NCBI RefSeq assembly: GCF_000829695.1
Contig: NZ_BBNN01000018.1
Location: 310,001 to 374,000, forward strand
Origin: Streptomyces sp. NBRC 110035
GTDB lineage: Bacteria > Actinomycetota > Actinomycetes > Streptomycetales > Streptomycetaceae
Direction of reading: 5' to 3'
Length of the DNA stretch: 64,000 bases
A program made the translations under genes and the position numbers. The notes beneath the pieces were generated by a model. The model ran no database searches. It worked only from the letters and a program-made list of their open reading frames with translations, and was not told where the DNA came from. Each line of letters begins with the position of its first letter. Position 1 is the first letter of the stretch. This document shows, one piece after another, positions 1 to 64,000 of this stretch.

Positions 1-1
1 G

Positions 2-640
2 GTGTGCATCGACGCCTCCCAGGCCGCCCCGCACATGCCGGTGGACGTACAGGCCCTCCAGGCCGACTTCGTCGCCTTCACCGGCCACAAGATGTGCGGC
101 CCGACCGGCATCGGCGTCCTGTGGGGCCGCCAGGAGCTGCTCGAGGACCTGCCGCCGTTCCTCGGCGGCGGCGAGATGATCGAGACCGTGTCGATGAGCT
201 CGTCGACCTACGCGCCGGCCCCGCACAAGTTCGAGGCGGGCACCCCGCCGATCGCCCAGGCGGTCGGTCTCGGTGCCGCGATCGACTACCTGTCGGCCAT
301 CGGCATGGACAAGATCCTCGCGCACGAGCACGCGCTCACCGAGTACGCCGTCAAGCGGCTGGCCGAGGTCCCGGACCTGCGCATCATCGGCCCCGACACG
401 GCCGAGGACCGCGGCGCCGCGATCTCGTTCGCGCTGGGCGACATCCACCCGCACGACGTGGGCCAGGTCCTCGACGAGCAGGGCATCGCGGTCCGGGTCG
501 GCCACCACTGCGCGCGGCCGGTCTGCCTGCGGTACGGAATTCCCGCGACCACGCGAGCGTCGTTCTACCTGTACTCCACACCGGCCGAGATCGACGCACT
601 GGTCGACGGCCTGGAGCACGTACGGAACTTCTTCGGCTGA
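2..640 (+). CDS. sufS: Cysteine desulfurase SufS, C-terminal part; 5' end lies outside the window
   Basis: The reading frame is open from the left edge, so this is the last 212 residues of a protein normally about 410-420 long. It holds the PLP lysine region (FTGHKMCGPTGIGVLWG, lysine at fragment residue 30) and the SufS active-site cysteine segment (RVGHHCARPVC, cysteine at 170). SufS removes sulfur from cysteine as a persulfide and, in actinobacteria, passes it to SufU for Fe-S cluster assembly in the cytosol. sufU starts 10 bp after the stop and sufT overlaps sufU, so this is the 3' end of a SUF operon whose other genes should lie to the left. Confidence 0.95.
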   Translation: MCIDASQAAPHMPVDVQALQADFVAFTGHKMCGPTGIGVLWGRQELLEDLPPFLGGGEMIETVSMSSSTYAPAPHKFEAGTPPIAQAVGLGAAIDYLSAIGMDKILAHEHALTEYAVKRLAEVPDLRIIGPDTAEDRGAAISFALGDIHPHDVGQVLDEQGIAVRVGHHCARPVCLRYGIPATTRASFYLYSTPAEIDALVDGLEHVRNFFG

Positions 641-650
641 GGGGCTGGGC

Positions 651-1115
651 GTGAAGCTTGATTCGATGTACCAGGAAGTCATCCTGGACCACTACAAGAA
701 CCCGCACGGGCGGGGCTTGCGGGACGGCGACGCCGAGGTGCACCACGTCAACCCGACGTGCGGCGACGAGATCACGCTGCGGGTGAAGTACGACGGCACG
801 ACGGTCAGCGACGTCTCCTACGAGGGGCAGGGCTGCTCCATCAGCCAGGCCTCCGCCTCCGTGCTGAACGACCTGCTGGTCGGCAAGGACCTCGCCACGG
901 CGCAGCGGATCCAGGAGACCTTCCTGGAGCTGATGCAGTCCAAGGGCAAGATCGAGCCGGACGACGCGATGGAGGAGACCCTGGAGGACGCGGTCGCGTT
1001 CGCCGGGGTGTCCAAGTACCCCGCCCGCGTCAAGTGCGCCCTCCTGAGCTGGATGGCGTGGAAGGACGCGACAGCCCAGGCCCTGGGCTCCGACGCCGAA
1101 AGGACAACGGCATGA
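651..1115 (+). CDS. sufU: SufU, zinc-dependent sulfurtransferase partner of SufS
   Basis: 154 residues, the usual SufU length. The zinc-ligand set of the SufU family is present: NPTCGD (C37, D39), GQGCSIS (C62) and KCALLSW (C129). The 18-21 residue insertion that separates SufU from IscU scaffolds appears to lie before the last cysteine. SufU accepts the persulfide sulfur from SufS and passes it on to the SufBCD scaffold. The GTG at 651 was chosen because it gives a normal N-terminus 10 bp after sufS; an ATG five codons later (666) is the alternative. The last codons overlap the start of the next gene (ATGA at 1112-1115), which indicates translational coupling. Confidence 0.94.
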   Translation: MKLDSMYQEVILDHYKNPHGRGLRDGDAEVHHVNPTCGDEITLRVKYDGTTVSDVSYEGQGCSISQASASVLNDLLVGKDLATAQRIQETFLELMQSKGKIEPDDAMEETLEDAVAFAGVSKYPARVKCALLSWMAWKDATAQALGSDAERTTA

Positions 1116-1444
1116 GCGAGACCGTGGAGATGAAGCCGGCCTCGGAGGAGGAGCTCCGTGAGGCCCTGTTGGACGTCGTCGACCCCGAACTGGGCATCGA
1201 CGTCGTCAACCTCGGCCTGATCTACGGCGTGCACGTCGACGACTCCAATGTGGCGACCGTCGACATGACCCTGACGTCCGCGGCCTGCCCGCTGACCGAC
1301 GTCATCGAGGACCAGGCCAAGTCCGCCACCGAAGGCCTGGTCAGCGAGTTGCGCATCAACTGGGTCTGGATGCCGCCGTGGGGCCCCGACAAGATCACGG
1401 ACGACGGCCGCGAACAGCTGAGGGCACTCGGCTTCAACGTCTGA
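1112..1444 (+). CDS. sufT: MIP18/DUF59 family Fe-S cluster assembly factor (SufT-like)
   Basis: 110 residues consisting almost only of a DUF59 (MIP18) domain: LLDVVDPELGIDVVNLGLIY near residues 19-38, then the TSAACP cysteine motif in the middle and the PPWGPDKI segment near the end. Members of this family help mature Fe-S proteins; in actinobacteria a homologue closes the SUF operon. The ATG overlaps the sufU stop by four bases. A perfect hairpin 27 bp after the stop marks the probable operon end. The exact step it serves is not shown by the sequence. Confidence 0.9.
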   Translation: MSETVEMKPASEEELREALLDVVDPELGIDVVNLGLIYGVHVDDSNVATVDMTLTSAACPLTDVIEDQAKSATEGLVSELRINWVWMPPWGPDKITDDGREQLRALGFNV

Positions 1445-1471
1445 GACGTCCGCCGGGCACCGGTTCTGCCG

Positions 1472-1508
1472 CAGAACGGCGACACCCGACACGGGTGTCG
1501 CCGTTCTG
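1472..1508. terminator. Perfect 16-bp hairpin after the SUF operon
   Basis: Arms 1472-1487 and 1493-1508 pair over all 16 bases with a 5-nt loop (GACAC). There is no T-run, as is usual for streptomycete terminators. It separates the SUF operon from the SMR/TetR pair. Confidence 0.8.
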
Positions 1509-1573
1509 TGCACGCGGGAGGTCGCATACGCGTTCCGCATCCGGGCGCCGGGCCGTTGTGTACGCTCGTACAC

Positions 1574-1894
1574 ATGGGATACCTGCTGCTCGCCGGGGCG
1601 ATCGCCGCGGAGGTGGGCGCCACCACCGCCATGAAGTACAGCGAGGGCTTCAGCAGGCTCTGGCCCTCGCTGCTGACCCTGCTCGGCTACGTGGTCTCCT
1701 TCACCCTGCTCGCGCAGACGCTGCGCACCCTCTCCATCGGCACCGCGTACGCCATCTGGGCGGGGGTGGGCACGGCCGCCGTCGCCGCGATCGGCGTCCT
1801 GTTCATGGGGGAGGGCCTCACCGTCGTCAAGGCCACCGGGATCGCGCTGATCATCGTCGGCGTGGTCGTGCTCAACCTCGGCGGCGCGCCCTGA
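1574..1894 (+). CDS. Small multidrug resistance (SMR) family transporter
   Basis: 106 residues with four hydrophobic segments, the standard SMR size. The essential acidic residue in the first membrane segment is present (E13 in AGAIAAEVGATTAMKYSEGF), followed by SMR-type segments such as AYAIWAGVGTA in segment 3 and GIALIIVGVVVLN in segment 4. SMR proteins work as dimers that exchange protons for cationic drugs or, in some subfamilies, guanidinium. The sequence alone does not settle the substrate. The next gene, a TetR regulator, starts on the last base of the stop codon (TGATG), so the pair is probably co-transcribed and self-regulated. Confidence 0.92.
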   Translation: MGYLLLAGAIAAEVGATTAMKYSEGFSRLWPSLLTLLGYVVSFTLLAQTLRTLSIGTAYAIWAGVGTAAVAAIGVLFMGEGLTVVKATGIALIIVGVVVLNLGGAP

Positions 1895-2436
1895 TGGCCC
1901 GGCGGTACGACCCCGAGCGGCGCCGGCGGATCATCGACGCGGCGATCCGCGTCGTCGGCAGGAGCGGCATCGCGGGGCTCAGTCACCGCAGCGTCGCCGC
2001 CGAGGCCGACGTGCCGCTCGGCTCCACGACGTACCACTTCAAGACCCTCGACGAGCTGCTGGTGGCCGCGCTGCGCCAGGCGAACGAGGGCTTCGCCCGG
2101 GCCGTCGCCCCGCATGGCGGCCTGGGGGACCCGGGCACCGACCTGGCGGCCGGACTCGCCGGTCTGCTCGGCGAGTGGCTCGCGGGCGAACGCACCGGCG
2201 TCGAGCTGGAGTACGAGCTGTATCTGGCCGCCCTGCGGCGCCCCGCCCTGCGTCCCGTCGCCGCCGAGTGGTGCGAGGGCGTCACCGACCTGCTGTCCCG
2301 CCGCACCGACCCGGTCACCGCCCGCGCCCTGGTCGCCCTGATGGACGGCATCGGCCTCCAGACCCTGCTGACCGGAACGCCGTACGACGAGGAGTACGCG
2401 CGGGAGATGTTCGGCCGGATCCTGCCCGGGGAGTGA
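1894..2436 (+). CDS. TetR family transcriptional regulator coupled to the SMR transporter
   Basis: 180 residues. The N-terminal helix-turn-helix fits TetR: IIDAAIRVVGRSGIAGLSHR, then VAAEADVPLGSTTYHFKTLDELL, which covers the recognition helix and the conserved YHF. The C-terminal ligand domain is not diagnostic. It is read with a one-base overlap after the SMR transporter gene, so it most likely represses that transporter and its own synthesis until a toxic ligand binds. No palindromic operator was recognised with confidence in the 65 bp between the SUF hairpin and the SMR start. Confidence 0.9.
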   Translation: MARRYDPERRRRIIDAAIRVVGRSGIAGLSHRSVAAEADVPLGSTTYHFKTLDELLVAALRQANEGFARAVAPHGGLGDPGTDLAAGLAGLLGEWLAGERTGVELEYELYLAALRRPALRPVAAEWCEGVTDLLSRRTDPVTARALVALMDGIGLQTLLTGTPYDEEYAREMFGRILPGE

Positions 2437-2722
2437 GGGGGCGTCAGTCCGCTGCCCTGCCCGGGCCCTCCTCCCCGCAGGAGTCCAAAGCACCCGTACG
2501 CGGGGGGCGGGCCGGCCGCGGTGTCAGTGGCATGACCCACGGTGACACGGGGGCGACGAGAGCATCTCCCGGCGGGGACGCGGCACTTCACCCGCCGCAC
2601 GTTCGTTCCTTTTCCATGCATCGCGGTGCCGGGGGAAGGGTAGATTCCACCTCCCGCGCCCTCTCAATCGTGTCGATGATCATGATGCGATGATGTGACC
2701 ATCAGCAGTAACTTGTGCCCCT

Positions 2723-4534
2723 GTGATTGACACTCAGCTCTCTCGCCAGCAGGACGTGTCCGACGAACTCGCCACCGCACTGTTCGGTACCCGCGCCGCG
2801 AGTCTCCACCACCCCTGGAAGCGGCTGTTCAGCTCTGCACCGTTCTCCTACCAGGAGGGTCTCGGTCACGAAGAACGTATCCGGCTGTCGTACGAGCGTC
2901 TGCGACTGGTCAACGACGCCATCGACCACCCGTCGGTCTTCGCGGCCGACCCTGCCGCGCTGAGCGCGATGCACGAGTGGGCCGGCGTCGCCGACGCCGG
3001 CATGGCGACCTGCGCCAGCATCCACTACAACCTCTTCCTCGGCAGCCTCCTCGATCACGACCACGACCAGCGGGACCTGACGGAGTATCTGCGGATGGCC
3101 CGGGTCGGAACGTTTCTGTGCACCGAACTCACGCACGGCAACGATGCCGCCCAGATGGAAACCACCTGCACCTTCGACCGGGCCACCGGCGGCTTCGTCC
3201 TCCACACCCCCCGCCCCGAGGCCTGCAAGTGGATGCCCAACACCAGCCCCGTGGGCGGGCCCAAGGACGCCGTGGTCGCCGCCCGCCTCCTCGTCGACGA
3301 CCGGGACCTGGGCGTCTTCCTGTTCCTGACCCCGCTGCACGACGCCCATGGCACGCCGATGCCCGGCATCGGGATACGCCGCCTGCCCCGGACGGCCAGC
3401 AGCCCGGTCGACCACTGCGCCACCACCTTCGACCGGGTCGACCTGCCCTACACCGCACTGCTCCAGGGCGACCACGGCCGCCTCACCCCCGACGGTCGCT
3501 TCACCAGCAGCCTCGGCAACCCCCGCAAACGCTTCCTCCGTTCCATCGGACGCGTCACCATGGGCAAACTCTGCATGAGCGCCTACAGCCTCGGCACCAC
3601 CCGCCATGCCCTGACCGTCGCCACCCGCCACGCCCACAGCCGCCACACCTCCGGCATGACCAGCGGCCACAGGGTGCCGCTGTTCGCGCACCGCAGCCAT
3701 CACGCCCCGCTGCTGGAGGCCACCGCCACCGCCTACGCCGCCACCCTCCTGCAACGCGGCGTCACCCAGCAGTGGACACAGGCGACGGACGACGACCTGC
3801 AGGACTGCGAACGGCTCGTCGCCGTCACCAAGGGATGGATCACCTGGCAGGCCCGCGCCATCATGACCGAATGCCGCGAACGCTGCGGCGCCCAGGGCCT
3901 GATCCTCGCCAACGGCATCGCCGGCCAGCTCGCCGCGAACGAAGGCACCATCACCGCCGAAGGCGACAACAAGGTCATCTGGGTCAAGGCCGCAGGCGAA
4001 ATGCTCCTCGGCGGCTTCGCCCCGAAACCGACCAGTGAGATCCCGCCGGGGCCGCGTGTGCTGGAGGACCCGCACCACCTGCAGGACCTCCTGACGGACA
4101 TCGAGCGGATATGGCACGAACGGGCCCGCACCCGGCTGCGCGGCGGCCGGCCCCCCTCCCCCCTGGCCCGGTGGAACGCCACCGTCACCCCCGCCCTCCA
4201 GCTCGTCGACGCACACGCCCACCGCCTGGCCGGCGACGCCCTCCTCGACGCGGCCACCCGGGCCGGCACCGCGGCGGCCCGGCAGGTCCTCACCGACCTG
4301 CACCGGCTGTTCACGCTGCGCCGCGTCGCCGCACACAGCGGTGACCTGCTGGCCCGGGGGCGGCTCACCACCGACCAGGTGCAGCAGCTGCCCGACGCCG
4401 TCGAGCATGTCGTCGCCGCCCTGGAGCCCCACGCGCTGACGCTGGTCGGAGGGTTCGACGTGCCGGAGGAACTGCTCCACAGCCACCCCGTGCTGCACGC
4501 CGACGACCCGGAAGTCCTCGTCCCGGCACAGTGA
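2723..4534 (+). CDS. Acyl-CoA oxidase/dehydrogenase family flavoprotein
   Basis: 603 residues, longer than acyl-CoA dehydrogenases (about 390) and close to acyl-CoA oxidases. Family features seen: FLCTELTHGNDAAQMETTCT near residues 130-150 (FAD/acyl binding), a middle beta-domain, and a C-terminal region GAQGLILANGIAGQL followed by EGDNKVIWVKAAGEML, where the glutamate of EGDN is the probable catalytic base. Oxidases of this type introduce the 2,3-double bond and reduce O2 to H2O2. The GTG start was taken because the protein aligns with family length from there. The gene stands alone and is followed by dapD. Substrate is unknown. Confidence 0.85.
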   Translation: MIDTQLSRQQDVSDELATALFGTRAASLHHPWKRLFSSAPFSYQEGLGHEERIRLSYERLRLVNDAIDHPSVFAADPAALSAMHEWAGVADAGMATCASIHYNLFLGSLLDHDHDQRDLTEYLRMARVGTFLCTELTHGNDAAQMETTCTFDRATGGFVLHTPRPEACKWMPNTSPVGGPKDAVVAARLLVDDRDLGVFLFLTPLHDAHGTPMPGIGIRRLPRTASSPVDHCATTFDRVDLPYTALLQGDHGRLTPDGRFTSSLGNPRKRFLRSIGRVTMGKLCMSAYSLGTTRHALTVATRHAHSRHTSGMTSGHRVPLFAHRSHHAPLLEATATAYAATLLQRGVTQQWTQATDDDLQDCERLVAVTKGWITWQARAIMTECRERCGAQGLILANGIAGQLAANEGTITAEGDNKVIWVKAAGEMLLGGFAPKPTSEIPPGPRVLEDPHHLQDLLTDIERIWHERARTRLRGGRPPSPLARWNATVTPALQLVDAHAHRLAGDALLDAATRAGTAAARQVLTDLHRLFTLRRVAAHSGDLLARGRLTTDQVQQLPDAVEHVVAALEPHALTLVGGFDVPEELLHSHPVLHADDPEVLVPAQ

Positions 4535-4620
4535 CCGGCCGGCAGGGAGGCCCCGCCCGGTACCCGAGACGGCGCGGCACCGGTTCGCATCGCCGGGCCC
4601 GCGCCGGTTAGGTTGCCCTC

Positions 4621-5610
4621 ATGACCGACTCGACTGCTCAGAGCACCACCGGCGCAGTGGCCGCCGGCCTCGCCACCCTCACCGCCGACGGAACCGTCCT
4701 CGACACCTGGTTCCCCGCCCCCGAACTCGCCGCCGCGCCCGGCCCGTCCGGCACCGAGCGGCTCTCCGCCGAGCGCGCCGCCGAACTCCTCGGCGCCGGC
4801 GCGAGTGCGGCGATCGGACCGGACGCGCGCCGGGGCGTCGAAGTGGTCGCGGTCCGTACGGTCATCTCCTCGCTCGACGAGAAGCCGACCGACGCGCACG
4901 ACGTCTACCTGCGTCTCCACCTTCTCTCGCACCGTCTGGTCAAGCCGCACGGCCAGAACCTGGAGGGCATGTTCGGCTTCCTCGCGAACGTCGCCTGGAC
5001 CTCGCTCGGCCCCGTCGCCGTCGACGACGTCGAGAAGGCGCGGCTGAACGCCCGCGCCGAGGGCCTGCACCTGGCCGTCACGTCCATCGACAAGTTCCCC
5101 CGGATGACGGACTACGTCGTCCCCAAGGGCGTCCGCATCGCCGACGCGGACCGGGTCCGCCTGGGCGCCCACCTCGCCGCGGGCACCACGGTCATGCACG
5201 AGGGCTTCGTCAACTTCAACGCGGGCACCCTCGGCACCTCCATGGTCGAGGGCCGCATCTCCGCGGGCGTCGTCGTCGGCGACGGCTCGGACATCGGCGG
5301 CGGTGCCTCCACCATGGGCACGCTGTCCGGCGGCGGCAGTGTGATCATCGCCATCGGCGAGCGCTGCCTGGTCGGCGCCGAGGCGGGCGTCGGCATCGCG
5401 CTCGGCGACGAGTGCGTCGTCGAGGCCGGCCTCTACGTCACCGCCGGCACCCGCGTGACCATGCCCGACGGCGAGGTCGTCAAGGCCCGCGCGCTGTCCG
5501 GCGCCTCCCACATCCTCTTCCGCCGCAACTCGATCACCGGCACGGTCGAGGCCCGCCCGAACAACGCGGTCTGGGGCGGCCTGAACGACGTCCTGCACAG
5601 CCACAACTGA
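4621..5610 (+). CDS. dapD: 2,3,4,5-tetrahydropyridine-2,6-dicarboxylate N-succinyltransferase
   Basis: 329 residues, matching the longer actinobacterial DapD type rather than the 275-residue enterobacterial one. The C-terminal half is a left-handed beta-helix with hexapeptide repeats and glycine-rich turns ([20 protein letters not shown], then [18 protein letters not shown]). DapD transfers succinyl from succinyl-CoA to tetrahydrodipicolinate in the succinylase branch of lysine and meso-diaminopimelate synthesis, so it feeds both protein and peptidoglycan. It is a single gene followed by a strong hairpin at 5701-5742. Confidence 0.95.
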
Positions 5611-5700
5611 TCACCGGTGTCCGGCCCTGCCGTGCGGCGGCCCCGTCGCCCGACGCCACCACCGTCGAGCTGTCCACGGCTGTCGGCACCGGCCGACGTC

Positions 5701-5742
5701 GAGCGCCCTTCCCCGCCTCCGGACCGGTCGGGGAGGGCGCTC
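5701..5742. terminator. Hairpin after dapD
   Basis: Arms 5701-5715 and 5729-5742 pair over 14 bases with a single bulged T in the left arm and a 13-nt loop. It lies 91 bp after the dapD stop and is the likely terminator. The facing sigma-factor gene ends at 5985, so the gap 5611-5984 holds this hairpin, one pair of direct repeats and no credible gene. Confidence 0.7.
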
Positions 5743-5783
5743 GCGCGTGAGCACCGCACGAGGGTTCTTTGATCCGGCAGGAT

Positions 5784-5875
5784 CGACTCCCCGGACACCG
5801 AGCCGGACTCATCGCCGACCTGAGCACCTCACTCGGCCAGGAAATCGACCGACTCCCCGGACACCGAGCCGGACT
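5784..5875. repeat. 26-bp exact direct repeat in the dapD/sigJ gap
   Basis: The same 26 bases occur at 5784-5809 and 5850-5875, a period of 66 bp. The copies start with CGACTCCCCGG and end with GAGCCGGACT. They lie between two genes that converge, 40-100 bp after the dapD hairpin. No protein-coding explanation was found. Confidence 0.85.
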
Positions 5876-5984
5876 GCCGGCGCCGGCGTGTCAGCCGTTC
5901 TCCGCAGGGCCGAGTCGGGAACCGTCGGACCGCTGTCCGTCGTCCGGCCGGGCCGGTGGCTGATGAGGGCCTCGGAGCGGGGCC

Positions 5985-6917
5985 TCAGCGGCTCAGGGCC
6001 GTCTCCCGGCGCATGTGGGAGAGCTTCTCCGGGTTGCGTACGGCGTAGAGGCCGGTGACGAGGCCGCCCTCGACGCGGACCGTCAGGACGGTGTCGAGTT
6101 CGCCGTCGACCCGCAGGAGCAGTGCCGGGCGGCCGTTGACCTGGGCCGGCAGCAACGACGAACCGGCGGGGATCCTGCCCAGGCCGGCGGCCAGCAGACG
6201 GGCCACCTTGTCGGCACCGACGACGGGCCGCAGGACGGCCTGCCTGACACCGCCGCCGTCGCCCAGCAGGACGACGTCCGGTGCCAGGATGTCGAGCAGG
6301 TCCCGGAGGTCTCCCGTCTCGACCGCCCGGCGGAACGCGTCGAGCGCCTTCCGGGAGTCCGCCGACGACACGTGTTCGCGCGGCCGGCGGGCCGCCACGT
6401 GGGCGCGTGCGCGGTGTGCGATCTGGCGGACCGCCGCCGGTTTCCGGTCGACGGCCCCCGCGATCTCGTCGTACTCCAGGGCGAACACCTCGCGCAGTAC
6501 GAACACCGCCCGCTCCGTCGGCGTGAGCGTCTCCAGCACCAGCATCATCGCCGTCGAGACGCTGTCGGCCAGTTCCACGTCCTCCGCCACGTCGGGCGTG
6601 GTGAGCAGCGGCTCGGGCAGCCACGAGCCCACGTAGGACTCCTTGCGGCGGCCGAGCGTACGCAGCCGGTTCAGCGCCTGGCGTGTGGTGATCCGGACCA
6701 GGTACGCCCGCCGGTCCCGCACCGTGCCGAGATCGACCCCCGCCCACCGCAGCCAGGTCTCCTGCAGCACGTCCTCCGCGTCGGCGGCCGAGCCCAGCAT
6801 CTCGTAGGCGACCGTGAACAGGAGATTGCGGTGGCCGACGAACGCCTCGGTGGCGGCATCCGGTCCCGCGCCGCCCGCGGGGCGCCCGGCCGTGGGCTCG
6901 CTTCGTTCGCTCTTCAC
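5985..6917 (-). CDS. sigJ: SigJ-type ECF sigma factor with C-terminal SnoaL-like domain
   Basis: 310 residues from a GTG at 6917, chosen because an AAGGAG sits 7 bases upstream. Region 2 is seen in FTVAYEMLGSAADAEDVLQE and WLRW, region 4 in LTPTERAVFVLREVFALEYD and the following helix-turn-helix. About 130 residues remain after region 4 and look like the SnoaL_2-type domain that marks the ECF41/SigJ group and tunes the activity of the factor in place of an anti-sigma protein. Divergent from it is an AhpD-like carboxymuconolactone decarboxylase family gene, the standard partner of this group. An ECF-type promoter facing this gene is at 6954-6981. Confidence 0.9.
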   Translation of the reverse strand: MKSERSEPTAGRPAGGAGPDAATEAFVGHRNLLFTVAYEMLGSAADAEDVLQETWLRWAGVDLGTVRDRRAYLVRITTRQALNRLRTLGRRKESYVGSWLPEPLLTTPDVAEDVELADSVSTAMMLVLETLTPTERAVFVLREVFALEYDEIAGAVDRKPAAVRQIAHRARAHVAARRPREHVSSADSRKALDAFRRAVETGDLRDLLDILAPDVVLLGDGGGVRQAVLRPVVGADKVARLLAAGLGRIPAGSSLLPAQVNGRPALLLRVDGELDTVLTVRVEGGLVTGLYAVRNPEKLSHMRRETALSR

Positions 6918-6953
6918 CTGACGCTCCTTCGCTTCCGACCACGTCGTGCGCAC

Positions 6954-6981
6954 AGGACACCGGCCCCCGCGGTCCTGTGAC
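6954..6981 (-). promoter_or_regulatory. Candidate autoregulatory ECF promoter of sigJ
   Basis: On the minus strand GTCACA (6981-6976) is followed after exactly 16 bases by TGTCCT (6959-6954). I recall the M. tuberculosis SigJ promoter as GTCACA-N16-CGTCCT, so this is one base away. The predicted transcript would begin near 6947, about 30 bases before the sigJ GTG. Two further GTCACA copies on the plus strand (7002-7007, 7018-7023) point towards the AhpD-like gene but lack a good -10 at 16 bases. Confidence 0.6.
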
Positions 6982-7070
6982 ACCTGTCCGTCATGGCTTG
7001 TGTCACAGCACGGTTCTGTCACACGAAGCCGGCGGCCGGCATCTCGTGTTCGTCCGATACGACACCACGA

Positions 7071-7110
7071 GTGAGCACGAGTGAGCACGAGTGAGCACGA
7101 GTGAGGACGA
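7071..7110 (+). repeat. Four tandem 10-bp repeats in the leader of the AhpD-like gene
   Basis: The decamer GTGAGCACGA occurs three times without gaps (7071-7080, 7081-7090, 7091-7100). A fourth copy at 7101-7110 carries one change (GTGAGGACGA). That change creates the GAGG ribosome-binding site 8 bases before the ATG at 7115. Each copy also contains an in-line GTG. Confidence 0.9.
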
Positions 7111-7114
7111 CACC

Positions 7115-7600
7115 ATGGATGCCCGATTCGACCTGTTCGCCAACGAGCTCGGCCTCACGTTCGCCAAACGGTTCGCCGGTGCCGGCCTGCTGATCCAGCA
7201 GTCGCCGCTGCCCCGGTCCACACAGGAGCTGGTGTCGCTGCGCGCCAGCCAGATCAACGGCTGCGGCCACTGCGTCGACCTGCACACCAAGGAGGCCGCT
7301 GCCGCCGGTGAGAGCGCGGTCCGGCTCAACCTGGTGGCCGCCTGGCGCGAGTCCACCGTGTTCACCGAGGCCGAGCAGGCCGCACTGGCCCTCGCCGAGG
7401 AGGGCACCCGGCTCGGCGACGCCCACCACGGCGTGTCCGACGAGACCTGGGCCCGGGTGCGCAAGCACTACGACGACGACCGGACCGCGGCCCTGGTCGT
7501 CCTGGTCGCCCTGATCAACGCGGCCAACCGGCTCGCCGCGATCGTCCACCGGAAGGGAGGGGCGTACGAGCCGGGCATGTTCGCCCACGCCCTCGACTGA
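7115..7600 (+). CDS. AhpD-like carboxymuconolactone decarboxylase family protein
   Basis: 161 residues. The AhpD core motif is intact: INGCGHCVDLHTKEA, with C50 and C53 forming the redox pair and H57 four residues later. Proteins of this family reduce peroxides with a relay of thiols or act on organic substrates; most ECF41-linked members have no proven substrate. The ATG at 7115 is preferred over an upstream GTG because GAGG lies 8 bases before it. It is divergent from sigJ and is the expected main target of that sigma factor. The leader contains four tandem decamers. Confidence 0.9.
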   Translation: MDARFDLFANELGLTFAKRFAGAGLLIQQSPLPRSTQELVSLRASQINGCGHCVDLHTKEAAAAGESAVRLNLVAAWRESTVFTEAEQAALALAEEGTRLGDAHHGVSDETWARVRKHYDDDRTAALVVLVALINAANRLAAIVHRKGGAYEPGMFAHALD

Positions 7601-7670
7601 GGGGAGCGCGCGGCGGGCGGTGACGGTCAGCCCGCCGTGAGGTTCTCGTGGGGCGGCCTGAGGCTGTCGG

Positions 7671-7717
7671 CCGTCTCCCGGTCCGCCGGCCCCAGGGGCC
7701 GGCGGACCGGGAGACGG
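7671..7717. terminator. Very long hairpin between the AhpD-like gene and the dapA remnant
   Basis: Arms 7671-7693 and 7695-7717 are perfectly complementary over 23 bases around a single central A, so in practice a 22-bp stem with a 3-nt loop. It lies 71 bp after the AhpD-like stop and just past the decayed 3' end of the facing dapA remnant. It could stop transcription from both sides. Confidence 0.75.
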
Positions 7718-8105
7718 GCAGGCCGAGGGCCTTCGTGGTGACCGTGCCGGGGAGGCCGTCCGCGCCCGCCTTCTCGGCCTCTCGGGCGAGTCCGGCGGTG
7801 TGCGCGGTGCCGGCGGTGCCGACTCCTGCGACGATCGCGGCGCGGCCGCCCACGGCCTCCCGCACGGCTGTGACGAGGGCGGACTTCCCGGCGTCCGTCG
7901 TGGTCGGGGACTCTCCCGTCGTACCGGACGGGACCAGGCCGTCGCAGCCGCGGCTCACCAGGTGGCCGGCCAGGCGCGCGGCGCCGTCCAGGCCCGGGGC
8001 GCCGGCGGGGGTGGAGGGCGTGACCACGGCGCAGCGGGCACGGCCGAAGGGGGACGGGGCACGGACGGGGCACGGAGGGGGCGAGGAGGGGAACGGGGTG
8101 GTCAT
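7718..8105 (-). pseudogene. Remnant of a DapA-family (dihydrodipicolinate synthase) gene
   Basis: From an ATG at 8105 the minus strand reads recognisable DapA sequence: CAVVTPSTPAG, GLVPSGTTGESPTTTDAGK and VAGVGTAGTAHTAGLAREAE, corresponding to roughly the first 120 of about 300 residues. After GADGL the similarity stops. The YxR and Schiff-base lysine regions are missing and the frame runs into arginine- and proline-rich noise. Even in the conserved part hallmark residues have changed (NGTTGES is SGTTGES). This is a 3'-deleted and drifting gene. A short expressed peptide cannot be ruled out but would not be active as DapA. Confidence 0.8.
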
Positions 8106-8200
8106 GGGGGTGGTCCCGGTGCGCTCAATGCGTAGCCCCACTTATATCTGCTACCTGCTTTGGGTAAGCATGGGTAATCGGTGGCGGCTCGGGATAAGAG

Positions 8201-8230
8201 CGGGGCCGTCCGGGTACCCGGACGGCCCCG
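8201..8230. promoter_or_regulatory. Perfect 30-bp palindrome in the leader of the membrane-stress cassette
   Basis: Bases 8201-8230 equal their own reverse complement with no loop, centred on GGTACC. The palindrome ends 5 bases before the AGGAGG ribosome-binding site (from 8235) of the gene starting at 8252. Two GGGTAA hexamers lie upstream (8162-8167, 8172-8177). As RNA it would form a hairpin just ahead of the ribosome-binding site; as DNA it could be an operator or terminator of upstream transcripts. Confidence 0.8.
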
Positions 8231-8251
8231 ACCGAGAGGAGGCGGAACGCC

Positions 8252-8740
8252 GTGACCGCAACCATCGAGCAACGTCCGGCCCGCGACGCACACAGCCGTG
8301 ACCGGCAGAGCCGCGAGTACAGCGGTGGCACACGCGTGCGTGATGGCCACAGCCATGACGAGCACAGCGTGGGTGAACTCGTCGGACAGGCCACCGAGCA
8401 GGTCTCCCGACTGGTACGGCAGGAAGTGGCCCTGGCCAAGGTGGAGCTGGCCGAGAAGGGCCGCCGGGCCGGAATCGGCGGCGGCATGCTGGGCGGCGCG
8501 GGTGCCTTCGCCTACGCGGGCCTGCTCGCGGCGGCTTTCACCGGGGGCGCCGCGCTCTCTCTCGTCCTGCCGGTGTGGGCGGCGGCGCTGATCGTCACGG
8601 CCGTGCTGTTCGTGATCGCCGGCGTGCTGGCCCTGGTCGGTCGGGGGCAGCTGCGGAAGGCCACCCCGGCGACGCCGGAGCGGACCCTGGACAGCGTGAA
8701 GGCCGACGTGGAGGAGATCAAGGGAAGGGCACACCGATGA
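8252..8740 (+). CDS. Phage-holin-like (holin superfamily III) membrane protein
   Basis: 162 residues. A hydrophilic head of about 50 residues is followed by SVGELVGQATEQVSRLVRQE and a glycine-rich pair of membrane segments (about 75-100 and 108-130), then a charged tail. This layout is that of the actinobacterial Phage_holin_3_6 family, which is unrelated to lysis in most hosts and is often induced by osmotic or envelope stress. The GTG at 8252 has AGGAGG 9-10 bases upstream. The stop overlaps the next start by four bases, so both are one operon. Confidence 0.85.
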   Translation: MTATIEQRPARDAHSRDRQSREYSGGTRVRDGHSHDEHSVGELVGQATEQVSRLVRQEVALAKVELAEKGRRAGIGGGMLGGAGAFAYAGLLAAAFTGGAALSLVLPVWAAALIVTAVLFVIAGVLALVGRGQLRKATPATPERTLDSVKADVEEIKGRAHR

Positions 8741-9120
8741 CGCGGGACGTGAACGGCGTGAACGCGCCTGCGAAGACGGTGGGTTCCGGTTCCGGGGCCC
8801 ACATCGAGGTCGAGGTCGAACAGGGTGCCGCCCGCGGGGCCAAGGGGCCGGACGAGCTGCGGCGGGAGATCGAGCGGACGCGGCACGAACTCGGTGACAC
8901 GGTCGAGCAGTTGGCCGGGAAGATGGACGTCAAGGGGAACGCGATGGCCCGCGTGGAGGACCTGCGCGACAGGGCCGGGGCGATGACCGTGCAGCTGCGG
9001 AGCAACGCCACGCAGGTCCGGCTGGCCGGGACGCGCAAGCCGTGGCCGGCGATGGTCGCCGGCGGGACGGTGGCCGGACTGGCGGCGACGGCGGTGCTGC
9101 GGCGGCGCGGCGCGCACTGA
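8737..9120 (+). CDS. DUF3618 family membrane-associated protein
   Basis: 127 residues. The core ELRREIERTRHELGDTVEQL (residues about 40-60) is the DUF3618 signature, followed by an amphipathic helix and one C-terminal membrane segment (AMVAGGTVAGLAATAVL) with an arginine-rich end. Function is not known; it regularly follows a holin-like protein as here, with ATGA overlap at 8737-8740. The two probably act together at the membrane. A strong bidirectional hairpin follows at 9144-9189. Confidence 0.85.
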   Translation: MTRDVNGVNAPAKTVGSGSGAHIEVEVEQGAARGAKGPDELRREIERTRHELGDTVEQLAGKMDVKGNAMARVEDLRDRAGAMTVQLRSNATQVRLAGTRKPWPAMVAGGTVAGLAATAVLRRRGAH

Positions 9121-9143
9121 CGGCGGACCGGGTCGGGCGGGCA

Positions 9144-9189
9144 CGGCCGGGGGCCGGCCGGACGGGGACGTCCGGCCGGCCCCCGGCCG
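9144..9189. terminator. 20-bp perfect hairpin between convergent genes
   Basis: Arms 9144-9163 and 9170-9189 pair completely with the 6-nt loop GGGGAC. It lies 24 bp after the DUF3618 stop and 32 bp from the stop of the facing nuclease gene, so it can serve both. Confidence 0.85.
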
Positions 9190-9220
9190 GTACGGGTGTA
9201 CGGCGGTAGGCGTGTACGTC

Positions 9221-11047
9221 CTACGGGCGGAAGCGCAGGATCTGCGGGTCGTGGTCGCTGATCTGGTCGTGGAACTCGCTGTTGAGGTGCACGCTGTCGT
9301 ACGTGAACGCCCCGCCGCGGCGGATCGACGGGCTGATCAGGATCTGGTCCAGAACCTGGCTGTTTCCCTGGTGGACGTACGAGTAGCGCTCGCCCCTCGG
9401 CAGGGACTTGACCGCCGACCAGAGAGTGCCCCGGCCCTCGAGGATCTTCGTCGTCGTGGAGAACTCGAAGTCGTTGATGTCGCCGAGGACGACGACGTCC
9501 GCGTTCTTCTGGACGGCGAGGATCTCCGCGGTGAAGTCGTGGACCTCCTTCGCCTGGAGGTGGCGCTGCGTCTCCGAACCGCGCGACGGCGGCTGGTACT
9601 GCGACGTCAGGGCCTGGTCGCCGCCCTTGGAGGCGAAGTGGTTGGCGACCACGACGACGGTGCGGCCGCGGAAGACGAACTCGCCGGCCAGGGGCTTGCG
9701 GCTGTCCTCGAACGCCTCGGACCGCGGGGCGACGCGGCCGGGGGAGACCGTCAGGGCCGCCCTGCCGCGCACCTTGGTGACGCCGGTGTCCGTCGTGGCG
9801 TCGCCGCCCGCGCGGTCGGTGAAGGAGACCCGCTCCGGATTGAAGAGGAACACCTGACGGATGTTGCCGCCCGGCTGGCCGCCGTCGGTCCTGTCGGCCG
9901 GGTCGATCCCGCGCCAGTCGTAGCGCGGGCCGCCCGCCGCCTCGATCGCGTCGGTCAGCTTCGTCACCGTCAGGTCGGCGGCGACCGTGCCGTCGTCGGT
10001 GGCGCCGTTGTTGTCCTGGATCTCCTCCAGGGACACGATGTCGGGCGACTTCAGGTTGCCCACGATCGCCTCGGCGTGCGCGGCGAACGTGCCGTCGTAC
10101 GGGTCGAGGTTCTCCACGTTGTACGTGGCGACCGCCAGCTCGCCGGAGCGCTGCGCGCGGGTCGACTCGCGCCGCAGGTTCCCGCTCTCGAGCGTGCCGA
10201 GTTCGCCGGCCACCAGCGTGTAGCCGCCGTACTGGTTGAAGTCCAGCGGCCCCGTGGTGGTGCCGGCGAGGGTGTCGCCGACGTCGGCGTCGGGGAAGTC
10301 CGCGGCCCGGCCCAGGGACTGGATCTGCAGACGCCCGGTGTTCTGGTCTCCGTAGGAGCCGTAGACCGTGCCGCCGCGGTGGTTGCGGTTCTCCCACGGC
10401 TTCACCGTGACCCAGAGCTCGGTGTACGGGTCGGTGGCACCGACCACGCGGGTGTCGGAGACCTGGACGTTCATGCCCTCGAGGGACTCGTAGAAGTCCA
10501 GGGCGTAGCGGCCCGGACGCAGCGGCAGGGCGTTGACCGAGCCGTTCGCCGCGCTGTCCCCGGCCGGGGTGTAGGCGGCGGGGACGGACCCGGCGTCGAT
10601 CCTGGTGGCGGCCGGGACCGGGTTGCCGCCGGAGACGACGGTGAACGTGGCGCGGGTGATCTCCGTCAGCGCCTGGTTGCCGGAGGACGTGCCGCCGGGG
10701 ACGTACTCCGTGACCGTGCCGGAGACCGTGACGGCATCGCCGACGGCGATCCCCCGGGGGGTCGAACCCGTGTGGACGAAGACGCCCTCACTGGTGGCCG
10801 GATCGGCGTCCGGAGCCGGATCCTGGATCCAGAATCCGCGGGACGATCCGTAGGTGCGGACGCCGGTGACGATTCCGGCCACATCGGTGACCTGCTGTCC
10901 GACGTAAGGAGACATCCGGGTGTTGCCCTGGATGTCGTGGATGCGTACGGACTCCGCGTGCGCGGGCGAGGTGAGGACGATCGTGGACGCCGCGCACACG
11001 GCGGCGACGGTGAGCGCGGCGAGACGCGCGGACGACTTGCTCGGCAA
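9221..11047 (-). CDS. Secreted endonuclease/exonuclease/phosphatase family protein
   Basis: 608 residues from a TTG at 11047, chosen because a GGAGGG sits 6 bases upstream and a signal peptide begins at once (basic start, hydrophobic core, cleavage near AHA-ES at about residue 31). The N-terminal third resembles the OB-like module of secreted nucleases (SPYVGQQVTDVAGIVTGV). The C-terminal half is the EEP fold: ATYNVENLD, VSLEEIQDNNG (metal-binding glutamate), VVANHFASKGG, VVLGDINDFE and QISDHDPQ (catalytic histidine near the end). It probably degrades extracellular nucleic acids or phosphate esters. A single PHO-like unit, GTTCACCGGAG, lies on the minus strand at 11283-11273, too little to claim phosphate control. 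Confidence 0.88.
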   Translation of the reverse strand: MPSKSSARLAALTVAAVCAASTIVLTSPAHAESVRIHDIQGNTRMSPYVGQQVTDVAGIVTGVRTYGSSRGFWIQDPAPDADPATSEGVFVHTGSTPRGIAVGDAVTVSGTVTEYVPGGTSSGNQALTEITRATFTVVSGGNPVPAATRIDAGSVPAAYTPAGDSAANGSVNALPLRPGRYALDFYESLEGMNVQVSDTRVVGATDPYTELWVTVKPWENRNHRGGTVYGSYGDQNTGRLQIQSLGRAADFPDADVGDTLAGTTTGPLDFNQYGGYTLVAGELGTLESGNLRRESTRAQRSGELAVATYNVENLDPYDGTFAAHAEAIVGNLKSPDIVSLEEIQDNNGATDDGTVAADLTVTKLTDAIEAAGGPRYDWRGIDPADRTDGGQPGGNIRQVFLFNPERVSFTDRAGGDATTDTGVTKVRGRAALTVSPGRVAPRSEAFEDSRKPLAGEFVFRGRTVVVVANHFASKGGDQALTSQYQPPSRGSETQRHLQAKEVHDFTAEILAVQKNADVVVLGDINDFEFSTTTKILEGRGTLWSAVKSLPRGERYSYVHQGNSQVLDQILISPSIRRGGAFTYDSVHLNSEFHDQISDHDPQILRFRP

Positions 11048-11473
11048 CGGATTCCCTCCGGGAACGTGATGGGTGCCGGGACGAGGGTGGAAGAACGTGC
11101 GACGTGCTGGGACGGCGGGAGCGGTGGGGCCGGTGGGGCCGATGGGGCTGAGAGGACCGAGGGGACGTGTGGGGCGGGCCGGACAGGTGTGACGCGCGTA
11201 GAGGGTGCGGTCCCGCGAGCCCTGCGGGTACCCCCAGGATGCCTCCGCGGAAGACGTCCGTGGGGGGATTCCGCTCCGGTGAACAACTGTCCGCCGACTT
11301 CTACGCGCGTCAATCTCCAGCCTGGCCGGGCCACTTGTCAAGGTTTCGGCCATGTACGGAGGCGGGGGCAGCGGTGAAGCGGGCGGATCGGGTGGAGATC
11401 CGTCTAGGCTGAGCGGCTGAGTCGTAGAAGGCGCCGAGGTCAGGGCCTGGGTCTTTCCGGAGGAGAACAGCCG
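11048..11473. other. Intergenic stretch with a 13-bp inverted repeat
   Basis: This divergent gap of 426 bp holds no convincing gene. The 13 bases at 11190-11202 (TGACGCGCGTAGA) recur as an exact inverted copy at 11300-11312, 97 bp apart. A TAGGCT hexamer at 11404-11409 may be the -10 of the rightward gene. Confidence 0.6.
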
Positions 11474-12907
11474 ATGTCAGACAGCTCCATGCCGCCGGCG
11501 CGGCTGCACCCCGAAGCGGAGCTGGCGCGCGAAGCACTGTCCACGCCGTTGCTGTCCCGGGCCGCCCGGCTCGCCCGCTGGGCCGGGCCCGGAACACGGG
11601 TCGACGCCGGCGCCGGACTCGTCGACGAGCAGCTGCTCGCGGCGGCCGAGGCGCTCGGGCTGACCGGCGAGGACGCCACCGCCGACGCCAGTGCCGCATG
11701 GCGCGTCGCGGTGGACGCCGGGCTCGTCGACGTCGTCGACGAGGAGGAGGGCACCGTCACCGCGGGTGCCGACCTGGCACTGCTCACCGGAGGCTCGCCG
11801 CAGGACGTCCTCACCGTGTGGCTCGCCGCTCTGGAGACGGTGCTCGCCGACGCGAGCGTGCCCGACCTGGACGGGCTCGTCGACGCCCTCGCCGCCGGGG
11901 ACGACTCCGGCGAACTCGACCTCTCCTCGGTCGACTGGGACCCGGACGCCGAGGCGGAGTTCCTCGACGAGGTCCTCGGCAACCTGTATCTCCTGACCGC
12001 CGGCGAGGCGGAACCCGTCGGCCCGCCGGTGCCGCTGCCCGCGCTGGCCGCCTCCGTGATCGTCCCCGACGACGTGCCGGAGCCCACCAACGACATGCTC
12101 CAGCAGGTCTCCGACGCGATGATGCGGCTGGACGACCAGTTCCGCCTGCTGGAACCGGCCGGACTCGTGGAGTACCAGCCGGTCGACGAGGCGCTGCTGG
12201 CCGAGGGCGACGAGGAACCCGCGCCGCCCCAGGACGACACCGACGTCACCCGCTACGGCGTGGTGCGGCTTACCCCGCTCGGCCTGTACGGGCTGCGCGC
12301 CCGCCTGCTGGAGGCCGGGTTCGACGCCCCGGCGGTCGGGGACCTCACGGACAAGGGCGCCGACGCGCTGCTCGACGGCACCTCCGTGTTCCCGGCGGCG
12401 GCGGCCCACGCGGAGACCGAGCAGTGGCTCGCCCGCCGCGAACCCCTCGCCGCGGCCCGGGAGCTGCTGGCCGCCGCGCGCGGCACCGACGGGAACGCGC
12501 CGCTGCGGCGGCTGCAGTGCCAGCAGGCGCTGTCGCTGGTCGGCCTCTCGGCGGAGCCCGCCCTGCGCGAGGTGCTCGACGACGCGGAACTCGGCGGGCT
12601 GGCCCGGGTGTGGCTGACCGAGCACGGGGCGACGGACGTACCGCCGCCCTCCGAGGCCATGGTCTTCTGGCTGACCATCGACACGGTGGCCGCACAGCTC
12701 TCGGCCGAGGGCAACTCCGAGGAACTGCAGGCCCTGGTGGAGGGCCTGGCCCGCCAGCACAGCGGCTTCTTCGCCACTGCCTGGCGGGTGGAGCACCCGG
12801 CCACGGCGGACGTGCTGGAGGCGATGGGACGGCTGCACCCGGACAAGGCGATCGCCAAGGCCGCACGCAAGGCCGCCTTCAAGGCGCGCTCGCAGCAGGG
12901 GAGCTGA
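11474..12907 (+). CDS. Conserved hypothetical actinobacterial protein, acidic, 477 residues
   Basis: I do not recognise a named domain. The protein is rich in alanine, leucine and acidic residues, has no signal peptide or membrane segment, and seems almost wholly helical. The GGAGGAGAACAGCCG before the ATG is a strong ribosome-binding site. The region around VVRLTPLGLYGLRARLLEAG looks like a winged-helix-like segment, and the C-terminal part ends in a basic helix (AKAARKAAFKARSQQGS). Proteins with this look occur in many Streptomyces, so it is likely a real conserved gene. Its last codons are copied in a 163-bp tandem duplication that follows. Confidence 0.75.
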   Translation: MSDSSMPPARLHPEAELAREALSTPLLSRAARLARWAGPGTRVDAGAGLVDEQLLAAAEALGLTGEDATADASAAWRVAVDAGLVDVVDEEEGTVTAGADLALLTGGSPQDVLTVWLAALETVLADASVPDLDGLVDALAAGDDSGELDLSSVDWDPDAEAEFLDEVLGNLYLLTAGEAEPVGPPVPLPALAASVIVPDDVPEPTNDMLQQVSDAMMRLDDQFRLLEPAGLVEYQPVDEALLAEGDEEPAPPQDDTDVTRYGVVRLTPLGLYGLRARLLEAGFDAPAVGDLTDKGADALLDGTSVFPAAAAHAETEQWLARREPLAAARELLAAARGTDGNAPLRRLQCQQALSLVGLSAEPALREVLDDAELGGLARVWLTEHGATDVPPPSEAMVFWLTIDTVAAQLSAEGNSEELQALVEGLARQHSGFFATAWRVEHPATADVLEAMGRLHPDKAIAKAARKAAFKARSQQGS

Positions 12908-13220
12908 CCGGACGGGCGGGTGCCGCACACCGGTCGGCGGGCAGGACGGGCGCGGGCAGAGCCGGTAGAGCGGGCAGTCGTGCGCGGCCCACCGAAGCGG
13001 TCGCGTGCGGCTCACCGGCGTGTTCGCGCGCGTGTGCGCCGACGTGGCCGCGCGCGGCACGGGGAGCTGACCGGACGGGCGGGTGCCGCACACCGGTCGG
13101 CGGGCAGGACGGGCGCGGGCAGAGCCGGTAGAGCGGGCAGTCGTGCGCGGCCCACCGAAGCGGTCGCGTGCGGCTCACCGGCGTGTTCGCGCGCGTGTGC
13201 GCCGATGTGGCCGCGCGCGG
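12901..13220. repeat. 163-bp tandem duplication downstream of the 477-residue gene
   Basis: The 163 bases 12901-13063 are repeated directly at 13064-13220 with, as far as I can see, one substitution (GACGTGG against GATGTGG) before the copies diverge at the PHO-like GGTTCACCGAAG. The first copy contains the final serine codon and stop of the upstream gene; the second carries a dead copy of that end. The gap 12908-13347 otherwise holds the PHO box of phoX and no gene. Confidence 0.92.
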
Positions 13221-13253
13221 TTCACCGAAGCGGCCGCCGGAGGGCTCCGCGGA

Positions 13254-13275
13254 GTTCAACCGGCGTTCAGGCAGG
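13254..13275 (+). promoter_or_regulatory. PHO box (two 11-bp direct repeat units) upstream of phoX
   Basis: GTTCAACCGGC (13254-13264) is followed without gap by GTTCAGGCAGG (13265-13275). Streptomyces PhoP binds pairs of 11-bp units with the core GTTCA. A third unit, GTTCACCGAAG, lies at 13220-13230, 34 bp upstream. Location and spacing fit phosphate-starvation activation of the phoX gene that starts 72 bp later. Confidence 0.75.
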
Positions 13276-13347
13276 GGCGGAAGCGTGACGGCGAACGAGG
13301 CCCGGCCCGTCACCCCCTCACGGCAATCCACCGTCACAGGAGGCTTC

Positions 13348-14805
13348 ATGTCGCTCACCCGCAGGGACTTCGCCAGGACATCCGCGGTCGCCGGTGGCGG
13401 TGTCGCACTGGTGGGCAGCGTAGGCGCCCTCGCCTCCGCCCCGGGCGCCCTCGCGTCCCACGACACCGAGAGCGCAGGTGAGGAGCGGGAGGCGGCCCGG
13501 CCGCCCCACCCCACGGTCGGCTACGGCCCCCTGGTCCCGGACCCGGCCGGCATCCTCGCCCTGCCGGCCGGCTTCACCTACCGCACCCTCACGCACACCG
13601 GGAAGACCCGGCTGGAGTCCGGCGAGTACACCCCCTCCGACCACGACGGCACCGCCGCCTTCGACGGCCCCCGCGGCACCACCCTGCTGGTCAACAACCA
13701 CGAGATCGACGGCCCGCGCGACGAGGCGGAGCACCCGGTCCCCCTCGCCGAGGGCCTCGTCTACGACCCGGGCGCTCCCGGCGGCTGCACGGTCGTCGAG
13801 GTGCGCCCCGACGGCAGCGTCGCCGAGTGGGTCGGCATCGCCGGCACCGCCAACAACTGCGCGGGCGGCAGCACCCCCTGGGGCACCTGGCTCACCTGCG
13901 AGGAGAACTCCGACCGGGCCGGCGAGAACGGCATGACCAAGGACCACGGCTACGTCTTCGAGGTCGACCCCGCCGACCGGCGCGCCAACCGCGACCCCAA
14001 GCCCCTGAAGTTCTTCGGCCGGTACGACCACGAGGCCGTCGTCATCGACCCCAAGCGCGGCCACGTCTACCTCACCGAGGACGCCGACGAGCCCAACGGC
14101 CTGTTCTTCCGCTGGACCCCGCCGAAGGACTTCCGCCACGGTCCCGGCAGGTTCCGCACCCTCGCGGACGACGCGGGCGTCCTCCAGGCGCCCAAGTGCT
14201 ACGACTCCGGCGGCCGGTTCGTCGACGACTTCTCCCGCGCCACCCGGACCGGCACGGTGTACGGCGTCGACTGGGTGGACGTGCCCGACCGCGACGCGCG
14301 GACCCTCTCCGTGCGCGAGCAGTTCGGGGACGGAGAGATCACCCGCGGCCGCAAGCTGGAGGGCATGTGGTGGGGCGACGGCGGGGCGTACTTCGTCTCC
14401 TCGTACGCCCGTGAGGAGAGCCCCGGCCGGCACGACGGGCAGGTCTGGTTCTACGACCCGCGGCGCCGCACCGTGACCCTCAAGGTCCTGCTCGGCGTGA
14501 ACCCGGACCCTTCCCGGGACGGTGCCTTCGACGGACCCGACAACATCACCGTCTCCCCGTACGGCGGCCTGGTCATCGCCGAGGACGGTGACGGCGTGCA
14601 GCACCTGTTCGGCGCCACCGACAGCGGACGCACCTACCCCATCGCCCGCAACGACCTGAACATCGGAACCGAACAGGAACCGGAGTTCAGCGAGTTCACC
14701 GGCGTCACCTTCTCGCCCGACGGGAAGACCCTGTACGCCAACATCCAGGAACCGGGCATCATGCTCGCCATCACGGGCCCCTGGAAGCGCCAGAAGCGCG
14801 GCTGA
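13348..14805 (+). CDS. phoX: Tat-exported PhoX-type alkaline phosphatase (DUF839)
   Basis: 485 residues from an ATG with AGGAGG upstream. The N-terminus is a twin-arginine signal (SLTRRDFARTSAVAGGG) with likely cleavage after about residue 37. The body is the PhoX/DUF839 beta-propeller: LVNNHEIDG near residue 115, STPWGTWLTCEENSDR near 175, RYDHEAVVIDP near 225, LEGMWWGDGG near 340 and NITVSPYGGLVIAEDGDG near 400. PhoX enzymes use iron and calcium, fold in the cytoplasm, and release phosphate from esters outside the cell. The PHO box at 13254-13275 supports control by PhoR-PhoP. Confidence 0.9.
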   Translation: MSLTRRDFARTSAVAGGGVALVGSVGALASAPGALASHDTESAGEEREAARPPHPTVGYGPLVPDPAGILALPAGFTYRTLTHTGKTRLESGEYTPSDHDGTAAFDGPRGTTLLVNNHEIDGPRDEAEHPVPLAEGLVYDPGAPGGCTVVEVRPDGSVAEWVGIAGTANNCAGGSTPWGTWLTCEENSDRAGENGMTKDHGYVFEVDPADRRANRDPKPLKFFGRYDHEAVVIDPKRGHVYLTEDADEPNGLFFRWTPPKDFRHGPGRFRTLADDAGVLQAPKCYDSGGRFVDDFSRATRTGTVYGVDWVDVPDRDARTLSVREQFGDGEITRGRKLEGMWWGDGGAYFVSSYAREESPGRHDGQVWFYDPRRRTVTLKVLLGVNPDPSRDGAFDGPDNITVSPYGGLVIAEDGDGVQHLFGATDSGRTYPIARNDLNIGTEQEPEFSEFTGVTFSPDGKTLYANIQEPGIMLAITGPWKRQKRG

Positions 14806-14945
14806 CCCCACGGCACGGCACCATTCCGCCGGTCCGGCCCGCGGTCGTCCCTGCCCTTCTCCCCGGGGCCGGGACGGTGCCCGGCTCTGCCCGGACTCGC
14901 GTCGGCGACGCCCGTTGCCAGCGTGGACGGAGGGAATCCAAGCAG

Positions 14946-15471
14946 GTGGTGCGCACGAGCTGTCACCACGGAGCGCTTCGGCAGACGCTGGTCGACGGCG
15001 CCAGGGACATCCTGGCCGAGCGGGGGCACGAGCAGTCCAGCCTCAACGAGGTGGCGCGCCGGGTCGGTGTGAGTGCTTCCCGCGCCGTACCGCCACTTCG
15101 ACGGCCGGGACGAGCTGCTGGAGGCCGTGGCGGCGGACGGCTGCGCGACGCTGTGCCAGCACCTCGGACAGGTGGCGGCCGGCGCCAGTGGTCCGGGGGA
15201 GCGGCTGCCGCGGCTGGGCGGGGCGTACGTGCGGTGCGCGCAGGAGCATCCCGGACTGTTCGTGACGATGTTCCGCGGCCCCTCCGAGGAGGTACCGGTC
15301 CCGGCCGGGACCGATTCCTTACGGACGAGATGCCCGAGGGGGGATCTGCTCCTGCGTCGGGGGCAGGGTTCGCCGGGGAGCTCGCGACCCGGGACCGGCC
15401 GCGGCTCCACCGTCCTCTCCGCCGACCTCGGCGGCCGGCCGGCACCGACCGCGTACAGCGCGCTGTTCTGA
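14946..15471 (+). pseudogene. TetR family regulator with a +1 frameshift
   Basis: From a GTG at 14946 (GGAGGG 10 bases upstream) the frame encodes a normal TetR start: LRQTLVDGARDILAERGH and LNEVARRVGVSAS. The continuation APYRHFDGRDELLEAVAADG lies in the next frame. Removing one C from the CCC run at 15079-15081 joins them exactly inside the recognition helix region. The ligand domain continues in the second frame (LGGAYVRCAQEHPGLFVTMF) but its end fits poorly, so a second lesion may exist after about 15310. As written the gene gives a nonsense protein; a sequencing error in the C run is possible. Confidence 0.75.
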
Positions 15472-15534
15472 CCGCCCCGGGCCCTCGGTAGGGTACGGAG
15501 AGGGTTGCCGGGTCGGGGGAAGGGCTGAGGGCTG

Positions 15535-16143
15535 ATGGTGCGGGCCAGGGCCATGCGGGCGGACGCCAGACGCAATCACGCGCGGCTGCTGGAAGTGGCC
15601 GTCGAGGCGTTCGCCACGTACGGCGAGGGTGCCTCGCTCGACGACATAGCCAAGCGGGCAGGGGTCGGCTCCGGCACGCTCTACCGGCACTTCCCCACCC
15701 GCCGGGCCCTGCTGGAGGCCGCCTACGCCGACCGCATCGACGCGATCGCCGGGCGCGCCGGCGAACTCGCCGAACGGCTGCCGCCCGGTGAGGCGCTGAC
15801 CGAGTGGCTGTACGAACTCGGCACCGGGATGATCCGGATCCGAGGTCTGCGGGCCCTGCTGGGCCCCGCCGTCGGTGGCGACGGAGACGGAGACGGGGGC
15901 GGCGACGACGGCGGTCCGGCCGGCGGCACCACCGACTGCTGCGAGCCCTTGAAGGGCGCGGTGGCGCGGCTGGTCGGCGCGGCCCAGGCGGCGGGGACCC
16001 TGCGCCGGGACATCGAGCCGGTCGACGTGCTGCGCCTGGCACACGGGGTCGCCACGGCCTCCGAACTGGCCGACGGGGAGGGGAAGCACATCCGTCGGTA
16101 CCTGGGGCTGCTGACGGAGGGCTTGCGGCCGCGGCAGCCGTAG
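15535..16143 (+). CDS. TetR family transcriptional regulator
   Basis: 202 residues. The N-terminal helix-turn-helix is typical: HARLLEVAVEAFATYGEGAS, LDDIAKRAGVGSGTLYRHFP and TRRALLEAAY. The ligand domain has a glycine/aspartate-rich insertion (GGDGDGDGGGDDGG, about residues 114-127) that looks like a loose surface loop. The gene stands 64 bp after the frameshifted tetR remnant and converges on the TerD gene with a shared hairpin. The target is not indicated by its neighbours. Confidence 0.88.
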   Translation: MVRARAMRADARRNHARLLEVAVEAFATYGEGASLDDIAKRAGVGSGTLYRHFPTRRALLEAAYADRIDAIAGRAGELAERLPPGEALTEWLYELGTGMIRIRGLRALLGPAVGGDGDGDGGGDDGGPAGGTTDCCEPLKGAVARLVGAAQAAGTLRRDIEPVDVLRLAHGVATASELADGEGKHIRRYLGLLTEGLRPRQP

Positions 16144-16167
16144 CGGGCACGGCAGCCGCAGCAGGCG

Positions 16168-16205
16168 GGTCCGGGTGCGCCCTCGTCCTCGGGCGCACCC
16201 GGACC
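16168..16205. terminator. Bidirectional hairpin between tetR and the TerD gene
   Basis: Arms 16168-16182 and 16191-16205 pair over 15 bases with an 8-nt loop. The tetR stop is 25 bp to the left and the TerD gene stop 11 bp to the right. Confidence 0.8.
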
Positions 16206-16215
16206 GGGGAACGCT

Positions 16216-17439
16216 TTACAGCGCCTGGGCGGCCGGCTTGACCATGCCCCTGACCGTGCGGGACTTCACGAAGTCGCCCATCGCGGTCATCTCCCACTCG
16301 CCGGAGAACTGGCGGATCAGCTTCGCCATCATGACGCCCGTCTGCGGCTCGGCGGCGGTGAGGTCGAAGCGCACCAGTTCCTCGCCGGTGGCGGCGTCCA
16401 GGAGGCGGCAGTACGCCTTGGCGACCTCGGTGAACTTCTGGCCGGAGAACGAGTTGACCGTGAAGACCAGCCCGGAGACGTCCTGGGGGAGCCGGCCGAG
16501 GTCGACCGTGATCGTCTCGTCGTCCCCGCCGCCCTCGCCCGTGAGGTTGTCGCCGGAGTGCCGGATCGCGCCGTTCACGATCTGCAGCTTGCCGAAGTAG
16601 CAGCTGTCGATGTGGTTGCGCTGCGGGCCGTACGCGATGACCGAGGCGTCGAGGTCGATGTCCTTGCCCCGGTACGCGGGCTCCCAGCCGAGGCCCATCC
16701 GGACCTGCGAGAGCAGCGGCCGGCCGCCCTTCATCAGGGAGACGGTCTGGTTCTTCTGGAGGCTGACCCGGCCCTTGTCCAGGTTGATCTTCCCGGTGCC
16801 CGGCGCGGGGGCGGGGGGCGCCGGGGGCGCGGCGGGGGCGGGCGGAGCCTGCGGGGCGGCCGTCGGCGGGGCCGGGGGCGCCGGCGCCGGAGGAGTGGCC
16901 GGCTGGGCCGGAGCGGCGGGCCGGGCGGGCGCGGCCGGTTCCTCGACCGTGACGCCGAAGTCGGTCGCGATGCCGGCCAGGCCGTTGGAGTAGCCCTGGC
17001 CGACCGCACGGGCCTTCCAGACGCCGTTGCGCAGATAGACCTCGACGATCACCAGGGCGGTCTCGTCGCCGAGGCGCGGGGGAGTGAAGGTGGCCAGGAC
17101 CGCGTTGTCGTCCGCGCCCCGGAGGGTGGCCGTCGGTTCGATGCCCCGGAACGTCTGGCCCTGGGCGTCGGGGCTCGCGGTGACGACGATCTTCTCGATG
17201 CCGGGCGGAACGGCCGCGGTGTCGATCGTGATGGCGTCCGGAGCGCCGCCGCCACCGGAGCGGTAGGTCACGCCGGGGCCCGCGGGCTGGTTGTAGAAGA
17301 TGAAGTCGTCGTCGGAGCGCACCTTGCCGTCGGCGGTGAGCAGCAGGCCCGATACGTCGAGCCGCACCGGGGCGGCGACGTCCACCGTCACGCGGGCGGT
17401 GGGGAGAGGGATGTTCGAGCCAGGGGTCATAGCTGTCAT
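16216..17439 (-). CDS. TerD-family protein with two TerD domains joined by a Pro/Ala linker
   Basis: 407 residues. The first TerD domain spans about residues 10-165 (LDVSGLLLTADGKVRSDDDF, later GIEKIVVTASPDAQGQTF). Residues about 168-218 are nearly all proline and alanine, a flexible spacer. The second domain (about 222-400) holds the TerD metal-site type motifs (VRMGLGWEPAY, DIDLDASVIAYG, GEGGGDDETITVDL and VNSFSGQKF). TerD domains bind calcium and belong to stress systems linked to tellurite, phage and DNA-damage tolerance. The other ter genes are not in the window. The start could be the ATG at 17439 or at 17430. Confidence 0.88.
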   Translation of the reverse strand: MTAMTPGSNIPLPTARVTVDVAAPVRLDVSGLLLTADGKVRSDDDFIFYNQPAGPGVTYRSGGGGAPDAITIDTAAVPPGIEKIVVTASPDAQGQTFRGIEPTATLRGADDNAVLATFTPPRLGDETALVIVEVYLRNGVWKARAVGQGYSNGLAGIATDFGVTVEEPAAPARPAAPAQPATPPAPAPPAPPTAAPQAPPAPAAPPAPPAPAPGTGKINLDKGRVSLQKNQTVSLMKGGRPLLSQVRMGLGWEPAYRGKDIDLDASVIAYGPQRNHIDSCYFGKLQIVNGAIRHSGDNLTGEGGGDDETITVDLGRLPQDVSGLVFTVNSFSGQKFTEVAKAYCRLLDAATGEELVRFDLTAAEPQTGVMMAKLIRQFSGEWEMTAMGDFVKSRTVRGMVKPAAQAL

Positions 17440-17525
17440 GCCGGGTGAACGAGCGAGGGGGTTTTACCGTTCCCTTACCTGTGACCCGTTCGGCGCAGTC
17501 GGTTTCCGGCCGTGTGGCGGCCCGG

Positions 17526-17750
17526 TCAGCGCCGGTTGCGGGGGTGGTCGCGGGCGGTGCGTTCGTTGCCGTGCTTGCAGGCGCCGGTCCAGCGGGCCAT
17601 GACGAGCTGGGGGTCGCCGCCGGCGGTGACCTCCCCGAGGAAACGGGCGGCCCGGTCGCCGTTCAGGGCGGTCGCGGGGCGGTCGTGGTGGGTGATGCGC
17701 ACGCTGCCGTTGGTGTGCGCCCGGTAGGCGAAGCCGTGGGGTCGGGGCAT
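17526..17750 (-). CDS. Small conserved hypothetical protein
   Basis: 74 residues from the ATG at 17750 (MPRPHGFAYR). It reads as one compact domain: HTNGSVRITHHDRPATALNG, then ARFLGEVTAGGDPQLVMARW and TGACKHGNERTARDHPRNRR. I recall similar small proteins in many streptomycetes, without assigned function. An upstream in-frame start at 17804 would add 18 proline-rich residues that look non-native. It ends 87 bp from the TerD gene start; no operon partner is evident. Confidence 0.65.
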   Translation of the reverse strand: MPRPHGFAYRAHTNGSVRITHHDRPATALNGDRAARFLGEVTAGGDPQLVMARWTGACKHGNERTARDHPRNRR

Positions 17751-17853
17751 GTGGGGATGGTACGGCGGTGAGGGCGGGGCGTCCCAGGGGTTTTCCGCCC
17801 TCACCGTTCCTGCCCTTTGCCGGGTCCGGGGCGGAGCCCCGGACCCGTTCTCC

Positions 17854-18843
17854 CTACGGCACCACCACGATCTTCCTGCCGACCCCCGCCGCGAACTGCT
17901 CCAGCGCCTGCGGGTACTGGTCCAGCGGCAGGCGGTCGCTGATGAAGACGTCCGGGTCCAGGACGCCCGTCGCGAAGAGTTCCGCGGCCCGCTCGTAGCT
18001 GTGCAGCACCGCCATCGACCCCGTGATCGTGATCTCCTGGTTGTAGATGCGGTACGGGTCGATCGTCACGCGGGTCGCGTAGTCCGCGACGCCGAACTGC
18101 AGGAAGGTGCCCGCCTTGGACACGCGGTCCAGGCCGTCCTGGATCGCCGCCGCGTTGCCCGTGGCGTCGATGACGAGGTCCCAGCCCTGGGGGCGGTCCA
18201 GTTCGTCCGGGTTCGCCGCCGAGGCGGAGACGCCCAGCCGCCGGGCGGTCTCCAGACGGGCCGGGTTCAGGTCCACCATGTCCACGCTCGCCGCGCCGGT
18301 CCGCTTGGCCAGCTCCAGCATCATCAGTCCCATGGTCCCGGAGCCGTAGATGAGGACGTGCGCGCCGAGGCGGGACTGCAGGACGTCGTAGCCGCGCACC
18401 GCGCAGGAGAGCGGCTCGATCAGGGCCGCGTCCTGGGTGCGGACGTGCTCGGGCAGCCTGACGCAGTTGGCCACCGGGGCCACCGCGTACTGGGCCGCCC
18501 CGCCCGCCGTGGTGACACCGATCGCCGCCCAGCGCTCGCACAGGTTGTTGTGGCCGGTACGGCAGTAGCGGCACTCGTAGCAGTACAGGGAGGGGTCCAC
18601 GGCGACCTGGTCGCCGAGCGACACCTCGGTGACCTGGGAGCCGACGCCGACCACCTCGCCGGCGAACTCGTGTCCCGGCACGATCGGCAGTGTGGGAGCG
18701 AACTCGCCCTGCAGGATGTGCAGGTCCGTGCCGCACAGTCCGCAGGCCGCGACCTCGACGACCACCTCGCGGGGCCCTGGCGTCGGGTCCGGGACCTCGG
18801 CGACGACGGCCTTGCCCGCGGACTCGATGACGGCGGCCTTCAT
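17854..18843 (-). CDS. Zinc-dependent medium-chain alcohol (polyol) dehydrogenase
   Basis: 329 residues. Catalytic zinc ligands are in CGLCGTDLH and GHEFAGEV; the structural zinc cysteines are in CYECRYCRTGHNNLCER. The NAD(P) Rossmann motif is the slightly altered YGSGTMGLMM, followed by DLNPARLETARRLG. The sequence is nearest to sorbitol/threonine-type dehydrogenases. It is last in a run DeoR - binding protein - two permeases - dehydrogenase, so it most likely oxidises the imported polyol to a ketose. Its ATG overlaps the stop of the permease gene before it. Confidence 0.88.
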   Translation of the reverse strand: MKAAVIESAGKAVVAEVPDPTPGPREVVVEVAACGLCGTDLHILQGEFAPTLPIVPGHEFAGEVVGVGSQVTEVSLGDQVAVDPSLYCYECRYCRTGHNNLCERWAAIGVTTAGGAAQYAVAPVANCVRLPEHVRTQDAALIEPLSCAVRGYDVLQSRLGAHVLIYGSGTMGLMMLELAKRTGAASVDMVDLNPARLETARRLGVSASAANPDELDRPQGWDLVIDATGNAAAIQDGLDRVSKAGTFLQFGVADYATRVTIDPYRIYNQEITITGSMAVLHSYERAAELFATGVLDPDVFISDRLPLDQYPQALEQFAAGVGRKIVVVP

Positions 18844-19703
18844 TTCACGGCTCCCAACGACAGGCCCTGGACGAGTTTGTCCTGGGCGGCGAATCCCGCG
18901 GCGAGCACCGGCAGGGAGATGACGAGCGACGCGGCGCACACCTTGGCCAGGAACAGGCCCTGGCTGGTGATGAAGCCGGTCAGGAAGACGGGGGCGGTCT
19001 CGGCGACCACACCCGTCAGGACCCGGGCGAACAGCAGTTCGTTCCAGCTGAAGATGAAGCAGATCAGGGCCGTCGCCGCGATGCCGGGCAGCGCCATCGG
19101 GGCGATGATGCGGGTCAGCACCGTCGGCAGCCGGGCGCCGTCGATCTGGGCGGCCTCGATCACCGCGACCGGTATCTCCGAGAGGAACGAGTGCATCATC
19201 CACACGGCGATCGGCAGGTTCATGGAGGTGTAGAGCAGGACGAGCAGCCAGATGTTGTCGAGCATCCCGGCGTTCTTGGCGAACAGGTAGATCGGCAGGA
19301 GGCCCGCCACGACCGGCAGCATCTTGGTGGAGAGGAAGAAGAACAGGACGTCCGTCCACCGCTTCACCGGCCGGATGGACAGGGCGTATGCCGCCGGGAG
19401 CGCGAGCAGCAGGACCAGGATCATCGAGGCCACGGACGCCACCGTCGAGTTGATCAGCGACGGCCAGGGGCTCGCGCCGCCGTCCGCGCCGAAGAACTCC
19501 CGGTATCCGTCCAGGGTGAGGGCGGCGGTGAACGACGGCGGGTTGGTGGCCGCGTCCTCCTCGGAGTGGAAGGACGTCAGCGCCATCCAGGCGATCGGCA
19601 GGAAGAAGACGATGCCGGTCAGCCAGGCCAGCAGGCCGAGTCCCGCTCCCTTGCGGAGCCGGGTCCGCGGCCGGCCGCGTTCGGGTGCAGCGATGGTGCT
19701 CAT
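18840..19703 (-). CDS. Sugar/polyol ABC transporter permease (MalG type)
   Basis: 287 residues with six hydrophobic segments. The inner-membrane loop EAAQIDGARLPTVLTRIIAP is the EAA motif that docks on the ATPase. It pairs with the second permease upstream, with ATGA-type overlaps on both sides (18840-18843 and 19700-19703). No ATPase gene lies in the operon; in Streptomyces such importers usually share the ATPase MsiK encoded elsewhere. Confidence 0.9.
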   Translation of the reverse strand: MSTIAAPERGRPRTRLRKGAGLGLLAWLTGIVFFLPIAWMALTSFHSEEDAATNPPSFTAALTLDGYREFFGADGGASPWPSLINSTVASVASMILVLLLALPAAYALSIRPVKRWTDVLFFFLSTKMLPVVAGLLPIYLFAKNAGMLDNIWLLVLLYTSMNLPIAVWMMHSFLSEIPVAVIEAAQIDGARLPTVLTRIIAPMALPGIAATALICFIFSWNELLFARVLTGVVAETAPVFLTGFITSQGLFLAKVCAASLVISLPVLAAGFAAQDKLVQGLSLGAVK

Positions 19704-20641
19704 GCGCGGGACGCCTCCTCGCGGAACAGGGACGACACGACGCGCAGGGCGAAGGTCGCGATGATGATCGAGCCGATGACCACCAGGACACCGGCGGCCG
19801 AGGCCAGACCGTTCTCGTGGGCCTGGTAGAAGGTCTGGTACACGGTGTACGGGAGGTTGGCGGTGCCCAGGCCACCGGACGTGATCGTGAAGACCGCGTC
19901 GAAGTTCTGCACGATGTAGATCGACCCGAGCAGGGCGCCCAGTTCGAGGTAGCGGCGCAGGTGGGGCAGGGTCAGATGGCGGAAGATCTGCCAGTCGCCG
20001 GCTCCGTCCACCCGGGCCGCCTCGATCTGCTCCTGGTCCCGGCTCTGCAGGCCCGCGAGCAGGATCAGCATCATGAACGGCGTCCACTGCCACACCAGCG
20101 CGGCCTCCACCGCGAGCAGCGGCATGTCGGAGATCCAGTCGGGCTGCGGGCCGCCGACGTAGTGCAGCAGGCCGTTGAACAGGCCGTACTCGGGGTTGTA
20201 GAGGACGTGCTTCCACAGCAGGGCCGCCGCCACCGGCACCACCAGGAACGGGGCGATGAGCAGGGTGCGGACGATGCCCCGGCCGCGGAACTTCCGGTCG
20301 AGCAGCAGGGCGAGGAGCAGTCCGAGGACCAGGCTGGCGAGGACGACCGCCACCGTCAGCAGGATCGTCGTCCACACCGACTGGCGCAGGTCGGAATCGC
20401 CGAGGACCTCCCCGTAGTTCGCGAAGCCGGCGAACTCCCGGGCGTCGGGGTAGAGGGAGTTCCAGTCGAAGAAGGAGATCACCAGCGTCGCCACGAAGGG
20501 CAGCTGGGTCACCGCGATCATGAAGATCAGGGCGGGCAGCAGCGGGGCCCTGGTGGCCCAGCCGCGCAGTCGGGCGGAGCGCCGTCCGCCGCCGGGGCGG
20601 AGGTCGGGGGCGGCCACGGGGGCCGTTGTCGTGGCGGTCAT
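19700..20641 (-). CDS. Sugar/polyol ABC transporter permease (MalF type)
   Basis: 313 residues with an about 30-residue cytoplasmic lead and six membrane segments. The EAA loop is EAARVDGAGDWQIFRHLTLP. It forms a heterodimer with the MalG-type partner. The gene starts inside the stop of the binding-protein gene and ends inside the start of the next permease, so the four genes are translated in a coupled chain. Confidence 0.9.
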   Translation of the reverse strand: MTATTTAPVAAPDLRPGGGRRSARLRGWATRAPLLPALIFMIAVTQLPFVATLVISFFDWNSLYPDAREFAGFANYGEVLGDSDLRQSVWTTILLTVAVVLASLVLGLLLALLLDRKFRGRGIVRTLLIAPFLVVPVAAALLWKHVLYNPEYGLFNGLLHYVGGPQPDWISDMPLLAVEAALVWQWTPFMMLILLAGLQSRDQEQIEAARVDGAGDWQIFRHLTLPHLRRYLELGALLGSIYIVQNFDAVFTITSGGLGTANLPYTVYQTFYQAHENGLASAAGVLVVIGSIIIATFALRVVSSLFREEASRA

Positions 20642-22011
20642 CGGCCCTCGTACTCCTCTGAGATCTCTTCGGCGAGCTGCTGGGACTTCTTCAGGGCCGA
20701 CTCGACGGACTGGCGTCCGGCGATGGCCGCGCTGATCTCCTGGGAGACCTGGGTGCCGAGATCCGTGAACTCGGGGATGCCGACGAACTGGATGCCGGGC
20801 GCCGGGCGCGGCTGCACCCCCGGGTCGTCCGGACGGGCCTGCTCGATGGCCTTCCTGGTCATCTCCTGGAAGGCACCGGCCTCCGCGCGGTAGTCCGGGT
20901 TCTCGTAGGTGGAGGCGCGCTTGCCGGCCGGGATGTTGGACCAGCCGATCTCGTCGCCGACCAGCTGCTCGTACTCCTTGCTGGAGGCCCACGAGACGAA
21001 CTTCCAGGCGTTGTCCGGGTTCCGGGAGGCGTTCTGGATGCCCCAGGCCCAGGTGTAGAGCCAGCCGGCCGACTCCGTCTTCTCCACGGGGGCGGGGACG
21101 TAGCCCATCTTGCCCTTGACGGGGGAGTTGGCGGACTCCAGGGAGCCCGCCGCGGAGGTGGCGTCGTACCACATCGCGGTCTTGCCCTGGGTGGTGTTGT
21201 TCAGGCACTCGGCGAAGCCGGACTGGGCGGCGCCGGCCTGGCCGTGCTCGCGCACCAGGCCGACGTAGAACTTCACCGCCTCCTGCCACTCCGGGGAGTC
21301 CAGGCGGGCGTTCCAGTCCTCGTCGAACCAGGTGCCGCCGAAGGTGTTCACCACGGTCGTCAGCGGTGCCATGACCTCGCCCCAGCCGGGCAGACCGCGC
21401 AGGCAGATGCCCTTCATGCCGGGCTCGGCCCCGTCGAGCTTCGCCGCGATCTCGCCCACCTCCTGCCAGGTGGGGTTGGCGGGCATCGTCAGGCCCTCCT
21501 GCTCGAGGAGGTCCTTGCGGTACATCAGGAACGAGGACTCGCCGTAGAAGGGCTGGCCGTAGAGCTTGTCGTCGTCCCCGGTGAGGGACTGGCGCATCGG
21601 CTCGAGGACGTCCTGCTGGTCGTAGTCGGGGTCCTCGTCGACGTAGGAGTCCATCTCCTTGAGCCAGCCGTTGCGGGCGTAGATCGGGATCTCGTAGTTG
21701 GACAGGGTGGCGACGTCGTACTGGCCGGCCTGGTTGGCGAAGTCCTGGCTGATCTTGTCGCGGACGTCGTTCTCCGGCAGCACCGTGAAGTTCACCTTGA
21801 TGCCGGTGTCCTTGGTGAAGTGCGCGGCGGTGAGCTTCTGCAGCTCCACCATCTGGGGGTTGTTGACCATCAGGACGTTGATGGCGTCACCGCCTGATCC
21901 GGCCCCGCCTGCTCCGACCCAGCAGCCGGAGAGCAGCGGGGCGAGTAGCGTCCCTGCGGCGACCGCGGCGAGTGTGGCTCGCGGCGGCCTCCGTCGGCTC
22001 TGGGTTCGCAT
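20638..22011 (-). CDS. Sugar/polyol ABC transporter substrate-binding lipoprotein
   Basis: 457 residues. The N-terminus has arginines, a hydrophobic stretch and the lipobox LLSGC, so the mature protein is anchored to the outer face of the membrane. The body is an SBP_bac_1 fold (INVLMVNNPQMVELQKL, later LYTWAWGIQNAS and AWKFVSWASSKEYEQLVG). The polyol dehydrogenase and DeoR regulator around it suggest a sorbitol-, mannitol- or xylitol-like substrate. AGGAG precedes the ATG. On the minus strand upstream (22080-22130) several TTCA repeats may be DeoR half-sites. Confidence 0.88.
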   Translation of the reverse strand: MRTQSRRRPPRATLAAVAAGTLLAPLLSGCWVGAGGAGSGGDAINVLMVNNPQMVELQKLTAAHFTKDTGIKVNFTVLPENDVRDKISQDFANQAGQYDVATLSNYEIPIYARNGWLKEMDSYVDEDPDYDQQDVLEPMRQSLTGDDDKLYGQPFYGESSFLMYRKDLLEQEGLTMPANPTWQEVGEIAAKLDGAEPGMKGICLRGLPGWGEVMAPLTTVVNTFGGTWFDEDWNARLDSPEWQEAVKFYVGLVREHGQAGAAQSGFAECLNNTTQGKTAMWYDATSAAGSLESANSPVKGKMGYVPAPVEKTESAGWLYTWAWGIQNASRNPDNAWKFVSWASSKEYEQLVGDEIGWSNIPAGKRASTYENPDYRAEAGAFQEMTRKAIEQARPDDPGVQPRPAPGIQFVGIPEFTDLGTQVSQEISAAIAGRQSVESALKKSQQLAEEISEEYEGR

Positions 22012-22160
22012 GGATCGCTCCTGGACTTAGAGGGAGGTACCGGGCGTCGCCTGGGGCGGCTCTGCCCGCGGGGGAGGTAAACCTTCTGCTGTGAACTGCT
22101 GAATGGATGAGCTGGTGAATCGGTGCGGTGGTGCGGTGGGGGCCGCCGGGTCGTCGTCGG

Positions 22161-22931
22161 TCAGACGCGGATGACCTGGGGGCCCAGCAGGGAGTAGCGG
22201 TGGGCCTCGGCCGCCGGGAGCAGCGTGCTCGTGACGATCGCCTCCAGCGCGCCGACGTCGGCGAACCGGCAGAAGCTGACCGCCCCGAACTTGCTGTGGA
22301 CGCCCGCGAACACCACCCGGCGCGAGGCCCGCAGCGCCTGTGTCTTGACCTCGCTGACCGCCGGGTCGGGCGTGGTCAGGCCGTGTTCGCGCGAGATGCC
22401 GTTGGCGCCGATGAACGCCAGGTCGATGACGAAACCGGAGAGCATCCTCGTCGTCCAGTGGTCGACGGTGGCGAGGGTGCCGGAGCGGACCCGGCCACCG
22501 AGCAGCAGGACGGACACGGTGCCGGTCTCGGCGAGCGCGCCCGCGACCGGCAGGGAGGCGGTGACCACGGTCAGTGCCCGGTCCCGGGGCAGCGCCTCGG
22601 CGATGAGCTGCGGCGTGAAGCCCTCGTCGACGAACACCGTCTCCGCGTCGCCGAGCAGCTCGGCCGCCGCGTTCGCGACCCGCCGCTTCTCGGCCACATG
22701 GCTGGTGGCACGGAAGGCGAGCGTGGTCTCGAAGGCGGCGCTCTCCACGGGATAGGCGCCGCCGTGGGTGCGGCGCACCAGGCCGTGGTCCTCCAGGACG
22801 CGCAGATCCCGCCGTACGGTCTCCTTGGCCACGCCCAGATCGGCGGCGAGCGTCGTCACGTCGACCGAGCCGGTGGCGCGTGCCACCCGTACGATCTCGC
22901 GCTGGCGCTCCTCGGCCGTTCTGTCGCTCAT
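22161..22931 (-). CDS. DeoR/GlpR family transcriptional regulator
   Basis: 256 residues. The N-terminal helix-turn-helix is RQREIVRVARATGSVDVTTL, AADLGVAKETVRRDLRVLED and HGLVRRTHGGA, which is diagnostic for DeoR. The C-terminal sugar-phosphate sensor domain has VFVDEGFTPQLIAEAL, TVVTASLPVAGAL, LLLGGRVRSGTLATVD and IDLAFIGANGISREHGLTT. It lies 149 bp upstream of the polyol importer in the same direction and is its probable repressor, released by a phosphorylated sugar or polyol. Confidence 0.92.
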   Translation of the reverse strand: MSDRTAEERQREIVRVARATGSVDVTTLAADLGVAKETVRRDLRVLEDHGLVRRTHGGAYPVESAAFETTLAFRATSHVAEKRRVANAAAELLGDAETVFVDEGFTPQLIAEALPRDRALTVVTASLPVAGALAETGTVSVLLLGGRVRSGTLATVDHWTTRMLSGFVIDLAFIGANGISREHGLTTPDPAVSEVKTQALRASRRVVFAGVHSKFGAVSFCRFADVGALEAIVTSTLLPAAEAHRYSLLGPQVIRV

Positions 22932-23139
22932 GGCCGCACACCTGCTTCCTGCGTCGGTTGCCCGTTCGGGCCCCTTGAGGGCCTGCAGGAAGTTGTACAG
23001 CGGGTGTGCGGAGCTGACCAGGCCTGTTGAGTGACCGGTCCTGCCCGTTTGTGCCCGTTCGGCTCGGGAGGGGTCCGCCTCGGACCTGGACGGGGGCGGA
23101 GGGGGGCGGGGAAGCGGGCGCCGCGGGTGCCCGAATGCG

Positions 23140-23174
23140 GCGGCGGGCGGGCCCGTTCGGTGCCCGCCCGCCGC
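23140..23174. terminator. Hairpin after the uronate dehydrogenase gene
   Basis: Arms 23140-23152 and 23162-23174 pair over 13 bases with a 9-nt loop, 53 bp after the leftward stop at 23228. The gap 22932-23227 shows nothing else apart from the leader of the DeoR gene. Confidence 0.7.
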
Positions 23175-23227
23175 TGTGGACGTCGATTTTCCGCCGCCGT
23201 ACCCCCGGCGCCGTGCCGCAGATGTCG

Positions 23228-24037
23228 TCAGTGCGGCCAGATCGGCGGATCGGTGACGAAGCGTCCGCCCAGGCGTGCCTGCGCCGGGTCGGCCGGGTCC
23301 AGTTCGCCCTGCTCGGCGACGAGCTTCGCGGCGAACGGCTCGGAGTCGTCCTGCGGGTCGTAGCCGAGGGCGCGCGCGGAGGTGAGGTCCCACCACAGCC
23401 GGGTGTTGGCGGACGAGCCGTGGACGACCGTGTGGCCGACGTCCTCGGCGGTCAGGGCCGCGTGGAAGAGGCGGGCGCCGTCGGCGGGGCTCATCCACAC
23501 CGAGAGCATCCGTACGCTGGTCGGCTCGGGGAAGCAGGAGCCGATGCGTACGGAGACGGTCTCCAGGCCGTGCTTGTCCCAGTACAGCTGGGCGAGGTCC
23601 TCGCCGAAGCACTTGGACAGCCCGTAGAAGGTGTCCGGGCGGCGCGGGGTGTCGACGGGGATCAGGGGGTCGTCGCCCCGGGGGCGCGGGGTGTATCCGA
23701 CGGCGTGGTTGGAGGAGGCGAAGGCGATGCGCTCCACGCCCTCCTCGCGCGCGGCCTCGTACAGGTGGTACGTGCCCTCGATGTTCGCCGTGAGGATCTT
23801 CTCGAACGGGGCTTCCAGGGAGATGCCCGCGAGATGGATGATCGCGTCGACCCCGCGGACCGCCTCGCGCACGGCCTCCCGGTCGGCCAGATCCGCGACG
23901 ACCGCGTCCGGCTCGCCCTCGACCGGCCGCAGGTCGAGCAGGCGCAGTTCGTAGCCGTAGTCCGGGAGCAGGGCCCGCATCAGGGTGCCGAGACCGCCGG
24001 CGGCGCCGGTGAGCAGGACGGTGCGGGGAGCGGGCAT
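23228..24037 (-). CDS. udh: Uronate dehydrogenase (NAD-dependent, SDR/epimerase family)
   Basis: 269 residues. The NAD site is LLTGAAGGLGTLMR and the catalytic YxxxK is in TFYGLSKCFGEDLA. The segment VSVRIGSCFPEPTSVRMLSVWMSP is typical of uronate dehydrogenases, which oxidise D-galacturonate or D-glucuronate to the aldaro-lactone. AAGGAG lies 7 bases before the ATG at 24037. It is divergent from kdgD over a 232-bp control region, and the two would act in the same oxidative uronate pathway. The aldarate dehydratase that must act between them is not adjacent. Confidence 0.85.
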   Translation of the reverse strand: MPAPRTVLLTGAAGGLGTLMRALLPDYGYELRLLDLRPVEGEPDAVVADLADREAVREAVRGVDAIIHLAGISLEAPFEKILTANIEGTYHLYEAAREEGVERIAFASSNHAVGYTPRPRGDDPLIPVDTPRRPDTFYGLSKCFGEDLAQLYWDKHGLETVSVRIGSCFPEPTSVRMLSVWMSPADGARLFHAALTAEDVGHTVVHGSSANTRLWWDLTSARALGYDPQDDSEPFAAKLVAEQGELDPADPAQARLGGRFVTDPPIWPH

Positions 24038-24060
24038 CGAGGATCTCCTTGCGTCACCGG

Positions 24061-24080
24061 CCGTGCATGTGCGTGCACGG
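24061..24080. promoter_or_regulatory. Inverted repeat in the udh-kdgD control region
   Basis: CCGTGCA (24061-24067) and TGCACGG (24074-24080) form 7-bp inverted arms around six bases, just upstream of the udh ribosome-binding site. It may be an operator for udh. The regulator is not identified. Confidence 0.45.
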
Positions 24081-24186
24081 CATTCATATGCGTGGACACG
24101 GTAAGGAGGTGTTCCGTCGCCCGTCAAGTATCCCCCGTCCTTTCGTGGGCTGGGGAAATCGGCCGGCGCGTGACAGGTCGGTGCGC

Positions 24187-24216
24187 TTGACCGGCGCCCC
24201 GGGAGCGCCCTAGCGT
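24187..24216 (+). promoter_or_regulatory. Candidate vegetative promoter of kdgD
   Basis: TTGACC (24187-24192) and TAGCGT (24211-24216) are separated by 18 bases and fit the HrdB pattern. The start of transcription would be near 24223, exactly where the IclR-like box begins. Confidence 0.55.
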
Positions 24217-24222
24217 GACCTC

Positions 24223-24239
24223 GTTCAGAAATATAGACA
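24223..24239 (+). promoter_or_regulatory. IclR-like box upstream of kdgD
   Basis: The sequence GTTCAGAAATATAGACA at 24223-24239 closely resembles GTTCAGTATATAGAACA at 49685-49701 upstream of the 2-oxoglutarate-semialdehyde dehydrogenase gene, with one extra base in the centre. Each sits immediately before a gene of the same proposed pathway. Confidence 0.5.
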
Positions 24240-24269
24240 TCAGTCAAGAATGTGGACCTGGGAGAGCTT

Positions 24270-25211
24270 GTGACACCAGCCCCTCTCGCCGCCCGACTCG
24301 GCATCCCCAGCGGACCGCTGTTCTTCCCGGTCACCGCCTACGGACCCGACGGCTCCGTCGACCTCGAGACCTACCGGCTCCATGTGCGCGGCGGGGTCGA
24401 GGCCGGGGCCGCCGCCGTCTTCGCCTGCTGTGGCACCGGGGAGTTCCACGCCCTGACACCCGAGGAGTTCGAAGCGTGCGTGCGGGTCGCCGTCGAGGCG
24501 GCCGACGGACGCGTCCCGGTCGTCGCGGGCGCCGGATACGGCACCGGCCTCGCGGTGCGCTGGGCCGGGATCGCCGAGCGGGCCGGGGCGGACGGGCTGC
24601 TCGCCATGCCGCCCTACCTGGTGCGGGCCGGCCAGGCGGGCCTGGTCCGGCACTACCGCGCACTCGCCGCGGCAACCACCCTCCCGGTGATCGTCTACCA
24701 GCGCGACAACGCCCTGTTCACGCCCGAGGGCGTCGTCGACCTGGCCCGCACCGAGGGGATCATCGGCCTCAAGGACGGCCACGGCGACCTCGACCACATG
24801 CAGCGGATCGTCAGTGCCGTACGCACCGAAGTCCCGGGCGAGTTCCTGTACTTCAACGGCCTGCCCACCGCCGAGCAGACCCAGCTCGCCTACCGCGCCC
24901 TCGGTGTCACCCTCTACTCGTCCGCGGTGTTCTGCTTCGTCCCCGAGATCGCCCTCGCCTGCCACCGGGCCCTGCACACCGGCGACCGGGCCACCGTGGA
25001 CCGCCTGCTCGACGGCTTCTACCGGCCCTTCGTCGAACTGCGCGACCAGGGCCACGGATACGCCGTCTCCCTGGTCAAGGCGGGGGTGCGGCTGCGCGGC
25101 CTGGACGTGGGCGAGGTCCGGCCGCCACTCGACGAGCCGGCCGGGGATCATGTCAGGCGACTCGCTCGGCTGATCGAGCGGGGACTCGCACTGATCGAGG
25201 AGGCCAAGTGA
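24270..25211 (+). CDS. kdgD: 5-dehydro-4-deoxyglucarate dehydratase (DapA family)
   Basis: 313 residues from the GTG at 24270, chosen because GGGAGAG lies 6 bases upstream; the GTG at 24252 has no such site. DapA-family landmarks: FFPVTAYGPDGSVDL, CCGTGEFHALTPEE, VIVYQRDN (Y143) and GIIGLKDGHGDL (K168, Schiff base). The KDG spacing and the following YFNGLPTAE fit KdgD, which dehydrates and decarboxylates 5-keto-4-deoxy-glucarate to 2-oxoglutarate semialdehyde. Its stop overlaps the start of the next gene. Upstream lie an HrdB-like promoter and an IclR-like box. Confidence 0.85.
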   Translation: MTPAPLAARLGIPSGPLFFPVTAYGPDGSVDLETYRLHVRGGVEAGAAAVFACCGTGEFHALTPEEFEACVRVAVEAADGRVPVVAGAGYGTGLAVRWAGIAERAGADGLLAMPPYLVRAGQAGLVRHYRALAAATTLPVIVYQRDNALFTPEGVVDLARTEGIIGLKDGHGDLDHMQRIVSAVRTEVPGEFLYFNGLPTAEQTQLAYRALGVTLYSSAVFCFVPEIALACHRALHTGDRATVDRLLDGFYRPFVELRDQGHGYAVSLVKAGVRLRGLDVGEVRPPLDEPAGDHVRRLARLIERGLALIEEAK

Positions 25212-26398
25212 GGGCATCGGCGTTCGTCTACCCCTGGGACGTCAACGGGGATCCGGAGGCCCCCGCACGGATCGCCGGGCTCGGCGTGGCGCAGGTGACG
25301 CTCGCCTCCGCCTACCACTCCACGCGCGCGCTGACTCCCCGTCACCCGCGCCACCGCATCGTCACCGCCGAGCACGCGGCCGTGCTCTACCCGCCCGGCG
25401 CCCGCTGGGCCGGCCGCACCCCGCGCCCGTACCCGTCCGGCGACTGGGCGCCCGGCGACGCCTTCGGCGAGGCCGCCGACGCGCTCGCGGCCGCCGGCCT
25501 CCAGGTGAACACCTGGGTCGTGCTCGCGCACAACTCCCGCCTCGGCGCCGACCATCCGGACACCTCGGTCGTCAACGCCTACGGCGACCGCTACCCCTGG
25601 GCCCCCTGCATCGCGCAGCCCGCCACGCGCGCCTACCTCACCGCCCTGGCCGCGGAAGCCGCGGTACGGCCCGGGGCGAGCGGCACCGAACTGGAGTCCC
25701 TCGGCTGGTACGGCCTCGCCCACCTGCACGCCCACGACAAGACCGCCGGCGTCGGCCTGGGCGACGCCGGGCAGTACCTGATGTCCCTGTGCTTCTGTCC
25801 GTCCTGCCGCGAGGGCTACGGGGCTCAGGGCCTGGACGCCGGTGAACTGGCCGCGACCGTACGGGCCGCCCTGGAGCCGGTGTGGCGGGGGGCGCCCTCC
25901 GGCGGAGGCTGGGCGGGGGTGGGCGAGCTCCTCGGCGAGGACACGGCGGCCGCCACGCGCGCGTGGCGCGACGCGACGGCCCGCACGCTCCAGGAGGCAG
26001 CGGTCCGTGCGGTACGCGACGCGGCCCCCGAGGGCTTCCAGGTCCTGCTGCACGCGGACCCGGTCTCCTACCACTGCGGCGCCAACGCCGGTGTCGACCC
26101 CGCGCACATCCTCTCCGTCGCCGACGGTGTGGTCGTCCCCTGCACGGGAAGCCCCGCCTCGCTGACCCCGTTCGCGCGGGAGGCACGGGGGGCAGGGGAG
26201 GCGCAGTCGAACCGTCCGGCCACGGTCCTCGCCGCCAACCTCACCGTCGTCTCCGGCGTGGGCGGCAGCCCCGCCACCCTCGCCGCGGACGCGACCGAGG
26301 CCCGCCGCCTCGGCGCGACGGAACTGCGGCTGTACCACGTGGGACTGGCCTCGGACGGTGATCTGGAGCAGGTGAGGGGGGCACTCGCCACCCTCTGA
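25208..26398 (+). CDS. Uncharacterised alanine-rich protein coupled to kdgD, possible TIM-barrel glycosidase-like
   Basis: 396 residues from a GTG overlapping the kdgD stop (GTGA at 25208-25211). I cannot assign a named family. The N-terminus (FVYPWDVNGDPEAPARIAGL, later VTLASAYHSTRALTP) looks like the first strands of a TIM barrel, and LCFCPSCREGYGAQG near residue 200 is a cysteine cluster of the kind found in some glycoside-hydrolase-like barrels. Near the end, LSVADGVVVPC and RLGATELRLYHVGLAS would be later strands. No signal peptide. Coupling to kdgD ties it to uronate or aldarate use, but its reaction is unknown. Confidence 0.8.
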   Translation: MRASAFVYPWDVNGDPEAPARIAGLGVAQVTLASAYHSTRALTPRHPRHRIVTAEHAAVLYPPGARWAGRTPRPYPSGDWAPGDAFGEAADALAAAGLQVNTWVVLAHNSRLGADHPDTSVVNAYGDRYPWAPCIAQPATRAYLTALAAEAAVRPGASGTELESLGWYGLAHLHAHDKTAGVGLGDAGQYLMSLCFCPSCREGYGAQGLDAGELAATVRAALEPVWRGAPSGGGWAGVGELLGEDTAAATRAWRDATARTLQEAAVRAVRDAAPEGFQVLLHADPVSYHCGANAGVDPAHILSVADGVVVPCTGSPASLTPFAREARGAGEAQSNRPATVLAANLTVVSGVGGSPATLAADATEARRLGATELRLYHVGLASDGDLEQVRGALATL

Positions 26399-26515
26399 GG
26401 CGATGAGTTCCGGGGCCGGGGCCGGTCCACCCTCCAGGAACCGAACCGCCGGCGGCGCCGTACCCGGATCCGGGCACGCGACGCCGTGAGGGAAAACGCG
26501 AGGAGTGAGTACCCC

Positions 26516-27163
26516 ATGACCGACCCGACCCCGACCCCGCCCCCGACTGCGACTGCGATCCCGACTGCGATCCCGACCCTCGACCTCGGACCGCAGGTGC
26601 GGATCGTGGCGCGTCTCGCCCAGGACGTCACCGACGAGCAGCTGACGGACGGGACGCCTTGCCCGGAGTACGAGGTGCGCCACCTGCTGGGCCACCTCGC
26701 CGGACTGTGCGTCGCCTTCCGTGACGCGGGGCGCAGGAACTTCGGCGCCACCACCGACACCAGCCCCGACGCCGCCCTGCCGGACCTCGACCCCGGCTGG
26801 CGCGAGGACCTGCCCGTGGTGCTCGGCGAACTCGCCGAGGCGTGGCGGGACCCCGGGGCCTGGACCGGTACGACCAGGGCCGGGGGTGTCGACCTGCCCG
26901 GCGGGGTGGCCGGAGCCGTGGCGGCCGACGAACTGGTGATCCACGGCTGGGACCTGGCCCGCGCCACCGGCCGGGACTACGCCCCCGACCCCGCCGCACT
27001 GGAGGCCGCGCACGCCTTTCTCCTCGCCGCGGCGGCGGAACCCGGCCGGGACGGCGGCGAGGGCGTCTTCGGCCCCGTCGTGCCCGTACCGCCCGACGCC
27101 CCGCTGCTGGACCGGACAGTGGGGCTGAGCGGCCGCGATCCGGGGTGGGCGCCCGGGGTCTGA
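26516..27163 (+). CDS. TIGR03086-type metal-binding protein (DinB/maleylpyruvate isomerase fold)
   Basis: 215 residues from an ATG with AGGAG 10 bases upstream. After a low-complexity Pro/Thr start (residues 1-22) comes the four-helix DinB-like fold: PCPEYEVRHLLGHLAG, with a metal-binding histidine, and DELVIHGWDLARATG, with another. Such proteins may be thiol-dependent (mycothiol) transferases or isomerases in actinobacteria. The gene is 117 bp after the previous one and could be a separate unit. No link to sugar metabolism is visible. Confidence 0.8.
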   Translation: MTDPTPTPPPTATAIPTAIPTLDLGPQVRIVARLAQDVTDEQLTDGTPCPEYEVRHLLGHLAGLCVAFRDAGRRNFGATTDTSPDAALPDLDPGWREDLPVVLGELAEAWRDPGAWTGTTRAGGVDLPGGVAGAVAADELVIHGWDLARATGRDYAPDPAALEAAHAFLLAAAAEPGRDGGEGVFGPVVPVPPDAPLLDRTVGLSGRDPGWAPGV

Positions 27164-27270
27164 CCGGGAGGTCTCCCGAGCGGCCGGGCAGGACGGGTGC
27201 CCGGCCGCCGCGGGTGCCCGGCCGGCGCATGCGCGCGGCGACGAAACCCGAACTTCCTTTGTCGGAAGCA

Positions 27271-27299
27271 TTGACGAAACCCCGGGCCGCTCCTAGTTT
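27271..27299 (+). promoter_or_regulatory. Vegetative-type promoter of the GntR-led pectin operon
   Basis: TTGACG (27271-27276), a 17-base spacer and TAGTTT (27294-27299) match the HrdB pattern well. Transcription would start near 27306, inside the inverted repeat 27301-27338. Confidence 0.7.
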
Positions 27300-27300
27300 C

Positions 27301-27338
27301 ATCGCGTCGTACTTCGTACGTCATATATGAGACGCGAT
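27301..27338. promoter_or_regulatory. Inverted repeat covering the start of transcription of the GntR operon
   Basis: ATCGCGTC (27301-27308) and GACGCGAT (27331-27338) are exact 8-bp inverted arms 22 bp apart. Between them lie GTACTTCGTAC (27309-27319) and the palindrome CATATATG (27322-27329). Its place across the predicted start site suggests an operator for repression, most simply by the GntR protein encoded 24 bp downstream. Confidence 0.65.
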
Positions 27339-27361
27339 ATGCGAGATCCCGAGAGGCGCGC

Positions 27362-28120
27362 ATGACCTCTGTGCCCATGCCGATCCCCTCCCGCACGCAG
27401 TACGTGCTGGAAGAGATCAAACGACGCATCCTCACCGGCCGGCTCACGCCGGGCCAGGCTCTGGTCGAGACCGAACTCGCCGCGCAGTTCGGGGTGTCCA
27501 AGACCCCGGTGCGGGAGGCGCTCAAGACCCTGGCCGGCACCGGACTGGTCGTGATGAGCCAGTACAAGGGCGTCACGGTGCGCATGGTCGACGCGGACAT
27601 GGCACGCGAGGTCTACGACGTGCGGCTGCTCCTCGAACCCGAGGCGCTGCGGCGCGCCGTCCGCCGAGGCGCCTCCCTGGACGCCGCCCGCGACGCGCTG
27701 ACGCGGGCCGACGAGGCCACCGACACCGCCGAACGCTCCCTGACCAACCGCGAGTTCCACCGCGCCCTGTACCTGCCGTGCGGCAACCCGCTGCTCAGCC
27801 GGATGCTCGACGAGGTCCGCGACCAGGCCGCACTCGTCTCCGCCGTCGCCTGGGCCGCCGACCCCTCCTGGGAGCGGGAGGCGAGCGAGCACCGCGAGAT
27901 CCTGCGGCTCGCCCTGGCCGGCGACGCGGGCGGCGCGGCGCGCGCCCTGCACGCGCACATCGCCTCCTTCGTACTACGGGCCTTCCCCGGTGCGGAACTC
28001 GGAGCCGAGGAAGGCCTGGGAGGCCTGGGAATCCGGGAAGCCCAGGAGATCCTCGAAGCCACGGACACCCCCGAAGCGACGGCCGCCCCGGCAGCCCAGA
28101 AAGAGGACGGTCAGGCATGA
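27362..28120 (+). CDS. GntR family (FadR/FCD subfamily) transcriptional regulator
   Basis: 252 residues. The winged helix is YVLEEIKRRILTGRLTPGQA, LVETELAAQFGVSKTPVREA and LKTLAGTGLVVM. The FCD sensor domain follows, with REVYDVRLLLEPEALRRA, the histidine in REFHRALYLPCGNPLL and SEHREILRLALAGDAGGA. FCD regulators often sense organic or sugar acids. GAGAGG precedes the ATG. It is the first gene of a tightly coupled run through 36423, whose product list points to pectin-derived sugars, and it probably represses the run through the inverted repeat over the promoter. Confidence 0.92.
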   Translation: MTSVPMPIPSRTQYVLEEIKRRILTGRLTPGQALVETELAAQFGVSKTPVREALKTLAGTGLVVMSQYKGVTVRMVDADMAREVYDVRLLLEPEALRRAVRRGASLDAARDALTRADEATDTAERSLTNREFHRALYLPCGNPLLSRMLDEVRDQAALVSAVAWAADPSWEREASEHREILRLALAGDAGGAARALHAHIASFVLRAFPGAELGAEEGLGGLGIREAQEILEATDTPEATAAPAAQKEDGQA

Positions 28121-29025
28121 CGACCACGTTCGAGACCCAGCGGGCGGCCCTGGCCGACGTGGTGGCGATCCCGGTGACCCCGTTCGCCGAGGACGGCTCC
28201 GTCGACCCGGCCGGATACCGGGCCCTGCTGCGCCGCCTCCTCGACGCCGGCATCACCACCCTGACGCCCAACGGCAACACCGGCGAGTTCTACGCCCTCA
28301 CCCCCGAGGAGCGGCGCACGGTCACCGGGCTGACCCTCGAGGAGACCGGCGACGGCTCGTCCGTCCTGGTCGGCGTGGGACACGACGTGCCGACCGCCGT
28401 CGCCTCCGCACGGCACGCCCGTGACCTCGGAGCGCGGATGGTGATGGTGCACCAGCCCGTCCACCCCTACGTCTCCCAGAGGGGCTGGGTCGACTACCAC
28501 CGCGCCATCGCCGAGGCCGTGCCCGACCTGGGCGTCGTCCCCTACATCCGCAACCCCCAGCTCACCGGCGCCCGCCTCGCCGAACTCGCCGACTCCTGCC
28601 CCAACGTCATCGGCGTGAAGTACGCCGTGCCGGACGCGGCGAGGTTCGCCGCCTTCGCGCGGGACGCCGGCCTCGAGCGGTTCGTGTGGGTCGCCGGGCT
28701 CGCCGAGCCGTACGCCCCCTCCTACTTCTCCGCGGGCGCCACCGGCTTCACCTCCGGTCTGGTCAACGTCGCCCCGTCGGTGTCGCTCGACATGATCGGG
28801 GCGCTCAGATCGGGTGACTACGCGACCGCGATGAAGGTCTGGGAGCAGATCCGCCGCTTCGAGGAACTGCGCGCCGCCAACGGCTCCGCCAACAACGTCA
28901 CCGTCGTCAAGGAGGCCCTCGCCTCGCTCGGCCTGTGCCGCCGCGAGGTCCGCCCGCCGAGCAGGCCGCTGCCCGAGGACGAGCGGGCCGAGGTCGCCGC
29001 GATAGCCGCGGGGTGGTCCGTGTGA
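28117..29025 (+). CDS. DapA-family dehydratase/aldolase of sugar-acid catabolism
   Basis: 302 residues, starting inside the stop of the GntR gene. Landmarks: AIPVTPFAEDGSVDP, TPNGNTGEFYALTPEE, VVPYIRNPQLTG (Y143) and VIGVKYAVPDA (K168, Schiff base). These place it in the DapA/NAL superfamily but not among lysine-pathway enzymes. Coupled directly to an IlvD/Edd sugar-acid dehydratase, it most likely acts on the 2-keto-3-deoxy acid which that enzyme makes, either as a dehydratase (giving 2-oxoglutarate semialdehyde from a pentonate) or as an aldolase. The exact substrate cannot be read from the sequence. Confidence 0.85.
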   Translation: MTTTFETQRAALADVVAIPVTPFAEDGSVDPAGYRALLRRLLDAGITTLTPNGNTGEFYALTPEERRTVTGLTLEETGDGSSVLVGVGHDVPTAVASARHARDLGARMVMVHQPVHPYVSQRGWVDYHRAIAEAVPDLGVVPYIRNPQLTGARLAELADSCPNVIGVKYAVPDAARFAAFARDAGLERFVWVAGLAEPYAPSYFSAGATGFTSGLVNVAPSVSLDMIGALRSGDYATAMKVWEQIRRFEELRAANGSANNVTVVKEALASLGLCRREVRPPSRPLPEDERAEVAAIAAGWSV

Positions 29026-30767
29026 ACACACCGGCGAGCACACCGAGGAAGCGGCCCGAGGAACTGCGCAGCCACCAGTGGTACGGCACGGACGGCCTGC
29101 GCTCCTTCAGCCACCGCGCCCGCACCCGCCAGCTCGGCTACCTGCCCGAGGAGCACCTGGGCAAGCCCGTCGTCGCGATCCTCAACACCTGGTCCGACAT
29201 CAACCCCTGCCACGTCCACCTGCGCGACCGCGCGCAGGCCGTGAAGCGCGGGGTGTGGCAGGCGGGCGGCTTCCCGCTCGAGTTCCCGGTCTCCACGCTC
29301 AGCGAGACCTTCCAGAAGCCGACCCCGATGCTCTACCGCAACCTCCTCGCCATGGAGACCGAGGAACTGCTGCGCTCCTACCCGGTCGACGGAGCCGTGC
29401 TGATGGGCGGCTGCGACAAGTCCACGCCCGCCCTGCTCATGGGTGCGGCCAGCGTCGACCTGCCGACGGTGTTCGTGCCGGCCGGCCCCATGCTGCCGGG
29501 GCACTGGCGGGGCGAGGTGCTCGGCTCCGGCACCGACATGTGGAAGTACTGGGACGACAAGCGGGCCGGCGTCATCGGCGACTGCGAGATGCAGGAGCTG
29601 GAGAGCGGTCTGGCCCGCTCGCCCGGCCACTGCATGACCATGGGCACGGCGTCCACACTGACCGCCGCCGCCGAGGTCCTCGGCGTCACGATTCCGGGCG
29701 CCTCCAGCATCCCGGCCGTCGACTCCGGGCACGACCGGATGGCCGCCGCGGCCGGGCTGCGCATCGTCGAACTGGTCCACCGGGGCCGGAAGCTGAGCGA
29801 CATCCTCACCGCGGACGCCTTCGAGGACGCGGTGACGACCGTCCTGGGCCTCGGCGGCTCCACGAACGCCGTGATCCACCTGATCGCCATGGCCGGCCGC
29901 GCGGGTGTCTCCCTGACCCTCGACGACTTCGACCGCATCGCCCGCACCGTCCCGGTGCTCGCCAACGTACGGCCCGGCGGACAGACCTACCTGATGGAGG
30001 ACTTCCACTTCGCGGGGGGCCTGCCCGGGTTCCTCTCCCGGATCGAGGACCTGCTCCACCTGGAGAGGCCCACCGTCTCCCACGACACCCTGCGCGAACA
30101 GATCGCCGGCGCGCAGGTGCACCACGACGACGTCATCCGGCCCCGGGACAAGCCCGTCGCCGACGAGGGCGGGGTCGCCGTCCTGCGCGGCAACCTCTGC
30201 CCCGACGGCGCCGTCATCAAGCACATCGCGGCCGAACCGCACCTGCTCAGGCACACCGGCCCGGCCGTCGTCTTCGACGACTACCGGACCATGCAGCGCA
30301 CCATCAACGACCCGGACCTGGGCATCACCGCCGACCACGTGCTGGTGCTGCGCAACTCCGGCCCCAAGGGGGGACCCGGCATGCCCGAGTACGGCATGCT
30401 GCCGCTCCCCGACCACCTGCTCAGGCAGGGGGTACGGGACATGGTGCGGATCTCCGACGCCCGGATGAGCGGCACGAGCTACGGCACCTGCGTGCTGCAC
30501 ATCGCCCCCGAGTCGTACGTCGGCGGACCGCTGGCCCTCGTACGCACCGGGGACCTGATCACCCTCGACGTCGAACGCCGGCTGCTCCGGCTCGAGATCG
30601 ACGACGAGGAGCTGGACCGGCGCAGGGCCGCATGGACGCCCCCGCCCGCACGGTACGAGCGCGGATACGGCGCGCTCTACAACGAGCAGATCACCCAGGC
30701 CGACACCGGCTGCGACTTCGAGTTCCTCGCCCGGCCGGGCACGGTGCAGGACCCCTACGCGGGCTGA
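29022..30767 (+). CDS. IlvD/Edd family sugar-acid dehydratase
   Basis: 581 residues from a GTG overlapping the previous stop. Fe-S and active-site motifs: LNTWSDINPCH (C63), MGGCDKSTPALLMGAAS (C131, K133) and SPGHCMTMGTAST (C204), with GDCEMQELESG before it. This pattern belongs to the [2Fe-2S] pentonate/hexonate dehydratases (L-arabinonate, D-xylonate, D-galactonate type) rather than to biosynthetic IlvD. It would make a 2-keto-3-deoxy acid for the DapA-family enzyme encoded just before it. An arabinonate role fits a pectin locus since arabinan side chains give arabinose, but an aldarate role is also possible. Confidence 0.87.
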   Translation: MNTPASTPRKRPEELRSHQWYGTDGLRSFSHRARTRQLGYLPEEHLGKPVVAILNTWSDINPCHVHLRDRAQAVKRGVWQAGGFPLEFPVSTLSETFQKPTPMLYRNLLAMETEELLRSYPVDGAVLMGGCDKSTPALLMGAASVDLPTVFVPAGPMLPGHWRGEVLGSGTDMWKYWDDKRAGVIGDCEMQELESGLARSPGHCMTMGTASTLTAAAEVLGVTIPGASSIPAVDSGHDRMAAAAGLRIVELVHRGRKLSDILTADAFEDAVTTVLGLGGSTNAVIHLIAMAGRAGVSLTLDDFDRIARTVPVLANVRPGGQTYLMEDFHFAGGLPGFLSRIEDLLHLERPTVSHDTLREQIAGAQVHHDDVIRPRDKPVADEGGVAVLRGNLCPDGAVIKHIAAEPHLLRHTGPAVVFDDYRTMQRTINDPDLGITADHVLVLRNSGPKGGPGMPEYGMLPLPDHLLRQGVRDMVRISDARMSGTSYGTCVLHIAPESYVGGPLALVRTGDLITLDVERRLLRLEIDDEELDRRRAAWTPPPARYERGYGALYNEQITQADTGCDFEFLARPGTVQDPYAG

Positions 30768-30892
30768 CCGCGAGCACCACCCCCGCACAGCGGGGTCCGG
30801 CCCCGGACCGCGTGGACCCCCGCACATCCGAGGAGAAAGCGCTTCACCTCCGCACCGCATGCACGACGTACACCGAGAAACGGAGAACAGTC

Positions 30893-31828
30893 ATGGCCCA
30901 AGCCGCAGCCGTGGCGAAACCGCCCACGCCACCGAGGCGGCGCCGTGCCTCCGCCACGCCGCGCAGACTTCCCTACCTGCTGATCGCCCCGGCAGGCCTG
31001 CTCATGCTGGGCTTCATCGCCTACCCGGTCATCAGCGTCTTCTACTACAGCCTGCAGGAGTACAACCCCACCAAGCCGTGGCGGAACGGCTTCGCGGGCT
31101 TCGACAACTTCGTCCACCTCTTCACCGAGGACCCGCTGTTCTGGGACACCCTGGTCTTCAGCGCCAAGTGGGTCGTCGTCGAGGTCGGCCTCCAGCTGAT
31201 GTTCGGGCTCGCGCTGGCGCTCATCGTCAACCAGACCTTCATCGGCCGGGGCATCGGCCGCGCGCTGGTCTTCTCCCCGTGGGCCGTCTCCGGCGTGCTG
31301 ACCTCGGCGATCTGGGTGCTCCTCTACAACTCCCAGACCGGCATCACCCGCTACCTCGCCGACATGGGCATCGGCGACTACGGCACCAGCTGGCTCTCGG
31401 ACACCTCCACCGTCTTCTCGGCGGTGGTCGTCGCCGACCTGTGGCGCGGCGTCCCCTTCTTCGCCATCCTCATCCTCGCCGACCTCCAGTCCGTCTCCAA
31501 GGACCTGTACGAGGCCGCCGAGGTCGACGGGGCCAGCCGCTTCCAGCAGTTCACGCACATCACGCTGCCCCACCTCAAGGACGCCATCATCCTGTCCACG
31601 CTGCTGCGCGCGGTGTGGGAGTTCAACAACGTCGACCTGCTCTACACCCTCACCGGCGGCGGACCGGCCGGCGTGACCACGACGCTCCCGCTGTACATCG
31701 CCAACACCAGCGTCGACGCCCACGACTTCGGCTACGCGTCGGCCCTCACCACGGTCGCGTTCGTGATCCTGCTCTTCTGCTCGATCGTCTACCTGCGGCT
31801 GAGCAAGTTCGGAGGCGAAAGCAAGTGA
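30893..31828 (+). CDS. Sugar ABC transporter permease (MalF type) of the pectin operon
   Basis: 311 residues with six membrane segments after a basic 25-residue lead. The EAA loop is EAAEVDGASRFQQFTHITLP. GGAG lies 8 bases before the ATG. It is 125 bp downstream of the dehydratase gene, the largest gap in the run, so an internal promoter is possible. It overlaps the next permease by four bases. No ATPase gene is nearby. Confidence 0.92.
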   Translation: MAQAAAVAKPPTPPRRRRASATPRRLPYLLIAPAGLLMLGFIAYPVISVFYYSLQEYNPTKPWRNGFAGFDNFVHLFTEDPLFWDTLVFSAKWVVVEVGLQLMFGLALALIVNQTFIGRGIGRALVFSPWAVSGVLTSAIWVLLYNSQTGITRYLADMGIGDYGTSWLSDTSTVFSAVVVADLWRGVPFFAILILADLQSVSKDLYEAAEVDGASRFQQFTHITLPHLKDAIILSTLLRAVWEFNNVDLLYTLTGGGPAGVTTTLPLYIANTSVDAHDFGYASALTTVAFVILLFCSIVYLRLSKFGGESK

Positions 31829-32727
31829 TCACCAAAGAGGCCGCCCCGGCCGCCCCCGCCCCCGCGCGCTCCGCCGCCGAGCCGCCGAGCCGCCCCGCGA
31901 GGAAGAAGCACCGGGCCTGGGACGAGGTGCCCCGCTGCCACATCTACCTCCCCCTGGGCATCTACCTCCTGTTCACCCTCGTCCCCTTCTACTGGATCCT
32001 GCTCTTCGCCCTGCGCCCGGCCGGCTCGACCTCGCTGGTGCCCTGGCCGATGACCACCGCCCACTTCGAGAAGGTGTGGACGGACCGGGCCTTCGGCACC
32101 TTCTTCCAGAACAGCGTGCTCGTGGGCGTCGCCACCCTGATCACGACGACGCTGGTCGCCCTGGCCGGCGGCTACGCGCTCGCTCGGTTCGACTTCCGCG
32201 TCAAGCGGGTCTTCATGCTCGCCCTGCTGTGCTCCCAGTTCGTGCCCGGCGCGCTGCTCCTGGTCCCGCTGTTCGAGATCTTCGCCGGACTGCAGATGAT
32301 CAACTCGCTCGGCAGCGTCATCATCGCCGAGACGGTCTTCCAGCTCCCGCTGTCGATGATCCTGATCAGCAACTTCATCAAGAACGTGCCGTACTCCCTG
32401 GAGGAGGCCGCCTGGGTCGACGGGTGCAGCAGGATGCGGGCGTTCCGGGTGGTCGTCCTGCCGCTGCTGCGGCCCGGACTGATCGCCGTCGGCTCCTTCG
32501 CCTTCGTCCACTCCTGGAACCACTTCCTGTTCGCCCTGATGTTCCTCAACAACCAGGAGAAGCAGACCATCCCCGTCGGTCTGAACACCCTGATGAGCGC
32601 GGACAGCGTCGACCTCGGCGCCCTCGCCGCGGGCGGCATCATCGCGGCCGTGCCCGTCGTGATCGTGTTCGCCTTCATCCAGAAGTGGCTGATCACCGGC
32701 TTCAGCGCGGGGGCGGTGAAGGGATGA
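31825..32727 (+). CDS. Sugar ABC transporter permease (MalG type) of the pectin operon
   Basis: 300 residues from a GTG inside the previous stop. Six membrane segments; EAA loop EEAAWVDGCSRMRAFRVVVLP. A proline- and alanine-rich cytoplasmic start (to about residue 28) precedes the first helix. It is the heterodimer partner of the MalF-type permease, for uptake of pectin-derived oligosaccharides together with the binding protein at 36517-37881. Confidence 0.92.
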   Translation: MITKEAAPAAPAPARSAAEPPSRPARKKHRAWDEVPRCHIYLPLGIYLLFTLVPFYWILLFALRPAGSTSLVPWPMTTAHFEKVWTDRAFGTFFQNSVLVGVATLITTTLVALAGGYALARFDFRVKRVFMLALLCSQFVPGALLLVPLFEIFAGLQMINSLGSVIIAETVFQLPLSMILISNFIKNVPYSLEEAAWVDGCSRMRAFRVVVLPLLRPGLIAVGSFAFVHSWNHFLFALMFLNNQEKQTIPVGLNTLMSADSVDLGALAAGGIIAAVPVVIVFAFIQKWLITGFSAGAVKG

Positions 32728-34019
32728 CCGCACCCGACGCCGCAGCTCGGGCCGCTCTGGGGGCTCCCTCCGGTGCCACCTCCCGGCCCGAGCCGCCGGC
32801 AGAACCGCTGCCCGTCGTGCTCGCAGGTGCCCGCGGCCACGGCCGCTGGCACCTGGCGAACATCCGCAGGCTCCAGGAGGACGGGCTCGTCCGGCTGGCC
32901 GGTATCTGCGAGCTCACCCCGCTCACCGAGGACGAGTTCGGGGGTGGCCGGCCCGGGGGCCGGCCACCCGAGCAGTCGGCCGACTTCGGCGCCCTGCTGG
33001 AGTCCACCGGGGCCCGCATCGCGGTCGTCTGCACCCCGATCCACACCCACACCGACCTCGCCCTCGCCGCGGCCGGACGGGGCGTGCACCTCCTGCTGGA
33101 GAAGCCGCCGGCGCCGTCCTGCGCCGAGTACCTGCGGATGGCCGACGGGGTCGCCGCCGCGGGGGTCGCCTGCCAGATCGGCTTCCAGTCACTGGGCTCG
33201 CACGCCGTGCCCGCCATCCGCGCCCTGGTCGCCGACGGCGCCATCGGCCGGCCGACCGGGATCGGCGCCGCCGGGGCCTGGGTACGCCCGGAGGACTACT
33301 TCCGGCGGGCGCCCTGGGCGGGCCGGCGCCGACTGGACGGCGTCGACGTGATCGACGGGGCGCTGACCAACCCCCTCGCCCACGCCGTCGCCACCGCCCT
33401 GGCGCTGGCCGGCAGCACCCGCGCCGAGGACGCCACCGGTATCGAGACCGAACTGCTGCGCGCCAACGACATCGAGTCCGACGACACCTCCTGCGTCCGC
33501 GTCACCACCGCACAGGGCCTGCCGGTCACCGTCGCCGCGACCCTGTGCGCCGAGCGGGCCGACGAGCCGTACGTCCTCGTGCACGGCACCAGCGGCCGGA
33601 TCACCTTCTGGTACAAGCAGGACCGCGTCCTGGTCCAGCGTGCCGGCCACGGTCCCGAGGAACTCCGCTTCGGCCGGACCGACCTGCTGGAGAACCTCGT
33701 CGACCACCTCGTCACCGGCGCCCCGCTGCTCGTCACGCCGGACGGGACGGGCGCCTTCATGAAGGTCGTCGAGGCGATCCGGCGCGCCCCCGACCCCGCC
33801 CCGCTGCCCGCCGGCGCCTGGCACCACGTCCCCGGCGAGAACCGCCGGGTCGTCCCCGGCGTCGACGGCCTCGTCGCGGCCGCCGCCGACACCCTGTCCC
33901 TCTACTCCGAACTCGGCGCCTCCTGGGCCCTGCCCGCACCACAGGACGTACCCGAGTCCGTACGGCAGTCCGAGGAACCGTCCGCACCGCACCCACCGAA
34001 AGAGGTGAGCACCCGATGA
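32724..34019 (+). CDS. Gfo/Idh/MocA family oxidoreductase
   Basis: 431 residues, starting inside the permease stop. The N-terminal Rossmann fold begins after about 30 extra residues with VVLAGARGHGRWHLANIRRL, and the hallmark EKP motif is in LLLEKPPAPSCAEY. The C-terminal half is the substrate domain (RLDGVDVIDGALTNPLAHAV, with the conserved histidine). These enzymes oxidise or reduce sugars with bound NAD(P). The next gene encodes DUF6807, a pairing common in polysaccharide loci. It may make a 3-keto glycoside as the first step of an oxidative cleavage, or may modify a uronate. Confidence 0.85.
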   Translation: MTAPDAAARAALGAPSGATSRPEPPAEPLPVVLAGARGHGRWHLANIRRLQEDGLVRLAGICELTPLTEDEFGGGRPGGRPPEQSADFGALLESTGARIAVVCTPIHTHTDLALAAAGRGVHLLLEKPPAPSCAEYLRMADGVAAAGVACQIGFQSLGSHAVPAIRALVADGAIGRPTGIGAAGAWVRPEDYFRRAPWAGRRRLDGVDVIDGALTNPLAHAVATALALAGSTRAEDATGIETELLRANDIESDDTSCVRVTTAQGLPVTVAATLCAERADEPYVLVHGTSGRITFWYKQDRVLVQRAGHGPEELRFGRTDLLENLVDHLVTGAPLLVTPDGTGAFMKVVEAIRRAPDPAPLPAGAWHHVPGENRRVVPGVDGLVAAAADTLSLYSELGASWALPAPQDVPESVRQSEEPSAPHPPKEVSTR

Positions 34020-34861
34020 CCAGCGACGACTTCGCGGTCCTGCGCGTCGCGGGCCGGCCGGTCGGCCGGTACGTCACCCGGCCCGAGCTGCCCCCGAGGC
34101 TCTCCCCGCGCCCGTATCTGCACCCCGTCACCACCCTGGCGGGCACGGTGGTCACCGAACTGTCGCCCGCGGACCACACCCACCACCTCGGCGTCGGTGT
34201 CGCCGTTCCCGACGTCGAGGGGAACAACTTCTGGGGCGGGCGCACCTACGTCCGTGACCGGGGCCCGACCGAGCTGGACAACCACGGCTCCCAGCGGCAC
34301 TCCGGCTTCCAGCTCCGGGACCCCGACGGCTTCGTGGAGGAGCTGCGCTGGATCGCCGCCCCGGGCGAGCTGCTGCGGGAGCGCCGCACCGTCGCCGCCA
34401 CCGAACTCACCGACACCGCCTGGGCGCTGGACTTCACCTTCTCCCTCACCAACGTCACCACGGACCCCCTCTCGGTCGGCAGCCCGGCCACCAACGGCCG
34501 CCCCGGCGCCGCCTACGGAGGCTTCTTCTGGCGGGCCCGCAAGGAGGAGCCGGAGCCGGACGTCTTCACCGCCTCCGCCCAGGGAGCGGAGACGGCACAC
34601 GGGCGCCCGGCCGACTGGCTGGCCCTGGCCGGCGCCGACTGGACGCTGGTGTTCGCCGGAGCCACCGCGGCGACCCGCCGCGACCCCTGGTTCGTGCGCA
34701 CCGCCGAGTACCCCGGCGTCGGATCCTCCCTCGCCCATGACGCACGGCTGCCCGTCCCGCCCGGGGAGACGGTGGTCCGCCGCGTCGTCACCGTTGTCGC
34801 CGACGGCCGCCTCGGCAGGGACGCCGCCGCCGCCCTGGTCCGCAAGGCGGTGAGCCCGTGA
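34016..34861 (+). CDS. DUF6807 (PmoA family) protein
   Basis: 281 residues, overlapping both neighbours. Typical of the family are YLHPVTTLAGTVVTELSPAD, HTHHLGVGVAVPDVEGNNFWG and ELDNHGSQRHSGF. The protein is cytoplasmic and all-beta in appearance. The conserved histidines (HTHH and RHSG) could bind metal or a sugar. No activity is firmly established for the family as far as I know. It always appears here with the Gfo/Idh/MocA enzyme, which suggests sequential action on the same imported sugar. Confidence 0.85.
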   Translation: MTSDDFAVLRVAGRPVGRYVTRPELPPRLSPRPYLHPVTTLAGTVVTELSPADHTHHLGVGVAVPDVEGNNFWGGRTYVRDRGPTELDNHGSQRHSGFQLRDPDGFVEELRWIAAPGELLRERRTVAATELTDTAWALDFTFSLTNVTTDPLSVGSPATNGRPGAAYGGFFWRARKEEPEPDVFTASAQGAETAHGRPADWLALAGADWTLVFAGATAATRRDPWFVRTAEYPGVGSSLAHDARLPVPPGETVVRRVVTVVADGRLGRDAAAALVRKAVSP

Positions 34862-36423
34862 GCGCCCCGCCGACGGACCTCATCTACCGCAACCCGGTGC
34901 TCGACGCCGACTGGTCCGACCCGGACGTGATCCGCGTCGGGGACGACTTCTACCTGACCGCCTCCAGCTTCGGCCGGGCCCCCGGGCTGCCGCTGCTGCA
35001 CTCCCGCGACCTGGTCAACTGGACGCTCGTCGGCCACGCGCTGCAACGCCTGGAACCCGAGGGCGAGTTCGCGGTGCCCCGGCACGACCGCGGGGTCTGG
35101 GCGCCCTCCCTGCGCCACCACGACGACCGCTTCTGGATCTTCTGGGGCGACCCCGACCAGGGCGTCTTCCAGATCAACGCCCCCGGGATCCGCGGCCCTT
35201 GGACCCGCCCCCACCTGGTGAAGGCGGGCAAGGGCCTGATCGACCCGTGCCCGCTGTGGGACGAGGAGACCGGCGAGGCGTACCTCGTGCACGCCTGGGC
35301 GAGGTCCCGCTCCGGCATCAAGAACCGTCTCACCGGCCACCGCATGCACCCCCACGGCACCGGACTCCTCGACGAGGGCAAGGTGATCGTCGACGCCGAC
35401 CGCATCCCCGGCTGGTTCACCCTGGAGGGGCCCAAGCTCTACCGGCACGACGGCTGGTTCTGGATCCTGGCGCCCGCCGGGGGAGTGGAGACCGGCTGGC
35501 AGGGCGCCTTCCGGTCGCGCGACTTCTTCGGTCCGTACGAGGAGAGGGTCGTCCTGGAACAGCGGGACACCGACGTCAACGGACCCCACCAGGGCGGCTG
35601 GGTGCGCACTGCGTCGGGTGAGGACTGGTTCCTGCACTTCCAGCAGCGCGGGGCGTACGGCAGGGTCGTGCACCTCCAGCCGATGCGCTGGGAGCGGGCC
35701 GCGGACACCTCCGGGCCGGGCGAAGGCGGGAGGGGGAGCGCCGGCGGCTGGCCGGTGATCGGGGACGACGGCGCCCCGGTCGCGGAGCACCGCCGCCCGG
35801 ACCTGCCCGCCCAGCCCGCCGCCGCGCCCGCCACCGACGACGACTTCCCGGGCGGCCGGCACGGCCGTCAGTGGCAGTGGACGGCCAACCCCCGGGACGG
35901 CTGGGCCACCCAGCACTCCGCCGACGGTCTGCGGCTGACCTGCGTCCGCACCGCCGACGCGCACGACCTGCGCACACTGCCCAACGTCCTCACCCAGCGG
36001 CTGCCCGGCACCCCGTGCACCGTCGAGGTGGAACTGCGGCTCGACAGCGAGGAGCCCGGAGCACGGGCGGGCCTCGCCGTCCTCGGGGACGCCTACGCCT
36101 GGATCGGACTCCAGCGCGACGCGGACGGCACGGCGCGCCTCGTGCACCGGTTCGCCGAGACGGTCGCCGAGAGCGAACGCGACGCCGGTCACCCCCGGCT
36201 CGCCCCCGAGGGCCGGGCCCGGCTGCGGATCGAGGCCGGCCCCGGAGCCCGCTGCCGCTTCTCGTACGACACCGGGGACGGCTTTCGTCCCTCCGGGCAG
36301 GTCTTCGCCGCCACCCCGTGGCGCTGGGTCGGCGCCCTGCTCGGCCTGACCGCCCTCGCCCCGACGGGTCAGGGGCACGCCGGGACGGCGACCTTCACGC
36401 GGTTCAGGATCAGCCCCACGTAA
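34858..36423 (+). CDS. Intracellular glycoside hydrolase family 43 (arabinosidase/xylosidase type)
   Basis: 521 residues from a GTG overlapping the previous stop. The five-bladed propeller of GH43 occupies the first about 300 residues with all three catalytic acids: D21 (DWSDPDVIRVGDDFYLTASS), D129 (GLIDPCPLWDEETGEAYLVH) and E190 (FTLEGPKLYRHDGWFW). A second beta-sandwich domain follows (about 325-520), as in subfamily 12-like enzymes. There is no signal peptide, so it trims imported oligosaccharides in the cytoplasm. It would release arabinose or xylose from pectic side chains. Confidence 0.9.
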   Translation: MSAPPTDLIYRNPVLDADWSDPDVIRVGDDFYLTASSFGRAPGLPLLHSRDLVNWTLVGHALQRLEPEGEFAVPRHDRGVWAPSLRHHDDRFWIFWGDPDQGVFQINAPGIRGPWTRPHLVKAGKGLIDPCPLWDEETGEAYLVHAWARSRSGIKNRLTGHRMHPHGTGLLDEGKVIVDADRIPGWFTLEGPKLYRHDGWFWILAPAGGVETGWQGAFRSRDFFGPYEERVVLEQRDTDVNGPHQGGWVRTASGEDWFLHFQQRGAYGRVVHLQPMRWERAADTSGPGEGGRGSAGGWPVIGDDGAPVAEHRRPDLPAQPAAAPATDDDFPGGRHGRQWQWTANPRDGWATQHSADGLRLTCVRTADAHDLRTLPNVLTQRLPGTPCTVEVELRLDSEEPGARAGLAVLGDAYAWIGLQRDADGTARLVHRFAETVAESERDAGHPRLAPEGRARLRIEAGPGARCRFSYDTGDGFRPSGQVFAATPWRWVGALLGLTALAPTGQGHAGTATFTRFRISPT

Positions 36424-36516
36424 CCACCGGCCTCCGTACGCCCCCACCTGCAGTCCAGCAAGTCCAGAAAGTCCCGTTGGAACCAGAAGAACCAGAAGCA
36501 GGAAGAGAGCCGACCA

Positions 36517-37881
36517 ATGAAGATCAGCAATCGCAGAAGCAGCAGCACTGGCAGGCGCCGGACGTCGGCCGCCGTCGCCCTGGGCGCCGTGCTCGCGCTG
36601 ACCGTCACCGCCTGCGGCGACAGCGGCAGCGGCGCGGGCGGCGACCAGGGTGCCGAGGGCAACGGCACGGGCAAGATCACCTTCTGGGACAACAACGGCG
36701 GTATCCGTACCGACATCTGGAAGGAGATCATCGCCGACTTCGAGAAGGCCAACCCGGACATCGAGGTCGATTACGTCGGGATCGCGTCCACCGAGTACCA
36801 GTCCAAGGTCGACACCGCCATCCAGGGCGGCGGCCTGCCGGACGTCGGCGGTGTCGGCGCGGCGATGCTCGCGGGCTTCGCCGCCCAGCAGGCGCTCGCC
36901 CCGCTGGACGACCGGCTGGGGGAGTCGTCCCTCGACGGGAAGCTCAACAAGGACATGGCCGAGTCGCTGCGGGCCGCCGGCGGCGGTGACGACAAGCTGT
37001 ACTCGATCCCGACCTCCGCGAACAACGGAGTCCTCTACTACCGCACCGACCTGTTCGAGGCGGCGGGTCTCGAGGAGCCGACCACCTGGGACCGCTTCTT
37101 CGAGGCCGCGGGCAAGCTCACCAACAAGGGCGAGAACGAGTTCGGCTACACCATCCGCGGCGGCGCCGGCTCCGTCGCGCAGGCCCTGGACGCGATGTAC
37201 GGGCAGTCCGGCATCACCACGTTCTGGGACTCCACCGGTGAGAAGACCACGGTCAACGACCCGAAGAACGTCGAGGCCCTGGAGAAGTACGCGGACCTGT
37301 TCAAGAAGGTCACTCCCGCCGCCGACCTGAACAACGACTTCACCAAGATGGTCGCGCAGTGGGACTCGGGCACCATCGGCATGCTCAACCACAACCTCGG
37401 CTCCTACCAGGACCACGTGAAGGCGCTCGGTGCCGACACGTTCCGGGGCATCCCGCAGCCGACCGGACCCGACGGGGCCCGCGTCCAGGTCTCCAACCCG
37501 GTCGACGGGCTCGGCGTGTTCCAGAGCTCCAAGAACAAGGACGCCGCCTGGAAGTTCATCGAGTACGCCACCTCGGCCGAGGCCAACTCGAAGTTCAACG
37601 AGTCCGCGGGACAGGTGCCGGCCCACCTCGACGCCGCCGAGGACGACTGGATCCGGAAGGCGGAGCCGACGAAGCTGGCCGCGGACGCGCTGAGCGACGG
37701 GTCGACGACGATCGTCCAGCTGCCGTACTACCTGCCCGACTGGAACACCATCTCCAAGGCCGACAACGAGCCCGGCTTCCAGAAGGTGCTGCTCGGGGAC
37801 ATGAGCGCCAAGGACTTCCTCGACAACCTGGCCGAGCAGCTGAACGAGGCCCAGGCCGAGTGGCAGGAGCAGATGGCCTGA
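36517..37881 (+). CDS. Sugar ABC transporter substrate-binding lipoprotein of the pectin operon
   Basis: 454 residues. Lipobox LTVTAC at about residues 28-33 after an arginine-rich start. SBP_bac_1 body: ITFWDNNGGIRTDIWKEIIA, later AAWKFIEYATSAEANSKFNE. It follows the coupled operon by 93 bp and is ended by a hairpin at 37959-38002. The order permeases first, binding protein last is unusual and suggests its own ribosome loading or promoter; a short run of AG-rich repeats (CCAGAA, CCAGAAG) lies in the gap. Confidence 0.9.
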   Translation: MKISNRRSSSTGRRRTSAAVALGAVLALTVTACGDSGSGAGGDQGAEGNGTGKITFWDNNGGIRTDIWKEIIADFEKANPDIEVDYVGIASTEYQSKVDTAIQGGGLPDVGGVGAAMLAGFAAQQALAPLDDRLGESSLDGKLNKDMAESLRAAGGGDDKLYSIPTSANNGVLYYRTDLFEAAGLEEPTTWDRFFEAAGKLTNKGENEFGYTIRGGAGSVAQALDAMYGQSGITTFWDSTGEKTTVNDPKNVEALEKYADLFKKVTPAADLNNDFTKMVAQWDSGTIGMLNHNLGSYQDHVKALGADTFRGIPQPTGPDGARVQVSNPVDGLGVFQSSKNKDAAWKFIEYATSAEANSKFNESAGQVPAHLDAAEDDWIRKAEPTKLAADALSDGSTTIVQLPYYLPDWNTISKADNEPGFQKVLLGDMSAKDFLDNLAEQLNEAQAEWQEQMA

Positions 37882-37958
37882 GCGGCGTTCGGCAGCCGGC
37901 AGCACCACCGGATCCGGTGTCCCGTGCCGCATGTCCGGTCCCCGGTATCCGGTGATAC

Positions 37959-38002
37959 CGCGGGGGCGGCCCGTCCCTTCCGGGCCACGGGCCGCCCCCG
38001 CG
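37959..38002. terminator. Hairpin after the binding-protein gene
   Basis: Arms 37959-37974 and 37987-38002 pair over 16 bases with a 12-nt loop, 78 bp after the stop. It probably ends the import operon before the secreted-enzyme genes. Confidence 0.8.
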
Positions 38003-38096
38003 ACCAGCCGCGCCCGCCCCGGTGCGGCCCCGCACACAGGTACAGTCCCGCGCCCCGCACGGCGCCTCCCGGACCCTTGCTGAAAGGCACAGGCTT

Positions 38097-38903
38097 GTGT
38101 CGCTCACTCGCAGACAGGTTTCCGCCGCCGGTCTCGGACTTCCCCTCGCCCTCGCCGTGACCGGCACCGCCCGGGCCGCCCCCGGGCGCCCCCGCCCCCG
38201 CACCCTGTACATCGCCGGGGACTCCACCGCGGCCCGGAAATACGCCGACGCCGCCCCCGAGACCGGATGGGGCACGACGCTCCCCTTCCTGCTCCGCCCC
38301 GGCCTGGATGTCGTCAACCATGCCGTGAACGGGCGGAGTTCGAAGAGCTTCGTCGACGAGGGGCGGCTGGACGCGATCCTCGCCGCCGTCCGGCCCGGCG
38401 ACCTCCTGCTGATCCAGTTCGCGCACAACGACGAGAAGGCCACCGACCCGGCCCGCCACACCGAGCCCTGGACGACGTACCAGGACTACCTGCGGCTGTA
38501 CGTCGACGGGGCCAGGGCCCGCGGGGCGCGGCCCGTGCTGGCCACCGCCGTGGAACGCCGGAGGTTCGACGCGGACGGTGCCGCCGTGCCGAGCCACGGC
38601 GACTACCCGGCGGCGATGCGGGCGCTGGCCGGCGAGGAGCGGGTCGCGCTGCTCGACACCCAGGCCCTGTCGCTGGCGCTGTGGCAGGAGCTCGGCGTCG
38701 AGGAGACCAAGAAGTACTTCAACTGGACCGCGACCGAGCAGGACAACACGCACTTCAACCCGCCCGGCGCGATCGCCGTGGCGCGGCTGGTCGCCCGGGA
38801 ACTGCTGCGCACCCGGGTGCTCGCGCCGCGGGAGGTGCGCCGGCTGAACGACGTGATCCCCGAAGCGTGGATCACCTGGCCGGACGCCGGCGCCACCGCC
38901 TGA
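38097..38903 (+). CDS. Secreted rhamnogalacturonan acetylesterase (SGNH/GDSL family)
   Basis: 268 residues from a GTG at 38097 (AAAGG about 10 bases before). The N-terminus, SLTRRQVSAAGLGLPLALAV, is a twin-arginine-like signal ending near ARA-AP. SGNH blocks: GDSTAA (catalytic serine, block I), NHAVNGRSSKSF, QFAHNDEK (block III) and DNTHFNPPGA (catalytic Asp and His, block V). The family removes acetyl groups from rhamnogalacturonan backbone residues, which clears the way for lyases. The pectate lyase gene follows 32 bp later, so the two are probably co-transcribed. Confidence 0.88.
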   Translation: MSLTRRQVSAAGLGLPLALAVTGTARAAPGRPRPRTLYIAGDSTAARKYADAAPETGWGTTLPFLLRPGLDVVNHAVNGRSSKSFVDEGRLDAILAAVRPGDLLLIQFAHNDEKATDPARHTEPWTTYQDYLRLYVDGARARGARPVLATAVERRRFDADGAAVPSHGDYPAAMRALAGEERVALLDTQALSLALWQELGVEETKKYFNWTATEQDNTHFNPPGAIAVARLVARELLRTRVLAPREVRRLNDVIPEAWITWPDAGATA

Positions 38904-38935
38904 CCGACCGAACGAGAAAAAGGGAGAGCCGCACC

Positions 38936-40285
38936 ATGAACAGACCTGCATGGCATGCGCATGCCACGACGAAGGCCGCCACGCTGGCCGGCTGCACCGC
39001 CCTCGTACTGGCCCTGACCGGCACCGGCGCCCAGGCCCACGGCCCTCACCACGGCGATCACCCCGGCAAGCACCGCGACCCCGCCCGGCAGACCCTCGGC
39101 GCGAACGACGGCTGGGCGTCCCACGGCACCGGCACCACCGGAGGCGCCGACGCCGCCCCCGAGCACGTCTACACCGTCAGCGACTGGGCCGGGTTCAAGG
39201 CGGCCCTGGCGGACGGCGGCAGCGCACCGAAGATCATCAAGGTGCGGGAAACCATCGACGCGGTCTCCGCGGGCTGCGACTCGCTCGCCGCCCCCGGCTA
39301 CGACTTCGACGCCTACCTGGAGAAGTACGCGCCCGAGACCTGGGGCCTGGAACAGGACCTGAGCGACGAGGGCGACGACAGCCCCGAGGGCCTGCGCAGG
39401 GCCTCGGCGGCGAACCAGAACACCGAGATCAAAGCGAACGTCCCCGCCAACACCACGATCATCGGCATCGGGAGGAACGCCGGGTTCAAGGGCGCCAGCC
39501 TGCAGATCAAGGACGTCGACAACGTCATCGTCCGCAACCTCACCCTCGAGAGCCCCCTCGACTGCTTCCCGCAGTGGGACCCGACCGACGGCGACCGGGG
39601 CAACTGGAACTCCGAGTACGACACCGCCGTCGTGTACAACTCCACCCACGTCTGGCTGGACCACAACACCTTCACCGACGGCGAGCACCCCGACAGCGCC
39701 GCCCCCACCCACTTCGGGATGCTGTACCAGCAGCACGACGGCGAGCTGGACATCGTCCGCGGCGCCAACTACGTCACCGCCTCCTGGAACGTCTTCACCG
39801 AGCACGACAAGACGATCCTGATCGGCAACAGCGACAGCGAGTCCACGGCCGCCGGAGACCGGGGCAGGCTGAAGGCGACCTTCCACCACAACCTGTTCTC
39901 GAAGCTGGTCGAGCGCGCGCCGCGGGTCCGCTTCGGACAGGTCGACGTCTACAACAACCACTTCGTGGCGGAACAGGGCTTCTCCTACAGCTTCGGCATC
40001 GGCAAGGAGTCCCAGCTCGTCGCCGAGCACAACGCGTTCACCCTGGCGAAGGGCGTCACTCCGGGGAAGATCCTCAAGCGGTGGAACGACTCGCCGCTCA
40101 CGGCCCGGAACAACCTCGTCAACGGCAAGCGGGTCGACCTGATCGCCGTGCACAACGCGGAGATCCCCGAGGAGCCCCTCCGGTCCGGTGCCGGCTGGAC
40201 ACCCACCCTGCGCGCCGACGTCGACCGGGTGCGGGCGGTCCCGGCGCTGGTCAAGCACGGCGCGGGAGCGGGCCGTCTGCGCTGA
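38936..40285 (+). CDS. Secreted pectate lyase, polysaccharide lyase family 1
   Basis: 449 residues with a Sec-type signal peptide ending near AQA-HG (residue about 34), then a histidine-rich stretch. The right-handed beta-helix shows PL1 motifs: VWLDHNTFTDGE (residues 239-250, calcium-binding aspartate), EHDKTILIGNSDS (289-301) and ERAPRVRFGQVDVYNN (326-341, with the catalytic arginine region). It cleaves polygalacturonate by beta-elimination outside the cell. AGGGAGAG lies before the ATG. A long insert (about residues 120-160) separates the first turns and appears lineage-specific. Confidence 0.92.
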   Translation: MNRPAWHAHATTKAATLAGCTALVLALTGTGAQAHGPHHGDHPGKHRDPARQTLGANDGWASHGTGTTGGADAAPEHVYTVSDWAGFKAALADGGSAPKIIKVRETIDAVSAGCDSLAAPGYDFDAYLEKYAPETWGLEQDLSDEGDDSPEGLRRASAANQNTEIKANVPANTTIIGIGRNAGFKGASLQIKDVDNVIVRNLTLESPLDCFPQWDPTDGDRGNWNSEYDTAVVYNSTHVWLDHNTFTDGEHPDSAAPTHFGMLYQQHDGELDIVRGANYVTASWNVFTEHDKTILIGNSDSESTAAGDRGRLKATFHHNLFSKLVERAPRVRFGQVDVYNNHFVAEQGFSYSFGIGKESQLVAEHNAFTLAKGVTPGKILKRWNDSPLTARNNLVNGKRVDLIAVHNAEIPEEPLRSGAGWTPTLRADVDRVRAVPALVKHGAGAGRLR

Positions 40286-40312
40286 CCTCCCCCGCTCCGC
40301 GCACCCCTGACG

Positions 40313-40359
40313 CCGGGGCGGGCGCGTGCCGCCCCCACTGTGGCGCGCGCCCGCCCCGG
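40313..40359. terminator. Hairpin between pectate lyase and pectinesterase genes
   Basis: Arms 40313-40326 and 40346-40359 pair over 14 bases; the 19-nt loop can fold further. It would separate the two genes into different transcripts or attenuate read-through. Confidence 0.6.
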
Positions 40360-40420
40360 TCCGTCCCTCCCGCTCCCCTCCGCCCCGGTCCGCCCGGTCC
40401 CGTACCGAAGGAGCATCCGC

Positions 40421-41605
40421 ATGCCCTCGCCCCACGGCCGTCCGCTGCCGTCGTCCCCGCACACGTCGGTGCCCGTCTCCCGGCGGGGCCTCCTGCTCGC
40501 GGGCGCCTCGGCCGCCACCGCCACCGCCACCGCGCTCGCCCTGGCCGCCGCCCCCGCGCAGGCCGCCCGGGCCACCGGTCACCCGCGCCGCCCGTTCGGC
40601 CGGTACGGCTCGCCCGCCGACCGCCTGACCCCAAAGACCCTGTACGTCCACCCCGGCGGTGCCGGCGACTTCACCTCCGTCCAGGCGGCCGTGACCGCCG
40701 CGACCGGCACCGGACGCGTCCTCGTCCTGGCCCCCGGCACCTACCGTGAGACGGTCTCCGTGGAGGCCGACCGCACCGGCATGACCTGGATCGGCGCCTC
40801 GCACGACCCGCGCGACGTGGTCATCGTGTACGACAACGCGGCCGGCACTCCGAAGCCGGACGGCTCCGGCACCCACGGCACCTCCGGCTCCGCGACCACC
40901 ACCGTGCGCCCCGACGGCTTCACCGCCCGGTGGATCACCTTCGCCAACGACTGGCTGCGCACCGACCTCCCCGGCACCAGCGGCACCCAGGCCGTCGCCC
41001 TCAAGGTGCAGGGCGACCGCAGTGCCTTCACCCACTGCCGGTTCCTCGGCCACCAGGACACCCTGTACGCCGACTCCCTCTCCCGGGACACCTTCGCCCG
41101 CCAGTACTTCTCGCACTGCTACGCCGAGGGCGACGTCGACTTCGTCTTCGGCCGGGCGACCGCCGTCTTCGCACACTGCCACTTCCGCACCCTGACCCGC
41201 CCGGACCTGACCGGCGCCCCGTACGGCTTCGTCTTCGCACCCTCCACGGCCGGCGCCAACCCGCGCGGCTACCTCGTCACGCAGAGCAGGGTCAGCAGCG
41301 AGGCGCCCGACGGCTACTACAAGCTGGCCCGCCCCTGGGTGCCCAGCTCCGACCCCACCGCCCGCCCGATGCTCACCGTCCGCGACACCCACCTCGGCCC
41401 CGGCATCGACGCGGTCGCGCCCTGCACCGACATGGCAGCCGGCCATCCCTGGCAGGACCAGCGCTTCGCCGAGTACCGCAACAGCGGTCCCGGTGCCGCG
41501 GTCACCGTCCCGGAGAACCGGCCCCGGCTCACCCGGGCCCAGGCCGCCGCCCACACTCCCGGGGCCTACCTCGGCGACTGGCACCCCCGGCCGGCCGCGA
41601 AGTGA
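40421..41605 (+). CDS. Secreted pectin methylesterase (carbohydrate esterase family 8)
   Basis: 394 residues from an ATG with AAGGAG 7 bases upstream. A twin-arginine-like signal (VSRRGLLLAGASAA) ends near AQA-AR. CE8 motifs: GHQDTLYAD (catalytic Asp), GDVDFVFGRATAVF (second catalytic Asp) and YYKLARPW (the conserved arginine). The enzyme removes methyl esters from homogalacturonan, which pectate lyases need. Its stop overlaps the start of the hydrolase gene behind it, so the two are made together. Confidence 0.9.
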   Translation: MPSPHGRPLPSSPHTSVPVSRRGLLLAGASAATATATALALAAAPAQAARATGHPRRPFGRYGSPADRLTPKTLYVHPGGAGDFTSVQAAVTAATGTGRVLVLAPGTYRETVSVEADRTGMTWIGASHDPRDVVIVYDNAAGTPKPDGSGTHGTSGSATTTVRPDGFTARWITFANDWLRTDLPGTSGTQAVALKVQGDRSAFTHCRFLGHQDTLYADSLSRDTFARQYFSHCYAEGDVDFVFGRATAVFAHCHFRTLTRPDLTGAPYGFVFAPSTAGANPRGYLVTQSRVSSEAPDGYYKLARPWVPSSDPTARPMLTVRDTHLGPGIDAVAPCTDMAAGHPWQDQRFAEYRNSGPGAAVTVPENRPRLTRAQAAAHTPGAYLGDWHPRPAAK

Positions 41606-42702
41606 CCTCCGCCCCCGCCCGCATCCCTGTCCCGGGCCCGCCCGGCCTCCACCGGGCGCTCAAGGACGACCTGACGTTCCCCCTCGCCTGGGGCACCTCG
41701 CCCGTCCGGGACTTCGACGCGTGGCGGCGGGCGGCCCGGGACAAGGTCGAGGACCTGCTCGTCGTGGACGACCAGACGGACACCCCGTACGCACCCGAGT
41801 TCACCGCGGGCCCCGCCGGAAGCGGGCAGGAGGACGGTTGCACGCGCGAGGTGGTGACCCTCTCCCTCACCCGCTACGGCAGGGTCCGCGGCGCGCTGCT
41901 CACCCCGCGCGGTACCGGCCCCTTCCCCGCCGTGCTGCTCCTGCACGACCACGGCTCCCGCTTCGACATCGGCAAGGAGAAGTGCGTCCGCCCCTGGTAC
42001 GACGACACCGGCACCCGTCTCGCCTCCGCCGAGCAGTGGGCCGCGCGGCACTTCGGCGGACGCTTCGTCGGCGACGAACTCGCCCGGCACGGCTACGTCG
42101 TGCTCTGTCTGGACGCCCTGGGCTGGGGCGAGCGGGGGCCGTTGGCCTACGAGCGGCAGCAGGAACTGGCGAGCAACCTCTTCCACCTCGGCTCCTCGCT
42201 CGCCGGGCTCCACGCCCGCGAGGACCAGCGCGCCGCCGCCTTCCTGGCCGGCCTCGAGAGGGTGGACGCCCGCCGGGTGGCCGCCCTGGGTTTCTCCATG
42301 GGCGGCTACCGGGCCTGGCAGGTGGCCGCGCTCAGCGACCACATCGCGGCCGCGGCGAGCGTGTGCTGGATGACCGGGCTGAAGGACATGACGGTGCCCG
42401 GCAACAACACGCTGCGCGGGCAGTCGGCCTTCCACATGCTCCACCCCGGCCTCACCCGGCACCTGGACATCCCCGACGTGGCGAGCATCGCCGCACCCCG
42501 GCCGATGCTGTTCTTCCACGGCGGGCTCGACCCGCTGTTCCCCGCCGACGGCGTGCACACCGCGTACAGCCGGCTGCGTACCGTGTGGCGTTCACAGGAC
42601 GCCGGCCACCGACTGCGCCTGAAGACGTGGCCGGACCGCGGCCACGTCTTCGACGGCGCGATGCAGGACGAGGTCCACGCCTGGCTCGCCTCCGTCCTGT
42701 GA
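41602..42702 (+). CDS. Alpha/beta hydrolase, dienelactone-hydrolase/acetyl-xylan-esterase type
   Basis: 366 residues from a GTG inside the pectinesterase stop; no signal peptide. Catalytic elements: ALGFSMGGYRAW (nucleophile serine), FFHGGLDPLFPADG (Asp) and WPDRGHVFDGA (His). The long N-terminal part with FPAVLLLHDHGSRFDIGKEK resembles the abhydrolase_7 group found in polysaccharide loci. It probably removes acetyl or other ester groups from imported pectic fragments in the cytoplasm. Convergent with the secreted GH43 gene 19 bp away. Confidence 0.83.
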   Translation: MTSAPARIPVPGPPGLHRALKDDLTFPLAWGTSPVRDFDAWRRAARDKVEDLLVVDDQTDTPYAPEFTAGPAGSGQEDGCTREVVTLSLTRYGRVRGALLTPRGTGPFPAVLLLHDHGSRFDIGKEKCVRPWYDDTGTRLASAEQWAARHFGGRFVGDELARHGYVVLCLDALGWGERGPLAYERQQELASNLFHLGSSLAGLHAREDQRAAAFLAGLERVDARRVAALGFSMGGYRAWQVAALSDHIAAAASVCWMTGLKDMTVPGNNTLRGQSAFHMLHPGLTRHLDIPDVASIAAPRPMLFFHGGLDPLFPADGVHTAYSRLRTVWRSQDAGHRLRLKTWPDRGHVFDGAMQDEVHAWLASVL

Positions 42703-42721
42703 CGGCGGCCGGCCCGGACTC

Positions 42722-43816
42722 CTACGGGTACGCGGCCAGCAGCCGGTCGTACTCCGCCCGCGTCACCGGGACCACCGTGCCGTGCCGGGGACTGGCGGGC
42801 AGCCGGTAGGCGGTGGACGGGGTCCAGCGGCCCGAGGCGAGGTCGGTCGTCTCGAAGGGGAGGTAGCCCCGGCCGCCGTACTCGTCGATGAACAGGTACC
42901 ACTTCTCCTCGGTGTTGGACTTGAACACCGTCGGCCCCTCGCCCCGGCTCATCGCCCCGCTGCCGATGCAGTCGGCGACGAAGGTGTACGACGTCGAGGC
43001 CAGGTCCGCCGACTTCTCGCCGGTGATGAACTTCGAGCACGGGGAGCCGGAGGACGGCTCGCGCTCGTCCTTGGTGTACCGGTAGTAGGTGCCGCGGTGC
43101 TCGACCACCGTGGAGTCGATCACCGAATAGCCGGGATCGTTCCAGATCTTCGGCTCGCTGAAGGTGCGGAAGTCCCGCGTGGTCGCGTACAGCATCCTGT
43201 TGTATGTCGATCCCGTGTGGCCGGGGTCGTCCGCGGCGTACAGCTTCGACGCCCAGAAGACGACGTACGCGTTCCGTGACGCGTCCCAGTAGGCCTCGGG
43301 CGCCCAGGTGTTGCCGGCGGTGCCGGGGGAGACCCGCACCAGGCGCTGGTCGGTCCAGTTCACCAGGTCGGTGGACTCCCACACCATGATCGACTTGCTG
43401 CCGTGCCGCTGGACCTCGTCCCAACTGCCGCTGCTTCCTCGGTACATCCGCAGGTCGGTGGCGATCAGGTAGAACCTGTTGCCCTCGGGGGAGCGGATCA
43501 CGAACGGATCGCGCAGCCCCTTCTCCCCGATCGTGGAGGTCAGCACCGGCCGGCCGCCGTTCAGCTCACGCCAGCTCAGCGCGTTGTTGCCGCGGCTGAG
43601 GGCGTAGCGGATCTGCTCGCCGTCGGCGGTTCCCTCACCGGTGAAGTAGGCGAAGAGGTATCCGGCGTAGGAGGCCTGGGGCACGGGTGGGGCTCCGGAT
43701 CGCGCGGCGCCGGGCCCGGCGGTGAGGAGGGAGACCAGCAGGGCGAGCAGGAGCGCCGGGAGGGCGGCGACGGACAGGGGGCGGGGCAGGAGCGTGCGGG
43801 CGGGCCGGGGAGGCAT
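42722..43816 (-). CDS. Secreted GH43-type arabinan-active glycosidase
   Basis: 364 residues from an ATG with AGGAGG upstream. A signal peptide ends near ARS at about residue 40. GH43 features: GLRDPFVIRSPEGNRFYLIA (catalytic Asp), WAPEAYWDASRNAYVVFWAS and YSVIDSTVVEHRGTYYR (pKa-tuning Asp), then SRGEGPTVFKSN with the acid Glu. It lacks extra domains. The likely job is release of arabinose or arabino-oligosaccharides from pectic side chains outside the cell. It lies downstream of, and in line with, the PL3 gene. Confidence 0.82.
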   Translation of the reverse strand: MPPRPARTLLPRPLSVAALPALLLALLVSLLTAGPGAARSGAPPVPQASYAGYLFAYFTGEGTADGEQIRYALSRGNNALSWRELNGGRPVLTSTIGEKGLRDPFVIRSPEGNRFYLIATDLRMYRGSSGSWDEVQRHGSKSIMVWESTDLVNWTDQRLVRVSPGTAGNTWAPEAYWDASRNAYVVFWASKLYAADDPGHTGSTYNRMLYATTRDFRTFSEPKIWNDPGYSVIDSTVVEHRGTYYRYTKDEREPSSGSPCSKFITGEKSADLASTSYTFVADCIGSGAMSRGEGPTVFKSNTEEKWYLFIDEYGGRGYLPFETTDLASGRWTPSTAYRLPASPRHGTVVPVTRAEYDRLLAAYP

Positions 43817-44014
43817 GGCCCCTCCTGTGGGAGTGTGGGGGATTCTGTTGGAGTCGGCCCTGGGAGTGCCACCGGCTGGTGGGGCCCCGTCAACCGGCGT
43901 GGACGGGGTGGCGGGGTCGAAAGGTTTCGCCGGTTTTCGCCGACGTCCCGCGGGCACCGCGGACGCCCCGGCGGGAGTTCACCCGCCGGGGCCCCGGTCA
44001 TGTGCTCGGCAGGG

Positions 44015-44845
44015 TCACTTGTAGGTGATGTCCGAGTCCGAGAACTTGCAGTACTTCCCGTCGGCGCCGGAGCCGAGGTCCTTCGGCTCCTTGCCCGTGT
44101 TGCTGCCCTGGTAGCGGGTGCAGGTCTTCATCTTCTTCTTGCTGTCCCCGTGGATGCGGATCTGCGACAGCGTGGCGGTGTCCCCGTAGTTGGTGTTGAT
44201 GCCGACGACCGACTTGCCGGGGGCCGTCAGGTCGATGTCCTTCAGCACGATCGTGCGCTTGTACTGCGTCTTGCAGTTGCCGCAGGAGCGCACCAGCTTG
44301 CCGAAGTCCTCGACCTGGAAGCCGCTCACCGTCAGCGTCCCGGCGCCGTTGAACTGCAGCACCTTGTCGTCGGCCTTCCTCGCGCCGCCGCCGATCACCC
44401 TGTACTGCGCCGAGGACGACGTGCCCTTGAAGCTGGCGGCGTCCTCGCCGACGTCCAGCCACCACACGTTCTGCAGCGTGCAGCTGCCCTTGCAGTGCAC
44501 GCCGTCGGCGGCCGGGGTGCCGATGACGACGTTCTTGAGCGTGGCACCGTCGGCCAGCTCGAAGACCGGGTCCTGGCCCTCGTCCTGGCCGTCGCCGCCC
44601 AGGTCGCCGGTGCCGTAGTACTTCTTCATGCCGCCGTCGAGCACCCCGGAGACCGGGACGGTCTTCGGCACCGGCTTGCTGCCGGTGTCCGAGGGCCACG
44701 AGGAGGCGGCGCTCGCGGTGGACAGCATCGTCGAGGTGAAGATCGCCGCACCCGTGACGCCGAGCGCGGAGACCCCGGCGATCACCGCCCGCCTCCTGCC
44801 GGTCCGGCGGCGGTGGGAGGCGGGCTGTTCGGCTCGTGCAGTCAT
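44015..44845 (-). CDS. Secreted pectate lyase, polysaccharide lyase family 3
   Basis: 276 residues with an arginine-rich signal peptide ending near ASA-AS (about residue 47). The PL3 signature is clear: FELADGATLKNVVIGTPAAD, then HCKGSCTLQNVWWLDVGEDA and VLQFNGAGTLTVSGFQVED, with paired cysteines (SCGNC) stabilising the beta-helix. PL3 enzymes cut polygalacturonate and are often active at high pH. With the PL1 enzyme at 38936-40285 the locus thus has two unrelated pectate lyase folds. The GH43 gene follows 198 bp downstream on the same strand. Confidence 0.92.
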   Translation of the reverse strand: MTARAEQPASHRRRTGRRRAVIAGVSALGVTGAAIFTSTMLSTASAASSWPSDTGSKPVPKTVPVSGVLDGGMKKYYGTGDLGGDGQDEGQDPVFELADGATLKNVVIGTPAADGVHCKGSCTLQNVWWLDVGEDAASFKGTSSSAQYRVIGGGARKADDKVLQFNGAGTLTVSGFQVEDFGKLVRSCGNCKTQYKRTIVLKDIDLTAPGKSVVGINTNYGDTATLSQIRIHGDSKKKMKTCTRYQGSNTGKEPKDLGSGADGKYCKFSDSDITYK

Positions 44846-44987
44846 GCTCGTTCCTTGCGTGAGGAGAATCGTTTCGCCTCTTGGTCGCCGCACGGTGGGA
44901 AAGAGTTGCCGCGACCGGGGAGGTTTTTTCCGGCTCCTCCTCGGCCGCCGTCGCCCCGCCGGTGAACGGCGTGACGTCCCCCGCACG

Positions 44988-45845
44988 TCAGTCGTCCTGG
45001 GCCGCGAAGTCACCGCCCACCAGGAGCTGTCCGGAGCCGGTGGCGGCCGTCGCGGTGTAGGTGTCGGCCCCGGCGTCCCGCCCGCCGCGTGCGTGGTCGT
45101 ACTGCCCCGCGAAGACCCACTCGCCCGGCGCGATCGTGCGGCCCTTCCTGAGGGTCCAGGTGTAGACGACGAAACCGTCCCGCTCGTCGGTGGTCAGGCT
45201 GAAGTCCTTCTCGGGCAGGGAACGCCAGGCCCCCGTGGGAAAGACGCCTCCGGTCTGCGCGATCCGCAGTTCCACGGTGAGCGCGGTGAGCCGCTCGGTG
45301 GTCTTCAGGGTGACGTTGCTCTGCGCCCAGAACTCGTTGCTGTGCCGGTCCACCGAGCCGTCCGACCACAACGGCCCGTCCTCGACGCCCCGGGGCTGTC
45401 GAGCGGTCCCCGGTGTCTCCGTGGCGGGCGTTCCCGTCCCCGGCGTCCGGGCCGGTGGCGAACCCGGCCCGCCGGTCCCCTCCGAGGTGTCCGCCGACGG
45501 CTCCGCCGGCGGCAGGGGCGCCCGGCTCGTCGCGTCCGGTGACGGTGTGGGCCCGGGCGTCGGCGAGACCGCCACCTGCCGCTGCGCGGGCGGCTCCTCC
45601 TCCGTCACCACGGAGGCGACCGCGAAGCCGCCCACCGCGAGCACTCCGGCCACCGCGGCCGTCGTGCCCGCCACCCGGATCCATCCGAGCACCGGCGGGC
45701 GGGTCGCCCGGCGGTCGGGCCGGGCCGGGCGGGCCATGCCGCGCTCGACCCGGGCCAGGATGCGCTCCCGGTCGGGCTCGTGCTCCCCGGCCACCTCGTG
45801 CAGCCGGGCACGCAGCTCGTCGTGCACGTCCCGCCGCATCGTCAT
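44988..45845 (-). CDS. Single-span membrane protein coupled to the ECF sigma factor (candidate anti-sigma)
   Basis: 285 residues, starting inside the sigma-factor stop (ATGA at 45842-45845). Residues 1-50 are charged and cytoplasmic (DVHDELRARLHEVAGEHEPD), one membrane helix follows (about 55-80), then a Pro/Thr/Ser-rich spacer (about 85-150) and an extracellular domain with a Trp-rich core (SNEFWAQSNVTLKTTERLTA). No zinc anti-sigma HxxxCxxC motif is present. The coupling and topology suggest that it controls the sigma factor in response to an outside signal, which is inference. Confidence 0.8.
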   Translation of the reverse strand: MTMRRDVHDELRARLHEVAGEHEPDRERILARVERGMARPARPDRRATRPPVLGWIRVAGTTAAVAGVLAVGGFAVASVVTEEEPPAQRQVAVSPTPGPTPSPDATSRAPLPPAEPSADTSEGTGGPGSPPARTPGTGTPATETPGTARQPRGVEDGPLWSDGSVDRHSNEFWAQSNVTLKTTERLTALTVELRIAQTGGVFPTGAWRSLPEKDFSLTTDERDGFVVYTWTLRKGRTIAPGEWVFAGQYDHARGGRDAGADTYTATAATGSGQLLVGGDFAAQDD

Positions 45846-46420
45846 CGGTCCCTTTCCGTGTCCTCGCCGGCGGGCCTTCCCGGACGCCCCGCCGCGGCGT
45901 GCACCCTTCGTGGCACCTCCGCCGTGCCCAGCAGCCGCTGCAGTTCGGCCATTCCCTTCGAGGTCTGGCTCTTCACCGTACCCACCGAGACACCCAGGGC
46001 GAGCGCGGTGTCCTTCTCCGACAGGTCGAAGGCGTGCCGCAGTACCACACACGCACGCTTGCGGAACGGCAGCCGGCGCAACGCCTCCCGCACATCCACG
46101 ACCCCCGCGACGTCCGGGTTCTCGACCCGTTCCTCGCGCTGCGACCAGAACAGGGCGATCCGGCGCCGCTCACGCACCGCGCTGCGTATGCGGGTGCGTG
46201 CCAGATTGGCGACCACGCCCCGTGCGTACGCCGCCGGATGGTCGGCGGCGCGCACCCGGTCCCAGCGGTGCCACAACGCCAGCAGGGCGTCCGCGGCCAG
46301 GTCGTCGGCGGTGTCCGCCTCGCCCGTCAGCAGGACGGCCAGCCGCGAGAGTTCGGCGTAGTGACGCTCGAAGAAGGCGTGAAACTCCACGGAGGCGGCG
46401 TCGTCGATGAGCGTGCCCAC
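45842..46420 (-). CDS. SigE-family ECF RNA polymerase sigma factor
   Basis: 192 residues. Region 2: EFHAFFERHYAELSRLAVLL, then ADDLAADALLALWHRWDRV. Region 4: LRRLPFRKRACVVLRHAFD, then EKDTALALGVSVGTVKSQTS. The Arg/Pro-rich tail (about 170-192) is extra. This SigE-like subfamily (about 170-190 residues) is very common in actinobacteria, and each member has a linked membrane protein, as here. The target promoters are unknown. Confidence 0.9.
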   Translation of the reverse strand: MGTLIDDAASVEFHAFFERHYAELSRLAVLLTGEADTADDLAADALLALWHRWDRVRAADHPAAYARGVVANLARTRIRSAVRERRRIALFWSQREERVENPDVAGVVDVREALRRLPFRKRACVVLRHAFDLSEKDTALALGVSVGTVKSQTSKGMAELQRLLGTAEVPRRVHAAAGRPGRPAGEDTERDR

Positions 46421-46730
46421 GGGCCACCTCCCCTTACTGCGGGTTCGGGGCCCAGGAGCCCCGGCATATGACGGTGTGTGTCATGTAGATGGCATGTGAA
46501 CGTCCGGAGCGGGCCGGGCGCGGGATCCGGAGCGTAGCAGTGATCATCCACGGGTCCGTCTGGAGGGTCGAACGGTGCACAGCGGGCCGTCACCCGAATC
46601 CGTAACACGCAGCACACCTGAACGCGGCCCGCCCCGGGCACAATCCAGCCAGCATCCGCCCGGGTGCCACTCAGGCACCGCCGTCACCCGTGATGGCCGA
46701 CGACCACTCAGGTATCGAGGAGCCTTCGCC
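46421..46730. other. Divergent control region between the ECF factor and the purine permease
   Basis: No gene is visible in these 310 bp. ATGAC (46468-46472) and GTCAT (46480-46484) form a short inverted repeat about 50 bp upstream of the sigma-factor start. GAGGAG lies before the rightward ATG. No other structure stood out. Confidence 0.5.
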
Positions 46731-48182
46731 ATGTCCGACTCGCAACAGGTGGCCGACAAGCCGGCCTCCCCGCCCCCCGCGGGGAACACCGTCGACCGGT
46801 TCTTCCGGATATCGGCGCGCGGCTCCACCATCGGCCGGGAGATACGCGGCGGCTTCGCCACGTTCTTCACCATGGCCTACATCCTCGTCCTCAACCCGCT
46901 GATCCTCGGCAGCGCGAAGGACAAGTTCGGCGAACAGCTCGATCCCGTCCAGCTCACCACCGCCACCGCCCTGGTGGCCGCCGTCATGACGATCGTCATG
47001 GGCGTCGGCGGAAACCTCCCTCTCGCGCTCGCCGCCGGGCTCGGGCTCAACGCCGTCGTCGCCTTCCAGGTCGCCCCGCTGATGAGCTGGGACGACGCGA
47101 TGGGCCTGATCGTCCTGGAGGGACTGCTCGTCTGCGTGCTGGTGGTGACCGGCCTGCGCGAGGCCGTCATGCACGCGATCCCCCAGGCGCTGAAGCAGGC
47201 GATCGGCGTCGGCATCGGCCTGTTCGTCGCCTTCATCGGCTTCGTCGACGCCGGGTTCGTCACCCGGGTCCCGGACGCCGCGAACACCACCGTGCCCGTT
47301 CAGCTGGGCGGCACCGGAACCCTCGCGGGATGGCCGATGCTCGTCTTCTGCACGGGCGTGCTCCTGACCGTCGCCCTGCTGGCCCGCAAGGTGCGCGGCG
47401 CCATCCTGGTCAGCATCGTGGTCATGACCCTGGTGGCCCTCGTCGTCCACGCCCTCGCCGACGTCCGCACCTGGGGACTGACCACGCCCGAGTGGCCCGA
47501 CTCGGTGGTCTCCGCCCCCGACTTCGGCCTCATCGGCGACTTCAGCCTGTTCGGCGCCTTCGGCCGGGCCGGCGTCATCACCATCGTCCTGCTGGTGTTC
47601 ACCCTGGTGCTGTCCGATTTCTTCGACACCATGGGCACGGTCGTCGGTGTCAGTGCCGAGGCCGGGCTGCTGGACGAGCAGGGCAAGGTGCCCCACCTCG
47701 GCCGGGTGCTGCTCATCGACGGTGCCGCGGCCGTCGCCGGCGGCGCCGCCTCCGCCTCCTCGGCGACCTCCTACGTCGAGTCGGCGGCCGGTGTCGGCGA
47801 GGGCGCCCGCACCGGGTTCGCCAACCTGGTCACCGGCGGGCTGTTCGCCCTGGCGCTGTTCCTCACCCCGGTGCTGACCATCGTCCCGCTCCAGGCGGCG
47901 GCCCCCGCGCTGGTCGCCGTCGGCTTCCTGATGATGACCCAGGTCAGGCACATCCCGTGGGACCGGTACGACATCGCCGTCCCGGCCTTCCTCACCATCG
48001 CCGTCATGCCGTTCACCTACTCGATCACCAACGGCATCGGAGCCGGCTTCGTCGCCTACGTGCTGATCCAGTCGGTGCTGGGCAGGGCGAAGGAGATGCA
48101 CTGGCTGCTGTGGGGGACCTCGGCACTGTTCCTGGTGTACTTCGCGATCGACCCGATCGAGCAGATCCTGGGCGTGGGATAG
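46731..48182 (+). CDS. NCS2-family purine permease (AzgA/guanine-hypoxanthine type)
   Basis: 483 residues with about 12-13 membrane segments. AzgA-type features: RGFATFFTMAYILVLNP-like start (GGFATFFTMAYILVLNPLIL), LAAGLGLNAVVAFQV in segment 3, SDFFDTMGTVVGVS (substrate and proton site) and SSATSYVESAAGVGEGARTG. Such carriers take up adenine, guanine or hypoxanthine with protons. It stands alone with its own ribosome-binding site and a downstream hairpin. Confidence 0.9.
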   Translation: MSDSQQVADKPASPPPAGNTVDRFFRISARGSTIGREIRGGFATFFTMAYILVLNPLILGSAKDKFGEQLDPVQLTTATALVAAVMTIVMGVGGNLPLALAAGLGLNAVVAFQVAPLMSWDDAMGLIVLEGLLVCVLVVTGLREAVMHAIPQALKQAIGVGIGLFVAFIGFVDAGFVTRVPDAANTTVPVQLGGTGTLAGWPMLVFCTGVLLTVALLARKVRGAILVSIVVMTLVALVVHALADVRTWGLTTPEWPDSVVSAPDFGLIGDFSLFGAFGRAGVITIVLLVFTLVLSDFFDTMGTVVGVSAEAGLLDEQGKVPHLGRVLLIDGAAAVAGGAASASSATSYVESAAGVGEGARTGFANLVTGGLFALALFLTPVLTIVPLQAAAPALVAVGFLMMTQVRHIPWDRYDIAVPAFLTIAVMPFTYSITNGIGAGFVAYVLIQSVLGRAKEMHWLLWGTSALFLVYFAIDPIEQILGVG

Positions 48183-48214
48183 GCCGTAGGGCAGGACCGG
48201 CTTGCGCGGAAGGC

Positions 48215-48250
48215 GACGGGCCGCCCCCGGGGGGAGGGGGGCGGCCCGTC
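48215..48250. terminator. Hairpin after the purine permease
   Basis: Arms 48215-48228 and 48237-48250 pair over 14 bases with an 8-nt loop, 33 bp after the stop. Confidence 0.8.
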
Positions 48251-48348
48251 ACCGGTACAGACGGCTGCCCGGCCGGAAAGGTTCAGCGCCTCGGCGAACG
48301 CGTCGCACGAGACCCGCCGCTCGCCGACCGGGCGCAGGGGAAAGCCGT

Positions 48349-48822
48349 TCAGCCGGCCGGCACGACGGCGAGGGCGGGTCCGTCGGTCCCGGCGCCCCGG
48401 GGCGGCGCGTACCTGGTCTCCCGCGCGACGACCCGGAAACCGCACTTCTCCGGGACCCGTGGCGGCCCCGCGTCGCCGGCGGCCATACGCGTGTGCGGCG
48501 GACGCTCGGTCACCTCGGCCGGCAGGGCGCGCAGGGCGGCGGTGGCGACGCCCCTGCCCCGGTACGCCCGGTCGGCCCGGTACGTCGCCTCGCGCTCGCC
48601 CGCAGTCCCGTACACCACCGTGTGCCCCACCACGTCGCCGTCGCGCGGCACCGTGCGCACGACGGCGTCCGGCGCGGTGCGAAGACGGGCCCGGCGGGTC
48701 TCGAAGGCCTCCCGGCGGGCCGGGTCCTCGGCGGTGAAGGCCGCCGTTCACAGCGCCTCCGGGGCGTTCGACTGCCGGTGGAGGACCGGCAGATCACTGT
48801 CGTGCACCGTGCGCAGGGCGAC
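48349..48822 (-). pseudogene. GNAT acetyltransferase gene with an in-frame TGA and no start codon
   Basis: One frame from 48822 to 48349 reads as a GNAT protein: ALRTVHDSDLPVLHRQSNAP, EAL, a TGA stop at 48750-48748, then TAAFTAEDPARREAFETRRA, VVRTVPRDGDVVGHTVVYG, YRGRGVATAALRAL (acetyl-CoA site) and VPEKCGFRV. The stop falls where I recall relatives having Arg or Trp. No ATG or GTG precedes the first residues before the IclR gene's stop. A shorter product from 48660 would lack the first strand. The gene appears dead. Confidence 0.75.
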
Positions 48823-48839
48823 CTGTGGGCCGGCCGCGG

Positions 48840-49613
48840 TCAGAGCCTCCGGGTGGCCAGCGTCAGCCGGTCGCGCGCGTCGAACAACGCGTCCTTGACC
48901 ATCTGCTCGTGCGCGGGGGTGAGCCGGGCGACCGGCACCGAGCAGCTGATCGCGTCCCGTGCGGGTGTGCGGTACGGGATCGCCACACCGAAGCAGCGCA
49001 GCCCCAGCGTGTTCTCCTCGCGGTCCACCGCGATGCCCTGCTCCCGTACCTGGTGCAGTTCCTCGATGAGCTTCTCCCGGTCGGTGACCGTGTGCTCGGT
49101 GAGGGCGGGCAGTGGCTGGGGGAGCATCTTGCGCACCTGCTCGTCCGTGTACGTGCTCAGCAGTGCCTTGCCGAGCGACGTCGAGTGCGCGGGCAGCCGG
49201 CGGCCGACCCGGGTGAACGGGCGCAGGTAGTGCTGCGACTGCCGGGTGGCCAGGTACACCACGTTGGTGCCGTCGAGCCGGGCGAGGTGGATCGTCTCCG
49301 TGGTGTCGTCCGACAGCCGGTCCAGCGTGGGCCGGGCCGCCGCCACGACCTCGTCCCCGTCGATGTACGACGTGCCCACGAGCAGTGCCCTCACGCCGAT
49401 GCCGTACCGCGTGCCCGTCGAGTCCGTCTCCACCCAGCCGAGGTCGACGAGGGTGCGCAGCAGCATGTAGAGGCTCGACTTGGGGTACCCGACGGCTTCC
49501 TGGACCGCCGCCAGGGAATGCATGCCGGGGCGCCCGGCGAAGTACTCGAGCAGTTCAACGGTCCGCACCGCGGACTTGACCTGCGCGCCGCCGCCCGTCT
49601 CGCCAGCCGACAT
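48840..49613 (-). CDS. IclR family transcriptional regulator
   Basis: 257 residues. The winged helix is AVRTVELLEYFAGRPGMHSL, AAVQEAVGYPKSSLYMLLRT and LVDLGWVETD. The IclR effector domain follows (DDTTETIHLARLDGTNVVYL, RLPAHSTSLGKALLS and LGLRCFGVAIPYRTPARDAI). It is divergent from the aldehyde dehydrogenase gene over 150 bp, where an imperfect palindrome lies at 49685-49700, so it should regulate that gene and itself. A related box upstream of kdgD suggests it may also govern uronate breakdown. Confidence 0.92.
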   Translation of the reverse strand: MSAGETGGGAQVKSAVRTVELLEYFAGRPGMHSLAAVQEAVGYPKSSLYMLLRTLVDLGWVETDSTGTRYGIGVRALLVGTSYIDGDEVVAAARPTLDRLSDDTTETIHLARLDGTNVVYLATRQSQHYLRPFTRVGRRLPAHSTSLGKALLSTYTDEQVRKMLPQPLPALTEHTVTDREKLIEELHQVREQGIAVDREENTLGLRCFGVAIPYRTPARDAISCSVPVARLTPAHEQMVKDALFDARDRLTLATRRL

Positions 49614-49684
49614 GCCCTTGACCCTTCGTTCGACGAGAAGCTGAAGTTATAGTCTCCAACAGCCTATTCATCATCAGAGACAGC

Positions 49685-49700
49685 GTTCAGTATATAGAAC
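49685..49700. promoter_or_regulatory. IclR-type operator upstream of the aldehyde dehydrogenase
   Basis: GTTCAGTATATAGAAC has GTTC/GAAC arms around an AT-rich centre, the common shape of IclR-family sites. It lies between the two divergent genes, 64 bp before the dehydrogenase GTG. A close relative occurs at 24223-24239. Confidence 0.6.
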
Positions 49701-49763
49701 ACTCCTGGTGGACGACGTACATACTGCGGCATTGCAAGCGGCAGTCAAGCGGAAGGACTCGCG

Positions 49764-51293
49764 GTGGCAGCAGCACCAGTCTGGAGTGTCGACCCCCGAA
49801 CCGGGAAGCAGCGGGAACAGGTCGCGGTGGAGGCCACGGCCCAGGAGGTGGACGCCACGGTCCGGGCCGCCCACGAGGCGCGGGGCGCGCTGGCCGACCG
49901 GACCGTGCGCTCCTCCTTCCTGCGCTCGGCCGCCGACGAACTCGAGGCGGCCAAGGACACGCTCGTCGAGGTCGCCGACGCCGAGACCGCTCTCGGCCCG
50001 GTCCGTCTCACCGGCGAACTGGCCCGCACCTGCTACCAGTTGCGGGCCTTCGCCGACATCGTCGACGAGGGCGCCTTCCTCGGCGTCGTCATCAACCACC
50101 CCGACGACACCGCGACCCCGCCCGTCCCGGACCTGCGCCGCTACAAGGTCCCGCTGGGCGTCGTCGCCGTCTACTCTGCCTCCAACTTCCCCTTCGCCTT
50201 CTCCGTCCCCGGCGGCGACACCGCGAGCGCCCTCGCGGCCGGCTGTCCCGTGGTCGTCAAGGCCCACCCCGACCACCCCGGCCTGTCCGAGCTGGCCGCC
50301 AGGGTGCTGCGCCGGGCGGCGGCCCTGCACGGCATCCCCGAGGGCGTGCTCGGCCTGGTGCACGGCTTCGAGGCCGGCGTCGAGCTGGTCCGGCACCCGC
50401 TGGTCGCGGCGGCCGGCTTCACCGGTTCGGTACGCGGCGGCCGGGCCCTCTTCGACGCGGCGGCCGCCCGCCCGGTCCCCATCCCGTTCCACGGCGAGCT
50501 GGGCTCCCTGAACCCGGTCCTCGTCACGGAGGCCGCCGCCGCCGAGCGCGCCGAGGCGATCGGCGCCGGGCTCGCCGGGTCGATGACGCTCGGCGTCGGC
50601 CAGTTCTGCGTGAAGCCGGGGCTCGTCCTCGCCCCGGCGGGCGCGGCCGGCGACCGCCTGGTCAAGTCCCTGACCGACGCCGTCAGCGACACCGACCCCG
50701 GTGTCCTGCTCGACCACCGCATGCGCGACAACTTCGTCGCCGGGGTCGCCGAGCGGGCCCAGCTGCCCGGCGTGGAGTCCCCGGTGACGCCCGGCGCGGG
50801 CGGCGAGCACACCGTCAGTGCCGGCTTCCTCACCGTCCCGGCGAGCAGGCTCGCCACGGAGGGCGAGCACGACCTGCTCCTGGAGGAGTGCTTCGGCCCG
50901 GTCACCGTCCTGGTCCGCTACGAGGACGACGCCGAGGTCCGCTCCGTCCTCTCCCGCCTCCCCGGCAACCTCACCGCCACCGTCCACCTCTCCGAGGAGG
51001 AGGGCGCGGGCCGGGGGCGGGGCGCGGAGATCCTCGGCGAGCTGACCCCGCTCGCCGGCCGGGTGCTGGTCAACGCCTGGCCGACCGGTGTCGCGGTCGC
51101 CCCGGCCCAGCACCACGGCGGCCCCTACCCGGCGACGACCTCCACCTCCACCTCGGTCGGCGGCACCGCCATCGAGCGCTGGCTGCGTCCCGTCGCCTAC
51201 CAGAACAGCCCGCAGGCCCTCCTGCCGCCGGAACTGCGCGACGACAACCCGCAGGGGCTGCCGCGCCGGTTCAACGGCCGGCTGGAGCGCTGA
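49764..51293 (+). CDS. NADP-type aldehyde dehydrogenase, probable 2-oxoglutarate semialdehyde dehydrogenase
   Basis: 509 residues from a GTG with GGAAGG 7 bases upstream. Catalytic set: SASNFPFAFS (N141), HGELGSLNPVL (E245) and GQFCVKPGLVLA (C282). The sequence style (HPLVAAAGFTGSVRGGRALF, ATTSTSTSVGG near the end) is that of the long NADP-dependent group that includes 2-oxoglutarate semialdehyde dehydrogenases. It would give 2-oxoglutarate from the product of KdgD and of a pentonate pathway. Hydroxyproline breakdown uses the same enzyme and is an alternative. Confidence 0.85.
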   Translation: MAAAPVWSVDPRTGKQREQVAVEATAQEVDATVRAAHEARGALADRTVRSSFLRSAADELEAAKDTLVEVADAETALGPVRLTGELARTCYQLRAFADIVDEGAFLGVVINHPDDTATPPVPDLRRYKVPLGVVAVYSASNFPFAFSVPGGDTASALAAGCPVVVKAHPDHPGLSELAARVLRRAAALHGIPEGVLGLVHGFEAGVELVRHPLVAAAGFTGSVRGGRALFDAAAARPVPIPFHGELGSLNPVLVTEAAAAERAEAIGAGLAGSMTLGVGQFCVKPGLVLAPAGAAGDRLVKSLTDAVSDTDPGVLLDHRMRDNFVAGVAERAQLPGVESPVTPGAGGEHTVSAGFLTVPASRLATEGEHDLLLEECFGPVTVLVRYEDDAEVRSVLSRLPGNLTATVHLSEEEGAGRGRGAEILGELTPLAGRVLVNAWPTGVAVAPAQHHGGPYPATTSTSTSVGGTAIERWLRPVAYQNSPQALLPPELRDDNPQGLPRRFNGRLER

Positions 51294-51315
51294 CCGCGCA
51301 CGGCAGGCAGCCGCA

Positions 51316-51350
51316 GGGGCCCGTCCGGCACGACCCGCCGGACGGGCCCC
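51316..51350. terminator. Hairpin after the aldehyde dehydrogenase
   Basis: Arms 51316-51329 and 51337-51350 pair over 14 bases with a 7-nt loop, 22 bp after the stop. Confidence 0.8.
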
Positions 51351-51359
51351 TCGCGGTCC

Positions 51360-51771
51360 GCCCGGCCCTTCGACATGCACCGCCTGCTCCACTTCGCCCG
51401 CGAGAAGGGACGTCAGGTGGAGCTTCTCGACCTGCTCCACACGGCGAACTTCGCCGAGGAGCGGTCCGTGTTCGGCGACGACGACCGCCTCCTCGAACTC
51501 GCCACCGCCACCGGCCTCGGCACCGGCGCAGCCCGACCCGCAGGCGTACGCCGCCGAGGTGCGCGAGGACCAGCGGGAGGCCGCGGAACTCGGCGCGCGG
51601 GGCGTGCCCTTCTTCGTCCTCGACCGCACGTACGGAGTCTCCGGCGCCCAGCCCGCCGAGGTGTTCACCCAGGCGCTGACCCGGGCCTGGGGCGAGCGGA
51701 CGCCGCTGAGGACCGTCGAGGGTGACGCGGCGGCCTGCGGTCCCGACGGCTGCGCGGTCCCGCAGACCTGA
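51360..51771 (+). pseudogene. Remnant of a DsbA/FrnE-family oxidoreductase
   Basis: Two frames carry the C-terminal part of a FrnE-like DsbA protein. The first reads MHRLLHFAREKGRQVELLDL and NFAEERSVFGDDDRLLELA (51375 to about 51535). The second continues with DPQAYAAEVREDQREAAELG, ARGVPFFVLDRTYGVSGAQP and CGPDGCAVP (about 51537-51771). About 80 N-terminal residues with the CxxC site are absent, directly after the terminator of the preceding gene, and some residues are lost at the frame change. The gene is not functional as an oxidoreductase. Confidence 0.8.
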
Positions 51772-51893
51772 ACCGGCCGCGCCCACGATCCGAACCGGCC
51801 GTGCCCCCACCGCCGATCCACGCCCGGCAGCGCTGCTGCCTTCGTTCGTCCTCGCAGGTCAGGGCGTACTCATAAGGGTTCCTTCGCGGTTCC

Positions 51894-52997
51894 ATGCAGA
51901 ACAGGCCGATGGACGGGGAGAGCCTGGGACCGCAGAGTGATCCCATGGAGACCTTCGAGCATCTCGTCCGTGCCGAGTTCACCCCGAAGAACACCTTCCT
52001 GAACACCGCCGCCAACGCCCTCCTGCCCGCCCGCACCGTGACCGCCCTCGAGGGTGCCGCGCGACTGAGGGCCGAGGGGGGTCCGCTGGATCCGCTGTAC
52101 GACGACGTCGAGGCGAGCCGGGCCGCGTACGCCCGGCTGGCCGGCGTCCCCGTCGAGCGGGTGGCGGTCGGGGCGACCGTCACCCTGTACACCGGGCTGA
52201 TCGCGGCCTCACTGCGGCCGGGGGCCGAGGTGATCACCGTCGAGAACGACTTCGCGTCGGTGCTCAACCCGTTCCACGTCCGCGGCGACCTCACGGTGCG
52301 GGCCGTGCCGCTGGAGCGGCTCGCCGAATCCGTCGGCCCCGAGACCGCTCTCGTCGCCTTCAGCGCCGTGCAGTCCGCCGACGGCCGGATCGCCGATCTG
52401 CCCGCGCTGCGCGAGGCGGCCCGGGAGCACGGAGCACGCACCTACGTCGACTTCTCCCAGGCGATCGGCTGGCTGCCGGTCGAGGCCGGTGCCTTCGACT
52501 ACTCCGTCACCATCGTCTACAAGTGGCTGCTGGGCCCGCACGGCGGAGCCTTCCTGACCGTACCGGAGGACTTCGGGGACCTGGTCCCCGTACAGGCGGG
52601 GTGGGCCGCGGCGGAGGAGCCCTGGAACAGCTGCTACGGACCCGTCGCCGAACTCGCCCGCTCCGCCCGCCGGTTCGACGTGAGCCCCGCCCTCTTCACC
52701 TACGCGGGGCTGCGGAGCTCACTCGAACTCGTCGAGGAGATCGGGGTGGGCGCCGTCCACGCCCACGACGTGGCCCTCGCCGACCGCTTCCGCGCGGGGC
52801 TCGTCGCGCGGGGCCACGGGCCCGTGGACTCGCCCGGTTCGGCGATCGTGTCCGTGCCGGGCCTGGGCCGTCTCCAGCCGGAGTTGAGCAGGGCGGGCCT
52901 GGCCCTGTCCGACCGGGCGGGCCATCTGCGGGCGTCCTTCCACCTCTACAACACCCCGGCGGACGTGGACCGGCTGCTGGAGGCGCTGCCCGGCTGA
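51894..52997 (+). CDS. Class V aminotransferase family PLP enzyme (desulfurase/kynureninase-like)
   Basis: 367 residues as read from the ATG at 51894; starts at 51909 or 51945 are also possible since none has a clear ribosome-binding site. The fold is class V: FLNTAANALLPARTV, VDFSQAIGWLPVEAG (Asp binding the pyridine nitrogen) and SVTIVYKWLLGPHGGAFLTV (K210, the PLP lysine). The cysteine desulfurase active-site cysteine is not evident, so it may act as a lyase, epimerase or aminotransferase. It is convergent with ectD and not obviously part of any operon. Confidence 0.82.
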   Translation: MQNRPMDGESLGPQSDPMETFEHLVRAEFTPKNTFLNTAANALLPARTVTALEGAARLRAEGGPLDPLYDDVEASRAAYARLAGVPVERVAVGATVTLYTGLIAASLRPGAEVITVENDFASVLNPFHVRGDLTVRAVPLERLAESVGPETALVAFSAVQSADGRIADLPALREAAREHGARTYVDFSQAIGWLPVEAGAFDYSVTIVYKWLLGPHGGAFLTVPEDFGDLVPVQAGWAAAEEPWNSCYGPVAELARSARRFDVSPALFTYAGLRSSLELVEEIGVGAVHAHDVALADRFRAGLVARGHGPVDSPGSAIVSVPGLGRLQPELSRAGLALSDRAGHLRASFHLYNTPADVDRLLEALPG

Positions 52998-52998
52998 G

Positions 52999-53026
52999 CC
53001 GGCCCGCGCCCACGGCAGCGGGCCGG
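52999..53026. terminator. Short hairpin between the class V enzyme and ectD
   Basis: Arms 52999-53007 and 53018-53026 pair over 9 bases with a 10-nt loop, in the 113-bp gap between convergent genes. Confidence 0.55.
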
Positions 53027-53110
53027 TGCCTCCCGTCCCACACGAGGAGGCCCGGCCCGCGGTCATGGCCTCGCCGGCCCGTTCACGCCGGCGAGCTCAC
53101 GCCGATGTGC

Positions 53111-54022
53111 TCACCTCACCGGAGTGAAGTCCCGGGCCCCGATGTAGTCGGGCCGCCGGACCGGCGCCGCGAACGGCTCCACGGCCGTGTTGTCGACGCT
53201 GTTGAACACGACGAACACGTTGCTGCGCGGGAACGGCGTGATGTTGTCCCCGGAGCCGTGCATGCAGTTGCAGTCGAACCAGGTCGCCGAGCCGGCCCTG
53301 CCGGTGAACAGCTTGATGCCGTACTCGGACGCCAGCGAGGTCAGCCCCTCGTCGGAGGGCGTGCCCGCGTCCTGCATCTGCAGCGACTTCTTGTAGTTGT
53401 CCTTCGGCGTGGCCCCCGCGCACCCGAGGAACGTCTTGTGCGACCCCGGCATGATCATGAGGCCGCCGTTGGTGTCGAAGTTCTCGGTGAGCGCGATCGA
53501 CACGGACACCGTCCGCATCCGCGGCAGACCGTCCTCGGCGTGCCAGGTCTCGAAGTCCGAGTGCCAGTAGAAGCCACTGGCCCCGAAACCCGGCTTGACG
53601 TTGATCCGCGACTGGTGGACGTAGACGTCGGAGCCGAGGATCTGCCGGGCCCGGCCGACGACGCGTTCGTCGCGCACGAGCCGCGCGAACACCTCGCTGA
53701 TCCGGTGGACCTCGAAGACGGACCGGATCTCCTTGGACTGCGGCTCGACGATCGACCGGTCGTCGGCCCGGATCGCCGGGTCGGAGACCAGCCGGTTCAG
53801 TTCGTCCCGGTAGACGGCGACCTCGTCGTCGGTGATCAGCTGATCGATGGCGAGGAAGCCGTCACGCTCGAACGAGCCGAGGTCGACCGGAGCGATCGGG
53901 CCGGGGGCGTCGGGGGCGCCCCAGACGACCGGGTCCTGCCGAGGGGTGAGCACCTCGGTGTGGCCCCGGGTGGGATAGAGGTCGGGGACGTGTGTCTGGG
54001 TACTGGTGGTAGCGGTGGTCAT
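53111..54022 (-). CDS. ectD: Ectoine hydroxylase
   Basis: 303 residues, usual for EctD. The iron facial triad is present: H154 and D156 in FYWHSDFETWH, H255 in CNCMHGSGDN. The EctD signature region GFGASGFYWHSDFETWHAED is intact, and the 2-oxoglutarate arginine is probably in PFPRSNVF. The enzyme is an Fe(II)/2-oxoglutarate dioxygenase that makes 5-hydroxyectoine from ectoine. It starts 7 bp after the ectC stop and is the last gene of ectABCD, so hydroxyectoine is expected under osmotic or heat stress. Confidence 0.96.
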   Translation of the reverse strand: MTTATTSTQTHVPDLYPTRGHTEVLTPRQDPVVWGAPDAPGPIAPVDLGSFERDGFLAIDQLITDDEVAVYRDELNRLVSDPAIRADDRSIVEPQSKEIRSVFEVHRISEVFARLVRDERVVGRARQILGSDVYVHQSRINVKPGFGASGFYWHSDFETWHAEDGLPRMRTVSVSIALTENFDTNGGLMIMPGSHKTFLGCAGATPKDNYKKSLQMQDAGTPSDEGLTSLASEYGIKLFTGRAGSATWFDCNCMHGSGDNITPFPRSNVFVVFNSVDNTAVEPFAAPVRRPDYIGARDFTPVR

Positions 54023-54029
54023 GGAAACC

Positions 54030-54428
54030 TCACACCTCCTCGGTGAGCAGCGGGTATACGCCGTTCTCGTCGTGGTCCTCCCGTCCGGTGACGGGCGGGT
54101 TGAAGACGCAGAGGCAGCGGAAGTCCTTCTTGACCCGCAGCGTGTGCTTCTCGTGCCCGTCGAGGAGGTACATCGTTCCGGGCGTGATCGTGTGCGTCAG
54201 CCCGGATTCGTGGTCGGTGAGTTCTGCCTCGCCCTCCACACAGACGACGGCCTCGATGTGGTTCGCGTACCACATCGATGTCTCCGTACCGGCGTACAGG
54301 ACGGTCTCGTGCAGGGAGAAGCCCACGTTCTCCTTGGCGAGGACGATGCGCTTGCTCTCCCAGGTACCGGACGCGGACTTCACGTGCCGGTCGGTACCCT
54401 CGATCTCCTTGAAGGAACGGACAATCAC
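54030..54428 (-). CDS. ectC: Ectoine synthase
   Basis: 132 residues from a GTG, the standard EctC length. The cupin core is clear: [18 protein letters not shown] at the start, [34 protein letters not shown] and [17 protein letters not shown]. It closes the ring of N-gamma-acetyl-diaminobutyrate to ectoine. GAGGAGG lies 12 bases before the start. An unusually long gap of 180 bp, with a strong hairpin, separates it from ectB. Confidence 0.96.
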
Positions 54429-54474
54429 GGTGCTGCGATGCCTCCTCGGTGGTGGTGCTGGTACTGCCTGCGGG

Positions 54475-54512
54475 CCGTCCGGGTCCCGGGCCGAGGCCCG
54501 GGACCCGGACGG
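54475..54512. promoter_or_regulatory. 18-bp hairpin in the ectB-ectC gap
   Basis: Arms 54475-54492 and 54495-54512 are fully complementary with only GA between them, so in practice a 16- or 17-bp stem with a tetraloop. It lies in the transcript between ectB and ectC, 47 bp before ectC, and could act as a partial terminator or as an RNA processing or stability element. Confidence 0.75.
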
Positions 54513-54588
54513 TTCAGCAGACGATTCAGGTGGTCACCCTGGTCCGGGTGGCCCGGATCGGCCGGATCATTCCGGCGGTCCTCCGGGC

Positions 54589-54611
54589 GGTCGGGGCGGT
54601 CGGGGCGGTCA
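54589..54611. repeat. Short tandem GGTCGGGGC repeats at the end of ectB
   Basis: The 9-mer GGTCGGGGC occurs at 54589-54597 and 54598-54606, with a broken third copy at 54607 that includes the ectB stop codon on the minus strand. Related GG-rich units run back to 54541. Confidence 0.6.
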
Positions 54612-55880
54612 GGCGGTCTCGCGGACGGCGCGGGCCAGCGTGGTCAGTCCCTCGTCCAGCTCTTCCGGGGTGATCGTCAGGGCCGGGAGCAGCTTGACGA
54701 CCTCGCTCTCCGGGCCGGACGTCTCGATCAGCAGCCCGAGCTCGAAGGCGCGCGCGGCGATGCGCCCGGCCCGCGCCTTGTCGTGGAACTCCATGCCCCA
54801 CACGAGCCCGCGACCGCGGTACTCCTTCACGTCGGCGGGGTTCTCCTCGGCGATGGCGGCCATCGCCTGCTCGACCTGCTCGCCGCGGGCGCGGGTCTGC
54901 TTCTCCATCGCCGACCCGTCGGCCCAGTACGCCTCCAGGGCGGCGGTCGCCGTGACGAAGGCGGGGTTGTTGCCGCGGAAGGTGCCGTTGTGCTCGCCCG
55001 GCTCCCAGACGTCCAGCTCGGGCTTGAACAGGCACAGCGACATCGGCAGTCCGTAGCCGCTGATCGACTTGGACACCGTGACGATGTCGGGCGTGATGCC
55101 GGCCTCCTCGAAGGAGAAGAAGGCGCCGGTGCGGCCACAGCCCATCTGGATGTCGTCGACGATCAGCAGCATGTCCTGGCGTTCGCACAGCTCGGCCAGG
55201 GCCCGCAGCCACTCGGTCCGGGCGACGTTGATGCCGCCCTCGCCCTGCACGGTCTCGACGATCACCGCGGCGGGCTTGTTGAGGCCGGAGCCCTGGTCCT
55301 CCAGCAGCCGCTCGAACCACAGGAAGTCGGGGACCTGGCCGTCGAAGTAGTTGTCGAACGGCATCGGTGTGCCGTGCACCAGCGGAATGCCCGCGCCGGC
55401 GCGCTTGAAGGCGTTGCCGGTGACGGCGAGCGAGCCCAGCGACATGCCGTGGAAGGCGTTGGTGAACGAGACGATCGCCTCGCGGCCCTTCACCTTCCGG
55501 GCCAGCTTCAGCGCCGACTCCACGGCGTTGGTGCCGGTCGGGCCCGGGAACATGACCTTGTACGGCAGGTCGCGCGGACGCAGGATCCAGTTCTGGAGGG
55601 ACTCCAGGAACACGCGTTTGGCGGTGGTCGACATGTCGAGCCCGTGCGTGACGCCGTCCCGCTCCAGGTAGTCGATCAGGGCTCGTTTCAGTACGGGGTT
55701 GTTGTGGCCGTAGTTGAGTGATCCGGCTCCGGCGAAGAAGTCGAGGTACTCGTGGCCGTCCTCGTCGTACATGCGGCTGCCGTGCGCGCGGTCGAACACG
55801 GTGGGCCAGCCGCGGCAGTAGCTGCGTACCTCGGACTCGAGGGTCTCGAAGACGCTCAGATCGGGCTGGGTGATGGTCAC
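54609..55880 (-). CDS. ectB: Diaminobutyrate-2-oxoglutarate transaminase
   Basis: 423 residues from a GTG. It is a class III aminotransferase: GTNAVESALKLARKVKGRE, SFTNAFHGMSLGSLAVTGN, IVETVQGEGGINVAR, LIVDDIQMGCGRTGAFF and VSKSISGYGLPMSL (K271, PLP lysine). EctB converts aspartate semialdehyde to L-2,4-diaminobutyrate with glutamate as donor. It lies 88 bp after ectA on the same strand. Length and motifs match EctB without gaps. Confidence 0.96.
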   Translation of the reverse strand: MTITQPDLSVFETLESEVRSYCRGWPTVFDRAHGSRMYDEDGHEYLDFFAGAGSLNYGHNNPVLKRALIDYLERDGVTHGLDMSTTAKRVFLESLQNWILRPRDLPYKVMFPGPTGTNAVESALKLARKVKGREAIVSFTNAFHGMSLGSLAVTGNAFKRAGAGIPLVHGTPMPFDNYFDGQVPDFLWFERLLEDQGSGLNKPAAVIVETVQGEGGINVARTEWLRALAELCERQDMLLIVDDIQMGCGRTGAFFSFEEAGITPDIVTVSKSISGYGLPMSLCLFKPELDVWEPGEHNGTFRGNNPAFVTATAALEAYWADGSAMEKQTRARGEQVEQAMAAIAEENPADVKEYRGRGLVWGMEFHDKARAGRIAARAFELGLLIETSGPESEVVKLLPALTITPEELDEGLTTLARAVRETA

Positions 55881-55968
55881 GACGAATCGCTCCTCGGTGG
55901 CGTGGGAGGTCAGAGGGAGTCAGGGGGAAGCGGAGTGACGCACGGGCCCCTGCGCGCGGGGCCGGCGG

Positions 55969-56475
55969 TCAGGGGGAGAGGGGACCGATGCGGTACAGGA
56001 CCTCGGGGTCGTGCGGCCCGTCGGGGAACTGCTCCGCCTCGAACAGCACCTCGCGCTCCAGCCGGGCCCCGTGGCGCTCGGCGAACGCGGTGAACAGGCG
56101 CTCGGACGCGGTGTTCCCCGGTGTGATGGTGGTCTCCACGGTGGTCACTCCGTGTTCCGCGATGGTCCGTGCGACCAGACCGTCGAGCAGAGCGGCGGCC
56201 AGGCCACGGCCGCGGTGCGTCTCGTCCACCGCGACCTGCCAGACGAGCAGGGTGTGCGGGCTGTCCGGCCGTACGTAGCCGGTGACGAAGCCGATCGGCT
56301 CCCCGCCGGCGTCACGCGCGACGGCGGATGTGGCGGCGAAGTCCCGGCACCACAGGAGATAGCTGTACGACGAGTTCAGGTCGAGGGTTTTCGAGTCCCT
56401 TGCTATCCGCCACAGCGCGGCTCCGTCCGCCAGGGCGGGGCGGTCGATTTGCGGGTCTGCTTGTGCGGCAGTCAT
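55969..56475 (-). CDS. ectA: Diaminobutyrate acetyltransferase
   Basis: 168 residues. The GNAT acetyl-CoA site is AVDETHRGRGLAAALLDGLV, with LWRIARDSKTLDLNSSYSYL at the start as usual for EctA. It acetylates diaminobutyrate at the gamma nitrogen. The ATG at 56475 has no clear ribosome-binding site. In its 62-base leader lies an inverted repeat TTACC-CA-GGTAA (56487-56498). It is the first gene of the ectABCD operon. Confidence 0.95.
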   Translation of the reverse strand: MTAAQADPQIDRPALADGAALWRIARDSKTLDLNSSYSYLLWCRDFAATSAVARDAGGEPIGFVTGYVRPDSPHTLLVWQVAVDETHRGRGLAAALLDGLVARTIAEHGVTTVETTITPGNTASERLFTAFAERHGARLEREVLFEAEQFPDGPHDPEVLYRIGPLSP

Positions 56476-56543
56476 GTGAATTGAACTTACCCAGGTAAAT
56501 TCGAAATTGCATCGGCTGCCGGGGTTACCTGAGCGACTCGTCT

Positions 56544-56571
56544 ATGTTATCGCGCGGGCGTGAGGCCGCAA
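56544..56571 (-). promoter_or_regulatory. Candidate promoter of ectABCD
   Basis: On the minus strand TTGCGG (56571-56566) and TAACAT (56549-56544) are 16 bases apart. The transcript would start near 56537, about 62 bases before ectA. Confidence 0.5.
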
Positions 56572-56838
56572 GTGGAAGCCTGGCGGAATGCCCCTTTTTG
56601 GGTAGTACTTAAGCCGCGAAGCGGACACTTTGTGGAGCCGGTCACAAGTGTGTAACTCCCGTGAGGGCGGCCCGGGCGTGCTGCTCCCGCCTGCCCGAAT
56701 CGATGTGTTTACGCTTCAAAAAAGCGGGCAGAAGAAGATGGGAAGCTGCCCTGGAAAGTAATATTGAAATAAGCGGGAGAAGAGGGAGGGGAATACCCCT
56801 CGAGGGCTTCTGGTAATCCCATGGAATTCACGCTCCGG
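56572..56838. other. AT-richer intergenic stretch upstream of ectA
   Basis: Parts of this stretch (about 56590-56660 and 56700-56800) are clearly poorer in GC than the rest of the window. It holds CGCTT-CAAAA-AAGCG (56712-56726), a short hairpin-like repeat, and AT-rich words such as TAATATTGAAATAA. No gene fits. It separates ectA from the terminal end of the aminotransferase gene 56839-57972, so it may hold long-range control sites of the ect operon. Confidence 0.5.
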
Positions 56839-57972
56839 TTACTCGCCCGCCGACTGCCCGGACCCCGGTCGGTGCCAGCCGCGGTCGGCGGCCCGCAGGG
56901 CCCCGGGTACGTCCACCGTCAGGCCCTGATCCGCCAGCGCCGTGCCCAGGGCCGTCAGGCTCGCCCGGACCGCACCCCGGGTCGCGTCGGGGCCGTAGTG
57001 GTTGACGCGGATCATCTCGCCGGCCAGTGCCCCGCCCCCCGCGGCCAGGGGCGGCGCAGGGTCCACGGCCAGGGCGCGCGCCACCAGACCGGAGGCCACC
57101 GAGCCCGACGGGGCCCGCAGGGTCGTGGCGACCGGGGCCGCCTGGGCCGCGTCGTGGACGTACGGCTCCAGGCCGCCGCCCAGTGCGAGTGCACCCGCCC
57201 GGGTCGCCGCCGCGGCCGCCGCGTGCCGTGCCGTCACCGCGTCCAGGCCCACGGCCTCGATACGCTCCACGCACGCCTCCAGCGCCAGCATCTCCAGTTG
57301 CGCCGGCGCGTGCGGCAACGCCGTGCGGCCCCCGTCGATCCAGCGCTGCTTCCAGTCCAGCAGGGACAGGTACGAGTGACGCGGTGCCCGCGGGTTCGCC
57401 GCCATCCGGGCCCATGCCCGCCCGCTCACCGACACCGCCGACACGCCGGCCGGGCCGCCCATCGCCTTCTGGGCCCCGATCACGCACAGATCCACACCCC
57501 ACGCGTCCGGGAGCACCGGCTCCGCCCCGATCGACGCCACCGCGTCCAGGTAGAACAGCGCCCCGTGCGCCCGCACCGCCTCGCCGATCTCCGCGACCGG
57601 GTTGGTGTTGCCGGTGGCCGCCTCCGCGTGCACCAGGGAGACGAAGTCGATCTCCGGGTGCGCGGCGAAGGCCTCGCGGATTTGCCCGGCCGTCACCGCC
57701 GTGTGGAACGGCACCGTCAGGTCGATCACCGTGGCGCCGCAGTCCCGCAGCCAGTCGCCGAAGGTCTGCCCGTACGGGCCCGTGACGACGTTCAGCGCGG
57801 TCGTGCCGGGTCCGGCGGCCGCGCGGATCGCGCCCTCCAGCGGCAGCAACGCCTCGCCCTGCATGATCACGACGTCCTGCGTGGTGTTCAGCAGCCGCGC
57901 CACACCGTCCTCGATCGAGGCGAAGTGTGCGGTGCTCAGCGGGGCCAGACCGAGGAAGGGGTGGGTGCTCAC
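56839..57972 (-). CDS. Class V aminotransferase, alanine-glyoxylate/serine-pyruvate type
   Basis: 377 residues from a GTG with GGAGAG about 8 bases upstream. The fold is class V: VVIMQGEALLPLEGAIRAAA, VHAEAATGNTNPVAEIG, FYLDAVASIGAEPV and VIGAQKAMGGPAGVSAVSVS (K169, PLP lysine). Such enzymes transaminate alanine or serine with glyoxylate or pyruvate, or act on aminophosphonates and ureidoglycine. It is divergent from the polar amino-acid importer, which may supply its substrate. The last about 20 residues are polar and variable. Confidence 0.83.
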   Translation of the reverse strand: MSTHPFLGLAPLSTAHFASIEDGVARLLNTTQDVVIMQGEALLPLEGAIRAAAGPGTTALNVVTGPYGQTFGDWLRDCGATVIDLTVPFHTAVTAGQIREAFAAHPEIDFVSLVHAEAATGNTNPVAEIGEAVRAHGALFYLDAVASIGAEPVLPDAWGVDLCVIGAQKAMGGPAGVSAVSVSGRAWARMAANPRAPRHSYLSLLDWKQRWIDGGRTALPHAPAQLEMLALEACVERIEAVGLDAVTARHAAAAAATRAGALALGGGLEPYVHDAAQAAPVATTLRAPSGSVASGLVARALAVDPAPPLAAGGGALAGEMIRVNHYGPDATRGAVRASLTALGTALADQGLTVDVPGALRAADRGWHRPGSGQSAGE

Positions 57973-58117
57973 GGGGGTGCTCTCCAGATCGCGGCTCTAC
58001 GGGTTCCGACGGGCTCGAGCGTATCCGGCCCCCCGGAGGGCAGCCCGGCCCGGCGTCCGAGGGCCCGGCCCGACGCCCGGTTCCCAGGCCGGGCGATGCC
58101 GTAGCCATCGGTTTGGT

Positions 58118-58145
58118 TTGAGGAACCCAAACTTCTCCTTATAAT
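58118..58145 (+). promoter_or_regulatory. Strong vegetative promoter of the amino-acid importer
   Basis: TTGAGG (58118-58123) and a perfect TATAAT (58140-58145) are 16 bases apart. An inverted TTTGG/CCAAA pair (58112-58116 and 58127-58131) overlaps the -35, which could be an operator. Confidence 0.7.
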
Positions 58146-58179
58146 CGGAACCTCGCCTGTTCCCTACCAGGAGGCCTCA

Positions 58180-59034
58180 GTGAAGACGCTCCTCGGCCGC
58201 AGGACCCGCGTCCTGGCCGCCACCACCGCGACGGCCGGGCTGGTGCTCCTGACCGCCTGCACCTCCACCGACGACGGGGACGGCAGCGCCTCCAGGACCG
58301 TGGCCGGCGGCGTCGAACTCGCCAGGGCGGGGCAGCTCACCACCTGCACCCACCTCCCGTACCCGCCCTTCCAGTCGGAGATCGACGGCAAGGTGCAGGG
58401 CTTCGACGTGGCCCTGGTCGACCTCGTCGCCGAGGACCTGGAAGTGAAGCAGGAGATCCTCGACACGCCGTTCGAGAACTTCAAGACCGGCGCCTTCCTC
58501 AACTCCGGTGAGTGCGACCTGGCCGCGGCCGGTATGACCATCACCGACGAGCGCAAGAAGAACGTCGACTTCTCGGACCCGTACTTCAACGCCACCCAGG
58601 CCGTCCTCGTCGACAAGTCGGCCGGCGTCACCTCGCTCGCCGACGTGAAGTCGAAGAACGTCGAGCTCGGCGCCCAGGCGCAGACCACCGGCGAGGACTA
58701 CGTCAAGGGGGAGGGCTTCGACCCGGTCTCCTTCGAGTCCTCCGACGCCGTCCTCAACGGCCTGCGCGCCGGCCAGGTGAAGGCCGTCGTCATCGACTTC
58801 CCGGTGGTCCAGGGCTGGCTCAAGGACAAGGCCACCGCCGACGCCTACGAGGTCGTCGACAACCTCGACACCGGCGAGCAGTACGGCTTCACGGTGAAGA
58901 AGGGCAACGCCGCGCTGCAGAAGGCCATCAACAAGGCGCTCTCGGACGCCAAGGAGGACGGCACGTACAAGAAGCTGTACGAGCAGTGGATCGGCCCGTA
59001 CGACGAGTCCGCCGCCTCGCCGGCCGCATCCTGA
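58180..59034 (+). CDS. Polar amino-acid ABC transporter substrate-binding lipoprotein
   Basis: 284 residues from a GTG with AGGAGG upstream. Lipobox LLTAC. SBP_bac_3 features: YPPFQSEIDGKVQGFDVALV, FENFKTGAFLNSGECDLAAA, GMTITDERKKNVDFSDPYF and TTGEDYVKGEG. The ligand is probably a polar amino acid; which one is not evident. It heads a three-gene importer with permease (4 bp later) and ATPase. Confidence 0.92.
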   Translation: MKTLLGRRTRVLAATTATAGLVLLTACTSTDDGDGSASRTVAGGVELARAGQLTTCTHLPYPPFQSEIDGKVQGFDVALVDLVAEDLEVKQEILDTPFENFKTGAFLNSGECDLAAAGMTITDERKKNVDFSDPYFNATQAVLVDKSAGVTSLADVKSKNVELGAQAQTTGEDYVKGEGFDPVSFESSDAVLNGLRAGQVKAVVIDFPVVQGWLKDKATADAYEVVDNLDTGEQYGFTVKKGNAALQKAINKALSDAKEDGTYKKLYEQWIGPYDESAASPAAS

Positions 59035-59038
59035 TCCG

Positions 59039-59872
59039 ATGGCCGACACGAAGGTGCCCCCGGAGCTGAGGAAGAAGGGGCTCACCCGGAGCCAGAAGCG
59101 CCGGCTGTCGCGCGGCGCCCAGTACGTCGTCTTCGCCGCCGCCGTGATCGTCTTCGCGGTCTCGGCGGACTGGGGCAGGCTGCAGAACCAGTTCGCGCAG
59201 GCCGACATCGCCGAGCGGATGTTCCCGGAGATCATCACCCTGGCACTGAAGAACACGGTGCTCTACACGGTGACCGGCTTCGCCGTCGGGCTGGCCCTCG
59301 GCATGGTCGTCGCGCTGATGCGGCTGTCGTCGGTCGGCCCGTACCGCTGGCTGGCGGGCATCTACATCGAGATCTTCCGCGGTCTGCCCGCCCTGCTGAT
59401 CTTCATCTTCATCGGCGTGGCCGTGCCGCTCGCCTTCCCCGGCACCGAGATCATCGGCGGCACCTACGGCAAGGTCGCCCTCGCGCTCGGCCTGGTGGCC
59501 GCCGCCTACATGGCCGAGACGATCCGCGCGGGCATCCAGGCGGTGCCCAAGGGGCAGATGGAGGCGGCCCGTTCACTGGGCTTCTCGCCCGCGCGGGCCA
59601 TGGTCTCGATCATCATCCCGCAGGCGTTCCGGATCATCCTGCCGCCGCTCACCAACGAACTCGTCCTGCTCTTCAAGGACTCCTCGCTGGTGCTGTTCCT
59701 CGGTGTCACGCTGGAGGAGCGCGAACTGTCCAAGTACGGCCGCGACCTGGCCAGCCAGACCGCCAACTCCACCCCGATCCTGGTCGCCGGCCTGTGCTAC
59801 CTGCTGATCACCATCCCGCTCGGCTTCGTCGTACGCCGTATGGAGGCCAAGGCCCAGGAGGCCGTCACATGA
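59039..59872 (+). CDS. Polar amino-acid ABC transporter permease (HisM family)
   Basis: 277 residues. After a basic 30-residue start there are about five membrane segments. The EAA loop is [20 protein letters not shown], and [15 protein letters not shown]-like sequence ([18 protein letters not shown]) marks the first core helix. [14 protein letters not shown] is typical of the family. Only one permease gene is present, so it likely acts as a homodimer. It overlaps the ATPase gene by four bases. Confidence 0.92.
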
Positions 59873-60705
59873 GCCGACCGGACAAGCAGCCCGGCGAGCA
59901 GCCGAAGGGCCGGCCCGGTAATCCGGAGATCCTGGTCGGCGGGCTGCACAAGTCGTTCGGCAGCAACGAGGTGCTGCGCGGCATCGACCTGGAGATCCGC
60001 CGGGGCGAGGTCGTCTGCGTGATCGGGCCGTCCGGCTCGGGCAAGTCGACCCTGCTCCGGTGCGTGAACCTGCTCGAGGAGCCCACCGAGGGCCAGGTGT
60101 ACGTCGGCGGTACGGAACTCACCGACCCGGACGTCGACATCGACGCCGCCCGCCGCCGGATCGGCATGGTCTTCCAGCAGTTCAACCTGTTCCCGCACCT
60201 CACCGTCACCGAGAACCTCACCCTGCCGCAGCGCCGGGTACTGAGGCGGGGCAAGGCGCAGGCCGCCCGGACCGCCGCCGCGAACCTGGAGCGGGTCGGC
60301 CTCGCGGAGAAGGCGGACGCCTACCCGTCCTCCCTCTCCGGCGGCCAGCAGCAGCGCGTCGCCATCGCCCGCGCGCTGGCGATGGGGCCCGAGGTGATGC
60401 TGTTCGACGAGCCGACCTCGGCGCTCGACCCCGAGCTGGTCGGCGACGTCCTCGCGGTGATGCGGATGCTCGCCGACGAGGGCATGACGATGATGGTCGT
60501 CACCCACGAGATGACCTTCGCCCGCGAGGTCGCCGACCGGGTCGTCTTCATGGACGGCGGGGTGATCGTCGAGGACGGCACCCCCGAGCAGGTCATCGGC
60601 GCCCCACGGCACGAACGCACCCGCCACTTCCTCTCCCGGCTCCTCGACCCCGCCATGGCGGACGTGGAGAAGGAGACCTCCGACCGGACCGGCACCTCCC
60701 CGTAG
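59869..60705 (+). CDS. Polar amino-acid ABC transporter ATP-binding protein (GlnQ type)
   Basis: 278 residues, starting in the permease stop. Walker [11 protein letters not shown]-loop [12 protein letters not shown], signature [15 protein letters not shown], Walker [14 protein letters not shown] and H-loop VVTHEM are all intact. The first 20 residues are a polar extension. In contrast to the two sugar importers in this window, this importer is encoded with its own ATPase. Confidence 0.95.
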
Positions 60706-60726
60706 CGGCTCACTACAGTGCTGCGC

Positions 60727-61824
60727 ATGAGCGAACGCGCGGTGCTGCACGTGAAGGGGCGGGTCCTCGTCGGACCGGACGAGGACCAGGTCCGCGACGA
60801 ACTGTGGGTGGTCGACGGCCGGATCTCCTACGACCGTCCCGCCGGCGCCCGCGACGTGACGGCCGTCGAGGGCTGGGTGCTGCCCGGACTGGTCGACGCC
60901 CACTGCCATGTGGGCCTCGACCGGCACGGCGCGGTGCCCGAGGACGTCGCCGAGAAGCAGGCGCTCACCGACCGGGACGCCGGGGCCCTGCTGCTGCGGG
61001 ACGCGGGATCACCCTCCGACACCCGCTGGACCGACGACCGCGACGACCTCCCGAAGATCGTCCGGGCCGGCCGGCACATCGCCCGCACCCGCCGCTACAT
61101 CCGGGGCTACGCCTGGGAGGTCGAACCCGAGGACCTCGTCGCGTACGTCGCCCGGGAGGCCCGGCGCGGCGACGGCTGGGTGAAGCTCGTCGGCGACTGG
61201 ATCGACCGCGACCTCGGCGACCTGTCGGCCTGCTGGCCGCGCGGCGCCGTCGAGGCGGCGATCGCCGAGGCGCACCGGCTGGGCGCCCGGGTCACCGCGC
61301 ACTGCTTCGCCGAGGACTCCCTGCGGGACCTGGTCGAGGCCGGCATCGACTGCGTCGAGCACGCGACGGGCCTGACCGACGAGACCATCCCGCTGTTCGC
61401 CGAACGGGGCGTGGCGATCGTCCCGACCCTCGTCAACATCGCCACCTTCCCGGCCCTCGCCGACGGCGGCGAGTCCCGGTTCCCGCGCTGGTCGGCCCAT
61501 ATGCGCCGGCTCCACGAGCGCCGCTACGACACCGTGCGCTCCGCCTACGACGCCGGCCTTCCCGTCTTCGTCGGTACGGACGCGGGCGGCAGCCTCCCGC
61601 ACGGCCTCGCGGCGGCCGAGGTCGCCGAACTCGTCGCTGCCGGCATCCCGCCCGTCGACGCCCTCGCGGCCGGCACCTGGGCGGCCCGCGCCTGGCTCGG
61701 ACGCCCCGCACTGGACGAGGGGGCCCCGGCCGACCTCGTCGTCTACGCCTCCGACCCGCGCGCGGACGTACGGGTGCTGGCGGACCCGCGCCGGGTGGTG
61801 CTGAACGGGCGGGTGGTCGCGTAG
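60727..61824 (+). CDS. Metal-dependent amidohydrolase (imidazolonepropionase/prolidase-like)
   Basis: 365 residues from the ATG at 60727; an upstream GTG at 60718 is possible. Metal ligands: DAHCHVG (H59, H61), a possible carbamylated lysine in GWVKLVGDW (K153), TAHCF (H192), EHATG (H212) and GTDAGG (D285). The fold is that of amidohydrolases acting on cyclic amides or dipeptides. It lies 21 bp after the amino-acid importer and could hydrolyse what that imports. Its substrate is not shown. Confidence 0.85.
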   Translation: MSERAVLHVKGRVLVGPDEDQVRDELWVVDGRISYDRPAGARDVTAVEGWVLPGLVDAHCHVGLDRHGAVPEDVAEKQALTDRDAGALLLRDAGSPSDTRWTDDRDDLPKIVRAGRHIARTRRYIRGYAWEVEPEDLVAYVAREARRGDGWVKLVGDWIDRDLGDLSACWPRGAVEAAIAEAHRLGARVTAHCFAEDSLRDLVEAGIDCVEHATGLTDETIPLFAERGVAIVPTLVNIATFPALADGGESRFPRWSAHMRRLHERRYDTVRSAYDAGLPVFVGTDAGGSLPHGLAAAEVAELVAAGIPPVDALAAGTWAARAWLGRPALDEGAPADLVVYASDPRADVRVLADPRRVVLNGRVVA

Positions 61825-62326
61825 GACGGCGCGGCCCGCGGGCCGCAGCCCGGCGGACACGGCCCGCAGGTCACGGCTCGGCGGCTGGAACCGGCCCACC
61901 GTGTGACACACGGGCGGCGACTCGACGACTCCCTGCGTCGCGGACGGGCGCCCCCGCCCTCCTCGCGGCGGGCGGCGCGGCGGTCCTGCTGTCCTGCGGG
62001 GGGCGCCGGAACCGGCAGGGGGGCATGGCAGGGTGGTGCCGGTGGGGTGGGCCTGGTGTTTCCACCGGCGGGGGCCGGCCCGTACGGGCGGTTGCCCGTC
62101 CTCCCTGTGCGGTACGGGCGACGGGGACGGCGGGCCGCCTGCCGTCCCGCGGGGGCGCCGCGTGTGAGAAGCCCCGCCGCCACGTCCCCGAGGCCTGGCC
62201 TCCCCGGCACCGGGGTCTCGGTCGTCGGCACGGGGCCGGCGGGGCGTGGTGTCGCCGGCCGGCGGCGCCCGGAACGGGCGCGGGGCCAGGGCTTTGCCGG
62301 TACGAGGCTACGCGGCCCGGCTCGGG
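61825..62326. other. 502-bp gap without a gene, rich in small palindromes
   Basis: Both neighbours end here, so no promoter is expected. Perfect or near-perfect hairpins lie at 61831-61846 (16-bp palindrome), 61899-61913 (7-bp arms around one A), 62190-62202 and 62202-62215. They can stop transcription from both sides. Open frames in the gap have the composition of chance frames in high-GC DNA. No cobalamin riboswitch was recognised on either strand. Confidence 0.6.
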
Positions 62327-63403
62327 TCAGACCGTGTCCAGGGCCCGGCCCAGGGCCTTCAGGAACGCGTCCGTCGTCGCGCGGTCGCGTACCGCGACGC
62401 GCAGCCAGCGTTCGTCGAGGCCCGGGAACGTGTCCCCGCGTCGTACCGCGAAGCCCAGGGCGCGCAGGCGCTCCCGTACCGCCGCCGCGCGCGGGAGCCG
62501 CAGGAGGACGAAGGGACCCTCGGCGCCTTCCACGACCCGTACCCCGCGGCCGGCGAACTCCCCGAGCCCGGTGAGGAGACGGGAGCGGTCCGCGGCGACG
62601 CGGCGGGCCGCCTCGGCCGCCTCCGCCAGGGCCCCGGGCCCGACGCACGCCTGCGCCGCGGCCAGCGCGGGCGTGGACACCGGCCACAGGGGCTGCGCCC
62701 GCGCCAGCCGCTCGACCGTCTCCGGCCCGGCCAGCACGTACCCGATGCGCAGCCCCGCCAGGCCCCACGTCTTGGTGAGGCTGCGCAGCACCACCAGCCC
62801 CGGCACGTCCGTCCGCCCGGCCAGCGTCTCCCGCTCACCGGGCACCGCGTCCAGGAACGCCTCGTCCACGACCAGCGTCCGCCCGGGCCGGGCGAGCCGG
62901 GCGACGGCGGCGGCCGGGTGCAGGACGGACGTCGGATTCGTCGGGTTGCCGATCACCACCAGGTCCGCGGACCCGGGAACCGCCTCGGGGTCCAGCCGGA
63001 AACCGTCCTCCTCCCGCAGCAGCACCCGGTCGACCGTGTGCCCCGCCTCCCGCAGCGCCGCCTCCGGCTCCGTGAACTGCGGATGCACCACCACCGGCCG
63101 GCGCACCCTCAGCGCCCGCGCCAGCAGCACGAACGCCTCCGCCGCCCCCGCAGTCAGCAGCACCCGCTCCACCGGCAGCCCGTGCCGCGCCGCCACCGCG
63201 GCCCGCGCCGCCCGCCCGTCCGGGTAGGCGGCGAGGCCGGCCAGCGATCCGGCGATGCGCTCGCGCAGCCACGCCGGGGGAGTGTCCGCGCGGACGTTCA
63301 CGGCCAGGTCGACCAGTGCGGCACCGTCGTCGCGGACCTCGGCGTCCCCGTGGTGCCGCAGGTCGTGCCCGACTGCCCTGGGGGCGGCGGAGTCAGTGCG
63401 CAT
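62327..63403 (-). CDS. cobC: CobC-like PLP-dependent aminotransferase-fold protein of cobalamin synthesis
   Basis: 358 residues. A class I/II fold: NVRADTPPAWLRERIAGSLA, then AAYPDGRAARAAVAARHGLP, TAGAAEAFVLLARAL, VIGNPTNPTSVL, VVDEAFLD and VLRSLTKTWGLAGLRIGYVL (K211, PLP lysine). This is the histidinol-phosphate-aminotransferase-like group (Rv2231c/CobC type) placed with cobalamin genes, where relatives decarboxylate threonine phosphate to the aminopropanol linker. Its start overlaps the end of the CbiX gene by 11 bases, so it is translated with it. Confidence 0.85.
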   Translation of the reverse strand: MRTDSAAPRAVGHDLRHHGDAEVRDDGAALVDLAVNVRADTPPAWLRERIAGSLAGLAAYPDGRAARAAVAARHGLPVERVLLTAGAAEAFVLLARALRVRRPVVVHPQFTEPEAALREAGHTVDRVLLREEDGFRLDPEAVPGSADLVVIGNPTNPTSVLHPAAAVARLARPGRTLVVDEAFLDAVPGERETLAGRTDVPGLVVLRSLTKTWGLAGLRIGYVLAGPETVERLARAQPLWPVSTPALAAAQACVGPGALAEAAEAARRVAADRSRLLTGLGEFAGRGVRVVEGAEGPFVLLRLPRAAAVRERLRALGFAVRRGDTFPGLDERWLRVAVRDRATTDAFLKALGRALDTV

Positions 63404-64000
63404 GGGAGTGCGTGTGACCGTGGTCGTGGCCGTGATGGTGGTGGCCGTCGTCGTCCGGGTGGAAGTGGGGCTGCTGCGCCATCCCCACCTTGTCCTCGAA
63501 GCCCGGCAGCGCGATCCGGTACACGCAGCTGTCGCAGTTCATCCGCAGGTCGCCCTTCACCGCCTCCGCGTACCGCTCCATCACCAGGTCCAGCAGCTCC
63601 GGCTCGGGACCGATGACGTCCGCCGACCGCACCTGTGTCTCCGGGTGCGCCGCCGCCCACTCCTCCGTCTGCCGCCGTACCCGGTCCGGCAGGATGCCGG
63701 TGAACAGGAAGTACGGCAGGACCACGATCCGCCGGGCGCCGAGCCGCACGCACCGGTCCAGCCCGCCCGGCACGTCCGGCGCGGCCAGCGACACGAACGC
63801 CGTCTCCAAGGCCCCGTACCCGCGCCCCTCCCACAGCAGCCGCGCCGCCTTGAACACCTCGGCGTTGGCGTCCGGGTCCGTCGACCCGCGCCCCACCAGC
63901 AGCACGGTCACCTCGGCGGGGTCCCAGGAGGGATCCACCGCCTGGGCCAGCCGCCGCTCCAGCACGCTCAGCAGGGCGGGGTGCGGGCCCAGCGGACGGC
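63393..64000 (-). CDS. cbiX: Sirohydrochlorin chelatase CbiX, C-terminal part; 5' end outside the window
   Basis: About 200 residues are visible and the frame runs open off the right edge. CbiX features: TVLLVGRGSTDPDANAEV, RIVVLPYFLFTGILPDRV and VIGPEPELLDLVMERYAEAV. The enzyme inserts cobalt into sirohydrochlorin early in anaerobic cobalamin synthesis, and relatives insert iron or nickel. A cysteine pair (NCDSCVYR) near the end and a tail with 11 histidines in about 24 residues (from HFHPDDDG to the stop) are probably metal reservoirs. Confidence 0.92.
   Translation of the reverse strand, partial: RPLGPHPALLSVLERRLAQAVDPSWDPAEVTVLLVGRGSTDPDANAEVFKAARLLWEGRGYGALETAFVSLAAPDVPGGLDRCVRLGARRIVVLPYFLFTGILPDRVRRQTEEWAAAHPETQVRSADVIGPEPELLDLVMERYAEAVKGDLRMNCDSCVYRIALPGFEDKVGMAQQPHFHPDDDGHHHHGHDHGHTHSHAH

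Follow-up and report, generated by a model that had tools for sequence, protein, structure and literature searches.

Gene Organization of the Pectin Operon

In a soil Streptomyces, the gene of a sugar-oxidising Gfo/Idh/MocA enzyme adjoins the gene of its DUF6807 partner, within genes of pectin utilisation. Coordinates refer to the window, that is, the whole stretch of 64,000 nucleotides analysed, and genes lie on the forward strand unless stated otherwise. The operon begins with a GntR/FCD regulator (27362..28120; PF00392, PF07729), followed by a DHDPS-family enzyme, a sugar-acid lyase or dehydratase (28117..29025; PF00701; best NCBIfam model PRK03620 with 153.5 bits, below the cut-off of 278). 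The best PDB matches of this protein, 3e96 and 3d0c, are named merely dihydrodipicolinate synthase; further matches are YagE (E 1.7e-24), a probable 2-keto-3-deoxy-galactonate aldolase, and keto-deoxy-galactarate dehydratase (E 6.4e-24). The third gene encodes an IlvD/EDD sugar-acid dehydratase (29022..30767; PDB matches 9evv/5j83, E 5.6e-183). It scores 932.9 bits against the equivalog cut-off of 882 for L-arabinonate dehydratase (PRK13016; NCBIfam NF009559), a match which places it in that subfamily, with L-arabinonate as a candidate substrate.

Two ABC sugar permeases (30812..31828 and 31825..32727; PF00528 with 62.8 and 67.4 bits) precede the genes of the Gfo/Idh/MocA oxidoreductase (P0001, 431 aa; 32724..34019), the DUF6807 protein (281 aa; 34016..34861), and a GH43 enzyme with a GH43_C2 domain (P0002, 521 aa; 34858..36423). 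As described in the first-pass annotation, these three genes follow two permeases (BPD_transp_1) with overlaps of four bases each, namely 34016-34019 (Gfo/DUF6807) and 34858-34861 (DUF6807/GH43); since permease 2 ends at 32727, the third overlap, with the Gfo start, is 32724-32727. This start is uncertain, because the codon-usage caller prefers 32817, residues 1-18 have low model confidence, and orthologous N-termini vary. A signal-like start was not read in the Gfo, DUF6807, or GH43 sequences, in agreement with their earlier description as cytoplasmic, and P0002 is thus a putatively cytosolic enzyme. Its GH43 assignment is based on PF04616 (234.8 bits, cut-off 32.2, E 1.8e-69) and PF17851 (88.4 bits, E 7.1e-25), and its nearest solved proteins by sequence are GH43-CE 6mly and the arabinofuranosidase BoGH43B.

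Downstream are located an ABC solute-binding protein (36517..37881; PF01547, E 6.9e-47), a GDSL esterase with a Tat-like signal (38022..38903; PF00657 28.8 bits, cut-off 23.6), which we take to be rhamnogalacturonan acetylesterase-like, a secreted pectate lyase PL1 with a signal-like N-terminus (38936..40285; PF00544 176.9 bits), a secreted pectinesterase CE8 with a signal-like stretch (40340..41605, start at 40340 or later; PF01095 105 bits), and an alpha/beta hydrolase resembling DLH/acetyl esterases (41602..42702; PF01738 42.1 bits), which overlaps CE8 by four bases. The three signals were likewise read from the sequence. With a pectate lyase and a pectinesterase among its secreted enzymes, this is a pectin operon.

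On the other side of the regulator lie a uronate dehydrogenase on the reverse strand, in a neighbouring divergent block (23228..24037; phmmer matches to the uronate dehydrogenases 6mfh, E 5.8e-78, and 3rft, E 1.2e-68), and a KdgD-like member of the 5-dehydro-4-deoxyglucarate dehydratase subfamily (24252..25211; PRK03620 428.9 bits, cut-off 278; stricter KdgD equivalog 318 bits, below its cut-off of 373.95). The adjacent ORF396 (25208-26398) has no Pfam, NCBIfam, or PDB match. The source genome gave no match to GH28, GH88/GH105, or PL22.

The DUF6807 Protein and Its Predicted Fold

The protein matches PF14100 with 243.6 bits (cut-off 27; E 3.7e-72), over positions 8-269 of the 270 of the profile, and belongs to DUF6807. 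It was the only family reported at E up to 0.01, without matches to aldose 1-epimerase (PF01263) or DUF1080 (PF06439). A function or reaction of DUF6807 was not found in the literature searched.

The structure prediction proposed by the first-pass annotation gave a mostly beta AlphaFold2 model (pLDDT 89.5, pTM 0.89), with VIA Z values of 14.6-17.8 for the 50 entries listed. Mutarotase-fold entries are among them, for instance 3k25 (Z 16.5, rmsd 3.8, 219 aligned), 3mwx (16.4, 3.6, 222), and 4bze (16.2, 3.7, 222), and the prediction of a galactose-mutarotase-like beta-supersandwich has good confidence. No sequence similarity accompanies this fold: hhalign against eight mutarotases gave a probability of 0.06%, and a PDB search by the DUF6807 profile returned six chance-level matches (E 0.33-0.81). 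The label "PmoA family protein" of one DUF6807 annotation finds no support in the predicted fold.

Two histidine motifs had been singled out earlier for inspection. H54 and H57 of D-H-T-H-H (DHxxH) are invariant in 14 divergent members, whereas at least 90% of 46 actinobacterial relatives retain the histidine of RHSG (H95), which is substituted in several divergent members (e.g., L043 and L060). Further conserved residues are E/D122-x-R124, Y167, R173, and W225.

The Gfo/Idh/MocA Protein

P0001 is a member of Gfo/Idh/MocA, as both its N- and C-terminal Pfam domains exceed the curated cut-offs (PF01408 42.3 bits, cut-off 24; PF22725 40.4 bits, cut-off 27); its scores against four NCBIfam models of oxidoreductases all stayed below the cut-offs. 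K127 (the EKP lysine) and H220 (the downstream catalytic histidine) are invariant in 34/34 linked Gfo proteins. In inositol dehydrogenase the catalytic Asp sits four residues ahead of the catalytic His. Instead of Asp, this column holds Asn in the window-type and L060-type proteins and Gly in most others, residues with which Gfo activity may still be possible.

Solved proteins most closely related to the linked Gfo proteins include WlbA, DgpA, levoglucosan dehydrogenase, and the P2B11 glucuronide-3-dehydrogenase, all of which act at C3. In detail, C3 oxidisers near the top are WlbA and DgpA for the 34-member profile, and levoglucosan dehydrogenase, DgpA, and P2B11 for P0001. C1 oxidisers, that is, GFOR, aldose-aldose oxidoreductase, and L-glucose dehydrogenase 5yap, rank equally near. 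The P0001 model (pLDDT 74) has VIA Z values of 28.2-30.8 to the 50 entries listed, which are tied across the superfamily and were not used for the choice between C1 and C3. Its top Foldseek matches are scyllo-inositol and L-glucose dehydrogenases, the L-glucose enzyme having been solved with L-glucono-1,5-lactone (C1 oxidation).

Linkage of Gfo and DUF6807 across Genomes

PF14100 is present in 36 of the 61 close relatives and is rarer in a phylum-wide draw (10/198). From the 67 places found, six did not enter the adjacency count (G050:C391, G001:C63, G044:C1, G021:C14, G053:C11, and G020:C42, of which the last four are broken, partial, or weak), and 60 plus the window were used; the named loci comprise the best 80 of 555. 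Where a named and an unnamed locus look like one genome (e.g., L024 and L153), both were counted, L106 and L109 entered as "Gfo upstream" on tblastn evidence, and L052, whose stretch begins at the DUF6807 match by the coordinates chosen, was counted as "cut by the end". In the G053 stretch (L228), neither Gfo nor DUF6807 was called as a gene.

Gfo lies directly upstream of DUF6807 on the same strand in 125 of the 141 loci, all selected by DUF6807. In three others the two are fused, with Gfo N-terminal and DUF6807 C-terminal (Pfam), and in five they adjoin in another orientation, so that 133/141 are adjacent or fused. As a control, Gfo is directly upstream of 7 of the 1,859 other genes at the same loci. 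In 106 of 123 same-strand pairs, an in-frame DUF6807 start is able to overlap the Gfo stop by four bases. Gene order thus places the coupling firmly and far above chance. In a mirror-tree comparison the distances of Gfo and DUF6807 correlate at 0.935 over 123 pairs, a value computed without a control and not used. Gfo was not found at four loci (L025, L033, L069, and L074). Evidence outside Actinomycetota comes from two plasmid records (L163 and L164; three of the six matched plasmid records were inspected): an archaeon carries the pair with overlapping genes, and in Catenovulum (L164) Gfo was not found within the stretch examined.

The first-pass annotation was to be abandoned if the two families did not co-occur outside this strain or if relatives had lost the histidines; the linkage and the DHxxH histidines survive, because the pair co-occurs beyond the strain and in the archaeon. 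Since the genes stay together in most relatives and are sometimes fused, DUF6807 probably acts on an oxidised sugar.

Many pairs are found outside pectin settings (L118-type, L229/L230). The third gene of the set, GH43, adjoins the pair in 18 of the 19 pectin-type loci but is not labelled beside it in other loci, and IlvD-like genes are not labelled near pairs outside the window type. In Amycolatopsis bullii (L099), a GH115 gene is located two genes after the pair, presumably another uronic-acid setting. L140 has an enolase-type dehydratase near DUF6807.

Comparison with Sister-Family Operons

In the 19 Streptomyces pectin operons, which were selected by DUF6807, tblastn showed PL1 and Gfo in 19/19, GH43 in 18/19, and GH28 in 0/19. 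When selection was made by IlvD above its cut-off instead, the window-type DUF6807 was found within a few kb in 18 of 21 Streptomyces; two of the others are on short contigs and one (G021) lacks it. Genes of the uronate dehydrogenase and the KdgD-like enzyme precede the operon in the present genome and in 14 of 17 further Streptomyces. In Streptomyces L193, GntR-DHDPS-IlvD occurs without either the GH28 set or the PL1/Gfo/DUF6807 set.

Operons of the sister family sharing the GntR-DHDPS-IlvD core contain GH28 in 5/9 cases and uronate dehydrogenase in 4/9 (tblastn), whereas PL1, Gfo, DUF6807, and GH43 are all at 0/9; the nine were fetched from 13 genomes with near-full-length IlvD (G047, with a split IlvD, excluded) and some are cut by contig ends. 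Pfam matches confirmed the GH28 genes of L194, L195, and L208, and four of the nine operons have no GH28 within the fetched stretch. We infer that the pair occupies the place of the secreted GH28 polygalacturonase of the related operon, from what is effectively one evolutionary contrast, of one genus versus one family. In that place, its substrate would most likely be an (unsaturated) oligogalacturonide from pectate lyase. The list considered earlier (arabinosides, xylosides, rhamnosides, and unsaturated uronides) is thereby narrowed towards pectate-lyase products, i.e., galacturonides.

Relation to Known Systems

P2B11 (PDB 8tdi) is Gfo-type and named for a uronide, but its match to P0001 is weak (E 3.4e-8; 18% identity in the structural match), and we know of no DUF6807 partner. 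In DgpA-DgpBC and Agrobacterium AtOGE (3-dehydrogenase plus OGE/CGE eliminase), a Gfo/Idh/MocA protein is likewise linked to an unrelated second protein. OGE/CGE are described as Mn2+-dependent TIM barrels (PMC10628242), a type to which the predicted beta-supersandwich of DUF6807 does not conform. The BT2157-type DUF1080 is described as a 3-ketoglycoside hydrolase, proposed in C. crescentus as partner of the nearby-encoded LacABC dehydrogenase (PMC9007349); as proposed for DUF6807, a DUF protein acts on a 3-keto sugar. With galactose mutarotase/aldose 1-epimerase, DUF6807 shares the predicted fold (VIA Z 14.6-16.5 to the GalM-like entries listed) and no profile relation. In the soil clone Lac161, the PF14100 protein ORF9 adjoins a GH43-like beta-galactosidase (ORF10) and an enolase-superfamily protein (ORF8), so that DUF6807 is beside a GH43-like enzyme as in Streptomyces; the main text lacks the words Gfo and oxidoreductase, and reports no assay of ORF9 in the part available (PMC5342196).

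Proposed Function of the Pair

Our tentative proposal, a serious possibility though one that may well prove wrong, is that Gfo and DUF6807 are one cytosolic unit acting on imported pectic fragments, by oxidation and then cleavage of a galacturonide. The linkage is firm; the substrate and chemistry are what we infer. The importer of the operon would bring pectate-lyase products into the cytosol, where Gfo would use NAD(P)+ to oxidise the galacturonosyl (or delta-4,5-galacturonosyl) residue, probably at C3, a position that is allylic if the residue is unsaturated. This ketone would render the C2 proton acidic. DUF6807 would bind the oxidised sugar, and H54/H57 and E122 may serve as acid and base to expel the aglycone, through elimination and hydration or through hydrolysis. 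The released galacturonate would pass to uronate dehydrogenase, the IlvD-type dehydratase, and the DHDPS/KdgD enzymes, while GH43 would remove arabinose or xylose side groups. ORF396 or GH43 itself could also cleave the pectate-lyase products. Other points that weigh against the proposal are the dehydrogenases at the top of the Foldseek matches, the NCBIfam scores and the replaced Asp of Gfo, the single evolutionary contrast behind the GH28 comparison together with the sister operons lacking GH28 and L193, the pairs outside pectin settings, and the loci at which Gfo was not found. The broader claim, of DUF6807 as a new family of mutarotase-fold lyases or hydrolases that cleave 3-keto uronides from an adjoining or fused Gfo in a route without GH28, GH88/105, and PL22, is rather doubtful.

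The association with pectate lyase fits equally a role like that of KduI and KduD, which we find unlikely. GH43 or ORF396 would cut the unsaturated dimer, the freed unsaturated galacturonate would open to 5-keto-4-deoxyuronate, DUF6807 (as a mutarotase-fold isomerase) and Gfo (as reductase) would convert this to KDG, and the DHDPS-family enzyme of the operon would cleave KDG. The resemblance of that enzyme to YagE and keto-deoxy-galactarate dehydratase agrees with such a role, and no scanned gene of the operon was recognised as KduI or KduD. However, the genome encodes one KduI-family protein (KduI or IolB type) at another locus, pairs are also found well away from pectin genes, and the initial cut is left to GH43 or an unknown protein.

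Five genes could also correspond to five steps of a non-phosphorylative route for L-arabinose, in which the sugar would be freed by GH43 and oxidised at C1 by Gfo, with DUF6807 as lactonase or mutarotase, IlvD as L-arabonate dehydratase, and DHDPS as 2-keto-3-deoxy-L-arabonate dehydratase. The dehydrogenase of this route in Azospirillum is a Gfo protein, and the IlvD score is in line with it. The genome has no match to L-arabinose isomerase (AraA), an absence that says little here because 32 of 37 Streptomyces, with or without the operon, have no AraA match. In addition, the sister operons with similar IlvD and DHDPS, through their uronate dehydrogenase or GH28, point to galacturonate, and pairs outside the window type are without a labelled IlvD-like gene. 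None of the 34 PDB matches of P0001 is named L-arabinose dehydrogenase, and the lactonase need not be DUF6807, since two SMP-30 matches (one with an internal stop) exist elsewhere in the genome. Weakened by the sister operons and the general scarcity of AraA, the arabinose route was set aside as the main reading and is quite unlikely. An accessory role of DUF6807, as a mutarotase or sugar-binding partner that supplies the correct anomer to Gfo without bond cleavage, would suit the predicted fold, the fusions, and the tight coupling; against it, DUF6807 has neither profile similarity to aldose 1-epimerases nor a PF01263 match, and we consider it improbable.

The earlier idea that DUF6807 acts on a keto-sugar made by its neighbour is thus partly supported, and the operon comparison assigns to DUF6807 a partner as well as a concrete class of substrates. 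DUF6807 perhaps splits pectin fragments by an undescribed route. If so, a second-step enzyme fold would be added to oxidative glycoside cleavage, as a further independent solution to the cleavage of 3-keto-glycosides, and this would explain how pectin could be used by a Streptomyces with a pectate lyase but no match to the three standard oligogalacturonide-cutting families.

Organization of the Pectin Operon

The operon around the oxidoreductase gene is a pectin operon, located on the plus strand. Its 5′ part consists of genes for GntR (27362), DHDPS (28117), IlvD (29022) and two permeases. These are followed by the Gfo/Idh/MocA oxidoreductase P0001 (Gfo; 32724–34019, 431 aa), the PF14100 protein DUF6807 (34016–34861, 281 aa), GH43 (34858–36423), a solute-binding protein and a GDSL esterase, and the 3′ part comprises a PL1 pectate lyase, a CE8 pectinesterase and an alpha/beta hydrolase. 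The four-base overlaps of the Gfo, DUF6807 and GH43 genes, reported in the first-pass annotation, were confirmed by the sequence and by family matches. The Gfo start also shares four bases with the end of the second permease (32724–32727), with slight uncertainty as to its exact start codon. As read from the sequence, PL1, CE8 and the GDSL protein have signal-like N-termini, and none was seen in Gfo, DUF6807 or GH43.

A uronate dehydrogenase/KdgD-like block is placed just upstream of the operon, here as well as in 14 of 17 other Streptomyces. Adjoining the KdgD-like gene is ORF396 (25208–26398, plus strand), whose 396-aa product shows 69–84% identity across 11 aligned Streptomyces relatives. 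It adjoins KdgD/Udh in 14 of 17 loci, has no match in Pfam, NCBIfam or PDB, and is possibly an intracellular pectin enzyme.

Other genes of the region lie on the minus strand. A second GH43-like gene (42722–43816; PF04616, 37.5 bits) adjoins the operon. A divergent second sugar locus (17854–24037) includes a Zn-dependent dehydrogenase, permeases, a solute-binding protein, a DeoR regulator and a uronate dehydrogenase; all or part of it adjoins the pectin operon in other Streptomyces too. A TerD-domain protein (16216–17430) is encoded next to the sugar loci.

Linkage of Gfo and DUF6807

The pairing of Gfo with DUF6807 is strongly supported. For 141 loci selected solely by DUF6807 (60 from Streptomyces and relatives, 80 named loci that are the best 80 of 555, and the window), genes were called by our own codon-usage script and not taken from annotation. 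Gfo is immediately 5′ of DUF6807 on the same strand in 125 of them (L106 and L109 via tblastn) and fused to it in three (L059, L062 and L072, by Pfam; 627–670 aa), as opposed to 7 of 1,859 other genes in the same loci with a Gfo directly 5′. The two genes adjoin in another orientation in five loci and are some genes apart in two; two loci are cut by the sequence end, and no Gfo was found at four (L025, L033, L069 and L074). An in-frame start with a four-base overlap is present in 106 of 123 same-strand pairs. DUF6807 itself occurs in 36/61 relatives versus 10/198 genomes drawn across the phylum.

Three plasmid records were examined outside this set. The pair is present in Paenarthrobacter (L162) and in the haloarchaeon Halomontanus (L163). 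In the Catenovulum plasmid, a ThuA-domain gene overlaps DUF6807 (L164:11058–12750), and no Gfo is annotated within the 24.7-kb stretch. Two loci from another actinobacterial class (L229 and L230) carry window-like pairs next to an importer and two more Gfo genes (those of L229 by Pfam), with DUF993 also encoded at L230. A cupin-like gene is located 3′ of DUF6807 in all four paralogous pairs tested, two of them above the Pfam cut-off.

Pairs are also found in other settings. At L043 (4499–9591), an importer operon has GH30 and GH10 genes followed by the pair and a cupin-like gene, a xylan-like setting without GH43; gene lengths at L050 and L082–L094 resemble those of L043. In Amycolatopsis bullii (L099:8895–14867), the pair is directly followed by genes for a GDSL-type protein and then a GH115 protein, a possible link to uronic-acid xylans. 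At L140 (9935–18488), genes for a 2-hydroxyacid dehydrogenase and a member of the enolase superfamily come after DUF6807, Gfo lies farther along, and L142 looks similar.

Substrate of the Operon

An arabinose route was suggested first, because IlvD scores above the cut-off for L-arabinonate dehydratase and AraA has no match in the window's genome. However, 32 of 37 Streptomyces also show no AraA match. In a sister family with the same GntR–DHDPS–IlvD core and a different importer (9 of the 13 genomes of that kind were fetched), the stretches contain, by tblastn, uronate dehydrogenase in 4/9 and GH28 in 5/9, with Pfam confirming GH28 for genes of L194, L195 and L208. Gfo, DUF6807, PL1 and GH43 were found in none of these nine.

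The 19 loci of the window's type, all selected for DUF6807, include PL1 and Gfo in every case, GH43 in 18, CE8 in 17 and GH28 in none. IlvD is present in 18, the remaining locus being a 6-kb contig. A tblastn check upheld these operon counts and left the weighing of the readings as it was. When Streptomyces were picked by IlvD above the cut-off instead, a window-type DUF6807 adjoined in 18 of 21; contig ends interrupt the region in G001 and G017, and G021 (L193) is without DUF6807. GH28, GH88/105 and PL22 have no match in the window's genome. Since GH28 gives way to pectate lyase where Gfo and DUF6807 occur, we infer that the pair processes pectate-lyase products, the operon contrast being effectively one event. 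The cleaving enzyme might instead be ORF396, GH43 or a member of some further family.

Relationships of the Oxidoreductase

As a profile, the 34 linked Gfo proteins matched WlbA (3q2i, 3q2k) and DgpA best, followed by aldose-aldose oxidoreductase, DgpA1 and GFOR. The sequence of P0001 by itself has 4h3v, levoglucosan dehydrogenase and WlbA as its nearest matches, P2B11 ranking lower, and it did not reach the cut-off of any of four NCBIfam models for oxidoreductases, including the one for glycoside 3-dehydrogenase. With its structural model, Foldseek placed scyllo-inositol/L-glucose dehydrogenases first, then DgpA2, levoglucosan dehydrogenase, DgpA and P2B11; VIA gave tied values. Oxidation leans toward C3, a position that the relatives do not settle. 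In the alignment of linked Gfo proteins, P0001 shares 71–85% identity with window-type orthologues, 43–45% with the L060/L061 type and 20–27% with others; it is a divergent Gfo type.

Fold and Conserved Residues of DUF6807

The AlphaFold2 model of DUF6807 (46 sequences; pLDDT 89.5, pTM 0.89) predicts a galactose-mutarotase-like fold. Among the VIA matches listed are 9ayu (Z 17.8, rmsd 3.1, 214 aligned), 3k25 (Z 16.5, rmsd 3.8, 219 aligned) and 3mwx (Z 16.4, rmsd 3.6, 222 aligned). GH36 and GH97 enzymes match through their N-terminal parts, which are non-catalytic, so the fold alone gives DUF6807 no function. No sequence link was found to aldose epimerases by profile comparison or to solved proteins by a profile search of the PDB.

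Across 14 divergent members, P33, P37, P51, H54, H57, G59, N71, W73, G91, R124, G161, Y167, G169, R173, G196, W201, G206 and W225 are invariant, and D53, E122 and R162 nearly so. Thus, from the histidines singled out in the first-pass annotation, H54 and H57 stand, but the RHSG histidine, which 90% or more of 46 actinobacterial relatives retain, varies in the divergent set.

In the literature searched, outside which many subscription papers lie, neither 'PmoA family protein' nor 'methane oxygenase PmoA' is mentioned, and DUF6807 is named solely in a Pfam release remark (PMC10971088); PF14100 occurs in two papers, one of them PMC5342196.

Proposed Route

Oxidation at C3 by Gfo with subsequent cleavage by DUF6807, as proposed initially, is partly supported by the C3-type relatives near Gfo and by the linkage, and can now be tied to pectate-lyase products. 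In this putative chemistry, NAD(P)+-dependent Gfo would oxidize a galacturonosyl residue, most likely at C3. DUF6807 would then take the C2 proton via its invariant histidines and E122, the aglycone would leave and water would be added. From what is known of the families, uronate dehydrogenase would oxidize galacturonate, and dehydration would lead on to 2-oxoglutarate, the oxidative uronate route described in PMC5114784.
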